43,519 bases of DNA from Magnetococcales bacterium (GTDB lineage Bacteria > Pseudomonadota > Magnetococcia > Magnetococcales > UBA8363), in the NCBI GenBank assembly GCA_015228975.1, contig JADGCN010000016.1:1-43519 (forward strand), in the 5' to 3' direction. Below, piece by piece: positions 1 through 43,519 of the stretch (positions are counted from its first letter, which is position 1; each line of letters starts with the position of its first letter). A model generated the notes under the pieces. The model did not search any database. It was not told where the DNA came from and saw only the letters and a list, made by a program, of their open reading frames with translations. Position numbers and translations under genes: made by a program.

Positions 1-396
1 GCATTGGGTGATGATCAGGATTATTCGCCGATTCGTCCGCTGGTCGATTGGTTGGCTTACAATGGCTTTGCCGTGATTACCAAGCCCATCAAGGAATATG
101 TGGATCCGGTGACGGGCCACAAACGGACCAAGGGCAATATGGATATCGAAATCGCTGTGGGAATGCTGCGCATGGCCCCCTATTACGACCATGCCGTCCT
201 GTTTTCAGGGGATGGCGATTTTCGTAGCGTGGTCGAGGCGGTACAAGATCAGGGCAAACATGTGACGGTGATCAGCTCTTTATTGACACAGCCGCCCATG
301 ATCGCCGACGAATTGCGTCGGCAGGCTGACGATTTTATCGAGTTGAACGAAATCAAGGATGAGTTGATCCGTGGAAGTCATGGGCATCATTCCTGA
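1..396 (+). CDS. NYN domain (LabA/DUF88-like) protein, 3' part
   Basis: The reading frame is open from base 1, so the start lies outside the window and only about 131 C-terminal residues are seen. The motif SGDGDF followed by a helix and KHVTVIS is the hallmark of NYN/PIN-like domains of the LabA/DUF88 family, where the acidic residues line a metal-dependent nuclease pocket. An upstream stretch with NMDIEIAVGML matches the conserved D-x-x-I/L-x-x-D/E segment of the same fold. The family is proposed to act on RNA, but substrates are mostly unknown. The gene ends 199 bp before fabD, so it may be a separate transcription unit. Family call is firm; function is inference. Confidence 0.8.
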   Translation, partial: ALGDDQDYSPIRPLVDWLAYNGFAVITKPIKEYVDPVTGHKRTKGNMDIEIAVGMLRMAPYYDHAVLFSGDGDFRSVVEAVQDQGKHVTVISSLLTQPPMIADELRRQADDFIELNEIKDELIRGSHGHHS

Positions 397-595
397 GTAC
401 TTTCATGTGGTTATGTTTGGCTTGGCTGTATTGTGTTAACGTATGGACCTGTACTTGCATAAGATTACTGAACATCAGGTTGGCGTAGTGACGGTCGGGG
501 TGTGGAAGGACCGATCGATTGGAGCTTAAGTTTGCTTTGACTGTTTGGTATTTGAGGTTTTTTGGGACATCCATACATAGATGAAGGGTTGAATA
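397..595 (+). promoter_or_regulatory. Intergenic region upstream of fabD with a possible promoter
   Basis: This 199-bp gap separates the NYN gene from the fab operon. A candidate sigma70 promoter is TTGAGG (552-557), a 16-bp spacer and TACATA (574-579). The fabD start at 596 is preceded by GAAGGG (583-588). No clear terminator hairpin for the NYN gene was seen. The promoter call rests only on box similarity. Confidence 0.3.
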
Positions 596-1585
596 ATGGC
601 AAAATTAGCCTTCTTATTTCCCGGACAAGGGGCCCAGGATGTAGGTATGGGGCGTGAGTTGGCCGGGCTTGGTGGTGCGGTTGGCGACATATTCCACATG
701 GTCGATCGTGTTGTCGGGTTCTCGCTGACGCGGTTGATGTTCGAGGGACCCAAGGAAAAGCTGACCTGGACGGAAAATGCCCAACCGGCTCTGGTGACAA
801 CGGCACTGGCGGCCATGCAATGCCTGACCGAGCGGACGGGATTGGTTCCGGATTATGTGGCGGGTCACTCGTTGGGTGAATATGCGGCTATTGCGGCGGC
901 AGGTGGATTTTCCACGGAAGATGCGATTCGACTGGTGCGCTTGCGTGGCCAATCCATGCGGGAAGCGGTCGCGCCGGGAAAAGGCGCCATGGCGGCCATG
1001 ATGAACATGGAGTGCGATGTGGTCGAGGAGGTGTGCCGACAGGCGGCCCAGGAGACCGGCGGCGTTTGTGTTCCAGCCAATTACAATACCTCGGCGCAAA
1101 TTGTCATATCGGGTCACAAAGAGGCCGTGGATCGGGCGTTGGAATTGGCCAAGGCCAAAGGTGCGCGCCGTTGTGTTGCCCTGGCGGTGGCGGCTCCCTT
1201 CCATTGCCCGTTGATGGAACCCGCGGCCCGGGTGATGGAAAAGGCGCTGGCGGAAACGCGGATGCATGATTTGCGGATACCGTTGATTGCCAATGTGACC
1301 GGTGAAGAAGTGCGGCATGCGGATGATGTGCGGCATCTTCTGGTTGAGCAGGTGACCGCTCCGGTGCGTTGGCAGGAGTCCATGGAACATTTGGTGGAAC
1401 TGGGTGTGGATACCTTTATCGAACTGGGTACGGGGCGTGTGCTTTCGGGCATGATGAAGCGGATTGCCGCAGAGGCGCGTGTTATGGCTGTCAACGTCCC
1501 TGAGGATGCGGATGCCATCCTGGATGACTCCGTTCTAATGGGTTCTCATCGGTTGGTTGCCAATGCCGGAAGGGCTTCCGTGTGA
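596..1585 (+). CDS. fabD: Malonyl-CoA:ACP transacylase FabD
   Basis: Moves malonyl groups from CoA to ACP, giving the extender unit for type II fatty acid synthesis in the cytoplasm. The N-terminus carries the FPGQGAQ loop; the nucleophile is Ser92 in GHSLGEY, Arg117 lies in RLRGQSM, and His203 lies in APFHCPLM, so the catalytic set is intact. The 329 residues are slightly longer than the E. coli enzyme because of a C-terminal tail. ATG 596 is preceded by GAAGGG. The stop codon overlaps the fabG start region (GTGATG), which implies translational coupling. It is the first gene of the fab cluster; plsX and fabH are not next to it here. Confidence 0.96.
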   Translation: MAKLAFLFPGQGAQDVGMGRELAGLGGAVGDIFHMVDRVVGFSLTRLMFEGPKEKLTWTENAQPALVTTALAAMQCLTERTGLVPDYVAGHSLGEYAAIAAAGGFSTEDAIRLVRLRGQSMREAVAPGKGAMAAMMNMECDVVEEVCRQAAQETGGVCVPANYNTSAQIVISGHKEAVDRALELAKAKGARRCVALAVAAPFHCPLMEPAARVMEKALAETRMHDLRIPLIANVTGEEVRHADDVRHLLVEQVTAPVRWQESMEHLVELGVDTFIELGTGRVLSGMMKRIAAEARVMAVNVPEDADAILDDSVLMGSHRLVANAGRASV

Positions 1586-2319
1586 TGGAGGGCCGGGTTG
1601 CTGTTGTTACCGGGGCGAGTAGTGGGATTGGTCGGGTCATTGCCAATGAGATGGCGTCCAGAAAGGTTACGTTGTTCCTGGTGAGCAACGAGCCGGCAAT
1701 CATGGATGCGTTGACGGAAGTTCGGGTTCATTCGCCGCAGTCCCTGGCTGTGGTGGCGGATGTGACCCGAGTCGACGATCTGACCAAGGTGGTTGATCAG
1801 GTCATGGAGGCTTTTGGTCGGCTGGACATCCTGGTCAACAATGCGGGTATTACCCGCGACAATCTGTTGATGCGCATGAAAGATGAGGAATGGGATGCCG
1901 TTCTGGCGGTCAATTTGACGAGTATTTTTCGTCTGACCCGCCTGGCTCTCAAACCGATGATGAAGGCCCGTTATGGCCGGATCGTCAATATTGCCTCGGT
2001 TGTTGGGGCGACGGGAAACCCGGGCCAGGCCAATTATGCCGCTTCCAAAGCAGGTCTGATGGGGTTTACCAAGAGTGTGGCCGCCGAGGTTGCTTCGCGC
2101 AACATTACCGCCAATTGCGTTGCCCCTGGTTTCATTCGTACCGCCATGACAGACAAGTTGAATCCCAAGGCCAGGGAGGCTATCCTCTCCCGAATACCTA
2201 TGGGTGAAATGGGAACACCTGCGGATGTGGCCAATGCGGTGTGCTTTTTGGCGGCCCAATCGTCGGGGTATATCACCGGCGAAACCTTGCATGTCAATGG
2301 GGGAATGTATATGGGTTGA
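1585..2319 (+). CDS. fabG: 3-oxoacyl-ACP reductase FabG
   Basis: NADPH-dependent reductase of 3-ketoacyl-ACP, a short-chain dehydrogenase. It has the GASSGIG cofactor loop, the NNAG motif and the Ser138-Tyr151-Lys155 triad (YAASK). Starting at ATG 1585 gives 244 aa and catalytic residue numbers equal to those of E. coli FabG; GTG 1582 is an alternative start one codon upstream. GGAAGGG lies about 8 nt before the ATG, inside fabD. The start codon overlaps the fabD stop. The C-terminal sequence GGMYM is typical of FabG proteins. Confidence 0.95.
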   Translation: MEGRVAVVTGASSGIGRVIANEMASRKVTLFLVSNEPAIMDALTEVRVHSPQSLAVVADVTRVDDLTKVVDQVMEAFGRLDILVNNAGITRDNLLMRMKDEEWDAVLAVNLTSIFRLTRLALKPMMKARYGRIVNIASVVGATGNPGQANYAASKAGLMGFTKSVAAEVASRNITANCVAPGFIRTAMTDKLNPKAREAILSRIPMGEMGTPADVANAVCFLAAQSSGYITGETLHVNGGMYMG

Positions 2320-2401
2320 CCAGGGATGTGACCGGAAGGGTAATGACGGTCATCCAGGTCGTTTACAATGATGGATTATGATCCTTTTACAGGGGAATAG
2401 A

Positions 2402-2635
2402 ATGAGTTCAATTGCTGAGAGAGTTAAAAAAATTGTCGTTGAGCAGCTCCAGGTTGAGCCGGATCAGGTGACCGATGATGCCCATTTCGTCGATGACCTG
2501 GGAGCCGACTCCTTGGATACGGTGGAGCTGGTCATGGCCCTGGAAGAGGAATTTGGTATGGAAATTCCGGACGATGCCGCAGAAAAAATTCAAACGGTGC
2601 GTCAGGCTATTGAATATATTGAAAAACATGCCTGA
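2402..2635 (+). CDS. acpP: Acyl carrier protein
   Basis: Small acidic carrier that holds growing acyl chains on a 4'-phosphopantetheine arm. The arm attaches to Ser37 (counting Met) in the DSL motif of [10 protein letters not shown]. The protein is 77 aa, the usual length, and strongly acidic. ATG 2402 is chosen because AGGGG lies about 7 nt upstream and because the protein then starts like other ACPs; an upstream ATG at 2378 would add eight non-conserved residues. It sits between fabG and fabF, as in most Proteobacteria. The 82-bp gap before it may hold a separate promoter, commonly seen for acpP, but no convincing boxes were found. Confidence 0.97.
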
Positions 2636-2728
2636 AGACGACCGATGCCAATCCTGGCCCTGTTGCCGGCCGGGTGTGGGTCTGATGGTTTGTTTTGAAC
2701 GGACACTCGTCGAAGGAGAATCAGGAAC

Positions 2729-3970
2729 GTGAACCGTCGTGTGGTCATTACAGGCCTCGGGTTGGTAACTCCCTTGGGCGTGGGTACCCGGGAGACGTGG
2801 TCGGGTTTGGTTTCCGGGCGTTCGGGCATTGGGGCGATCACTCGCTTTGATGCTACGGAATATGCCAGTCGGATCGCTGGTGAATGCCGCGATTTCAAGT
2901 CCGAGGATTGGGTGGATAAAAAAGAGGTTCGCAAGATGGACCTCTTCATGCATTTTGGTATGGCGGCGGCGCAGATGGCTTGGGAAGAGTCGGGTTTGGT
3001 GGTCACCGAAGAGAATGCCCATCGTTATGGGGTGACCATTGGTTCCGGCATCGGTGGTCTGACGGCGATCCAAAACCAAGCCATTGCCCTCAAGGAGAAG
3101 GGGCCACGGCGCATTTCGCCCTTTTTCATTCCCATGTCGTTGATTAACCTGATTTCTGGCCATGTGGCCATTCGCTATGGTTTGCAGGGACCCAATCATG
3201 CGCCGGTGACGGCTTGTGCCACCGGGAATCATGCCATTGGTGATGCCATGGCCATGATTCGCCGTGGCGATGCCGATGTCATGCTCGCGGGCGGGGCGGA
3301 AGCGGCCATTTGTGAGTTGGGTGTGGGTGGTTTCGCGGCTGCCAAGGCCCTCTCCACACGTAATGATGAACCAACCAGGGCGTCGCGTCCCTGGGATAAG
3401 GATCGCGATGGCTTCGTCATCTCGGAAGGGGCCGGGGTTGTGGTGCTGGAAGAGATGGAGATGGCAAAAAAACGCGGAGCGGTCATTTATGCCGAAGTGG
3501 CGGGGTATGGGATGTCCGGGGATGCCCACCACATTACGGCACCATCGCCCGATGGCACCGGGGCGGCCAAGTGTATGCGCAATGCCATCCAGGACGCCCG
3601 GGCGGATTTGGATTTGATTGGCTATGTCAACGCCCACGGCACCTCGACACCTTTGGGTGACGTGGTCGAGACGGTGGCTATGAAATCGGTTTTCGGCGTT
3701 GAGCGCGCAAAAAAATTGATGGTTTCTTCCACCAAATCCATGACCGGGCATTTGCTGGGAGCCGCAGGTGGGGTGGAAGCCATATTTACGGCCCTGGCGT
3801 TGTATCACAAACAGGTGCCGCCGACCATTAACCTGGACAATCCCGATACCGATTGTGATTTGGATTATGTACCCCATACCGCCAGAGATGCCGATATGGA
3901 GTACGCCCTGACCAACTCGTTCGGTTTCGGGGGGACCAATTCCTGTCTGTTGTTGAAGCGCGTGCGTTGA
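2729..3970 (+). CDS. fabF: Beta-ketoacyl-ACP synthase II FabF
   Basis: Condensing enzyme that elongates acyl-ACP with malonyl-ACP. Cys163 in VTACATG is the nucleophile; the two catalytic histidines are in [11 protein letters not shown] and [11 protein letters not shown]. At 413 aa it matches the family length. The start is GTG 2729, supported by GAAGGAGAA about 9 nt upstream. A 93-bp gap separates it from acpP. Its TGA stop overlaps the TTG start of mltG, so the fatty acid genes run directly into the murein/DNA genes. Confidence 0.96.
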
Positions 3971-4968
3971 AAAACAGCAAGATCCTGAAAGTATTAGGGG
4001 TTGTGATGGCCATCCTGGGAGTGATGGCTGGGGCGGTGGGGTTGCATTTTTATCTGTTTTATAGCCGGCCCGTCCCCGAAACCAAAGTGATTGACATCCA
4101 AAAAGGGTGGCGGATGGTCAAGATAGCCGATGCCCTGGAGGAGGCGGGCGTTGTTTCTTCCTCTTTTTGGCTGTTGGCTTTGGTCAAGGCATCGGGAAAC
4201 ATCATTATCAAGGCTGGCGAATATCGGATCGAGCAGGGCAAACTACCCAGTGCCATTATTGCGCAATTGCAAAGCGGGACGGGTATGTTGCCGTCCCGCT
4301 TTGTGGTTCCTGAAGGGCTTTCGGCCAAAGAAATTGTAGCGTTGATGGTCAAGCGGGGCTGGAAAGATGCAACCCGTCTGATGCAAGGGACCGCGTTTCT
4401 CCAAAAGATGCAGATCGAGGGCAACTCCCTGGAGGGATGGTTGTACCCGGATACCTATTTTTACCGCAACAAAGACACGGCTGTGAGCATGATGCGGCGG
4501 ATGGTGGTTCGCAGCAAGAAAGTGTTGTACGAGGAGTGGGAGAAGCGCCCCAAGGATTTTACCTTAACGCCCTATCAGGCGCTCGTGCTGGCCTCCGTTG
4601 TGGAAAAGGAGACGGGTCAGGCGGTGGAGCGCCCGTTGATCGCGGGGGTGTTTCACAATCGTTTACGCCGGGACATGATGTTACAGAGTGATCCCACGGT
4701 TATCTATGGGATCGCCGATTTTGACGGCAACATCACCAGGAAGCATCTGACTACGCCGACCCCTTACAATACCTATACCCGCAAGGGTTTGCCCCCCACC
4801 CCCATTTGCAATCCCGGGCGGGCTTCGATTCACGCGGTGTTTCATCCCGATGAGACCAAAGCTTTTTATTTTGTCGCCAGTGGCAATGGATCGCATATTT
4901 TTTCCAATACCTTGGAGGAGCATGAAAGGTATGTGGACATATACCAGCGCCACAAGCGCCGGCAGTGA
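3967..4968 (+). CDS. mltG: Endolytic murein transglycosylase MltG (YceG)
   Basis: Inner-membrane lytic transglycosylase that cuts nascent glycan strands and ends their polymerisation. One N-terminal membrane helix (about residues 6-28) is followed by a periplasmic region with a LysM-like part and the YceG catalytic domain. The conserved ASVVEKET stretch (about residue 206-213) carries the catalytic Glu, followed by AGVFHNRL and [10 protein letters not shown]. The length of 333 aa is normal. The TTG start overlaps the fabF stop by 4 bp. The mltG-tmk-holB order is the proteobacterial one; pabC, often in front of mltG, is absent. Confidence 0.93.
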
Positions 4969-4979
4969 CTTGACATGCC

Positions 4980-5639
4980 ATGGCTGAGTTGCGATCCGGC
5001 TCGGGTGCATTCCTGACCTTGGAAGGGGGCGAGGGGGCCGGAAAATCAACCCAGGTAATGCTTTTGGCCGAGCGTCTGGCCGGGTGTGGTGTGGATGTGG
5101 TCGTGACCCGTGAGCCGGGGGGGTGTCCGTTTGCCGAACAACTCCGGGCATTGTTGGTTTCTGGACCACCGGAGGGTATCACGGCCAAAACCGAATTATT
5201 GTTGATGACGGCTGCCAGGGTTGAACATGTCCGCCAGGTGATCCAGCCAGCGCTGGACCGGGGCCGCTGGGTGGTGTGTGATCGTTTTTTTGATAGCACC
5301 TGGGCCTATCAGGGGTGTGGCCGGGGGATGGATGTGGCGTTTTTGGAGTCGTTACATCGTTGGAGTGTGGGGGAGCTGGTTCCTGATCTGACCCTGTTTG
5401 TGGCGCTTGATGTGGAGTATGGTTTGCAGCGTTCGGGGGATCGGTTGCGTAACAGGTCGGTTGAGAATCGCTTTGAGGCCGAGGATGTATCGTTTCACCA
5501 ACGGGTGCAAGACGGTTTTAGAGAATTGGCGAGCAGAAACCCGGAGCGTATTCGCATCATTGACGGCCATTCTTCCCGGGAGGCTGTAGCGATGGCGATC
5601 TGGCGGGAGGTCACGGGAGTCTTTCCACACCTTGAATGA
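4980..5639 (+). CDS. tmk: Thymidylate kinase
   Basis: Phosphorylates dTMP to dTDP with ATP, an essential step for DNA precursors. The P-loop is GGEGAGKST (residues 16-24), followed by TREPGG, the DRF motif in VCDRFFDST and a C-terminal region with the family helices. At 219 aa it is of usual length with a short N-terminal extension. The gap to mltG is 11 bp, and the 3' end overlaps holB by 8 bp. Confidence 0.94.
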   Translation: MAELRSGSGAFLTLEGGEGAGKSTQVMLLAERLAGCGVDVVVTREPGGCPFAEQLRALLVSGPPEGITAKTELLLMTAARVEHVRQVIQPALDRGRWVVCDRFFDSTWAYQGCGRGMDVAFLESLHRWSVGELVPDLTLFVALDVEYGLQRSGDRLRNRSVENRFEAEDVSFHQRVQDGFRELASRNPERIRIIDGHSSREAVAMAIWREVTGVFPHLE

Positions 5640-6594
5640 GATCGTTGGCCATCGGGAGATCGTGCGGGGGTTGCAGGCCGGCTTGCAGGCGGGTAACCTG
5701 TCCCATGCCTATCTGTTCACCGGACCGGAAGGGGTGGGTAAGGCAACGGTGGCCCGTGCTTTGGCACAGGCCTTGTTATGTCAGGATACCCCAAAGGACA
5801 GCGCCACGGTTACGGGATGTCTACGTTGTTCCTCCTGTCACAAAGTGGTCATGTGCTGTCACCCTGACCTGATCGGGGTGGAAATGGCGGAAAAAAAAAC
5901 ACGCATCGCCGTGGATCAAATACGGGAGTTGGCGCGTTTTTTATCTTTGACTCCCATGGAGTCACCGTGGAAAGTAGCCATAATTGATGATGCGGCGACA
6001 ATGAACCCGGCAGCGGCCAACGCCTTGCTCAAAACGTTGGAAGAACCCCCTGCGCAATCCATCCTCATTTTGGTCACATCGCGTCCGGGGATGCTGCTGG
6101 CAACGATCCGCTCCCGCTGCGTCATCTACCCCTTTAACGCCCTTTCCAAGGAGGATTTCTTTCGTATCCTTGCGGATAAGACATCGCTCAAGGATACCGA
6201 ATGGGATGGGGTGTGGCATTATTCGGAGGGTAATGTGGGTTTTGGGCTGAACTTTGTCGCGGGTGGGCAGTTGGACGAATGCAGCCGGTTGCATGACGAA
6301 TTGCGAGAGCTTATGACGCACGGGGGGCTGGCCAGGTTGTGCGATGTGGCGGAACATTGGTCCAAGGAGGAGCGTTTTGCCCTGGCGCGGACAGTGGTTG
6401 GCCGCTGGTTGGTGGATCGGGTCCGGGAGAGTGTCCGCTCCGACAGCGGGGCTGGAGGGGTACGGGCTTGGCTTGCGGTGGAGGCCTTTGCCAGGGAGGT
6501 GTTTGCCCGGGGGGAGACGTTTAATGTCAACAAGCGTTACCTGTTGGAGGGGATTTTCATCAAAATGATACGTACCTCGGGAGCCAGCCTGTGA
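5632..6594 (+). CDS. holB: DNA polymerase III delta' subunit
   Basis: Clamp-loader subunit that helps open and load the beta sliding clamp. The AAA+ fold starts with GHREIVRGL and a P-loop-like GPEGVGKA. A four-cysteine zinc module (CLRCSSC then CC, about residues 63-80) follows, then the SRC motif (TIRSRC) typical of delta'/gamma subunits. The 320 aa match the family. The TTG start overlaps tmk by 8 bp, and the gene end overlaps the next start (GTG 6591). A MNEIVGH start is typical of HolB proteins and supports this choice. Confidence 0.92.
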   Translation: MNEIVGHREIVRGLQAGLQAGNLSHAYLFTGPEGVGKATVARALAQALLCQDTPKDSATVTGCLRCSSCHKVVMCCHPDLIGVEMAEKKTRIAVDQIRELARFLSLTPMESPWKVAIIDDAATMNPAAANALLKTLEEPPAQSILILVTSRPGMLLATIRSRCVIYPFNALSKEDFFRILADKTSLKDTEWDGVWHYSEGNVGFGLNFVAGGQLDECSRLHDELRELMTHGGLARLCDVAEHWSKEERFALARTVVGRWLVDRVRESVRSDSGAGGVRAWLAVEAFAREVFARGETFNVNKRYLLEGIFIKMIRTSGASL

Positions 6595-8000
6595 ACGACG
6601 ATCCGGCGATAGCGGAAGAAAAAGCGCCCGTTGAGCCTGAGCTTGGCGCTACGCCCTCCCTGGAGTGGGCGGAGGACGAGGCGGAGGCGGCGGGGAGTCG
6701 CTTGACCCAGCAGGACAAGGAACCTTATGCGGGACAAAAGGGGTATCCCCGTTCGGCGAAGGGGGAAAAACGGATTGTCGGGATTCGCTTGCTGGAATCG
6801 TGCATGGTGTACCGCGTGGTGGCCAACTTTCCCGATTTGATCCCCGGTGATCCCTTGCTGGTGCAAACCCGGGATGGGGAAACGACAGGTCGGGTGATTT
6901 TCGTTTCTGGCAGTGCGTACACCGGTAAAAATGATTCCAGGTCGCTCTATCCGGGACGGATAACCCGGATCGTCCGTAAATTGGGCGCAGAAGAAGAGAT
7001 CAAGGCCAATGAATTGCGAGAAAAAGAACTTCAAGCCAAGATATTGGGTCGGGAGTTGATTCGCCAGGAGGGATTGCCAATGAAATTGTCCCGGGTGGTC
7101 TATCAACCTAGCGGGACCAAGGCCATCTTTACGTTTACCTCGGAGGCTCGGGTCGATTTTCGTGAATTGGTCAAGCAACTGACGGAAAAACTCAATGTTC
7201 GCATTGAAATGCGTCACATCGGGGTGCGCGATGAAACCCAAATGCTGGGTGGTGTGGGCAATTGCGGCAAAGATTTTTGTTGCGCACAATTTTTAAAAAA
7301 ATTTCATCCTGTTTCGGTCCGCATGGCCAAAAATCAGGATTTATCGTTGAATCCAGAGGGTATTTCCGGTGTTTGCGGTCGGCTGATGTGTTGTCTGGCC
7401 TACGAAAATGATACCTATACCCACCTTCGGGAATCGTTGCCGACACTGAAAGGGCATTATTGGACGCGGGATGGTCGTGCAGTACAGATTCGTACTGTCC
7501 ATCCTTTGCAGGGGAGTGTTGTCTGCCAATTGGCCGATGGAACACGGGAATATTGTCCGGCATCCTCATTGTTGGCGGAAAAACCGGACGTAGCGGTACC
7601 GGAGGCTGCCCAACACATTGAAGAAAAAACCAGTCATAATCCGGATGTGGTGACATCGGGCGTCGTGACTGCTCAGGGTGGGGCCGGCTTGCAGGCGGAG
7701 GATACATCGGCAAGTGGGGAAAGGAAGCGGCGCTCCCGGAAGAGAAAAAATCGTAAAAAATCGGATATGTCGGGTGATCAGGCCGGGGTGGCGGCAGATC
7801 GGTCGAACGCAACCCCGGTTGCGGGTGGCGATGGGGAGGTTGGACTTAGTGCGGAGCCGGATAATCGAGAAGAAGGGGGCGCTGAGGAAAAAAACGCTCC
7901 AGGGGGTACGACCGTGCGCAAAAAACGTCGCCGCAAAAAGAAAAAACCGTCGTCTGCGGTACACCAATCCACCGAACCAGCGGTTGCCGTATCGGAGTGA
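6591..8000 (+). CDS. PSP1 domain protein, RicT/YaaT-like, with long basic tail
   Basis: The core (about residues 60-330) matches the PSP1/RicT family, including the cysteine-rich run CGKDFCCAQF and GVCGRLMCCLAYE. In Bacillus such cysteines bind Fe-S clusters in the RicAFT complex that affects RNA processing and development. The N-terminal 50 residues are acidic and low in complexity. The last about 140 residues are a disordered tail with three Lys/Arg clusters (near KRRSRKRKNRKK and VRKKRRRKKKK), which suggests nucleic acid or membrane-surface binding. The position right after holB is common for PSP1 genes in several phyla. GTG 6591 overlaps the holB stop. Partner genes (RicA, RicF) are not in the window. 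Confidence 0.85.
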   Translation: MNDDPAIAEEKAPVEPELGATPSLEWAEDEAEAAGSRLTQQDKEPYAGQKGYPRSAKGEKRIVGIRLLESCMVYRVVANFPDLIPGDPLLVQTRDGETTGRVIFVSGSAYTGKNDSRSLYPGRITRIVRKLGAEEEIKANELREKELQAKILGRELIRQEGLPMKLSRVVYQPSGTKAIFTFTSEARVDFRELVKQLTEKLNVRIEMRHIGVRDETQMLGGVGNCGKDFCCAQFLKKFHPVSVRMAKNQDLSLNPEGISGVCGRLMCCLAYENDTYTHLRESLPTLKGHYWTRDGRAVQIRTVHPLQGSVVCQLADGTREYCPASSLLAEKPDVAVPEAAQHIEEKTSHNPDVVTSGVVTAQGGAGLQAEDTSASGERKRRSRKRKNRKKSDMSGDQAGVAADRSNATPVAGGDGEVGLSAEPDNREEGGAEEKNAPGGTTVRKKRRRKKKKPSSAVHQSTEPAVAVSE

Positions 8001-8003
8001 GCC

Positions 8004-9383
8004 ATGCTTGCAGACAGTCATTGCCATTTAAATTTTCCAGATTTTACCGGAGACCTGGAGAATATCATCGAGCGCGCCCGACAGGCGGGCGTTGGCTATT
8101 TAAACACCATCGGTACCCGGTTGACTGAAATCGATGCGATTCTCAAACTGATTGAGCCCTACGATCATGTGGTTACTACAGCGGGCATTCATCCCCACTA
8201 TGCCCGCGAGGCGGGAGCCAATCTGGCGCAAGAGTTATTTAACGCCTTGAATCATCCTAAAATGGTTGCGGTGGGTGAGACCGGTTTTGATTTTCATTAC
8301 AATCATTCGGACAAAGGGGACCAGGAGCGGGTGTTTCGCGAACATGTGCGGGTCGCGGTGGCGCGGCATTTGCCGTTGGTGGTGCATACCCGTGAGGCCG
8401 AAGCGGATACCAGACGCGTCTTGGAAGAGGAACGGGGAGAGGAATGTGGGGGGGTGATTCATTGTTTTACCGGTTCCAGGGAAATGGCGCATTGGGCGCT
8501 CGATTTTGGCTATTACATCAGCTTTTCGGGTGTCGTTACCTTTCGTACGGCTGAAGCGTTGCGGCAGGTGGCGTTGTCGGTACCGTTGGATCGGTTGTTG
8601 TTGGAGACCGATTCCCCCTATTTGGCTCCGATTCCCTACCGAGGCAAACGCAATGAACCAGCCTATGTGGTGGAAGTGGCCCGTATGCTGGCCAAGGTCA
8701 AGGGGGTGACCTTGGAGGAGTTGGCGGCAATCACCACCCGCAACTATCACCATCTTTTTGCGTTGCAGGCCCAACCGGCACCAAAAGAGACCTTGGTTTA
8801 TGCCATTGGCCGTGGGTTATACGTCAATCTGACTCGTGGGTGTACGTTACGGTGCGCGTTTTGCCCCAAGTGGGATAAACCAGTTGTTCACCATTATGAC
8901 TTGTCCTTGCATCGCAATCCCAAAGCTGCCGAAATCATTGCTGCCCTGGGCGATATAGCGTCCTATGACGAACTGGTTTTTTGCGGTTTTGGCGAGCCGA
9001 CCTTACGCTTGCCGATCTTGCTGGAGGTCGCTCGTTGGGCCAAGGGGCACGGGTGTCCCCGGGTGCGGGTCAATACCGACGGCTTGGCCAACCTGGTGCA
9101 TGGCCGGGACGTTACGCCAGAATTTGCCGGGGTGGTGGATGCGGTCTCGGTCTCTTTGAATGCCCAGGATGCGGCGCTCTACGAGCAGCATTGCCTGCCG
9201 TCATTGGCAGGCTCCTACGAGGCGGTCAAGGAATTTTGTCGCTTGGTCAAGCGCCATGTTCCCGACGTCCAGGTGACGGCTATCGAAGGTTTGGCAGGGG
9301 TGGACATTGCCCGCTGCCAAACCATGGCCCAAGAGGAGTTGGGGGTCCGGTTTAGAAAGCGCACCTTGAACGCGCTGGGGTGA
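8004..9383 (+). CDS. TatD-family metal-dependent hydrolase fused to a radical SAM enzyme
   Basis: Residues 1 to about 255 are a complete TatD nuclease: metal ligands in DSHCHLNF, GETGFDFHY, VVHTREAE, VIHCFTGS and ETDSPYLAP. Residues from about 262 to 459 form a radical SAM domain with CTLRCAFC (CxxxCxxC, near residue 280) and the GEP motif in CGFGEPTLR. This second part matches the TatD-linked radical SAM family, which often lies beside tatD as a separate gene. TatD enzymes act as 3'-5' DNA or RNA exonucleases; the reaction of the SAM part is unknown. The gene starts 3 bp after the PSP1 gene and ends the operon. The joint is in frame and there is no stop between the halves. Confidence 0.88.
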   Translation: MLADSHCHLNFPDFTGDLENIIERARQAGVGYLNTIGTRLTEIDAILKLIEPYDHVVTTAGIHPHYAREAGANLAQELFNALNHPKMVAVGETGFDFHYNHSDKGDQERVFREHVRVAVARHLPLVVHTREAEADTRRVLEEERGEECGGVIHCFTGSREMAHWALDFGYYISFSGVVTFRTAEALRQVALSVPLDRLLLETDSPYLAPIPYRGKRNEPAYVVEVARMLAKVKGVTLEELAAITTRNYHHLFALQAQPAPKETLVYAIGRGLYVNLTRGCTLRCAFCPKWDKPVVHHYDLSLHRNPKAAEIIAALGDIASYDELVFCGFGEPTLRLPILLEVARWAKGHGCPRVRVNTDGLANLVHGRDVTPEFAGVVDAVSVSLNAQDAALYEQHCLPSLAGSYEAVKEFCRLVKRHVPDVQVTAIEGLAGVDIARCQTMAQEELGVRFRKRTLNALG

Positions 9384-9536
9384 AACATGGTGGTGCCAGT
9401 GGGATTTTGCAAAAACCTTTAAACCGTTTGATCAGCAGGTCCGAAACCCGATAAAATTGCATCAGACTCATGACTTCAAAGTTTACATCCAAAAGTTATT
9501 GAGATAATCAAGTCTCACAGAAGAGGGAATATCTGC

Positions 9537-9572
9537 AAAAAAAAAAACCGTGGAGGACCAGCCCCCACGGTT
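9537..9572 (-). terminator. Rho-independent terminator of the CoA-enzyme operon
   Basis: On the - strand, AACCGTGG pairs with CCACGGTT around an 11-nt loop and is followed by a run of about ten T. It lies 33 bp beyond the stop of the last operon gene (9605). On the + strand no T-run follows, so it serves only the minus-strand operon. Confidence 0.85.
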
Positions 9573-9604
9573 CGGTGAATCGACGAGAAACGGTCAAGCG
9601 GGCA

Positions 9605-10663
9605 TTACGGTTTGCGTGGCATGAGAACCGTATGATCAAATTCCAGGACCACGGCGGGATGGTATTTCCCCTCCGCATCTTTGTATGGGAAATCGGCGCA
9701 GGAATGATCCTTGGCGGCGATCATGCGCACCCGCAAGGCACCAAAATCTTTGCGACCGGACAATTCATCCTTGCTGATGATTTCACTCCAGGAGTAGACC
9801 GTGTCACCGGCAAAGATGGGGGCGACATGACGCCCGCCATTGATGGCCGCCAGCTTGAAGGCATTGGCCAAGCCATTGTACGCAAAAGAACGGGCCAAGC
9901 TGATGATGTGGCCACCGTAGACGATACGTTTGCCGAAGCGCCCATCCTTTTCGGTGTGTTGATTGAAATGAACCTTGGCGGTGTTTTGATACAGGCGTGT
10001 GGCGGTCATATGGTCCGCCTCTTCCACCGTCATGGCATCCACATGGTCGATTTTTTCCCCTTTTTCGTAATCTTCCCAGAAGTAGGGTGATCCCGCCAGA
10101 TTGGTATCGTATTGGGAAAAGTTAAGACCCGACGGCACCACCAAATCGTTGATGGCGACGGCCTTGGGGAGGTCGGGAACCACCGCCTGCGGTGCCGGGG
10201 AATTGAAATCCTTTTTGCGCACCATGACCCAGCGGCAATATTCCAAAACCTTCTCCCCCCGCTGGTTGGTGCCAACCGAACGGACGTAGACGGTACCCGT
10301 CTTATGGTCGGAGTTTTCCTTGACCCCGATGACCTCGGACACGGTACGAATCGTATCCCCCGGATAGGCCAAGTTGTGGAAACGCCCGGCAGCATAGCCC
10401 AGATTGGCGATGGCATTCAGGGAAACATCGGGGACTGTTTTGCCAAAAACCATGTGAAACAACAGCATATCATCAATAGGCGCCCGAGGCAAACCAACCG
10501 ATTGTGCCAAGGCATCCGAGGATTGGATACCGAAACGGTTGCCATAAAGCGCGGTATAAAGCGATACATCCCCTTGGGTGATGGTCCGCGGGGTCGCATG
10601 ATTGATGATCATGCCGACGTGAAAATCTTCAAAGAAGTTACCCGGATTGGTTTTGTTGCTCAT
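9605..10663 (-). CDS. mch: MaoC-type double hot-dog hydratase, mesaconyl-C1-CoA hydratase (Mch)-like
   Basis: The 352 aa carry two MaoC hot-dog halves: residues about 10-150 (FFEDFHVGM, YPGDTIRTVSEV) and 190-350 (YWEDYEKGE, VEEADHMTATRLYQNTAKVHFN, PIFAGDTVYSWSEI). The second half holds the hydratase-2-like Asn-x-x-x-x-His segment. Length and layout fit Mch (beta-methylmalyl-CoA dehydratase) of the 3-hydroxypropionate bicycle and the ethylmalonyl-CoA pathway, which converts beta-methylmalyl-CoA to mesaconyl-C1-CoA. ATG 10663 has GGAG about 9 nt upstream. It is the last gene of the operon, 26 bp after the family I CoA-transferase. Family is firm; exact substrate is inferred from the neighbouring Mcl, Mct and Meh homologues. 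Confidence 0.8.
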   Translation of the reverse strand: MSNKTNPGNFFEDFHVGMIINHATPRTITQGDVSLYTALYGNRFGIQSSDALAQSVGLPRAPIDDMLLFHMVFGKTVPDVSLNAIANLGYAAGRFHNLAYPGDTIRTVSEVIGVKENSDHKTGTVYVRSVGTNQRGEKVLEYCRWVMVRKKDFNSPAPQAVVPDLPKAVAINDLVVPSGLNFSQYDTNLAGSPYFWEDYEKGEKIDHVDAMTVEEADHMTATRLYQNTAKVHFNQHTEKDGRFGKRIVYGGHIISLARSFAYNGLANAFKLAAINGGRHVAPIFAGDTVYSWSEIISKDELSGRKDFGALRVRMIAAKDHSCADFPYKDAEGKYHPAVVLEFDHTVLMPRKP

Positions 10664-10689
10664 GAACGTGATCTCCGACTCAAAAAAGT

Positions 10690-12633
10690 CTAAGCGGTGG
10701 TATGACTGGTGGCTAAAAACGCCTTGGCTTCATCTTTACGCTCAAACACATGGGGTGCAATGTTGCGTTCCGACAAAGCCTGGTCCAGCTTCATCCGCAT
10801 GAAGGCCGATGTCGCGTAGCGCGTGATCGTTGTGTAGTGGTGTTCCAACATGTAACGATCCATCTCGGCATAATCGTCGTAGACGTTTTCGTTGATGCGG
10901 AACGAATCGTAGTTGATAAACACCCCCACCCGTTTGCCAATGGCCTGGCAATGTTTGACCAGGAGCGTACGCAAGGATTGGACATCTTCGCTGACCCGCA
11001 TGTACAAACCTTCCAGGTTGATGAACAGAATGTTGCGCACGGCGTCGTAGCTAACGCGTTCGGGAAGGTCCAGATTGAGCAGGTTGGCCTCCAGGTTCAT
11101 CGGTTGCTCACGGAAGATACGGGGATCCATGGTAACCGGTTCGCGAATGATGGGTGTGAAATCCATGTGGGCCAGGATATCACGCTCGATATCGATACCT
11201 GGAGCCACTTCGGTCAAGACCAAGCCACGGCGTCCGCGCCGGAAGACACAACGTTCGGTGACGAAATAGACCGGCTGCTTGCGTTCCACCGCATAATCGC
11301 CACTGAAGGTGACCTGTTTGACGGCCTTGACAAACTTGCGCGCCTTGCCTTCCTTGACGATTCTGAGCTGACCGTTCTCTACGGCGATTTCCAGCCCTCC
11401 CGCGGTGAAGGTGCCGGTAAAGACCATGGAGCGTGCATTTTGACTGATGTTGATAAAGCCACCGCAACCGATGATGCGATCCCCGAAGCGGCTGACATTG
11501 ACGTTACCCCGTTCGTCCACCTCCGCCAATCCCAGACAGGCCATGTCCAAACCGCCGCCGTCGTAGAAATCGAACATTTGATTCTGGTCAAGGACGCAGT
11601 CCACATTGACGCCGGCACCGAAACTGGAACCGCTGGAAAGCACGCCACCAATCGTACCGGCTTCTGATGTCAGGGTGATGTATTTGGTGATTTTTTCCTC
11701 ATTGGCCACCGCAGCCACCCCCTCGGGTACGCCCACCCCCAGATTGACGATACCGTTGGGGGGCAGTTCAAAGGCGCAGCGCCGGGCCATGATTTTACGT
11801 TCGTCCAGCTCCATGGGGGGAATATTGTCCACCGGGACGCGAATGCGACCCGCCAGAGCCGGATTGAAGATGGTTTCGCAATTCATCGCATGGTTTTCGG
11901 GCTTGTCGGCGACGACGATACAGTCCACCAGAATACCCGGCACCCGAACCTCCCGGGATTTCAACGATCCCATTTCGGCGATGCGTTCCACCTGGGCGAT
12001 GACGATACCATTGCTGTTCTTGGCCGACATGGCTTGCGCCAGGTTGTCCTGGAACAAGGCTTCCTTTTCCATGGTGATGTTACCCATGGGATCGGCGGTG
12101 GTACCGCGAATAATGGCCACGTCCACCTTGCCGACCTTGTAGAACAACCATTCTTCGCCATCGATATCCACCAGCTTGACGATATCCTTGGTGGTGATAT
12201 CGTTCACCTTGCCCCCTTCCAAACGTGGATCAACGAAGGTGTGCAAACCAATCTTGGAGAAAAAGCCGGGCTTGCCCGATGCACGGGTGCGATACAGTTG
12301 GCAAATGACGCCCTGGGGCAGGTTGTAGGCGTAAATCTTGTTTTCCTTGGCCAGTTTGACGATATTGGGCACCCGACCAAAGTTGCCGGAGACGAAACGC
12401 CGCAGCAATCCTTCATGTCCCAAGCGGTTGGTACCGCGATTCTTGCCGTCCGACTGTCCGGCGGCACCGATCAAGGTCAGATTTCTCGGCGAACCGGAGT
12501 TGACGAAACGCCGTTCCAAAGCTTCCAGAACGGTATCGGGATAGCCGGTTTGGACAAACCCGTTGCAACAGATGGTATCCTGATCCTTGATCAAGGCGAC
12601 GGCTTCGTCGGCGGATACAATTTTGCTGTACAT
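10690..12633 (-). CDS. Family I CoA-transferase (propionate/acetoacetate CoA-transferase, YdiF/Pct-like) with C-terminal extension
   Basis: A fused alpha-beta family I CoA-transferase of 647 aa. The N-terminal half starts MYSKIVSADEAV and has a glycine-rich loop. The beta half has LGVGVPEGVAAVA and SEAGTIGG, where the Glu of the E-x-G motif is the expected covalent CoA carrier. Known Pct/YdiF enzymes are about 520-540 aa; here about 110-130 extra C-terminal residues (from about NLLNLDLPERVSYD onward) form a separate mixed alpha/beta module. ATG 12633 is preferred because AGGAG lies 9 nt upstream; a longer frame would extend into the preceding intergenic DNA. It could activate propionate, mesaconate or another acid for this pathway. 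The specificity cannot be read from sequence. Confidence 0.8.
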   Translation of the reverse strand: MYSKIVSADEAVALIKDQDTICCNGFVQTGYPDTVLEALERRFVNSGSPRNLTLIGAAGQSDGKNRGTNRLGHEGLLRRFVSGNFGRVPNIVKLAKENKIYAYNLPQGVICQLYRTRASGKPGFFSKIGLHTFVDPRLEGGKVNDITTKDIVKLVDIDGEEWLFYKVGKVDVAIIRGTTADPMGNITMEKEALFQDNLAQAMSAKNSNGIVIAQVERIAEMGSLKSREVRVPGILVDCIVVADKPENHAMNCETIFNPALAGRIRVPVDNIPPMELDERKIMARRCAFELPPNGIVNLGVGVPEGVAAVANEEKITKYITLTSEAGTIGGVLSSGSSFGAGVNVDCVLDQNQMFDFYDGGGLDMACLGLAEVDERGNVNVSRFGDRIIGCGGFINISQNARSMVFTGTFTAGGLEIAVENGQLRIVKEGKARKFVKAVKQVTFSGDYAVERKQPVYFVTERCVFRRGRRGLVLTEVAPGIDIERDILAHMDFTPIIREPVTMDPRIFREQPMNLEANLLNLDLPERVSYDAVRNILFINLEGLYMRVSEDVQSLRTLLVKHCQAIGKRVGVFINYDSFRINENVYDDYAEMDRYMLEHHYTTITRYATSAFMRMKLDQALSERNIAPHVFERKDEAKAFLATSHTTA

Positions 12634-12670
12634 GAGATGACACTCCTGGGTAATGGACCGAGAGCCTTCC

Positions 12671-13522
12671 TCAGGCGAGTTCTGCCGAGGCATTCATGGT
12701 AATTTTTCCGTGGGGCCCGTGGGCTTCCAGTTCGACGATGTCGCCCTTGGGTCGGGCGATCAAGCGAAACGGGTGCAGATCGAACAACGGTGCCCGTCCC
12801 TGAAACGAAAAACCCACCGCCCGCCTGCCGCTATTGGCACGCGCCATTTCCAGGAGCATCAAGGCTGTCAGTGGTCCATGCACCACGAGTCCGGGATAGC
12901 CTTCTTCTTTCATGGCATAAGGCCGATCATAATGGATACGATGGGCGTTGAAAGTCAGGGCGGAAAACCGGAACAACAAAATGGTCGTGGGCGTCACATC
13001 CTTGACCCAAACACCGGGCCCCGGATCGGGATGGGCCGGAATCGGCACCGGGGCGGGTGTTGGCGGGCCATCTTCCTTGTAAACGATATCCTGTTCCTCC
13101 TCGACACACAGCTCATTGTTTTGCCGGATGCGGTATCTCGCCGTCACAAATACCAGATTACCGCTTTTGCCCGATTTTTCCGACACGTTGAGAATTTCCC
13201 CTTCGCGCACCGCGGGCTGGCCGATGATCAAGGGGTGTAGAAACTTCATCCGGGCACCGGCAAACATGCGGCGTGGCAAGGTCACCGGCGGGAAGAAACC
13301 ACCCCGCTTGGGATGCCCGTCGTGGTCGATACTCGACATCGGCGCCTTGGGGAGGAAATGAAACCAATGCCACAAGGGGGGCAAAGGGTCTCCAGCCTTG
13401 AAACGTTCCCCCTCCATGTCCAACATGGCGGCAACACAGTCGGCAACCACAGCGGAGATGGTCTCCTCGCGAACCTCCTGGGATCCGATCCAATCAGTCA
13501 AAGGTTTGTTTTGTTCGCTCAT
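12671..13522 (-). CDS. meh: FAS1-like/HTD2-type hydratase, mesaconyl-C4-CoA hydratase (Meh)-like
   Basis: The 283-aa protein has an N-terminal hot-dog (PPLWHWFHFLP, RRMFAGARMKF, GEILNVSEKSGKSGNLVFVT) and a C-terminal hot-dog with FSALTFNAHRIHYDRPYA and VHGPLTALMLLEM. This matches the HTD2/FAS1-like dehydratase family that includes mesaconyl-C4-CoA hydratase, which makes (S)-citramalyl-CoA. The ATG 13522 start overlaps the stop of the upstream CoA-transferase (TAATG), with GGAG inside that gene; the frame stays open further upstream but that part is antisense shadow. Other members of the family are 3-methylfumaryl-CoA hydratases, so the substrate rests on context. Confidence 0.8.
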   Translation of the reverse strand: MSEQNKPLTDWIGSQEVREETISAVVADCVAAMLDMEGERFKAGDPLPPLWHWFHFLPKAPMSSIDHDGHPKRGGFFPPVTLPRRMFAGARMKFLHPLIIGQPAVREGEILNVSEKSGKSGNLVFVTARYRIRQNNELCVEEEQDIVYKEDGPPTPAPVPIPAHPDPGPGVWVKDVTPTTILLFRFSALTFNAHRIHYDRPYAMKEEGYPGLVVHGPLTALMLLEMARANSGRRAVGFSFQGRAPLFDLHPFRLIARPKGDIVELEAHGPHGKITMNASAELA

Positions 13523-14760
13523 TATGAAATCTCCACTGGTCCCGCGACGATACCGCTGTCGCGCAGGCTTTTGATTTCGTCCGCACTCAGGCCCAGATCC
13601 TTGCCCAAAATTTCGTCGGTATGTTGACCGAGGATCGGGGCCGGTTTGGGAGGCTCCCGGGTATAAGCACCGAATTCGATGGGCGAACCCGGAACCAGGA
13701 AGGAACCGATACCGGGTTGTTCCAACATGGAAAACATGGGGTTTTTGGTGGACACACGCGCATCCTCCTCGACCATCTGCTTGAAGGTGCGATACGGCCC
13801 CCAGCAAACCCCGGTACCCTTGAAGATGGTTTCGATTTCCTGCAAGGTGCGTTGACCACACCATTGGCGAATGGGAACCGAGATTTCATCACTGGCCAGG
13901 AAACGGTCACCTTCCTTCTTGAAATTTTTCCCCAACCGGGTTTCAATTTCCTTGAAGGCATCCGTCAAACCGGTCACCTTGCCCAACTCGGTCCACATGC
14001 GGTCGGTCACCACGACGATATAAAGGCGGCGACCATCCTTGGTTTCATAATCGCTGCCATAGGCACCATACAGATAGTTGCCATAGCCTTTGCGATCCTC
14101 ATGATTGACCTGAACCTCGGAGACGTAGCCCAGATTGGCGGTCATGGCAAAGGCGATATCGGAGAGGGCGATTTTCACCAATTGGCCCTCACCGGTCAGA
14201 CGGCGATGGCGTTCGGCGGCCAATACCGCCAGTGCCAGGTTGATGCCGGCAATGGCATCCCAGGCGGGCAGGACATGATTGATCGGCTTGGCATTGGGAT
14301 TGGCATGGTGATTACCGGTGACGTGGGGGAAACCACACGCGCAATTGATGGTATAATCCACCGCCGAAGTCCCATCGGAACTGCCCAGCAGGTTGACCAT
14401 GATCAAATCGGGCCGATGTTTTTTCAAACTTTCGTAGCTCATCCACCCTTTGGCGGCGGGAAAGTTGGTCAAGAAAATACCATTGCCGGGGCCGGGAGCG
14501 GTAATCAGCTTCGTCAAAAGCTCCTGGGCCTGGGGTTTGCTCGAATCAATGGCCAAAGAACGTTTACCCTTGTTCAATCCAACCCAGTAGAGGCTTTTGC
14601 CGTCTTTGGTAATGGGCCAACGCCGGGAATCCATCCCCCCGGTCAGGGGGTCGAAACGGATGACATCCGCCCCCAATTGACTGAGGGTCATGCCGCTCAA
14701 CGGTGCGGCAACAAACGCTGAAGCCTCAATAATCCGCAATCCTTGCAACACTTTGAACAT
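13522..14760 (-). CDS. mct: Family III (CaiB/BaiF) CoA-transferase, mesaconyl-CoA C1-C4 transferase (Mct)-like
   Basis: The 412-aa protein begins with the family signature (VLQGLRIIEASAFVAAPLSGM, LGADVIRFD) and has the putative nucleophile Asp168 in LPAWDAIAGI, at the position expected for family III enzymes. Mct of Chloroflexus is of similar length and moves CoA within mesaconate from C1 to C4. AAGGAG lies 6 nt before ATG 14760. The stop overlaps the next gene, which is the hydratase that would use its product. Other CaiB/BaiF enzymes use succinyl-CoA with oxalate, carnitine, malate or itaconate, so the assignment leans on the operon. Confidence 0.78.
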   Translation of the reverse strand: MFKVLQGLRIIEASAFVAAPLSGMTLSQLGADVIRFDPLTGGMDSRRWPITKDGKSLYWVGLNKGKRSLAIDSSKPQAQELLTKLITAPGPGNGIFLTNFPAAKGWMSYESLKKHRPDLIMVNLLGSSDGTSAVDYTINCACGFPHVTGNHHANPNAKPINHVLPAWDAIAGINLALAVLAAERHRRLTGEGQLVKIALSDIAFAMTANLGYVSEVQVNHEDRKGYGNYLYGAYGSDYETKDGRRLYIVVVTDRMWTELGKVTGLTDAFKEIETRLGKNFKKEGDRFLASDEISVPIRQWCGQRTLQEIETIFKGTGVCWGPYRTFKQMVEEDARVSTKNPMFSMLEQPGIGSFLVPGSPIEFGAYTREPPKPAPILGQHTDEILGKDLGLSADEIKSLRDSGIVAGPVEIS

Positions 14761-14793
14761 GTTTCACTCCTTGGATTTCAGGATTGATCCGGA

Positions 14794-15843
14794 TTAAAAA
14801 CCGTAGGCGGCGGCCCTCGCGGGATCTTTGGTGGCAACCAGCTTGGCCAGGTCCACGATCACCTTGGCCTGTTTCCAGGTGGCATCATCCTGCATTTTGC
14901 CATCGATCATCACCGCACCCGAACCATCGGGCATGGCTTCCAGAATTTTTTTGGCAAACAAGACTTCTTTAACATCGGGGCTGAACACCCGCTTGGCAAT
15001 GTCAATCTGCGTGGGATGCAAGGTCCAGGCACCGGCACACCCTTGCAGGAAGGCGTTGCGGAATTGGGCTTCACACGCAGCATCATCCTTAAAATCACCA
15101 AACGGACCATAAAACGCACGCAATCCATTGGTCAAACAGGCATCCACCATGCGGGCCACGGTATAATGCCAAAGATCTTGTTGGAAAAAGGCGCGTGGCG
15201 AACCATCGGCGGTCGGGTCGGCCAAAACGCCATAAAAGGGGTGTCCGCCCCCGACGCGGGTCGTTTTCATGCCACGCGAAGCCGCCAAATCGGCGGGACC
15301 CAAGCTCATGCCATGCATCCTGGGGCTTGCCTGGGCTATGTCATTGACATTTTTCACCCCCTGCGCCGTTTCCAGAATGGCGTGGATCAAGATGGGCTTG
15401 TTCACATGATGCTTGGCCTCCAGCAGGGCCAACAGTTGATCGACGAAATGGATATCCCACGGTCCCTCCACCTTGGGGATCATCACCACGTCCAATTTAT
15501 TGCCCACCGCACCGATGATCTCGCTCATGTCATCGAGAAACCAGGGGCTGTTGAGGGCATTGACCCGGGTCCAAAGACCGGTACCCATGGCACGAAAATC
15601 AAAATTGTTCGCCACTTCAATGAATCCCCTGCGCGCCGCCTCTTTGGCTTCGATGGGAATGGCATCTTCCAGGTTACCCAGCAGGACATCGACATTTTTC
15701 GCCATGTCACCCGCTTTGGCGCGCATCTTTTCGTTGTGGGGCGGGAGGAAATGGATGGTCCGCTCCAGGGTGATGGGCAGCTCACGCATGGGTTGGGGGG
15801 CGCCAATGGCGAGGGGCTTGTAAAATGCTGCGGGGGTTTTCAT
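14794..15843 (-). CDS. mcl: Malyl-CoA/beta-methylmalyl-CoA/citramalyl-CoA lyase (Mcl)-like, CitE family
   Basis: A 349-aa HpcH/HpaI-type lyase that closely resembles, from memory, the Chloroflexus Mcl (similar length, same [11 protein letters not shown]-terminus and [12 protein letters not shown]-terminus). Motifs for Mg2+ and CoA binding are visible: [37 protein letters not shown]. Mcl condenses propionyl-CoA or acetyl-CoA with glyoxylate and also cleaves (S)-citramalyl-CoA to acetyl-CoA and pyruvate. ATG 15843 is chosen because GGAG lies 9 nt upstream and conservation begins there; a start ten codons upstream is possible. It is 33 bp ahead of the Mct-like gene and 76 bp behind the second lyase. 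Confidence 0.85.
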
Positions 15844-15919
15844 AGGTTTTTTCTCCAAAAGGGTCATTCCCATCTCTCTTTAAGCGACGGGACAAGTCGT
15901 TATTGATTTATTTTTTCGA

Positions 15920-16903
15920 TCAGGCTTTCTTGGCAGCCGCCAATTCCGCCTTTCTGACAACCGCTTCCGCCTGACGGATGGAAGCGATATCAATCATTTT
16001 GCCATCCAGGCTGACCGCCGCAGCCCCCTGCTTTTCCGCCTGTTCCATGGCCGCAAGGATGCGCCGTGCCTGTTCCATCTCTTTTTCCGATGGTTTGAAC
16101 AAATCGTTGGCCATCTCCACCTGACTGGGATGGATAACCATTTTACCCTCGAATCCCAGTGTTTTGGCCCGTTTGGCCGCCGCCATCCAACCATCGGGAT
16201 CCTTGATGTCGGCGAAGGGACCGTCCACGGGACGCAAACCATTGGCCCGTGCCGCTGCTACAATGCGGGCATGCGGATAATGCCACATGTCCTGCCAATA
16301 GGATGGGCGATGCCCCTGGGCATCGGCGGATCCGAGGATGTGATAGTCGGGATTGGGACCACCAATCATGGTGATTTGCATGTTGGTAGCCGCTGCGTAA
16401 TCGGCGGAACCAAACAAGATGGTTTCATTCCTGGGGGAGGCGGCGGCAATGCTGTCTATGTTTTGCATCCCCAGGGGCGTTTCAATCAGCATTTCAATAC
16501 CGATTCTTTTTTGAATCCCCTTGGCCCGTTCGATCTGGGTCAAGAGCATGTCCACGGCATAGATATCGGCGGCACATCCCACCTTGGGCACCAGGATCAG
16601 GTCCAATTTATGCCCCGCCTGTTCCACCAGATCCACGACATCGCGATACATGTAATGGGTATCCAGACCGTTGATCCTGACCGAAAGGCTCTTGCCACCA
16701 AAATTCAAATCATTGAGGGCGGCAATCACATCTTTGCGCGCCTGCTCCTTGTTATCCGGTGGAACCGAATCCTCCAAATCGAAGAAAATAACATCGGCCT
16801 GACTGCTGGCCGCCTTCTCGATGAAGCGTGGATTGGATCCAGGGACCGCCAGGGTACTGCGGTTCAAGCGTTGTCGGCGCTGGGGTATGGTTGTAAAACT
16901 CAT
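15920..16903 (-). CDS. Second CitE-family lyase, L-malyl-CoA/citramalyl-CoA lyase-like
   Basis: First gene of the operon, 327 aa. Motifs: STLAVPGSNPRFIEKA, FFDLEDSVPP (acidic metal site), RINGLDT, EMLIETPLGMQNI, GSADYAAA and HPSQ. It resembles Mcl1 of alphaproteobacteria more than the Chloroflexus-type Mcl encoded next to it, so the two are not a recent duplication. A split of work is plausible, one lyase condensing glyoxylate and the other cleaving citramalyl-CoA, but sequence alone cannot say which. ATG 16903 follows GGAGGAG with an 8-nt gap; an ATG at 16951 would add 16 non-conserved residues. Confidence 0.8.
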   Translation of the reverse strand: MSFTTIPQRRQRLNRSTLAVPGSNPRFIEKAASSQADVIFFDLEDSVPPDNKEQARKDVIAALNDLNFGGKSLSVRINGLDTHYMYRDVVDLVEQAGHKLDLILVPKVGCAADIYAVDMLLTQIERAKGIQKRIGIEMLIETPLGMQNIDSIAAASPRNETILFGSADYAAATNMQITMIGGPNPDYHILGSADAQGHRPSYWQDMWHYPHARIVAAARANGLRPVDGPFADIKDPDGWMAAAKRAKTLGFEGKMVIHPSQVEMANDLFKPSEKEMEQARRILAAMEQAEKQGAAAVSLDGKMIDIASIRQAEAVVRKAELAAAKKA

Positions 16904-17262
16904 CAGGCGTTCTCCTCCATCCTGGTTGCTCAGTGATACCTTTGATTTCATGTTTTGATAGAATCACATTTCGCGCCAGATTGGACGCTTCTCGCTATCT
17001 CATTATATATCAATAGATTGACATTAAATCAGCCGGATATCCCACCCCCTTGAAGGGGTGTCGCAATTTGCGACACTCCCGATGAATAATAGTGGCTCAT
17101 CATCGTTAACTGCCGGGAATGAATCAACTACCGAGGCGGGCAAACGATGTCGCATGGTAAATAATGCGACACCCCTTTCAAGAATTGGCCGATAAAGTTC
17201 CTGGGTGACGATTGATCGCAGAACGTAGAACGCGTGCAAGAGAGAAGGAAGACGGTATTCCC
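16904..17262 (-). promoter_or_regulatory. Divergent control region between the lyase operon and the sensor kinase
   Basis: This 359-bp region holds no convincing gene. Toward the operon, a TATAAT-like -10 box lies near 17001-17010 on the - strand, without a clear -35. Between 17046 and 17182 there are several dyads built on TGTCGCA/TGCGACA (described separately). The RBS for the kinase (GAAGGAAG) lies at 17244-17251. Confidence 0.4.
17046..17182. promoter_or_regulatory. Dyad cluster with TGTCGCA half-sites, putative operator
   Basis: GTGTCGCAA-T-TTGCGACAC at 17058-17076 is a perfect 9-bp inverted repeat. TGTCGCAT and ATGCGACA at 17148-17155 and 17164-17171 form a second dyad with an 8-nt spacer. 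In addition CTTGAAGGGGTGTCGCA (17049-17065) recurs inverted, with one extra base, at 17165-17182. Four related half-sites in about 125 bp between divergent genes look like binding sites for a dimeric regulator. No regulator gene of an obvious class is adjacent. Confidence 0.5.
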
Positions 17263-19641
17263 ATGCAATCACCATTGGCCATGCTGAAGGATCCAATCGA
17301 TTCCTATCTCAAGAGAATACTCGCCAGTGAACCGACACGAACACGGCGTTATATTTTTCCCATCCTATTCGTTTCATTGGCAATGGCGCTACGCATGGTG
17401 ATCGGACCGCCTGAAGCGGGCCTCCGCTTTCTGACGTTTTTCCCTGCCATAGCCTTCTCCGCCCTGTTGGGTGGATTCGGCTCAGGAATACTCGCAACCT
17501 TCCTGGGGGCCTTGGCCGAGAGCTATTTCATCCCGCCTTATGGTTCTTTTAATATTATCGTTAGCTTCGGAAAGATTTTCAATATCCTTATATTCATTTT
17601 CGATGGGGTATTCTTCTGCATCATCATGGCCGGCATGCGGCGGTTTTACCTGGAATCACAACATAAAATAAATGAACTCAACACGTTGATCAAAACCATA
17701 CCCGATATGGTCTGGGTCAAGGATCCCGAGGGGATTTATCGCAATTGCAACAGTGCCACCGAACGTTTCCTGGGCAGGCCCGCTTCCGAGATCGTCGGCA
17801 AGACGGATCAGGAACTATTCGACGCCGAAATCGCCCGAAAATTCCGGGAAACCGACCGGGAATGCATCCACTTGCGAGACCAGATCACCTACGAAGTCAA
17901 AGTTTTCAGCGCTGAAAACCAGGATTTCATCCTTCGGGAAACCATCAAGGTACCTTTGATTGCCGACTCGGGCCAGCTCCTGGGGGTATTGGGCATTGGA
18001 CGCGACATCTCCCAACGTCGGCACATGGAAGAGACCCTCAAAAACAATCAGACGGAGATGCAAAGCCGCATCCACGACTATAAGGTTACGGAAAAATTGC
18101 TCATAGATGCGTTAAGCGAACTGAAAGAAAATAAAAATACTTTGCAGGCGATCATTGAGTCGGCCCTGGATGCGATCATCACGATTGATGATCAAGGGAC
18201 CATCCTGAGTTTCAACCCGGCTGCGGAAAAACTGTTCGGCTATGCCGCTACAGAAGTTTGGGGTCAGGAAATGGCCCCATTGATCATTCCCCCCGAGCAA
18301 CGCGATGCCCATCGCCAAGCTTTGGCACAGTTCAAACCGGGACAACAGGGTGCGAATCTCCAGGGGAAACGATTGACCATCACGGGCCTATGTGCCGATG
18401 GTCATTCGGTTGATCTCGAGATGGCGGTCGTACCCATTGTTGCCCAAGGCAAGCTCACGTTTACCGGGTTCATCCGTGACATCACGGAATTCAAAGAATT
18501 GGTCAACTCACTGCGTGACACCCTGACGGTCGCCGAATCGGCCAATCGTACCAAAAGCGAGTTTTTGGCCAATATGAGCCATGAAATGCGCTCGCCCATG
18601 AACGCCATCATCGGCATGACCGAGTTGGTGCTGCAATCGGACACGTTTCCCGAATCGCTACGGGAATATCTGGAAATCGTTCGGCACTCCTCGGAAGCGC
18701 TGCTCGAAGTCATCAATAACATCCTCGACCTCACCAAGATGGAAGCTGGGCAATTGTATTTGCAGGAAACCCGATTCAGTGTGGTGGAACAGATTGCGGA
18801 AGTATGTGACACGATGGCCGTCAACGCCCAACGCAAAGGATTGCACCTGTCCTGTTGCATTGAAAAAAACGTCACTTATGAAGGCCAGGATTTGTTGGGG
18901 GATCCGCAGCGGGTTCGGCAAATCGTGATCAACCTGATCACCAATGCCATTAAATTTACCCAATCGGGAGAAATCGTTGTGCGAGTGGCATTGCTCGACA
19001 CCCCTGACAATGATCACCGTGTTGGCGTCCATATTACGGTTGCCGATTCCGGCATTGGCATCCCAGAAACCAAGATTGTATCCATTTTCCAACCGTTTAC
19101 CCAGGCGGATGGTTCCTCTACCCGCCGGTTTGGCGGAACCGGCCTGGGATTGACCATCACCAAGCATCTGGTTCACATGATGGGCGGTCATGTGCGTGTG
19201 GACAGCCGCGAGGGTCAGGGTTCGGTCTTTCACGCAACCGTTTATTTGAAACGTGCCCGTGAGACGCCGGAAAATGGGATCCAAGTTCCAAAAACCGCCC
19301 CCCGGTCGAGTCAAACGCCTGCACGTGTAGCCCCGGTTATCGCCGTTACCGAAACCGTCCAAACCAGCCGGAATACCTTGCTTGAGGTGTTACCCGAGCG
19401 ATGCAACAGCCTGAAAAACTTCCTGCACCTGGAATCCCTGCCTGACGCCTTGCGGGAACTGCAATGGATTGCGGAAACGGCGGTTAGTCTGGGGGCCGCA
19501 CGAATAAAAACCCGAGCGATTCGTTTGAAGGGCAAAGTGGAGATGAAAGATTGGGAGGGGGCGAGAACGGTTCTTAATGACCTTTTGCCCGAACTGCATC
19601 GATTTCGGCGGGACCTGGGCGAGGTGGAACCGGGGACATGA
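17263..19641 (+). CDS. Membrane PAS-sensor hybrid-like histidine kinase with degenerate Hpt-like tail
   Basis: A 792-aa kinase. Residues about 30-125 are a DUF4118-type (KdpD-like) four-helix membrane region. Two PAS domains follow (about 140-255 and 295-415), then HisKA with His440 in SHEMRSP, and HATPase_c with Asn561, ADSGIGIP (Asp595) and GGTGLGL (624-630). The last about 80 residues (706-783) resemble an Hpt domain, but the phosphorylatable His of the AHxLKG motif is replaced by Gln734. No receiver domain is present and no response regulator gene is adjacent. ATG 17263 has GAAGGAAG upstream; an upstream start would add 17 residues. It is divergent from the lyase operon and might sense a signal linked to it, which is inference. 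Confidence 0.88.
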   Translation: MQSPLAMLKDPIDSYLKRILASEPTRTRRYIFPILFVSLAMALRMVIGPPEAGLRFLTFFPAIAFSALLGGFGSGILATFLGALAESYFIPPYGSFNIIVSFGKIFNILIFIFDGVFFCIIMAGMRRFYLESQHKINELNTLIKTIPDMVWVKDPEGIYRNCNSATERFLGRPASEIVGKTDQELFDAEIARKFRETDRECIHLRDQITYEVKVFSAENQDFILRETIKVPLIADSGQLLGVLGIGRDISQRRHMEETLKNNQTEMQSRIHDYKVTEKLLIDALSELKENKNTLQAIIESALDAIITIDDQGTILSFNPAAEKLFGYAATEVWGQEMAPLIIPPEQRDAHRQALAQFKPGQQGANLQGKRLTITGLCADGHSVDLEMAVVPIVAQGKLTFTGFIRDITEFKELVNSLRDTLTVAESANRTKSEFLANMSHEMRSPMNAIIGMTELVLQSDTFPESLREYLEIVRHSSEALLEVINNILDLTKMEAGQLYLQETRFSVVEQIAEVCDTMAVNAQRKGLHLSCCIEKNVTYEGQDLLGDPQRVRQIVINLITNAIKFTQSGEIVVRVALLDTPDNDHRVGVHITVADSGIGIPETKIVSIFQPFTQADGSSTRRFGGTGLGLTITKHLVHMMGGHVRVDSREGQGSVFHATVYLKRARETPENGIQVPKTAPRSSQTPARVAPVIAVTETVQTSRNTLLEVLPERCNSLKNFLHLESLPDALRELQWIAETAVSLGAARIKTRAIRLKGKVEMKDWEGARTVLNDLLPELHRFRRDLGEVEPGT

Positions 19642-19677
19642 TGGATTCCGGAATGGAGGCCAAATGGGATCCGTAAA

Positions 19678-19707
19678 ACCCGCCTATGCCCGACAAGGGA
19701 GGCGGGT
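19678..19707 (+). terminator. Hairpin after the sensor kinase, possible terminator
   Basis: ACCCGCCT pairs with AGGCGGGT around a 14-nt loop, 37 bp after the kinase stop. Only CTTAAC follows, not a T-run, so intrinsic termination would be weak. Confidence 0.4.
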
Positions 19708-19770
19708 CTTAACGTAAACATTCAGGAATTCTGGAGTTAAACCGCAGCTATCTTGGAATGTGCAGTTATT

Positions 19771-19850
19771 GTCATCCCCGCGAAAGCGGGGATCCAGAGA
19801 ACCTTCCTACTTTCCCTGACTTTCTGGATTCCCGCTTTCGCGGGAATGAC
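19771..19850. repeat. Short palindromic repeat pair (GCGAAAGC core)
   Basis: An 80-bp element made of two inverted copies of a hairpin unit. It begins GTCATCCCCGCGAAAGCGGG and ends with the inverse, finishing in GGGAATGAC. Each unit is itself a small palindrome around GCGAAAGC/GCTTTCGC. The same unit forms the centre of the MITEs at 35944-36111 and 43134-43302. It may also stop transcripts entering from the convergent gene at 19892. Confidence 0.85.
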
Positions 19851-19891
19851 GCAGGAAAACTACGTTTCCCGTGTTGATTGCGGTTTAATAA

Positions 19892-20374
19892 CTAATACTG
19901 ACGGTTATAACGTTGGTGTTGCTCGTGACGTTCGCCACGGGGAATGCCCGATTTAAGGATCAGTTCGTCGCCCATTTTCACGATGGTGGATGAATTGCTG
20001 CGATCACAGCGGCGACGTTCACCGTCACCAACGGCCACGTTGATGTCCCCCTCAATGCGCACGCGGCCGCTGTGACCGTAGATCCGCACTTTCACCCGGG
20101 GGTGGCTTTTGTAAAAGCGACAGGTGAACGGATAAAACTCTCCAGGCTGGATGGTAGCGCTGGCGCTACACTGTTCCTTTCTCCCCCGTTCCCCGATCCA
20201 GGTTACGGAAACCTCTCTGGAGCCATGGTCCCGGTTGAAGATGCAGGCAACCCATTCCGCCCCCTCTTCACGATCATAAGCGGCGGCTGTCGGGATGTTT
20301 GAAAAAGAGGCCACCAAGGCCAGGAGGCCGGTCGCCATCCAAGCCCTTCCGGTAACATTTTTTTTATTGAACAT
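19892..20374 (-). CDS. Hypothetical secreted cysteine-containing protein
   Basis: I do not recognise this 160-aa protein. It has a classical Sec signal peptide: basic MFNKKNVTGR, a hydrophobic core and a likely cleavage after TAAA. The mature part has four cysteines, alternating beta-like segments (REVSVTWIGERG, RVKVRIYGHSGRVRIEG) and a basic tail rich in His, Gln and Arg. This suggests a small periplasmic or secreted beta-rich domain with two disulfides. ATG 20374 has AAGGAG 6 nt upstream; an earlier start would give no signal peptide at the N-terminus. It stands alone and converges on the sensor kinase. Confidence 0.6.
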   Translation of the reverse strand: MFNKKNVTGRAWMATGLLALVASFSNIPTAAAYDREEGAEWVACIFNRDHGSREVSVTWIGERGRKEQCSASATIQPGEFYPFTCRFYKSHPRVKVRIYGHSGRVRIEGDINVAVGDGERRRCDRSNSSTIVKMGDELILKSGIPRGERHEQHQRYNRQY

Positions 20375-21170
20375 TCCTTTCTCCTTCCAGTTTCGTTGCA
20401 GTCGGCAACTCCGACCAACCGTCTTCCAGGCTACCATTGGAAGGGATCATTGGACAGGTCTTATCGCAATCTTGGGACAAATTTTCAGGGATAACGGTAC
20501 CTTTTACACGTCCAGGTAGTCACCCTATCCAGTCGGTGCATGGGGTGATTAGGATGGGGTGAATATGGCATAAATACAGAATTAATATTTATTTGCAGCA
20601 GATGCAAAGATGAGGCTTGCCTTCTCATGTTTAAATCGTATTAAAAATAAATAGATGATGAAATATCTATTCGTAAAGATCCGTCCGCATCATGTTTCCA
20701 ATAATAACTTATTCGCCAATTGTTTATATTAAATTTATAAATATTTTATGAATTTTTAATATAATGTTTATACAAAATTAATTCAATATTTATGCTAAAT
20801 TTATATTGAAATTATTTGTAACAATTTGAAATTATTAATAATTATTTAATAAAGTTGGGTTGGGAAAGCCTTGCACAGGCTTTCCATGTAACGCCTGTCA
20901 ATGTCATTTTAATATTCTAATTAATTTTCAATATATTGATAAAATACTGCCTGGATCATAGCCAAACATGCAGAAATTGTGTTGACAGACATATCGGCGT
21001 TTGTGGTACCTTCTCGCGGTTAATATTTCTGTATGTTTGACGATAATTTTGTGTCAACAGAACTGTATTTTCCATAAAGACAATGGCGCTGTCCTGGAAA
21101 TGAAAATATATTTTTTATATATATTCCAATATATTATCGTTATGTTCCCTCTCAACCAAGGTAGCTTGAC
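20375..21170. promoter_or_regulatory. AT-rich intergenic island before the first Na+ cassette
   Basis: About 800 bp with no supported gene. From about 20570 to 20960 the DNA is strongly AT-rich, unlike its flanks. One hairpin, GGAAAGCC-TTGCACA-GGCTTTCC, lies at 20863-20885. A good -35 box, TTGACA, is at 20992-20997, with TACCTT 19 bp later as a poor -10. The antiporter gene start has AAGGT about 9 nt upstream, in a stretch that is repeated before the second cassette. Confidence 0.35.
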
Positions 21171-22529
21171 ATGAAACGCGCTTTTCTTCTTTTTCTGGCT
21201 CTGGCCTTGATACCCGTCACAGCCTGGGCCGAACCCGCCGCAGCGGTCGCAGGTGGGCCGTCCTTGTTTGGTATCCCCCTGGATTTCATCCTTTTCGCCC
21301 TGGTTTTGTTGGGGGTGGCCCTGTTCAGCGAAAACACGCTGCAGGTGGGCCTGATTGGCGCTACGACCATCGTCCTTTATAAAGTCTTTTTTGCCGGTTT
21401 CAAATATGGCACGGGCTTGGCGGGTTTGGGACTGCATTTTCAACACGAATGGGTCACCCTGGCCAACCTGTTTTGCCTGCTCATGGGCTTTGCCTTGTTG
21501 TCCAATCATTTTGAACAAAGCAAGGTTCCCGAGATCCTGCCCCGTTTCATTCCGGGGGGATGGATGGGCGGCTTCGTCCTCTTGGCCATGGTATTTGTTC
21601 TCTCCAGCTTTCTGGATAACATCGCCGCCGCTTTGATCGGTGGTGCCGTCGCCAGGACGGTGTTTCGTGGCAAGGTGCATATCGGTTATCTGGCCGCCAT
21701 CGTCGCCGCGTCCAATGCGGGCGGATCGGGAAGCGTGGTCGGTGATACCACCACCACCATGATGTGGATCGCCGGCATCAGCCCCAGTGCCGTGTTTCAC
21801 GCCTATGCGGGTGCGTTGATCGCCTTGTTCATCTGTGGCATCCCCGCAGCACGGCAACAAGACAAATATTCCCCCATCAGCGTGTCTCATGGCGAATCCG
21901 TCCAGGTTGATGTCGCCCGGGTTGGTCTGGTTGCCTTCATCCTCGTTGTTGCCGTCGTGGTCAACATGGTGGTCAACCTGAAATTTAACGAAATCTCCGA
22001 TACCTTCCCCTTCATTGGCGTTGGTGTCTGGGCTGCCATCCTGGTCTCCATTCCGGTGCGCCAACCCGAATGGAAAATCATGCCGGAAACCTTCAAGGGG
22101 AGCATCTTCCTGCTTTCACTGGTTTTGTGCGCCTCGCTGATGCCCGTGGAAAAGCTCCCCACCGCTTCCTGGCCGGTCGCCATGGGGCTGGGCTACGTTT
22201 CGGCGGTGTTTGACAATATTCCCTTGACGGCGCTGGCCATTAAACAAGGTGGGTACGACTGGGGGGCGCTGGCCTATTCCGTGGGTTTCGGTGGCTCGAT
22301 GATCTGGTTTGGTTCCTCGGCGGGCGTCGCCCTGACCAACATGTTTCCTGAAGCCAAGTCGGTCGGCAAATGGGTCAAGGACGGCTATCATGTGACGATT
22401 GCCTACACCATCGGATTTTTCGTTCTTCTGGCCCTGGTGGGTTGGCACCCGTCCACAGATCGGTATCATTCCGATGGCGGCGCACCGGCGGTACAAAGCC
22501 AGACAACAACACCGGCTTCCGGTCATTGA
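21171..22529 (+). CDS. NhaD-type Na+/H+ antiporter-like membrane protein, copy A
   Basis: A 452-aa member of the ion transporter superfamily. A cleavable-looking leader (MKRAFLLFLALAL to TAWA) is followed by about a dozen membrane helices. Two inverted halves each carry a NhaD-like loop: FLDNIAAAL plus SNAGGSGSVVGDTTTTMMW (about residues 145-200) and FDNIPLTALAIK plus GFGGSMIWFGSSAGVA (about 346-385). NhaD exchanges Na+ or Li+ for H+. It opens a cassette with OadG- and OadB-like genes, which suggests coupling of Na+ flows. A near-identical paralogue is at 25228-26580. A short hydrophilic tail ends the protein. Exact ion or solute is not proven; ArsB or citrate carriers are relatives. Confidence 0.82.
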   Translation: MKRAFLLFLALALIPVTAWAEPAAAVAGGPSLFGIPLDFILFALVLLGVALFSENTLQVGLIGATTIVLYKVFFAGFKYGTGLAGLGLHFQHEWVTLANLFCLLMGFALLSNHFEQSKVPEILPRFIPGGWMGGFVLLAMVFVLSSFLDNIAAALIGGAVARTVFRGKVHIGYLAAIVAASNAGGSGSVVGDTTTTMMWIAGISPSAVFHAYAGALIALFICGIPAARQQDKYSPISVSHGESVQVDVARVGLVAFILVVAVVVNMVVNLKFNEISDTFPFIGVGVWAAILVSIPVRQPEWKIMPETFKGSIFLLSLVLCASLMPVEKLPTASWPVAMGLGYVSAVFDNIPLTALAIKQGGYDWGALAYSVGFGGSMIWFGSSAGVALTNMFPEAKSVGKWVKDGYHVTIAYTIGFFVLLALVGWHPSTDRYHSDGGAPAVQSQTTTPASGH

Positions 22530-22643
22530 AACCTCGGGGTCGTACGTCCATGACCGGTTTCATAATTCCAAACACCGACCTCTCGGGCAATGGGTCCATG
22601 CGGGAAATCAGGTCTATTTTAATGCAAAGCAAGGGAGTCCACT

Positions 22644-22769
22644 ATGTTGCACACGGTGATCATGAAATCTTTATACGCGTATCTTTTGTTGATGGTCATC
22701 TCCTTCTTCGTAGCAGTGGTCATCAAGGTCATCGTTGCCATGTTTGATCAAGCGGCGGAGAAGAAATGA
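22644..22769 (+). CDS. 41-aa single-helix membrane protein, short paralogue of the OadG-like gene
   Basis: A small gene starting at ATG 22644 with GGGAG about 7 nt upstream and ending at TGA 22767-22769. The product has one membrane helix (about residues 10-34) and a charged end (FDQAAEKK). It aligns almost throughout with the first 41 residues of the next gene (MLHxVIMKSLYAYLLL start) but lacks the linker and C-terminal domain. It is present only in copy A. It is either a remnant of an internal duplication or a functional short subunit; the intact frame and good RBS favour expression. Confidence 0.65.
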   Translation: MLHTVIMKSLYAYLLLMVISFFVAVVIKVIVAMFDQAAEKK

Positions 22770-22879
22770 CACCTCAAACGGGAATGTAAGGCATTGTACC
22801 TTGTGGAAACAGCCCGGCTTGATCGGATCACCATGGTGGAATGCCTAAGAAGTTTGGCTTATTTAGTAAAGGAGTTCCA

Positions 22880-23227
22880 ATGTTGCATCAAGTCATCATG
22901 AAATCGTTGTATGCCTACTTATTGCTTGCCGTAATTTCATTTTTTGTAGCCGTTGTCATCAAAATCATCGTCAGCATGTTCGACCGCGCCGCTGATAAAA
23001 ATGAATCGTCGTCCGGGGGCGGCGTTCCGGCCGCATCCACTCCGGTATCATCTCCGGCGTCCGCCAATATCAAAGGCATACCCACCCACCATCTATTGGC
23101 CATTATTTCAGCGGCGCAAATGGTCGCTGGCGGGCGCATCGTCAGAATCGACGAGACCGATGAAAACAGGAGCTGGACCACAATCGGTCGTTCGCAACAC
23201 TTGGCGTCCCACGATGTCCGCCGATGA
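22880..23227 (+). CDS. OadG-like gamma/delta subunit of a Na+-translocating decarboxylase, copy A
   Basis: A 115-aa protein with one N-terminal helix (about 10-34), a Ser/Pro/Ala linker (about 45-65) and a small C-terminal domain: IPTHHLLAIISAAQMVAGGRIVRI then SWTTIGRSQHLASHDVRR. That tail resembles the end of OadG-type and methylmalonyl-CoA decarboxylase delta subunits, which anchor the complex and in OadG bind Zn2+ through His. ATG 22880 follows AAAGGAG with 5 nt; a start 13 codons upstream is not supported. It is 89 bp ahead of the OadB-like gene. No alpha subunit is nearby, so its binding partner is unknown. Confidence 0.72.
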   Translation: MLHQVIMKSLYAYLLLAVISFFVAVVIKIIVSMFDRAADKNESSSGGGVPAASTPVSSPASANIKGIPTHHLLAIISAAQMVAGGRIVRIDETDENRSWTTIGRSQHLASHDVRR

Positions 23228-23316
23228 GCTGCCAACCCGTGGGCAAAATGGATGTTACAAATGGGCCAATCTGATCGAGTCGTATAACGTTACATCGTGT
23301 ACCAGGAGGAGTAGCA

Positions 23317-24558
23317 GTGGACATTAACATATTGGATCTGTTTCAAGGCATCAGTACGCTGGTGTCCTCGTTCCACACCCAGCCAGAGATTGCCTGGGCC
23401 CGTATTTTTCTTATGGGCCTCGGTTGTGTGTTGATTTATCTGGGGCATAAAGGGGTGCTGGAACCCCTGTTGATGGTGCCCATGGGTTTGGGCATGTCGG
23501 CGGTCAATGCTGGTGTGATGTTCGTCCCACCCTCGATGAATCTGCCCCAACAGGGTGACAAAGGTACCCTGTTCCTCAATCCGTTGATTTCCGAGGGTGA
23601 AAAGCTGACCTATATACTCCAGGTCGATTTTTTACAGCCCATTTACATCTTCACCTTCTCCAACGGTTTGATCGCCTGCCTGGTGTTCATGGGGATCGGC
23701 TCCTTGCTGGATGTCGGTTATGTGATGCGGCGCCCGTTTGAGAGCATGTTTCTCGCTGTTTGCGCCGAGCTGGGAACCATCGTCGTCTACCCCCTCGGGG
23801 TCGCTCTCGGCTTGCCCGAAGGAGCCGCAGCCGCAACTTCAACCATTGGTGGCGCTGATGGTCCCATGGTGCTGTTCTCCTCTCTCATGCTGGCCCCGGA
23901 TATCTTCGTCCCCATCACCGTAGTCGCCTACCTCTATCTCGGTTTAACTTACGGTGGCTATCCCTACCTGATCAAATTGCTGGTGCCGAAAAGCATTCGT
24001 GGTACGCCCATGCCCATTGAACCACCTTCCAAGATTTCTCCCGACCAAAAAATGGTGTTCGCTGTCATCACCTGCGTCCTGTTGTGTCTGTTGTTTCCGG
24101 TAGCCGCGCCCCTGTTCCTTTCGGTGTTTTTGGGAGTTTTGGTGCGTGAAGCGGGGCTCAAGGATTTTCATACCCTGTTTTCCAATACCGTGCTGTACGG
24201 TGCCACCTTCTTTTTGGGACTGGTCCTGGGGATTTTGTGTGAAGCGGCCACCATCATGAACCCGGTCGTGTTTCGTTTGCTGGTCCTCGGCGTGACAGCT
24301 TTGACCATCTCGGCCATCGGTGGCATCATCGGCGGTTACATCCTTTATTTCTACTATGGCAAAAAATACAACCCCCTGATTGGTTTGGCAGGGGTTAGCT
24401 GCGTCCCCACCTGTGCCAAGGTGGCGCAAAAAAGCGCCAATGAGGCCAATCCAGAGTGTATGATCCTGCCCCAGTCCCTGGGATCCAATGTCAGCGGCGT
24501 GATCACCACCGCCATCCTCGCCGCCATTCTCATCGCCATGGTGGGACCCATCAAATAA
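23317..24558 (+). CDS. OadB-like beta subunit of a Na+-translocating decarboxylase, copy A
   Basis: A 413-aa polytopic membrane protein of the OadB/GcdB/MadB family, which couples decarboxylation of carboxybiotin to Na+ export. Asp181 in TIGGADGP corresponds to Asp203 of Klebsiella OadB. Tyr207, Asn352, Gly356 and Ser361 match Tyr229, Asn373, Gly377 and Ser382 by spacing. The residue at the Arg389 position is Lys368. An N-terminal extension of about 30 residues and a loop with PPSMNLPQQGDKGT are less typical. GTG 23317 is preceded by AGGAGG. A terminator hairpin follows 55 bp after the stop. Function as a pump needs an alpha subunit and biotin protein, neither of which is here. Confidence 0.85.
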   Translation: MDINILDLFQGISTLVSSFHTQPEIAWARIFLMGLGCVLIYLGHKGVLEPLLMVPMGLGMSAVNAGVMFVPPSMNLPQQGDKGTLFLNPLISEGEKLTYILQVDFLQPIYIFTFSNGLIACLVFMGIGSLLDVGYVMRRPFESMFLAVCAELGTIVVYPLGVALGLPEGAAAATSTIGGADGPMVLFSSLMLAPDIFVPITVVAYLYLGLTYGGYPYLIKLLVPKSIRGTPMPIEPPSKISPDQKMVFAVITCVLLCLLFPVAAPLFLSVFLGVLVREAGLKDFHTLFSNTVLYGATFFLGLVLGILCEAATIMNPVVFRLLVLGVTALTISAIGGIIGGYILYFYYGKKYNPLIGLAGVSCVPTCAKVAQKSANEANPECMILPQSLGSNVSGVITTAILAAILIAMVGPIK

Positions 24559-24612
24559 CGGAAACATTCCTCGATTCAATTCCTCGGATCACCCGTCATC
24601 GGGTGTCCAATC

Positions 24613-24641
24613 AAGGCCGCTCTCACAGCGGCCTTTTTTTT
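24613..24641 (+). terminator. Rho-independent terminator after cassette A
   Basis: AAGGCCGCT-CTCAC-AGCGGCCTT followed by about eight T. It lies 55 bp after the OadB-like stop. A related hairpin ends cassette B. Confidence 0.93.
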
Positions 24642-25227
24642 ATGGTACTCCCCTACGTCCATGCGATCGCCTCCGGGTCAACGATTTTTTCCACATCACT
24701 ATTTTGCAAATTGTGGGCTTCAAAGGATTTTCCGCAGCGTCATCCCTGGAGGACGCGGAAATCCAGAGGATACGAATCCTGAACTACACATTAGAATTGA
24801 TAGAAATAAAGATATCTAATTTTATTATAAATTTTACATAAAAATTCGGCCTGTATACAATCCTATTATAAAACAATATATTAAAAAAATAGGGCCTGGA
24901 TGTTATCGATACCTTTCTGGACCGCCCCGGTGGCGGGATAGGAACACAATCCAGGCGTTTATAATATTTTTATTATTATAATTCAATATCTTAGACTCAT
25001 AATTCAGAGGGGATACCCCTGACGGTGCATTGAAGATAAGGTAAATTTACTGTACAGTGCGCGCAAGAATTGGGGTAACCAGACGGAGCTCCCTTTGATT
25101 TGTTATTAAAATAGTATCAAGAAACTTATGTCTCCATTATGTGTGGTACCTATCCGGTATAGTGCCATTATTCAGTATAAAATCAACATGTTGTTGTTAT
25201 TCTTCCCCTCAACCAAGGTAGCTTGAC
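24642..25227. promoter_or_regulatory. AT-rich intergenic island before cassette B
   Basis: A 586-bp region without a supported gene between the terminator of cassette A and the antiporter of cassette B. It is AT-rich between about 24785 and 25000 like the island before cassette A, but the two regions do not align except for the last about 30 bp (CTCAACCAAGGTAGCTTGAC). So the duplication boundary lies close to the start codon, and the two copies may be controlled differently. Confidence 0.5.
24894..24956 (+). other. Candidate structured RNA element upstream of cassette B
   Basis: GCCTGGAT (24894-24901) pairs with ATCCAGGC (24949-24956). Inside, TATC (24904-24907) can pair with GATA (24937-24940) and CCGCC (24922-24926) with GGCGG (24932-24936), leaving a 14-nt bulge on the 5' side. 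This GC-rich 63-nt island sits in very AT-rich DNA 270 bp before the antiporter start, and an AT-rich tail follows. It may be a leader structure, a small RNA or a leftover hairpin. No known riboswitch consensus was recognised. Confidence 0.35.
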
Positions 25228-26580
25228 ATGAAACGCGCTTTCCTTCTTTTCCTGGCTTTGGCCTTGATACCCGTCACAGCCTGGGCTGAACCCGCCGCAG
25301 CGGTTGCAGCAGGACCGTCCATACTCGGTATCCCCCTGGATTTCATCCTTTTCGCCCTGGTTTTGTTGGGAGTGGCGCTGTTCAGCGAAAACACGCTGCA
25401 AGTGGGTCTGATCGGGGCAACGACCATCGTCCTTTATAAAGTCTTTTTTGCCGGCTTCAAGCATGGCACGGGCTTGGCGGGGTTGGGACTGCACTTTCAA
25501 CATGAATGGGTCACTTTGGCCAATCTGTTTTGCCTGCTCATGGGCTTCGCCCTACTCTCCAATCATTTCGAGCACAGCAAAGTCCCCGATATTTTGCCCC
25601 GCTTCATCCCCGGGGGTTGGAAGGGTGGCTTCGTCCTGTTATGCATGGTCTTCGTGCTTTCCAGCTTTCTGGATAACATCGCCGCCGCTTTGATCGGCGG
25701 TGCCATCGCCAGAACGGTGTTTCGCGGCAAGGTGCATATCGGTTATCTCGCCGGCATCGTCGCCGCTTCCAACGCGGGAGGATCGGGAAGCGTGGTCGGG
25801 GACACCACCACCACCATGATGTGGATTGCCGGCATCAGCCCCGGTGCCGTGTTTCACGCCTATGCCGGTGCGTTGATCGCTTTGTTCATCTGCGGCATCC
25901 CCGCCGCCATGCAACAGGATAAATATTCCCCCATCAGCGTTTCCCATGGCGAAGTTGTCAAAGTCGATGTCGTTCGCGTCGCCCTGGTCGCCTTCATCCT
26001 GGTGGTGGCAATCCTGGTCAATATGGTGGTCAACCTGAAATTCAACGAAATTTCCGATACCTTCCCCTTTATTGGCGTCGGCGTCTGGGCAGCCTTGCTG
26101 GTCTCCATCCCCCTACGCCAACCTGAGTGGAAAATCATTCCGGAAACCTTCAAGGGAAGTATCTTTCTTCTCTCCCTTGTATTATGCGCCTCCTTGATGC
26201 CCGTGGAAAAACTCCCCCCCGCTTCCTGGCCGGTGGCCATGGGATTGGGGTACGTCTCCGCCGTGTTCGACAACATCCCATTGACCGCCCTGGCCATCAA
26301 ACAAGGGGGGTACGACTGGGGGGCGCTGGCCTATTCCGTGGGCTTCGGTGGCTCGATGATCTGGTTCGGCTCCTCGGCGGGCGTCGCTCTGACCAACATG
26401 TTTCCCGAGGCCAAGTCGGTCGGCAAATGGGTCAAGGACGGCTATCATGTGACGATCGCCTACACCATCGGATTTTTCGTTCTCCTGGCCATCATGGGTT
26501 GGCACCCTTCCTCAGACCGTTACCATACAGGTACCCCAACGGTGCAAACGCATATGTCCACGCCATCCACAAACCACTGA
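25228..26580 (+). CDS. NhaD-type Na+/H+ antiporter-like membrane protein, copy B
   Basis: A 450-aa paralogue of the protein at 21171-22529, differing at scattered conservative positions and in the C-terminal tail. It keeps the leader peptide, both DN motifs (FLDNIAAAL, FDNIPLTAL) and the Gly/Thr-rich loop SNAGGSGSVVGDTTTT. Nucleotide changes are mainly silent third-position changes, which points to selection on both copies. The RBS region is identical in both. It is followed by a 257-bp gap with its own possible promoter before the OadG-like gene, whereas copy A has the extra 41-aa gene there. Confidence 0.82.
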   Translation: MKRAFLLFLALALIPVTAWAEPAAAVAAGPSILGIPLDFILFALVLLGVALFSENTLQVGLIGATTIVLYKVFFAGFKHGTGLAGLGLHFQHEWVTLANLFCLLMGFALLSNHFEHSKVPDILPRFIPGGWKGGFVLLCMVFVLSSFLDNIAAALIGGAIARTVFRGKVHIGYLAGIVAASNAGGSGSVVGDTTTTMMWIAGISPGAVFHAYAGALIALFICGIPAAMQQDKYSPISVSHGEVVKVDVVRVALVAFILVVAILVNMVVNLKFNEISDTFPFIGVGVWAALLVSIPLRQPEWKIIPETFKGSIFLLSLVLCASLMPVEKLPPASWPVAMGLGYVSAVFDNIPLTALAIKQGGYDWGALAYSVGFGGSMIWFGSSAGVALTNMFPEAKSVGKWVKDGYHVTIAYTIGFFVLLAIMGWHPSSDRYHTGTPTVQTHMSTPSTNH

Positions 26581-26691
26581 CCGTGTCGGGAGAGAGGGGG
26601 GAGCCTTTTTTCTCGGGTGGATTCATGATGGAAAATTAATACCATACAGTTGGAATGGGCGATGCGATAGGGTCTATGTTAATGCTTTCAA

Positions 26692-26720
26692 TTGACTTGT
26701 TGTGTCAATACGGGTAGAAA
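26692..26720 (+). promoter_or_regulatory. Candidate sigma70 promoter for the copy B OadG-OadB pair
   Basis: TTGACT (26692-26697), a 17-bp spacer and TAGAAA (26715-26720), about 118 bp before the OadG-like start. TTGAC and GTCAA around it also form a small dyad. Evidence is box similarity only. Confidence 0.4.
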
Positions 26721-26837
26721 GTTTCCGTAAATTCCAAAATCGGATGCCAAATACTGTCTGGAGGGGTGACGGATTGCCTCGATTGGTCAAGACGTTGTGA
26801 TGCCCGAAAGGGAAAGCCATTTAGTAAAGGAGTTCCA

Positions 26838-27179
26838 ATGCTTCATCAAGTTATCATGAAATCGTTGTATGCCTATATGCTGCTGGCAATTATCGCTTTT
26901 TTTGTGGCAGTGGTCATTAAGGTCATCGTCAGTCTTTTCAACAAGGCCGCTGACAAAAGTGAACCGGTATCTGGAGCATCCGTTCAAGCGGTCGCGGCTT
27001 CAGCACCCGCACCCGCCATCCTCAAAGGAATACCCGCTCATCACTTGGTAGCCATCGTCGCCGCCGCACAAACGGTTGCCGGGGGGCGCGTTGTCAGAAT
27101 CGACGAAGGCGAGGAAAATAAAAATTGGACCACGATCGGTCGCTCGCAACACTTGTCGTCCCACGACATTCGCCGCTGA
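26838..27179 (+). CDS. OadG-like gamma/delta subunit, copy B
   Basis: A 113-aa paralogue of the protein at 22880-23227. It has the same single helix, a variable Ala/Pro/Val linker and a conserved C-terminal domain with IPAHHLVAIVAAAQTVAGGR and SWTTIGRS-like NWTTIGRSQHLSSHDIRR. The linker has diverged much more than the two ends, as expected if it is only a tether. ATG 26838 follows AAAGGAG exactly as in copy A. The 96-bp gap to the OadB-like gene holds a palindrome that is also present, less perfect, in copy A. Confidence 0.72.
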   Translation: MLHQVIMKSLYAYMLLAIIAFFVAVVIKVIVSLFNKAADKSEPVSGASVQAVAASAPAPAILKGIPAHHLVAIVAAAQTVAGGRVVRIDEGEENKNWTTIGRSQHLSSHDIRR

Positions 27180-27275
27180 TCCGCTTTAGATTCATCATCA
27201 AGATTGTGCCTGGAATTCGGTAAGATCAGGCAGTCGCATCATGTAACGTTACATCGAGTACCGGGAGGAGTTGCT

Positions 27276-28520
27276 GTGGATATTAACATGTTGGATCTGT
27301 TTCAAGGCATCAGCACGCTGGTGTCCTCGTTCCAAACCCAGCCGGAAATCGCCTGGGCCCGTATTTTCCTCATGGGTTTGGGTTGCGTTCTGATCTATCT
27401 GGGTCACAAAGGGGTGCTGGAACCCTTGCTGATGGTGCCCATGGGGTTGGGTATGTCGGCAGTGAACGCCGGCGTCATGTTCGTCCCGCCCTCGATGAAT
27501 CTGCCCCAGCAGGGTGACAAGGGGACCCTGTTCCTCAACCCGTTGATTTCTGAGGGTGAAAAGCTGACCTATATACTCCAGGTGGACTTTTTGCAGCCCA
27601 TTTACATCTTCACCTTCTCCAACGGTTTGATCGCCTGCTTGGTGTTCATGGGGATCGGCTCCTTGTTGGATGTTGGTTATGTGATGCGGCGCCCGTTTGA
27701 GAGCATGTTTCTCGCCGTTTGCGCCGAGCTGGGCACCATCATCGTCTACCCCCTTGGCGTTGCTATCGGTCTGCCCGAAGGCGCCGCAGCCGCCACCTCA
27801 ACCATCGGTGGTGCCGACGGTCCCATGGTGCTGTTCTCCTCTCTCATGCTGGCCCCGGATATTTTCGTCCCCATCACGGTCGTGGCCTACCTCTATCTAG
27901 GATTGACTTATGGTGGCTACCCCTATCTGATCAAGCTGCTGGTTCCGAAAAGCATCCGTGGCACACCCATGCCCATTGAACCCGCTTCCAATATTACCCC
28001 CGGCCAAAAAATGGTGTTCGCCATCATCACCTGTATCCTTTTGTGTCTGTTGTTTCCGGTAGCCGCGCCCCTGTTCCTTTCGGTGTTCTTGGGAGTTGTG
28101 ATTCGCGAGGCCGGTCTCAAAGATTTTCAAACACTGTTTTCCAATACCGTACTCTACAGCGCCACCTTCTTTTTGGGGCTAATCCTGGGCATCTTGTGTG
28201 AAGCCGCCACCATCATGAACCCGGTTGTGTTTCGCTTGTTGATCCTTGGTATCACGGCGCTGACCATCTCAGCCATCGGGGGCATTATCGGTGGGTACAT
28301 CCTCTACTTTTACTATGGCAAAAAATACAATCCACTGATCGGTTTGGCCGGTGTCAGTTGCGTCCCGACCTGTGCCAAGGTGGCACAGAAAAGTGCCAAC
28401 AGTGCCAATCCCGAGTGCATGATCCTGCCCCAAGCGCTGGGATCCAATGTCAGTGGGGTCATCACATCCGCCATCCTGGCCGCCATTCTCATCGCCATGG
28501 TTGGACCCCTCAAAGGCTAG
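27276..28520 (+). CDS. OadB-like beta subunit, copy B
   Basis: A 414-aa paralogue of the protein at 23317-24558, nearly identical in protein sequence. It keeps the GGADGP motif, the Asn-Pro-Leu-Ile-Gly...Ser segment and the Lys at the usual Arg389 position (SCVPTCAKV). GTG 27276 is preceded by GGGAGGAG; an in-frame upstream start would add 24 residues with no counterpart in copy A. A terminator follows 35 bp after the stop. The strong conservation of both copies suggests that both are used, perhaps under different conditions. Confidence 0.85.
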   Translation: MDINMLDLFQGISTLVSSFQTQPEIAWARIFLMGLGCVLIYLGHKGVLEPLLMVPMGLGMSAVNAGVMFVPPSMNLPQQGDKGTLFLNPLISEGEKLTYILQVDFLQPIYIFTFSNGLIACLVFMGIGSLLDVGYVMRRPFESMFLAVCAELGTIIVYPLGVAIGLPEGAAAATSTIGGADGPMVLFSSLMLAPDIFVPITVVAYLYLGLTYGGYPYLIKLLVPKSIRGTPMPIEPASNITPGQKMVFAIITCILLCLLFPVAAPLFLSVFLGVVIREAGLKDFQTLFSNTVLYSATFFLGLILGILCEAATIMNPVVFRLLILGITALTISAIGGIIGGYILYFYYGKKYNPLIGLAGVSCVPTCAKVAQKSANSANPECMILPQALGSNVSGVITSAILAAILIAMVGPLKG

Positions 28521-28554
28521 CAATCCTCGTATCCATTCCAGTTCCTGGATCGTG

Positions 28555-28580
28555 AAAAGGGCCGCGCAAGCGGCCTTTTC
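28555..28580 (+). terminator. Rho-independent terminator after cassette B
   Basis: GGCCGC-GCAA-GCGGCC, flanked by AAAA and TTTT, 39 bp after the stop. The following bases CCTTT weaken the T-run slightly. Confidence 0.85.
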
Positions 28581-28922
28581 CTTTACTCCGCTTTCCCCAC
28601 CCTCATCACAAACGCCATGGTGTGAGCGATCATTGCCACACCAGAACCTGTAGCGTTCACCACAAAAAAATTTTCCTCTGACACCCGCTTACCCCATCCC
28701 CGCCTGTACCAGCCCCCGTTTTTTTATTGAAGAATCCCATATGTAGCAAAAAAAATCGACACCTCTGGACTATTTTACGAATTGTTGAGAAAATGCTGCC
28801 GTATTGATAAACTTTGACTTGATTTTTTACTGTATTAAGCAGATGTAAACGTGGTTAATATTTTTTTTATGCATAAATTTTAAGTAAAGAAACCGTAAAT
28901 ATTGTCAATTGAGGAGGAAACA

Positions 28923-29084
28923 ATGGTTCCTGATACAGTTACTGGGGCACTTATCCTGAGCTTTATCGATTTTATATTAAGCTTCTTCATGATCGCCGGA
29001 ATTGGCATCGTCCTGTCGTGGTTTCCGATCCTCAATCGTTATTTCAAGGTCGATGAGGCCAAACTGCGGAAAGGACACCCCTGA
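28923..29084 (+). CDS. 53-aa single-helix membrane protein in front of the third OadB
   Basis: I do not recognise a named family. ATG 28923 has a very strong Shine-Dalgarno, GAGGAGG, 5 nt upstream. The protein has one long hydrophobic stretch (about residues 8-37) and a charged end (YFKVDEAKLRKGHP). Its place before an OadB gene, like the OadG-like genes of cassettes A and B, suggests a small gamma-type partner, but the C-terminal domain of those proteins is missing. A gap of 130 bp, with a ten-G tract, separates it from the OadB gene. Confidence 0.65.
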   Translation: MVPDTVTGALILSFIDFILSFFMIAGIGIVLSWFPILNRYFKVDEAKLRKGHP

Positions 29085-29214
29085 CGGTACGTTTCAGGTA
29101 ACCGGGATTACCGGCTGGTACGTACAAGGGGGGGGGGATAAAGGCTTGTAAAACCCATAACAATGCGCCATGTGACGGCATGAACCGATAAGATACTCTC
29201 GTAAAGGTGATAAA

Positions 29215-30363
29215 ATGACGGCTGATTTAAGTTTCATCGACATGACCAATACGTTTTTCCTGGCCATGTACAAACAGACAGGATTTGAAAGTTTATGGTG
29301 GGGCAACACGGTCATGATGGGCGTGGGATGCATCCTGATCTACCTGGGAGTGGCCAAGCACTTTGAACCGTTGCTGTTGGTCTCCATCGGTTTTGCCTGC
29401 GTCATCGCCAATGTTCCCGGATCCGACCTGATCTCGGAGAATGGTCTGTTCACCCTGGCCCACAGAGGCTTGGAATTGTTGATCGTACCGCCGCTGATCT
29501 TTTTTGGTGTCGGAGCCATGACCGACTTCGGTCCCATGATCGCCAATCCCAAGCTGGTCCTATTGGGGGCGGCGGCTCATTTGGGTATTTTTGTCGCCCT
29601 CATCATCGCTAAAATGATCGGCTTTACCATCCAAGAGGCGGGAGCCATCGGCATCATTGGCGGTGCCGATGGTCCCATGGCTATCTTCGTAACCATGAAA
29701 CTGGCCCCCCACCTGTTGCCGCAAATCTCGGTGGCCGCCTATTCCTACATGGCATTGATGCCCCTCATCCAACCCCCGGTCATGAAACTCCTCACCACCA
29801 AGGAAGAACGCATGATTCGCATGGAATCCATGCGTCCAGTGACCCGGTTGGAAAAGATTGTATTTCCCATCGTCATCGGCATTATCGTCAATCTGTTCTT
29901 CCCACCCGTTGCCCCGCTGATCACCATGCTCATGTTGGGCAACCTGTTCAAAGAAGTCCTCGTCGTCGGTCGCTTGGCCAAGTCGGCTGCCAACGAAATC
30001 ATGAACGTCATCATCGTTGTCTTGACCCTGGCCATCGGTTCCACCATGAACGCCGACTCCTTTCTGACGATCAAAACGTTGGAAATTATCTTCCTGGGGC
30101 TATTGGCTTTCGTCGTTGGCACCGGCTCCGGGGTGGTGGGGGCTAAGGTGATGAACCTGTTCCTAAAGGTTAAAATTAACCCACTCCTGGGATCGGCGGG
30201 TATTGCCTCGGTTCCCATCGCCGCCAAGGTTACCCATTCCGTGGCCATCCAGGATGACCCGGAAAATTACCTGATCTATCACGCCATGGGACCCAACTTG
30301 GCAGGCGTGTTCGGTACTGCGATCTCCGGGGGTATCATGCTGGCTTTGTTGGGGGTGCGCTGA
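29215..30363 (+). CDS. Third OadB-like beta subunit (more canonical)
   Basis: A 382-aa polytopic membrane protein of the OadB/GcdB family. GIIGGADGPMAIF places Asp152 at the Asp203 position of Klebsiella OadB; Tyr178, Asn322 and Gly326 fit Tyr229, Asn373 and Gly377. The Ser382 position is Ala331 with Ser332 next to it, and the Arg389 position is Lys338. Compared with cassettes A and B it lacks the extra loop near residues 70-90 and is clearly diverged, so it is an older paralogue rather than part of the recent duplication. AAAGGTG lies about 5 nt before ATG 29215. A strong terminator follows. Confidence 0.86.
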   Translation: MTADLSFIDMTNTFFLAMYKQTGFESLWWGNTVMMGVGCILIYLGVAKHFEPLLLVSIGFACVIANVPGSDLISENGLFTLAHRGLELLIVPPLIFFGVGAMTDFGPMIANPKLVLLGAAAHLGIFVALIIAKMIGFTIQEAGAIGIIGGADGPMAIFVTMKLAPHLLPQISVAAYSYMALMPLIQPPVMKLLTTKEERMIRMESMRPVTRLEKIVFPIVIGIIVNLFFPPVAPLITMLMLGNLFKEVLVVGRLAKSAANEIMNVIIVVLTLAIGSTMNADSFLTIKTLEIIFLGLLAFVVGTGSGVVGAKVMNLFLKVKINPLLGSAGIASVPIAAKVTHSVAIQDDPENYLIYHAMGPNLAGVFGTAISGGIMLALLGVR

Positions 30364-30390
30364 TCCATCGACTTCGTGACGGACAATCTT

Positions 30391-30428
30391 GAGCGGCTGA
30401 ATCGTAACGGATTCATGCCGCTCTTTTT
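30391..30428 (+). terminator. Rho-independent terminator after the third OadB
   Basis: GAGCGGC-TGAATC pairs with GATTCA-T-GCCGCTC around a 6-nt loop with one bulged base, followed by TTTTT. It lies 28 bp after the stop. Confidence 0.93.
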
Positions 30429-30627
30429 ATATCAAGAGGATCCTGCCTTTTTGACGTGTTATGCGATTTACTTGCGTCGAAGGAGCCCTGGATGGTATTG
30501 GAAGAATGCACCAGCAAATCCCCATCGGACCCTGGTAGACAACGCCCAGGGGTAATTTTTCCTTTCGGGGTCACTCTATGGTAGGATATGGTAGTACCTG
30601 TGGCTAGCTGTGATAGGAGAACACGAC
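30429..30627. promoter_or_regulatory. Intergenic region before the toxin-antitoxin pair
   Basis: No gene is supported. CCCTGG and CCAGGG (about 30530-30553) form a hairpin followed by TAATTTTT. Just before the antitoxin, ATGGTA is repeated (TATGGTAGGATATGGTAGTACC), which could be an operator for the RHH protein. AGGAG lies 8 nt before the GTG start. Confidence 0.35.
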
Positions 30628-30918
30628 GTGGCGACAACCGCTGCAAAACCGATGTCCGTCAAAATTGACCCTGATACCCGTGCTCGGGTTGAGAGTCTTG
30701 CTGAAGCCCGCCACCGCTCCACACATTGGATAATGCGCGAGGCTATCAGCCAATACGTTGATCGCGAAGAAAAACGTGAGGCATTCCGACAAGAGGCCAT
30801 CAAGGCATGGGAAGACTACCAGGAAACGGGTCTGCATGCGACCGCAGCAGAGGTTGATGCGTGGCTTGCCAGTTGGGGGACTGACGACGAACTACCAGCA
30901 CCTGCATGTCACAAGTAA
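30628..30918 (+). CDS. Ribbon-helix-helix (CopG/ParD-type) antitoxin
   Basis: A 96-aa protein. Residues about 8-50 form a beta-helix-helix (KPMSVKIDPDTRARVESLAEARHRSTHWIMREAI is the region), typical of RHH DNA-binding antitoxins. The acidic C-terminal part (WEDYQETG, VDAWLASWGTDDE) would wrap the toxin. GTG 30628 is chosen because AGGAG lies 8 nt upstream; a GTG six codons earlier has none. The gene overlaps the toxin gene by 13 bp. It most likely represses its own promoter. Confidence 0.85.
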   Translation: MATTAAKPMSVKIDPDTRARVESLAEARHRSTHWIMREAISQYVDREEKREAFRQEAIKAWEDYQETGLHATAAEVDAWLASWGTDDELPAPACHK

Positions 30919-31199
30919 GATTTGCGCCCGTTGCAATCCGCGACTTGCAACGATTACGGGAATTTTTACGACCAAAAAATCCGGTAGCAGCCAGGCGGGC
31001 TGGCGAAACCATCATCAAAGCCTTAGAGGTACTCGGCAGACAGCCACAAATTGGCCGCCCAGTTGAGGATATGGCGCACAATTACCGAGAGTGGTTAATC
31101 AACTTTGGCGATAGTGGTTATGTCGTGCGATACCGGTTTGATGGTGACGAAATTACCATTCTGGCTGTACGTCACCAAAAAGAAACCGGTTACCCATAG
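30906..31199 (+). CDS. ParE/RelE-superfamily toxin
   Basis: A 97-aa basic protein with the RelE/ParE fold: FAPVAIRDLQRLREFL, a helix pair, IGRPVEDM, then the REWLINFGDSGYVVRYRFDGDEITILAVRHQKE beta core. The pairing with an RHH antitoxin fits ParE (gyrase poison) more than RelE, but the target cannot be read from sequence. It overlaps the antitoxin frame, as usual for coupled translation. Confidence 0.87.
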   Translation: MSQVRFAPVAIRDLQRLREFLRPKNPVAARRAGETIIKALEVLGRQPQIGRPVEDMAHNYREWLINFGDSGYVVRYRFDGDEITILAVRHQKETGYP

Positions 31200-31257
31200 G
31201 TGTTTGGACCCGATAGATTATATATCAATTTTTCTTTACACCATCCGGTAGGGTGAC

Positions 31258-34200
31258 ATGATCAACAACAACATGGCTTTATTGCAAAGCCGACGTTTGG
31301 GTCCCTTGTTTGTCACCCAATTTTTGGGGGCGTTAAACGATAATGTCTTTAAAAATGCCTTGGTGATGTTGATCACCTATCGCATTGCCGATCAGGCGCA
31401 CCTGGATGGACGTATCCTGGTGAGCCTTGCAGGGGGATTGTTCATCCTCCCCTTTTTCCTCTTTTCGGCAGTGGCCGGACAGTTGGCGGACAAATCGGAA
31501 AAATCGAGCTTGATCCAAAAGATCAAACTGGCGGAAATCGCCATCATGGGATTGGCCATTCTTGGATTTTACCTGAATAATCTATGGTTTCTATTGACGG
31601 TATTGTTTTTATTGGGTGCCCAGGCCACGTTTTTTGGCCCGGTCAAATACGCCATTCTCCCCGACCATCTGGCCAAGGAAGAATTGATTGCCGGGAATGC
31701 TTTTGTGGAGGCGGGAACGTTTCTGGCCATACTCCTGGGTACCATCGCCAGCGGTCTCGTCGTTCTCAGGGAACATGGGGTGGAAATCATCATGGTATCC
31801 ATCCTGGTTTTCGCCGTAGCCGGATGGCTGACCTCACGCTTGATCCCCCTGGCATCCGTTGCCTGCCCCACCCAGATCATCGAACCCAATCTGTTCAAAA
31901 GTACCTGGTCCATCCTGCGCCAATCGGCGGAACGCCGTGAAGTCTTTCTCGCCATTCTGGGAATTTCCTGGTTTTGGCTCACCGGAGCCACCTACCTGAC
32001 CCAGTTTCCAACCTTTGCCAAGGATGTCATCGGCGGCAACGAGGAAGTGGTGGTGGTTTTTCTCACCATTTTTTCTGTGGGCATCGGTTTGGGATCATTG
32101 CTGTGCAACCGCTTACTGGCGGGAGAGGTCAGCGCACAGTATGTCCCCCTGGGGGCCTTGGCCATGGCTTTGTTTTCCATCGACCTGGTACTTGCCAGCG
32201 AACGGGTCGTAACAGGTCATCTGATCGGGGTGCTGCCTTTTCTCAGCCACTTGCCCAATTGGCGCATCCTTCTGGATCTTTTGGGATTGGCGATGGCTGC
32301 CGGGGTCTATATCGTCCCCCTCTACGCCATCATGCAAACGTTGAGCAGCGAGAATAACCGCTCGCAAATCATCGCTGGCAACAACATCATGAATGCATTG
32401 TTCATGGTGGTCTCAGCGCTGGGCACGGTATTTTTGCTCTCCCTGGGTTTTTCCATCCCCGGTATTTTCATGGTCATGGCCCTCGCCAACATTGCGGTGG
32501 CACTCTATATCTGCAAACTGCTCCCCGATGCCTTGATCAAAACCTTGCTTTCCCGCCTTTTCGGCCTCCTGTACCGGGTGGAATTGCATGGGTGGCAACA
32601 TTGGGAATCGGTACATGAACGTGCGGTTATCGTCGTGAACCATGTCTCGTTTTTGGATGCGGCACTGTTGGCAACCTATCTGCCCGGGAAAGCCACTTTT
32701 GCCATCAATACCACCATGGCCAAGAAAAGGTGGATACGACCATTTTTATCCCTGGTGGACGCCTTTCCCCTGGATCCAACCAATCCCTTCGCCATTAAAT
32801 CTCTGACCAAACAGGTCAAGGAGGGTAAGCGTTGCGTCATTTTTCCGGAAGGTCGGATCACGGTTACCGGAGCGCTGATGAAAATCTACGAGGGGCCGGG
32901 ATTGATTGCTGATCGCGCCGATGCCCTCCTGGTCCCCATTCGCATCGATGGTGCCCAGTTTACCCCGTTTTCCCGATTGCGCGGCAAGGTACGATTGCGT
33001 TGGTTCCCCAAAATCACCCTGACCATGCTCGCCCCGCGCCGGCTGCAGGTGGACGACGCCATCAAGGGACGGGAACGCCGGCAATTGTTGGGGCAGGAAC
33101 TCTATGACCTTTTGAGCGAAATGATCTTCGCCACCAGCCCTTGGGAGCGAACCATCGACCAGGCGCTGCTGCACGCCCGCAGGATCCAGGGGGGGGATTT
33201 CCCAATCTTGGAAGATGTGGAGCGCCGCCCTGTTACCTATGATCGTCTGATTACGACCAGTCGGGTCCTGGGCCGTCTTGTTCAGAAGTATGCCGCAAAG
33301 GGCGAATGCGTAGGGGTACTCCTGCCCAACTCGGTCGCGGGTGTTTCGGTATTCTTTGCTTTGCAATCGGCGGGCTTGGTCCCCGCCATGCTTAATTTTT
33401 CCTCGGGCCTGGACAACATGCGTAGCGCTTGCACCGCCGCCAAGGTAGCGGTCGTCTTGACTTCACGGCGCTTTGTCACATTGGCGCGTTTGACCGAGGT
33501 GGTCCAGGCTTTGGCCCAGTCTGTCGAAGTACGCTTCCTGGAAGACGAAGCAGCCCGATTGACGCGTTGGGATAAACTGGCGGGATGGTTGGCGGGTCGC
33601 TGGGATGTCCAGTGCGGGGAGCGGCGTCAGGCGGATAGCCAAGAAGCAGCGGTGGTATTGTTTACCTCCGGATCCGAAGGGACTCCCAAAGGGGTGGTGC
33701 TCAGTCACCGCAACCTGTTGGCCAACTGCCAGCAATTAACCGCACGTATCGACTACAACCCGACGGATATCGTCTTTAACGCCCTGCCCATTTTCCATTC
33801 CTTCGGATTGACAGCAGGCTTACTGCTGCCCGTGGTATCGGGAATAAAAACTTTTGTCTATCCATCGCCGTTGCACTATCGCATCATTCCCGAAATGGTT
33901 TACGACAGCAACGCCACTATTTTGTTTGGCACCGATACCTTTCTTAAAGGTTACGCCCGGGTTTCCAATCCCTACGATTATTACAGCGTCCGCTATGTAT
34001 TCGCCGGCGCGGAAAAAGTCAAAGAAGATACCCGACGCCAATGGATGGATCGTTTTGGTTTGCGCATCCTGGAAGGTTATGGCGCAACGGAAACCTCTCC
34101 CGCGCTGGCGATCAATACCGCCATGCATTGTCGCCCGGGCACGGTTGGTCGCTTGCTGCCAGGAATTCTTCATCGTCTGGAGCCGGTCCCGGGTATCGAC

Positions 34201-34680
34201 CAGGGCGGACGCCTGTTGGTGTCGGGTCCCAACGTCATGAAAGGATATGTTCGCGCTGAAAAACCCGGTATTCTGGAACCACCTCAGGATGGTTGGTACG
34301 ATACCGGGGACATAGTCGATGTCGATCCCCAGGGCTATGTAACCATCCTGGGCAGGGCAAAGCGTTTTGCCAAACTGGCGGGGGAAATGGTGTCTTTGAC
34401 CGCCGTTGAAGTCCATGCGGCAACACTTTGGCCGGGTCATGGTCATGGCGTGGTGGCTGTGGCCGATGCCAGGAAAGGAGAACAATTGGTATTGATCAGC
34501 GATTTCCAGCAGGCCAACAGGAACGACTGGCTGGGGGATGCTCGCAAAAAGGGTATCCCAGAATTGATGATACCAAAGAAAATCATTATCGTAGACAAAT
34601 TGCCGGTTTTGGGGACGGGAAAAACCGACTATGCCAGCCTCAAAACACTGGCAACGCCTCCGAATCATTCTCAATCGTAG
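31258..34680 (+). CDS. aas: LplT-Aas type fusion: MFS lysophospholipid transporter, acyltransferase and acyl-ACP synthetase
   Basis: A 1140-aa three-domain membrane protein for re-acylation of lysophospholipids. Residues 1 to about 425 are an MFS transporter like LplT (flips lysophospholipid inward). Residues about 430-640 are a PlsC-type acyltransferase with NHVSFLD (H-x4-D, near 460) and FPEGRIT (near 530). Residues about 650-1135 are an AMP-binding acyl-ACP synthetase with FTSGSEGTPKG (near 800), GYGATETSP and YDTGD. E. coli splits these roles into lplT and aas; the fused form occurs in many Proteobacteria. ATG 31258 lies after GGTAGGG. It stands alone, 58 bp after the toxin gene. Confidence 0.93.
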   Translation: MINNNMALLQSRRLGPLFVTQFLGALNDNVFKNALVMLITYRIADQAHLDGRILVSLAGGLFILPFFLFSAVAGQLADKSEKSSLIQKIKLAEIAIMGLAILGFYLNNLWFLLTVLFLLGAQATFFGPVKYAILPDHLAKEELIAGNAFVEAGTFLAILLGTIASGLVVLREHGVEIIMVSILVFAVAGWLTSRLIPLASVACPTQIIEPNLFKSTWSILRQSAERREVFLAILGISWFWLTGATYLTQFPTFAKDVIGGNEEVVVVFLTIFSVGIGLGSLLCNRLLAGEVSAQYVPLGALAMALFSIDLVLASERVVTGHLIGVLPFLSHLPNWRILLDLLGLAMAAGVYIVPLYAIMQTLSSENNRSQIIAGNNIMNALFMVVSALGTVFLLSLGFSIPGIFMVMALANIAVALYICKLLPDALIKTLLSRLFGLLYRVELHGWQHWESVHERAVIVVNHVSFLDAALLATYLPGKATFAINTTMAKKRWIRPFLSLVDAFPLDPTNPFAIKSLTKQVKEGKRCVIFPEGRITVTGALMKIYEGPGLIADRADALLVPIRIDGAQFTPFSRLRGKVRLRWFPKITLTMLAPRRLQVDDAIKGRERRQLLGQELYDLLSEMIFATSPWERTIDQALLHARRIQGGDFPILEDVERRPVTYDRLITTSRVLGRLVQKYAAKGECVGVLLPNSVAGVSVFFALQSAGLVPAMLNFSSGLDNMRSACTAAKVAVVLTSRRFVTLARLTEVVQALAQSVEVRFLEDEAARLTRWDKLAGWLAGRWDVQCGERRQADSQEAAVVLFTSGSEGTPKGVVLSHRNLLANCQQLTARIDYNPTDIVFNALPIFHSFGLTAGLLLPVVSGIKTFVYPSPLHYRIIPEMVYDSNATILFGTDTFLKGYARVSNPYDYYSVRYVFAGAEKVKEDTRRQWMDRFGLRILEGYGATETSPALAINTAMHCRPGTVGRLLPGILHRLEPVPGIDQGGRLLVSGPNVMKGYVRAEKPGILEPPQDGWYDTGDIVDVDPQGYVTILGRAKRFAKLAGEMVSLTAVEVHAATLWPGHGHGVVAVADARKGEQLVLISDFQQANRNDWLGDARKKGIPELMIPKKIIIVDKLPVLGTGKTDYASLKTLATPPNHSQS

Positions 34681-35112
34681 TTCGTTCAGGGACGCAGGGG
34701 CGCAGGGATTGCGAGGAATGTAAAGGAATCGCTACAGGAATTATCATGAATCGGTGACAGATCCTCCATTAAGAAAGTTCTTCATTCCAAGCAATAATTT
34801 TGTTACCCTGGGCTTCACTTGATGGTTGGCCTGATGCGGGGAGAAACGGCCCGATACAAGCGAATTGGTAATAGAGAGGGGGAAAGAGGGGGAAAATGCG
34901 GGTCACATTTTCCCGCAAGGCGCCGGCGGACGGCAGCGAGACCTTCAGAGGGGGGGGGGAGAGCCTCGCACACCATCCACCGACAGATGTTATGGTATCA
35001 TGGGAAATTATGAACTCGCAAGCCATGAAATGTGCCTTGTGCTTTTTTTTGTTGCAGCTCACTTTTTATGCATTTTATTATTGATAATCGATTCTTGAAG
35101 AAAATTTTCGGT
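34681..35112. other. Intergenic region with hairpin and ten-G tract
   Basis: No convincing gene in about 430 bp. GGGAAAATG (34890-34898) pairs with CATTTTCCC (34906-34914), but no T-run follows on either side that would make a clear terminator. A homopolymer of ten G lies at 34950-34959. Short reading frames across the region have no homologues I recognise and poor starts. Confidence 0.5.
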
Positions 35113-35119
35113 TTATTGG

Positions 35120-35628
35120 TTAAGTTCCAAGCAGCGGCACGAATTCACTGGGTGGGGGAAAGATTTTGGATGGAACGGCCAATAGATAATCACGGAATTG
35201 GGCGTCCGACTCATTGACGTGAGCCAAAAACCAAACGCGAATAAAACTTTAACCAGCCGGAAAGAGGGGTGTCCGTGACGGCGGCAATGGTAAATGAAGC
35301 CGTCCAGACGAACCAGGAGGAGATCGTGTTCTTCCTGATGTTCCTTAAGCAGGGGATAGCCTTTTTGGCGCATCAAGTTCTCTTCGATTTCGCAATGTTG
35401 CGCCAGAGAGTCTCGTATTCTCATAAAGAGATCGATGGTATGCACCCTGACTTCCTGGTTGCTCGGCTCCCACCTTCTTTTCTTTAAAAGATCTGCCAAA
35501 TGGATGAGGAGGGAGAGGATATCATGGTGATGGCCATCCAAGGTGGGATCGCCAACGTTTCGGATGGCGTTATAGCTGACCCGATAGGGAGACCCCAAAG
35601 TACTTTTATCGATAAACATTTTTGACAT
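35120..35628 (-). pseudogene. Hemerythrin-like protein with an apparent frameshift near the 3' end
   Basis: The first about 125 residues match hemerythrin: His34 in the DGHHHDIL segment, His78 and Glu82 (HCEIEE), His97 and His101 (KEHQEEHD), all iron ligands. In that frame the C-terminal H-x4-D motif is missing and the last about 45 residues look random, ending at 35113. In the other frame the same DNA reads FLAHVNESDAQFRDYL, with the missing His and Asp, and stops at 35120-35122. So one base seems gained or lost near 35230-35252, around short A/T runs. This is either a true lesion or a sequencing error. ATG 35628 has GGAG 8 nt upstream. The protein would bind O2 through a di-iron site. Confidence 0.75.
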
Positions 35629-35905
35629 TATCCTGTCTCCGATCCTTTGTCCGTTCTGATGTATCCCTACCAAAGATTATAATAGTTCCTCTGGAATTTA
35701 CAGACAAATCGACAGGTTGTATACAATCGTCCGTTCATAATATAGCCTACCTGTATACCTTTGATGCGTTCGCCTATCCGAACCTGTGGAAGCCACGGAT
35801 AAAATACCGCAAATTCATCAAACTATCATGCTAACAGGTCGGTAATCTAATTGCAACTTTTTTGCAACCGTTTGTCACCTAGAGCGACAGCGCTGCAACG
35901 ATACC

Positions 35906-36176
35906 GTGCGCGGCCATAAATGACGGTTTCGGAATATCACGCAGGCCTTGATCATCGTTTCGTCCGAGCCAACTCGTTCTGGATTCCCGCTTTCGCGGGA
36001 ATGACGAAAAAAACGCTGATATTACAGTTGTTTGTCATTCCCGCGAAAGCGGGAATCCAGACGGAACCGAAGCATCTTCGATGCGCTTTGGCCGAAACGA
36101 TGATCAAGGCCATCACGAAGCACCATTCCATCTTGCTTGGCACCACGTTGGAAAAGCGTCATTTATGGCCGCGCAC
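35906..36176. repeat. Outer palindromic element hosting a MITE
   Basis: GTGCGCGGCCATAAATGACG (35906-35925) recurs as a perfect inverted copy at 36157-36176. The 168-bp MITE at 35944-36111 lies inside. Without the MITE and one copy of its target duplication the host element would be about 95 bp. No second copy of the outer arms is in the window. Confidence 0.75.
35944..36111. mobile_element. MITE copy 1 (168 bp, 19-bp terminal inverted repeats)
   Basis: Terminal inverted repeats GGCCTTGATCATCGTTTCG (35944-35962) and its inverse (36093-36111). The centre has two inverted copies of the TCATTCCCGCGAAAGCGGG unit. It is flanked by ATCACGCA (35936-35943) and ATCACGAA (36112-36119), an 8-bp target duplication with one mismatch. 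There is no transposase frame, so it must be moved in trans. A second copy is at 43134-43302. Confidence 0.88.
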
Positions 36177-36237
36177 AGTATAATCTCGTGGATCAACCGA
36201 CCTTATCCATCCAAGTCATGTGATCAACAATGACCAA

Positions 36238-37878
36238 TCACCCTTTCAATTGTTTATAGTAGTTGATCAAACCATTGGTGGAGGCATCATGACTGGCAAT
36301 GGTTTCCTTGGAAACCAATTCTGGCAAAATTTGTTTGGCCAACTGTTTGCCCAACTCCACACCCCACTGGTCGTAGGAGTTGATTCCCCACACCATGCCC
36401 TGAACATGGATGGTGTGTTCATACAGGGCGATGATCATCCCCAAGGTATGGGGATCAAACTGTTTGACCAGGATGGAGTTGGTCGGACGATTGCCAGGAA
36501 ATACCTTATGCCGACTTAAAAATTCCAGCTCGTCACCGGCAACACCCTGTTTTTGCAGTTCCGCACGCGCCTCATCCAACGTTTTCCCACGCATCAATGC
36601 CTCGGTTTGGGCAAAGAAATTGGACAACAGGATGGGATGATGGTCACCAATGGGATTGTGGGTCAAAACCGAAGCCAAAAAGTCGGCAGGGACCACACGG
36701 GTACTCTGATGCATCAATTGGTAAAACGAATGCTGGCCATTGGTCCCCGGCTCGCCAAACAGGATCGGACCACTGGCCACCTGCAACGCCTCACCATCGC
36801 GGGCGACACACTTGCCGTTGGACTCCATGTCGGCTTGCTGCAAAAATGCTGGCAGACGATGGAGATATTGATCGTAAGGTAGGACGGCAAAACTTTCAGC
36901 ACCCAAAAAATTATGGTTCCAGATACCCAACATGGCCTTGAGTACGGGCATGTTTTTTTCCAAAGGAGCGGTACGGAAATGCTGGTCCATGGCGTAGGCG
37001 CCCGCATGCAGGGCCATGAAATTGTCAAAACCGACTGCCAATGCGATGGAGAGTCCAATCGCCGACCACAAGCTGTAGCGCCCCCCAACCCAATCCCAAA
37101 ATCCGAACATGTTCTCGGTATTGATGCCAAACTTGGCCACCTCTTGGGCGTTGGTGGAGAGAGCCACGAAATGTTTGGCTACCGCCGCTTCACCAAAACG
37201 ATCCACGATCCAGGAGCGCGCCGACAAAGCGTTGGTAATGGTTTCCTGGGTGGTAAATGTTTTCGAGGCAATGATGAAGAGGGTGGTCTCGGGGTTGAGA
37301 CGCCGCAGTGTTTCGGCAACATGGGTGCCATCGACATTGGAAATGAAGTGGACCTGAATGCTTTTATGGGCATAGGGCCTCAGGGCTTCGCACACCATCA
37401 CCGGCCCCAGATCGGAACCGCCGATGCCAATGTTGACGACATCGGTCATTGCCTTGCCGGTATGTCCCTTGAATACCCCCCGATGCACATCATGGCAAAA
37501 TTGTTTCATGTGATCGAGGACGGCCCGCACCTCGGGCATGACATCCTTGCCAGCCACCTGGAAAGGTTCATCCGACTGGCGACGCAGGGCAACGTGGCCC
37601 ACGGCACGTTTTTCGGTGTTATTGATGATGTCCCCGGTGAACATCCGTTCCCGCCACCCCTCAACGTCACATGCCCGAGCCAAATCCATGAGCAATTTCA
37701 TGGTTTCGCTGGTGACACAATTTTTTGAATAGTCGAATAGCATCTCCTCCAGGCGCAAGGAAAAAGTTTGGAACCGCCCGGGATCCTTGGCAAAAAGTTC
37801 ACGCATGGTCATCCGGGCATTCTGATCCCGGTGGGTTTCAAGAGCTTTCCATTGAGGATAACGGTTAACCAAAGCCAT
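36238..37878 (-). CDS. pgi: Glucose-6-phosphate isomerase
   Basis: Interconverts glucose-6-phosphate and fructose-6-phosphate in glycolysis and gluconeogenesis. The 546 aa match the long bacterial type (E. coli 549). Visible motifs: [23 protein letters not shown], the signature in [35 protein letters not shown] with the catalytic His, and [15 protein letters not shown] with the catalytic Lys. ATG 37878 is chosen because GGAAGGG lies 9 nt upstream and conservation starts there; the frame is open 89 codons further upstream, but that part is not conserved. It is divergent from the hemerythrin gene at 38099. Confidence 0.96.
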
Positions 37879-38018
37879 TGCTTCGAGCCCTTCCTGTCGC
37901 AAAAAGTGGTGGAACCGGCACATTGCCCAAACAATTACGCGCCCAAGGTTACCACAAGCGGGCAAATCCAGACCAGTCCTGGCAAAAATGAAAAAATGCC
38001 AAATAAAGATCGAGTAAT

Positions 38019-38046
38019 TTGCATTTTCGTCACAGTGTGGTAAAAT
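38019..38046 (+). promoter_or_regulatory. Candidate sigma70 promoter of the hemerythrin-rhodanese pair
   Basis: TTGCAT (38019-38024), a 16-bp spacer and TAAAAT (38041-38046), about 53 bp before ATG 38099. The region is AT-rich relative to its flanks. Confidence 0.5.
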
Positions 38047-38098
38047 ATCTACATGCAGTGAAGGGGTGGAGTGTGAAGGCTTTATCGAGGAGAAGGAG

Positions 38099-38515
38099 AT
38101 GGGCAACCTTTCGGTATCCGATGTGGGTGTCGAACAATTCAACAAGGATCACCAGCGACTGCTCTTTTACGTGCAGGAATTCACCCGTCTGTGTTCCCGC
38201 TTTCGACTGCGCACCCCGTTCCCCGATGAATGGGATCAGGTGGATGCTATTTTCAGTCGTCTGGAAAAATACACCAGCAGCCATTTCAAGGAGGAAGAAT
38301 TGGCCCTGGCCAAAATCGATTATCCCACCCTGGCCAAACATTTGGAACAACATCAACTCCTGGTCAACATGCTGGCGGAGTTGAAGATCAAGGTAAAAAA
38401 CCGGGAGTTTCAAGCAATCGGTGCGGTCAAAATGTTTTTGATGGAGTGGATCACCAACCACATCAACCATGTGGATACCCAGTACAAACCGTTCATGACT
38501 TCAAAACCCTCTTGA
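38099..38515 (+). CDS. Bacteriohemerythrin-like O2-binding protein
   Basis: A 138-aa single-domain hemerythrin. All seven di-iron ligands can be placed: His18, His62, Glu66, His81, His85, His121 and Asp126 (NHINHVD). Such proteins bind O2 reversibly and serve O2 storage, delivery or sensing in microaerophiles. ATG 38099 is preferred because GAGGAG lies 6 nt upstream and the protein then has the usual length; an ATG 11 codons upstream is weaker. It is followed by a rhodanese gene 69 bp downstream. It is distantly related to the frameshifted hemerythrin at 35120-35628. Confidence 0.9.
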
Positions 38516-38584
38516 AATGCCGTCCCAAATGTCGCGTTGCATCGGCCCATTCGTCCACCCCCAAACACAACCGTAGACAGGCTT

Positions 38585-39022
38585 ATGGATATCCCTCACG
38601 GACAGGAAGTGGAAAAAATCATCGAAAGAGCGGTTTTCAATGAGATGATCTCGGTAGAGCAGTTGCATACGGTCGTTACCAGCAACCCGTCTAATGTCAT
38701 GCTCCTGGACATACGATGCGCCTCCGAACAACGCGAGGGCATCATCCCGGGTTCCTACCTTTTCCCCAACGATCATAACTTGGCCAACAGGAAGGACACT
38801 TCCATTTTTCGCCAATGTTTTCAACGTCTCTTCCATCCGGAAAAGTTCAATCCCGACTTGCGCTATATTTTAATCTGTCGTTCGGGACCCAGGACGGAAA
38901 TTGCCCTGCAAGCCTTTCTGGAACATGGATTCGCCGCTTGTGAATTGATTGGTGGCGTACTGGAATGGATGCGTCAGGGTTTCGCCCTGGCACCAGCCGA
39001 CGAATCCATGGTGATTTCGTGA
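38585..39022 (+). CDS. Rhodanese-domain protein
   Basis: A 145-aa single rhodanese (sulfurtransferase) domain. The active-site loop is CRSGPR in ILICRSGPRTEIA, with Cys as the persulfide carrier, preceded by LLDIRCASEQREGIIPGS and followed by LIGGVLEWMRQG. Substrate specificity is unknown. The start is uncertain: ATG 38585 has only a weak AGG upstream, and a TTG 16 codons earlier would also be in frame. It probably shares a transcript with the hemerythrin gene. Confidence 0.82.
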   Translation: MDIPHGQEVEKIIERAVFNEMISVEQLHTVVTSNPSNVMLLDIRCASEQREGIIPGSYLFPNDHNLANRKDTSIFRQCFQRLFHPEKFNPDLRYILICRSGPRTEIALQAFLEHGFAACELIGGVLEWMRQGFALAPADESMVIS

Positions 39023-39060
39023 AACGGGTCTAACAGGAATCCACGCCTCCGACCCGTTTC
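39021..39060. terminator. Inverted repeat between convergent genes
   Basis: GAAACGGGTC (39021-39030) and GACCCGTTTC (39051-39060) form a perfect 10-bp stem with a 20-nt loop, spanning the stops of the rhodanese gene (+) and the EamA gene (-). A short run of T/A at one end could allow weak termination in both directions. Confidence 0.5.
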
Positions 39061-39938
39061 CGCCGCAAGCACCCGCCCCATTGGAAGATGCTCAAACCAA
39101 GCAAAACCAGGAAAGCACCCGCCAAAAACACGGGTTGCACCTGTTCTCCGTTCAACACCACTCCCAACCACACGCCAAACAGGGGGGCCAGCAGGTTGGG
39201 AAGTGCCGCTACCGAGGCATCAACCCGGCTCAACAGATAATACATCGAGACAAAACCGATCACTGTGGAAAACGAGGCCAGATAGAGAATGGCCCCCAAG
39301 GTTCTGGGCGCAATGGTGGTGGGTAATATCCCTTGCGTTCCGTACCAACTGATGAAAAAACAGGGGGTCATGACCATGAGAGAGCCGGTGGTGATGGCCA
39401 GGGGGTGGATCTGATGGCCGATTTTTTTCATGGTAACCGTTGTCAGCGAAAAAATGACAACGGCGACAACCATGATCCCCACGCCCAAGCCGTTGTTGGC
39501 GAAATCGACCCGGATCCCCTGAAAAAATACCAGCCCCAATCCGGCCAAACCCAACAGCGAACCGCACACACGATTCCAACCGAATGGTTCCGCCAACAAT
39601 CGCCTGGCGATAAAACCGTTGAACATGGGACTCAAGCCAAAGAGTACCGAAGACCAGCCCGATGGAATCAGTTGCAGGCCCCAATAGCTGCATGTAATCC
39701 CACAAAAAAAACCCAACCCGCCGACAAGGTAGGCCCGCAGGGCCTGATCGTGTCTCAACATGGGAATGCGCAGGATCCAGATCAATGCCAGACAGATCAT
39801 CAATCCCAGGGTCATGCGAACCGAGACGGTGAAAAACAATCCCAAACCATGCTCACTCCACTGAATGGCAAGGGGGGTGGTGCCGGAAACAAACACCGCC
39901 AGCAAAAATGCCAATACAACACGCATGCTTGCAATCAT
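39030..39938 (-). CDS. EamA-family (DMT) transporter
   Basis: A 302-aa inner-membrane protein with about ten helices in two EamA repeats (residues about 5-140 and 150-290). Typical motifs: YWGLQLIPSGWSSVLFGLSPMF in the first half and SMYYLLSRVDASVAALPNLLAPLFGV in the second. Family members export amino acids or other metabolites; the substrate cannot be told. The ATG overlaps the stop of the transglutaminase gene (ATGA), so the two are co-translated. The C-terminus is basic and cytoplasmic. Confidence 0.87.
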   Translation of the reverse strand: MIASMRVVLAFLLAVFVSGTTPLAIQWSEHGLGLFFTVSVRMTLGLMICLALIWILRIPMLRHDQALRAYLVGGLGFFCGITCSYWGLQLIPSGWSSVLFGLSPMFNGFIARRLLAEPFGWNRVCGSLLGLAGLGLVFFQGIRVDFANNGLGVGIMVVAVVIFSLTTVTMKKIGHQIHPLAITTGSLMVMTPCFFISWYGTQGILPTTIAPRTLGAILYLASFSTVIGFVSMYYLLSRVDASVAALPNLLAPLFGVWLGVVLNGEQVQPVFLAGAFLVLLGLSIFQWGGCLRRKRVGGVDSC

Positions 39939-41920
39939 CCCTGGTTACCCGGGTTAAACCCCAGGATTTTACTCTTCAAGTGGGCCCGTTTATCGGAGGC
40001 CAGTGGGTGTTCATAACGCCACTGGGAACAGATTTTGGCAATCAAGACGATATCCCGGGCATCTTTCGGCAACAATGTCGCCGCACGTTCGCCATAGCGC
40101 AACGGTCCCTCCCAAGGGTGCCGTGGCACACCCGCCTTGGCAAGCTTGCGGCAAAAGCGCCCGTATAAGTGCTGAAAGGGATCCCGCTGTACTCGGAAAG
40201 CCGGCATTATCCGGGCAAACAACGCCCAAAAAAAGGGAAATAGCGCAATTGCCAACACCAGGGTTACTATCAACTCCCACGATTCGGGGTGTGTCCAACC
40301 CAATGCCGACCAGAACTTGTGTTGCTTGCTGCTATCAAAACCGATCACCAGACGGTTCCAATCATACTCCACCCAATCCCATAACTGTCTCAACGGTCGC
40401 CACAACAGGCCGGAGTGATCCGAAACAGGGAAGGCATCCGGTTCCCGGGCGGCAACGGCTTCCATCCCCTGTTCCACCCTAACGGGTGCCACGACAGCCG
40501 TGGGATCCACCCGAACCCAACCATGCCCCGGCAGCCAAACCTCGACCCAGGCATGGGCATCGGCATCCCTGACAGTCACATGATTTCCTAAAGGATTGAA
40601 GGTCCCCCCCTGATAGCCTGTGACAACGCGGGCCATGACCCCCGCCGCCCGCATTAAAAATGTAAAGGCCCCGGCGAAATGTTCACAAAACCCCTGTCGG
40701 GTAACAAACAAAAAACCATCGATGGCATCCTTCCCCAAGGATGGGGGCATCAAGGTGTAGGTAAAAGGTTCGATGGCGAAATAATCAAGCCCCAATTGCA
40801 CGATCTCCCAGGGCTGGGCATCCCGGGATCGCCAGTCGGCTGCGAGCTGCCGCGCTCGGGGATTGCCCGTCGCTGGCAAGGCAAGGGCCAGTCGTTGTTC
40901 GTGTTCCAGGGGCGTTCCGAAATCCTGGGTCGCGGCATGCGATACCACCGTGTATCGCCGTACCGACGAAACCGGCTTGGCCACCACGATTTGGCGATCC
41001 CGGTTGAGCCGCGCCCCATCGGGAGCTTGATCGGGATAGTCGAGGGCGAACAGAAGGGGCAGAGAACCCGGTTCCTGCGTAATCTCTTGCACCCACCGCT
41101 TGCTGCGTACGGCAAAGGGTGCCGGCGAACCCGGTAAAGGGACATCCAGGGCACGCCAGGTTTCCCCTGTCAAACGCCACAGTACCGGACCCCGCCAATA
41201 CATTTCCGCCGGTTTGGGGGGCAGTGTTTGAAAAGTGGCCCGGAGTACCACCCGATCCGAAGGAATCAAACGACTGATGGAACCAGGGGTCATGGATAGC
41301 CCCAGGCCGGTAGTGGCGGTCTCCGATTGACTGGGAATGCTCCACAAAGGGTGGCTGAAGCGGGGAATCAATAAAAACACCACAATCGCCAATGGCAACG
41401 ATTGACCGATCACGATACCGGCCTCAAGCCAATACTTTTTCCAGGATCCTTCTGGTCGAAAAGAGATCATCAATACCGCGACCAACCAGGGGGTTACAGC
41501 GACGGCATAGAGGGTATACAGCAAAGATTGGGCGTAAAAAAACTGGGCCGCGAGCAGGAAAAAACAGAGGAGGACAACGACATGAACATCACGGGTTCGG
41601 CGCATTTCCAATACTTTGAGTATCGCCAGCACCACGAGAAAGGCGGTGGCTGGTTCGCTGGAAAACGTTGCGCCCGAATTTTTGATGATGACAACCAAAC
41701 TCACGATCATCAGGATGATTTTGACCCACATCTTGGGAAACCAAGGCCGCCGCCGCAGTAACAGAGACCACAATCCGTACATCATTACGACCATACACCC
41801 GGCGGACAATACGACCGGAATGTGGAACAGATGGGGCAACAGGGTCACCAGGATCCCCATCCAGCTCCAGGCCAGTATCCGGTGATGAAGTTGCGTCGAA
41901 GAGTCCATTGGAACCATCAT
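39935..41920 (-). CDS. TgpA-type membrane transglutaminase-like protein (DUF3488-transglutaminase-DUF4129)
   Basis: A 661-aa protein. About six N-terminal helices (residues 15-200) are followed by a periplasmic region, a transglutaminase core (about 370-480) with the Cys in RQGFCEHFAGAF, RVVTGYQGG, the His in DADAHAWVEVW and the Asp in RVDPTA, then a membrane helix (about 555-580) and a cytoplasmic DUF4129-like end. In Pseudomonas the relative TgpA is essential and modifies the envelope. It overlaps the DUF58 gene upstream by 4 bp and the EamA gene downstream. Confidence 0.9.
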   Translation of the reverse strand: MMVPMDSSTQLHHRILAWSWMGILVTLLPHLFHIPVVLSAGCMVVMMYGLWSLLLRRRPWFPKMWVKIILMIVSLVVIIKNSGATFSSEPATAFLVVLAILKVLEMRRTRDVHVVVLLCFFLLAAQFFYAQSLLYTLYAVAVTPWLVAVLMISFRPEGSWKKYWLEAGIVIGQSLPLAIVVFLLIPRFSHPLWSIPSQSETATTGLGLSMTPGSISRLIPSDRVVLRATFQTLPPKPAEMYWRGPVLWRLTGETWRALDVPLPGSPAPFAVRSKRWVQEITQEPGSLPLLFALDYPDQAPDGARLNRDRQIVVAKPVSSVRRYTVVSHAATQDFGTPLEHEQRLALALPATGNPRARQLAADWRSRDAQPWEIVQLGLDYFAIEPFTYTLMPPSLGKDAIDGFLFVTRQGFCEHFAGAFTFLMRAAGVMARVVTGYQGGTFNPLGNHVTVRDADAHAWVEVWLPGHGWVRVDPTAVVAPVRVEQGMEAVAAREPDAFPVSDHSGLLWRPLRQLWDWVEYDWNRLVIGFDSSKQHKFWSALGWTHPESWELIVTLVLAIALFPFFWALFARIMPAFRVQRDPFQHLYGRFCRKLAKAGVPRHPWEGPLRYGERAATLLPKDARDIVLIAKICSQWRYEHPLASDKRAHLKSKILGFNPGNQG

Positions 41921-42924
41921 GATCCGGGAAACAATGCCAAAGCCTCCAGGCAGCGCCTGGCATGGTCAAGGCCATGACCTGGGATGATGGTCACCCCGGG
42001 TATTTCCAACCCATAAGGGGTTTGTCCCGCCTCGGCATCCAACACCCAGCGGCACAGGCGTGACAAGACTGCTTCTCTTTCCGATAATCCGGCATCCTCC
42101 CATCGGAGCCAGTTTTTTTCTGGAATACTGCCGCCAAAGCGTTTGACAACCAAAGACGATTGCTGCACCGATGCCTTCCAATGGACGCTTTTTGGAGAAT
42201 CCCCGGGCTGCCAGGGGGTCAGACCGGTAAAATCATCACCCTGAGTTCCCGGTCCCTGTTCCCCGTATCGGGAATGCCCTTCCCGGGATTGGGGGTACAC
42301 CGCACGCGCTTCCGGTCTGGGATAGACAAGGATCGGCTGGGCCAGTTTGGCATGGGTCCAGACCCTCATCAAACCCAGGGGATAATGGGAAACCAAGGTC
42401 AATCGTCCCGGTTGCAGCAAACCACGCCTGGACGTTGGAATGGGCACGGAAATCAAGCCATGGGCACCAGCCGCGAGATCGACGGGGGTTGAAGATACCC
42501 TGACCAACGGCACCTTGAGGGACAAACCATAGCGGGGACGCCGCCCACTCTCCCGGATCCACAAACCTATGTGTGCCGGATCCCCTGCAAATACCGGGGT
42601 CACAGGCGCTGCTCTCACTTGCAGCCCAAGCAGATTGCGATGGGTATGAATCAAGGAGACCCACAGCAAGGAACCCAGCAGGCAACCCATGAGGATGGCG
42701 GGATTGATGGCAAAATTTAAAAAACCGATGATCATGATGACCGAAGTCACCGCAAAACCCAAGCCGCTTAGTTCGGGAAAAATGTACAGGTTGCCCAAGG
42801 TCAGGTGAACAGGTTCATCGCTATCGAGAGTACGGATTGCCTTGGAGAGCCGCCAGCGATGCAGAAGAGAAATCATGATGGGGGGATCGTGCCAGGTGTT
42901 CAAAGTTGTAATAGTGGTTCCCAT
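41917..42924 (-). CDS. DUF58 domain protein
   Basis: A 335-aa protein with two N-terminal membrane helices (about residues 50-95) and a DUF58 domain with the typical RGLLQPGRLTLVSHYPLGLMRVW and PWQPGDSPKSVHWKASVQ signatures. DUF58 proteins are usually encoded with a MoxR ATPase and a TgpA-like transglutaminase; here the MoxR gene would be expected upstream but is not in the window. The start is uncertain: ATG 42924 has little Shine-Dalgarno, and ATG 42876 (319 aa) is also possible and begins closer to the conserved part. Confidence 0.85.
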   Translation of the reverse strand: MGTTITTLNTWHDPPIMISLLHRWRLSKAIRTLDSDEPVHLTLGNLYIFPELSGLGFAVTSVIMIIGFLNFAINPAILMGCLLGSLLWVSLIHTHRNLLGLQVRAAPVTPVFAGDPAHIGLWIRESGRRPRYGLSLKVPLVRVSSTPVDLAAGAHGLISVPIPTSRRGLLQPGRLTLVSHYPLGLMRVWTHAKLAQPILVYPRPEARAVYPQSREGHSRYGEQGPGTQGDDFTGLTPWQPGDSPKSVHWKASVQQSSLVVKRFGGSIPEKNWLRWEDAGLSEREAVLSRLCRWVLDAEAGQTPYGLEIPGVTIIPGHGLDHARRCLEALALFPGS

Positions 42925-42967
42925 TCACCATGGAGGTCACAATGCAATAATGTCATCCAGTGACTAA

Positions 42968-42994
42968 ACAACCACCGGCTAAAGCCGGTGGTTT
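42968..42994. repeat. Strong hairpin like an IS200/IS605 end
   Basis: AACCACCGGC-TAAA-GCCGGTGGTT, a perfect 10-bp stem with a TAAA loop. Sub-terminal hairpins of this look are found at ends of IS200/IS605 elements and derived PATEs. No transposase gene is present, so this is at most a remnant. Confidence 0.55.
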
Positions 42995-43133
42995 GAACCT
43001 TCCGCATGGATAATCAACGAAGGCAAAATTGTCACTCCATCATTCAATAAGTTTCTGATTCTCAAGAATAAAGATTTTTGGTTAATTGATCTGAAATCTC
43101 GCCGAATTTGCGATGCTTCTATCTGAAGGATTC

Positions 43134-43302
43134 GGCCTTGATCATCGTTTCGTCCGTGCCGACTCATTCTGGATTCCCGCTTTCGCGGGAATGATGAAAA
43201 AATCTCCTGAGATTGCAGTCGTTTGTCATTCCCGCGAAAGCGGGAATCCAGACGGAGCCGAAGCATCTTCCATGCGCTTTGGCCGAAACGATGATCAAGG
43301 CC
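43134..43302. mobile_element. MITE copy 2 (169 bp)
   Basis: Same terminal inverted repeats as copy 1 (GGCCTTGATCATCGTTTCG and inverse) and the same centre with two inverted GCGAAAGC units, differing at scattered bases. It is flanked by a perfect 8-bp target duplication, AAGGATTC, at 43126-43133 and 43303-43310. No coding capacity. Confidence 0.93.
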
Positions 43303-43479
43303 AAGGATTCCGGTAGTGACCTTTCCCGACCGTTGATGCAAATTTGCTCGTTGAACGGAAACCAAGTCTGCATCCTGGTACCCATGAATCCGAAAACAGG
43401 GTGAATCTGGTATTGGTAGATGTGCAGGTACTTGCACTTAATTCTACTTTGTCACATTTCCAGTTCGGCGTTTGTAGCT

Positions 43480-43507
43480 TCTGGATCCCCGCTTTCGCGG
43501 GGATGAC
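43480..43507. repeat. Single palindromic repeat unit at the window edge
   Basis: TCTGGATCCCCGCTTTCGCG and the following GGGATGAC match one arm of the repeat at 19771-19850 and of the MITE centre. Its partner arm, if any, is beyond the window end. Confidence 0.75.
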
Positions 43508-43519
43508 GGTTGCCTTTTT

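Follow-up and report, generated by a model that had tools for sequence, protein, structure and literature searches.

Closest described systems

The closest described counterparts of the proteins considered here are the Na+-translocating oxaloacetate decarboxylase OadGAB (Salmonella beta subunit, 6iva/6iww), the methylmalonyl-CoA decarboxylases (Mmd) encoded by mmdA-D-C-B operons, the Na+ malonate decarboxylase with its MadB subunit (TIGR03136) and the antiporter NhaD. The mmdA-D-C-B operon is widespread, occurring in Accumulibacter, Competibacter, Defluviicoccus, Rhodoferax and Propionivibrio. In an excerpt of PMC9041414, Na+ efflux by methylmalonyl-CoA decarboxylase is proposed for glycogen-accumulating organisms, and such decarboxylation-linked efflux is described as not found in Accumulibacter. 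Despite this statement, the mmd operon is present in the Accumulibacter loci analyzed here, and transcription in A. phosphatis type II has been reported (PMC12604563). Among the matches listed from open-licence PMC full text, none describes a pairing of antiporter and decarboxylase, and none relevant was found for a decarboxylase, the 3-hydroxypropionate (3HP) pathway or acetyl-CoA carboxylase in Magnetococcales.

The window, that is the whole stretch of 43,519 nucleotides analyzed here, comes from a genome that is 76% complete and belongs to the same genus as the Magnetococcales MAG HA3dbin1. Compared with the Mmd systems of Accumulibacter, Propionivibrio, Defluviicoccus and Competibacter, orthologues of the alpha subunit, OadG-like protein, biotin carrier and beta subunit are all recognizable, both within this genus and widely beyond it, whereas in the window the beta and OadG-like (G) genes stand apart from the soluble operon, in two copies, each pair downstream of an NhaD-like antiporter gene. 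What is new here is this beta-antiporter pairing, its duplication and B3, a third class of beta subunit in which the Na+-ligand serine is missing from its usual place.

Organization and duplication of the cassettes

The earlier note had described two tandem antiporter/OadG-like/OadB-family cassettes and, after them, a third beta subunit accompanied by a 53-aa membrane protein, and all of these reading frames are present, as follows.

21171..22529, + strand: NhaD-like antiporter 1, 452 aa (reading frame, weak NCBIfam NhaD matches, profile alignment)
22644..22769, + strand: mini-OadG, 41 aa, with only the membrane helix of an OadG-like protein; also in the sister genome G005
22880..23227, + strand: OadG-like subunit G1, 115 aa with the corrected start (ORF-list start 22841), whose C-terminal W-x(3-4)-R/K-...-H tail recurs in operon D proteins
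23317..24558, + strand: beta subunit B1, 413 aa, GTG start, MadB-like OAD_beta (Pfam/NCBIfam matches, residue check)
24613..24635, + strand: terminator-like hairpin with a T run, after B1
25228..26580, + strand: NhaD-like antiporter 2, 450 aa (reading frame, NCBIfam matches, comparison with antiporter 1)
26838..27179, + strand: OadG-like subunit G2, 113 aa with the corrected start (ORF-list start 26766)
27276..28520, + strand: beta subunit B2, 414 aa from GTG 27276, which matches the B1 start; MadB-like OAD_beta
28923..29084, + strand: s3, 53-aa single-helix membrane protein, ATG 28923; beside B3 in four genomes (own, G005, G002, G030)
29215..30363, + strand: beta subunit B3, 382 aa, TIGR01109 class, Ala at the Ser382 position

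The probable start of G1 is placed at 22880, the sister genome having an in-frame stop immediately before that point, and that of G2 at 26838 by homology; both corrected N-termini read MLHQVIMKSL. The hairpin after B1 is the top entry in a list of terminator-like sites whose total (13 seen vs 13.5 by chance) is not above chance.

The antiporters are identical at 415/452 aligned positions, B1 and B2 at 392/413 and G1 and G2 at 87/121, and on these identities the two cassettes are a tandem duplication. The dN/dS values are low both for B1-B2 (0.027/0.585) and for the antiporter pair (0.043/0.603), which speaks for purifying selection on each, and the same cassette arrangement occurs in a separate assembly of another species, G005. 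The truncated mini-OadG of cassette 1 and the faster divergence of the OadG copies relative to B could point to redundant or decaying copies, relocated and duplicated to no functional effect; such decay is unlikely given the low dN/dS for NhaD, B1, B2 and B3 and an arrangement held in two species.

Family membership and functional residues

All three beta subunits pass the Pfam OAD_beta cut-off of 31.6 bits (B1 340, B2 337, B3 468). The best-scoring NCBIfam model for B1 and B2 is MadB TIGR03136, yet both stay below its cut-off (488.6 and 487.9 bits vs 596.9), and both also miss that of TIGR01109 (181 and 173 bits vs 191). B1 and B2 differ from the beta subunits of Mmd in their preference for the MadB over the OadB/MmdB-type model, and from the malonate enzyme in that the genome's own alpha subunit is an unsplit MmdA-like chain. 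The OadG-like proteins score 14.6 and 12 bits with Pfam OAD_gamma PF04277, below the cut-off of 27. The tail that G1 and G2 share with the D proteins of mmd operons occurs in 66/67 G-like matches from the 80 top-ranking named loci among 573 relatives, a pattern framed after the tails had been viewed, a stricter form of which gives 30/67.

The antiporter-like proteins match NhaD weakly, at 62 and 64 bits with TIGR00775 (cut-off 577.1) and 42 and 48 bits with NF038006 (cut-off 80). A profile of 19 sequences, 17 of them used by the program, was aligned by hhalign to the NhaD of a relative, itself passing NF038006 at 582 bits and failing TIGR00775 at 416 bits; the alignment spans 281 columns with a probability of 97%, and motifs around the DN, GD and DNIP sites are common to both, although identity is only 29%. 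AlphaFold2 modelling on 5 sequences gave a mean pLDDT of 31.8, too low for use, and comparing the antiporter alignment with PDB profiles returned nothing meaningful. By their low identity and scores below both cut-offs, the window antiporters belong to an NhaD-like family of their own, which is frequent in the order and has predicted Na+/H+ exchange.

With the roles of individual beta positions taken from an excerpt of PMC7274780, B1 retains 8/10 checked positions (equivalents of Glu40, Asp203, Tyr229, Asn311, Asn373, Gly377, Ser382 and Asn412), the Arg304 position being a gap and Ser419 being replaced by Thr. The three Na+-site residues Asp203, Ser382 and Asn412 are all among those kept, and the same motifs are found in B2. 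These proteins are like OadGAB in sequence family and most essential residues. B3, which falls within the OadB class, keeps the Asp203 and Asn412 equivalents, whereas Ser382 is replaced by Ala with a Ser adjacent to it, and Ala occupies this position in 4/4 B3-class sequences; judged by these positions, B3 is a third beta class without the Na+-ligand serine at its usual place. It further differs from OadGAB in having a 53-aa partner in place of OadG.

The probable soluble module and its operons in relatives

No alpha subunit or biotin carrier had been seen in the window, and indeed the OAD-alpha, biotin-carrier and carboxyltransferase matches of the genome all lie on other contigs. One of these encodes, in a row, an mmdA-like protein of 517 aa, an OadG-like protein of 108 aa and a biotin carrier of 128 aa, followed by an epimerase gene, and no beta gene is present in this operon. 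A lone full-length oadA lies on a third contig; unlike in OadGAB, there is no adjacent OadA in the window. The only OAD_beta genes found in the genome are the three in the window, and G005 (97% complete) likewise has three, all in the same cluster. These findings support the first of two alternatives in the earlier note, a shared cytoplasmic part encoded elsewhere.

In five congeners, the same beta gene, 83–87% identical, ends an mmdA-D-C-B operon. The operon is intact in G001, G003, G004 and G006 (B 83–85% identical to B1), and G007 has D-C-B with a broken mmdA, an intact mmdA lying on another contig. The operon also occurs in G011, G020, G022 and G026, with a beta 69% identical. Overall, this beta class was found in 12 genomes, and in nine of them the gene stands beside mmdA or its remnant, the exceptions being the window's own genome, G005 and G002. 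In the first two of these the beta gene is missing from the mmdA operon, and beta and its OadG partner sit, duplicated, behind an NhaD-like gene; the third sister, G002 (74% complete), also has a beta/OadG cassette behind such a gene, and mmdA was not detected in it. The antiporter-OadG-OadB order does recur in these two sisters: among the 80 top-ranking named loci from 573 relatives, which overlap the relatives sample in G005, G002 and 5 more, only the same two (2/80) have an NhaD-like gene, whereas 52 are exactly mmdA-G-mmdC-B and 75 carry mmdA, mmdC or both within the stretch retrieved. The tree places the G005/G002 copies together with B1 and B2 in a single clade (100/97), which is nested within that of the genus (100/99). 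The D proteins of the congener operons align to G1 and G2 from a common start to the end (N-terminus read for G001), and G and B therefore appear to have moved together.

Gene content, orthology to the congener operons, retention of key residues and selection on both copies together argue that B1/B2 and G1/G2 are very probably the integral membrane part of a Na+-translocating acyl-CoA decarboxylase that depends on biotin and whose soluble operon, with mmdA, a variant OadG-like gene and mmdC, lies on another contig and has lost its beta. The earlier note held that a split of this kind, if repeated in relatives, would denote an ordinary decarboxylase; with the split repeated in G005 and the same beta at the operon end in congeners, the enzyme is most likely of that kind. 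We infer its direction and substrate, the most likely reaction being methylmalonyl-CoA to propionyl-CoA. Since B1 and B2 miss the MadB and TIGR01109 cut-offs and the MmdA-like protein misses that of MmdA TIGR01117 (761.9 bits vs 998.8), the substrate is assigned only by resemblance. Methylmalonyl-CoA mutase is present in 7/8 genomes of the genus and was not found in the window's own, 76% complete genome.

In the proposed mechanism, MmdA would load the biotin of MmdC with the carboxyl group of the acyl-CoA, the soluble part would be docked by the G tail, and B would decarboxylate carboxybiotin with predicted coupling to Na+ export. The NhaD-like antiporter encoded upstream could close the Na+ circuit by interconverting the Na+ gradient built up by export and a proton gradient, in either direction. 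The two cassettes may be membrane modules that stand in for each other or raise the dosage, both serving one soluble module. B3, accompanied by s3, is a further beta of the OadB class, with the lone OadA, or MmdA/C, as candidate partner; among the four B3-class genomes, OadA is found in 2/4 and mmdA-D-C in 3/4. A step limited to one small clade of uncultured Magnetococcales would thus have taken the membrane half of a primary Na+ pump out of its enzyme operon, joined it to an antiporter gene and duplicated it, so that one soluble enzyme can serve several membrane modules.

The second alternative in the earlier note was that these OadB proteins are new Na+-coupled carriers. That B1/B2 or B3 act as biotin-independent transporters or Na+ channels, for example carrying bicarbonate or an organic acid with Na+, would suit genes separate from the enzyme operon and paired with an antiporter; it is nevertheless highly improbable, given the functional positions kept in B1 and B2, their OadG partner with its conserved tail and an mmdA operon that would otherwise be without a beta. 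An orphan-carrier role of B1/B2 was rejected in view of that beta-less operon and the congener operons, whereas B3, with Ala at Ser382 and s3 in place of an OadG partner, may fit such a role.

OadA was also considered as the dedicated partner of B1/B2 and is not favoured, being found in 0/4 genomes of family f5 (G011, G022, G026, G030), 3/4 of them with a complete operon that includes this beta class. It is a possible additional partner, as suggested by the Propionivibrio locus L173, where an oadA-like gene follows a beta of the B1/B2 class. A separate pyruvate-carboxylase biotin carboxylase for OadA was rejected: each genus genome has one biotin-carboxylase match (two in G005), in frames of 563–683 aa, six of the nine lying near a pccB-class gene and two near a mutase gene.

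Direction of coupling

The module might instead run mainly in reverse. In this case the NhaD-like antiporter would use the proton gradient to expel Na+, and the Na+ returning through B1/B2 would drive ATP-free carboxylation, first of biotin and from there of acetyl-CoA or propionyl-CoA. We regard this as doubtful, although an antiporter beside a Na+ machine would make a closed Na+ circuit. By its title, a 1984 study by Dimroth and Hilpert reportedly names acetyl-CoA and pyruvate carboxylation by reversal, which was counted in favour. A full-length AccA match is absent from 8/8 genus genomes, 5/8 of them at least 95% complete, and present in 48/61 genomes searched; G022, 99% complete, likewise lacks AccA and has the mmd operon. 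The positions of eight of the nine biotin-carboxylase genes near pccB-class or mutase genes were also counted in favour, as were the propionyl-CoA-carboxylase BT domain of the window genome's own biotin carboxylase and the position, which we take to be the chain-length position, carrying Asp in PccB and Leu in MmdA. However, five congeners without AccA also lack the antiporter link, malonyl-CoA could come from PccAB, and G011, G020 and G026 have both the mmd operon and AccA. Na+-driven carboxylation is supported for Halomonas elongata Oad in an excerpt of PMC7545133, where this direction is nonetheless very unfavourable without a sodium gradient, and the sister HA3dbin1 is called freshwater in an excerpt of PMC6783814. 

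It is very unlikely that mmdA-D-C with the antiporter-linked B/G cassettes forms a Na+-driven acyl-CoA carboxylase making malonyl-CoA and/or methylmalonyl-CoA without ATP in a genus without detectable AccA. If it did, the antiporter would charge the Na+ gradient and B would spend it on carboxylating biotin, the products then feeding fatty-acid synthesis and carbon assimilation. The relocated cassettes make the direction of coupling testable in a lineage of unclear carbon fixation; citrate-lyase subunits were not found in five MAGs of the group including HA3dbin1, with incompleteness as a possible cause, according to an excerpt of PMC6783814.

Neighbouring 3HP-type cluster

A further group of genes lies upstream of the cassettes.

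10690..16951, - strand: CoA-transferase, FAS1-DH-region (mesaconyl-C4-CoA hydratase-like), 2-methylfumaryl-CoA-isomerase-like and two HpcH/HpaI lyases

This cluster presumably resembles the glyoxylate/propionyl-CoA part of the 3-hydroxypropionate bi-cycle, the isomerase model (543 bits vs 725) and the FAS1-DH match (21.3 vs 22) both being below their cut-offs. A link between it and the decarboxylase was considered and rejected: of the seven genomes of the genus in which both were found, only the window's own and G005 have the mct-like gene on the same contig as beta, and the closeness of the two is therefore not conserved. The mct-like gene is found in 7/8 genus genomes at 542–557 bits, all under the cut-off of 725, and at a comparable score in 0/40 other genomes of the order; by these scores it is genus-restricted within the order sample, and one relative outside the order reaches 605 bits.

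Gene arrangement and the missing soluble half

The beta-subunit genes B1 and B2 of the window probably belong to an ordinary enzyme in an unusual gene arrangement. Judged from sequence, it is most likely a methylmalonyl-CoA decarboxylase that pumps Na+ and whose genes are split between separate sites. The layout first described was borne out, with an nhaD-like antiporter gene, an OadG-like gene and a beta gene repeated in tandem (G1-B1, G2-B2), followed by genes for a 53-aa membrane protein (s3) and a third beta subunit (B3). The start codons of the two OadG-like genes were corrected by inference, and B2 starts at GTG 27276. A truncated 41-aa OadG copy, also found in the sister genome, lies between nhaD1 and G1, and downstream of B1 comes a hairpin that resembles a terminator and has a long stretch of T; the total of terminator-like sites (13 vs 13.5 expected) is not above chance. 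The two cassettes share 92% (NhaD), 95% (beta) and 72% (OadG) identity, with low dN/dS.

A search of the whole genome (3.75 Mb in 234 contigs, 75.9% complete; the window is contig C77) detected three OAD_beta genes, all inside the window, and matches to the OadA domain, carboxyltransferase and biotin carrier on other contigs. Contig C22 encodes in a row an mmdA-like carboxyltransferase (TIGR01117, 762 bits, under the cut-off of 999), a 108-aa OadG-like protein (D) and a biotin carrier (mmdC), then an epimerase; no beta gene was found in this mmdA-D-C operon. Contig C179 carries a complete OadA with a biotin domain (TIGR01108, 833 bits vs a cut-off of 756.5), isolated as judged from the translations of its neighbours.

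Methylmalonyl-CoA is suggested as the substrate by the likeness of MmdA to transcarboxylase 12S (best PDB match, 645 bits; next a propionyl-CoA carboxylase beta, 642), by methylmalonyl-CoA mutase in the genus (7/8 genomes; not found in the 75.9% complete genome of the window) and by published discussion of methylmalonyl-CoA decarboxylation for organisms that carry this operon (PMC9041414 and PMC12604563), the former describing Accumulibacter as without this pathway. The NhaD-like antiporter would close a Na+ circuit with the decarboxylase, in either direction.

Distribution in relatives and history of the split

In a survey of this genome and 60 relatives, OAD_beta was present in 37/61 genomes, OadA-type domains in 46/61 and Carboxyl_trans in 59/61. 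The B1/B2 class (69–98% identical to B1) occurred in 12 genomes, in nine of which the beta lies behind mmdA-D-C, counting congener G007 with an mmdA remnant there. The window's genome and congener G005 (97% complete) have mmdA-D-C without beta, their betas sitting in antiporter cassettes; congener G002 (74% complete) has a single cassette, and mmdA was not found in it. Together, the beta-less operon on C22, the same split in G005 and the position of the beta behind mmdA-D-C in 9/12 genomes support the earlier note's proposal that the soluble part is encoded elsewhere, and its alternative, a new role as Na+-coupled carriers, is not needed for B1 and B2. G007 represents a second, separate split of the operon, with the mmdA remnant ahead of D-C-B (contig C125, 7061-7430, locus L135) and an intact mmdA on another contig. 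In relative G015, mmdA and a biotin carrier have no adjacent beta (contig C25, locus L240), and the one beta detected in that genome, an OadB, lies close to OadA; it looks as though two soluble enzymes shared a single membrane part.

The beta tree groups B1 and B2 with the two copies of G005 and the single one of G002 in one clade (support 100/97) inside the genus (100/99). G1 and G2 can be aligned with the D proteins of congeners all the way from a common start to the C-terminal tail; the D protein remaining in the C22 operon differs at its N-terminus. These data are most simply explained by a joint move of G and B to a place behind an nhaD-like gene, in an ancestor shared by this genome, G005 and G002, and by a duplication of the cassette once G002 had diverged; an earlier duplication with one copy lost from G002 would also fit.

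Outside this genome, the antiporter-OadG-OadB order was seen in G005 and G002: among the best NhaD-like matches of 30 genomes (about 1.5 kb per side where the contig allows; four are distant NhaDs, 23–26% identical), three loci have G and B beside the antiporter gene and 27 do not. Neither G nor B occurs in the 14-kb stretch around this genome's own third NhaD-like copy, or in wider stretches around two of these 27 loci, those of congeners G001 and G006. A scan of named genomes considered the best 80 loci of 573 relatives; seven of the 80 match contigs of the relatives survey, so that the two overlap. With counts approximate because contig ends cut some stretches, 52 of these best 80 show the exact mmdA-G-mmdC-B order, 75 have mmdA and/or mmdC anywhere in the stretch, and two (G005 and G002 again) have an NhaD-like gene. 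Within the same 80, G-B occurs without mmdA or mmdC at L165, L168 and L219 and with divergent mmdA-mmdC at L199 and L208, so G-B modules seem to have split from A-C in other lineages too; at L173, an oadA-like gene follows the beta.

Ion-binding residues and the B3 class

Ten positions were compared with the solved OadB, using functional roles from PMC7274780. B1 and B3 each keep 8/10: both have Thr for Ser419, Arg304 falls in a gap in B1, and Ser382 is Ala in B3, a replacement reported in that paper to abolish Na+ binding. The resulting GIASVP motif is present in all four B3-class genomes (this one, G005, G002 and relative G030) and absent from all other betas of the fetched loci whose motif was read, reading having failed at three examined loci with divergent betas. 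A serine lies one position beyond the Ala382 site in B3 and may or may not compensate for the lost Ser382. The s3-B3 pair occupies 28923-30363 of the window (see also L144 and L145) and in G030 follows the transhydrogenase gene pntB.

Propionyl-CoA and the direction of the reaction

A further gene group lies in the window:

10690-16951, genes for a CoA-transferase, a mesaconyl-C4-CoA hydratase-like protein, a 2-methylfumaryl-CoA-isomerase-like (mct-like) protein and two proteins like CitE/malyl-CoA lyase, a set similar to the half of the 3-hydroxypropionate bi-cycle in which glyoxylate is assimilated

In that cycle, such genes serve to join propionyl-CoA and glyoxylate. The mct-like gene is confined to genus g1 among 48 genomes of the order searched, and together they make a use for propionyl-CoA plausible; the closeness of the cluster to the decarboxylase genes is not conserved.

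The module might also run in reverse, as Na+-driven carboxylation. This is not fanciful, since PMC7545133 reports an anaplerotic flux contribution of the Halomonas elongata Oad at high salt. Full-length AccA was matched in 48/61 genomes and not found in any of the eight of genus g1 (G000-G007), nor in G022, G030, G044, G046 and G047; the carboxyltransferase matches of the genus are pccB class and mmdA only. PccAB is a simpler source of malonyl-CoA than a reversed decarboxylase, which leaves the reverse reading low odds. Fatty-acid synthesis genes, including fabD and fabF, lie at 596-3970 of the window, in this genus without a full-length AccA match.

Other features of the window

In one reading frame (8004-9383), a nuclease domain of the TatD family is joined to a domain of the radical SAM type. 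A 1140-aa protein (31258-34680) with MFS, acyltransferase and AMP-binding domains is like a fused LplT-Aas. The small gene pair at 30610-31199, encoding a ribbon-helix-helix protein (RHH_1) and a ParE-family toxin, is likely a toxin-antitoxin pair. A short dispersed repeat at 19753-19956, 24661-24819 and 35920-36183 translates as VIPAKAGIQ / WIPAFAGMT or similar, and loci L012 and L147 gave similar readings.
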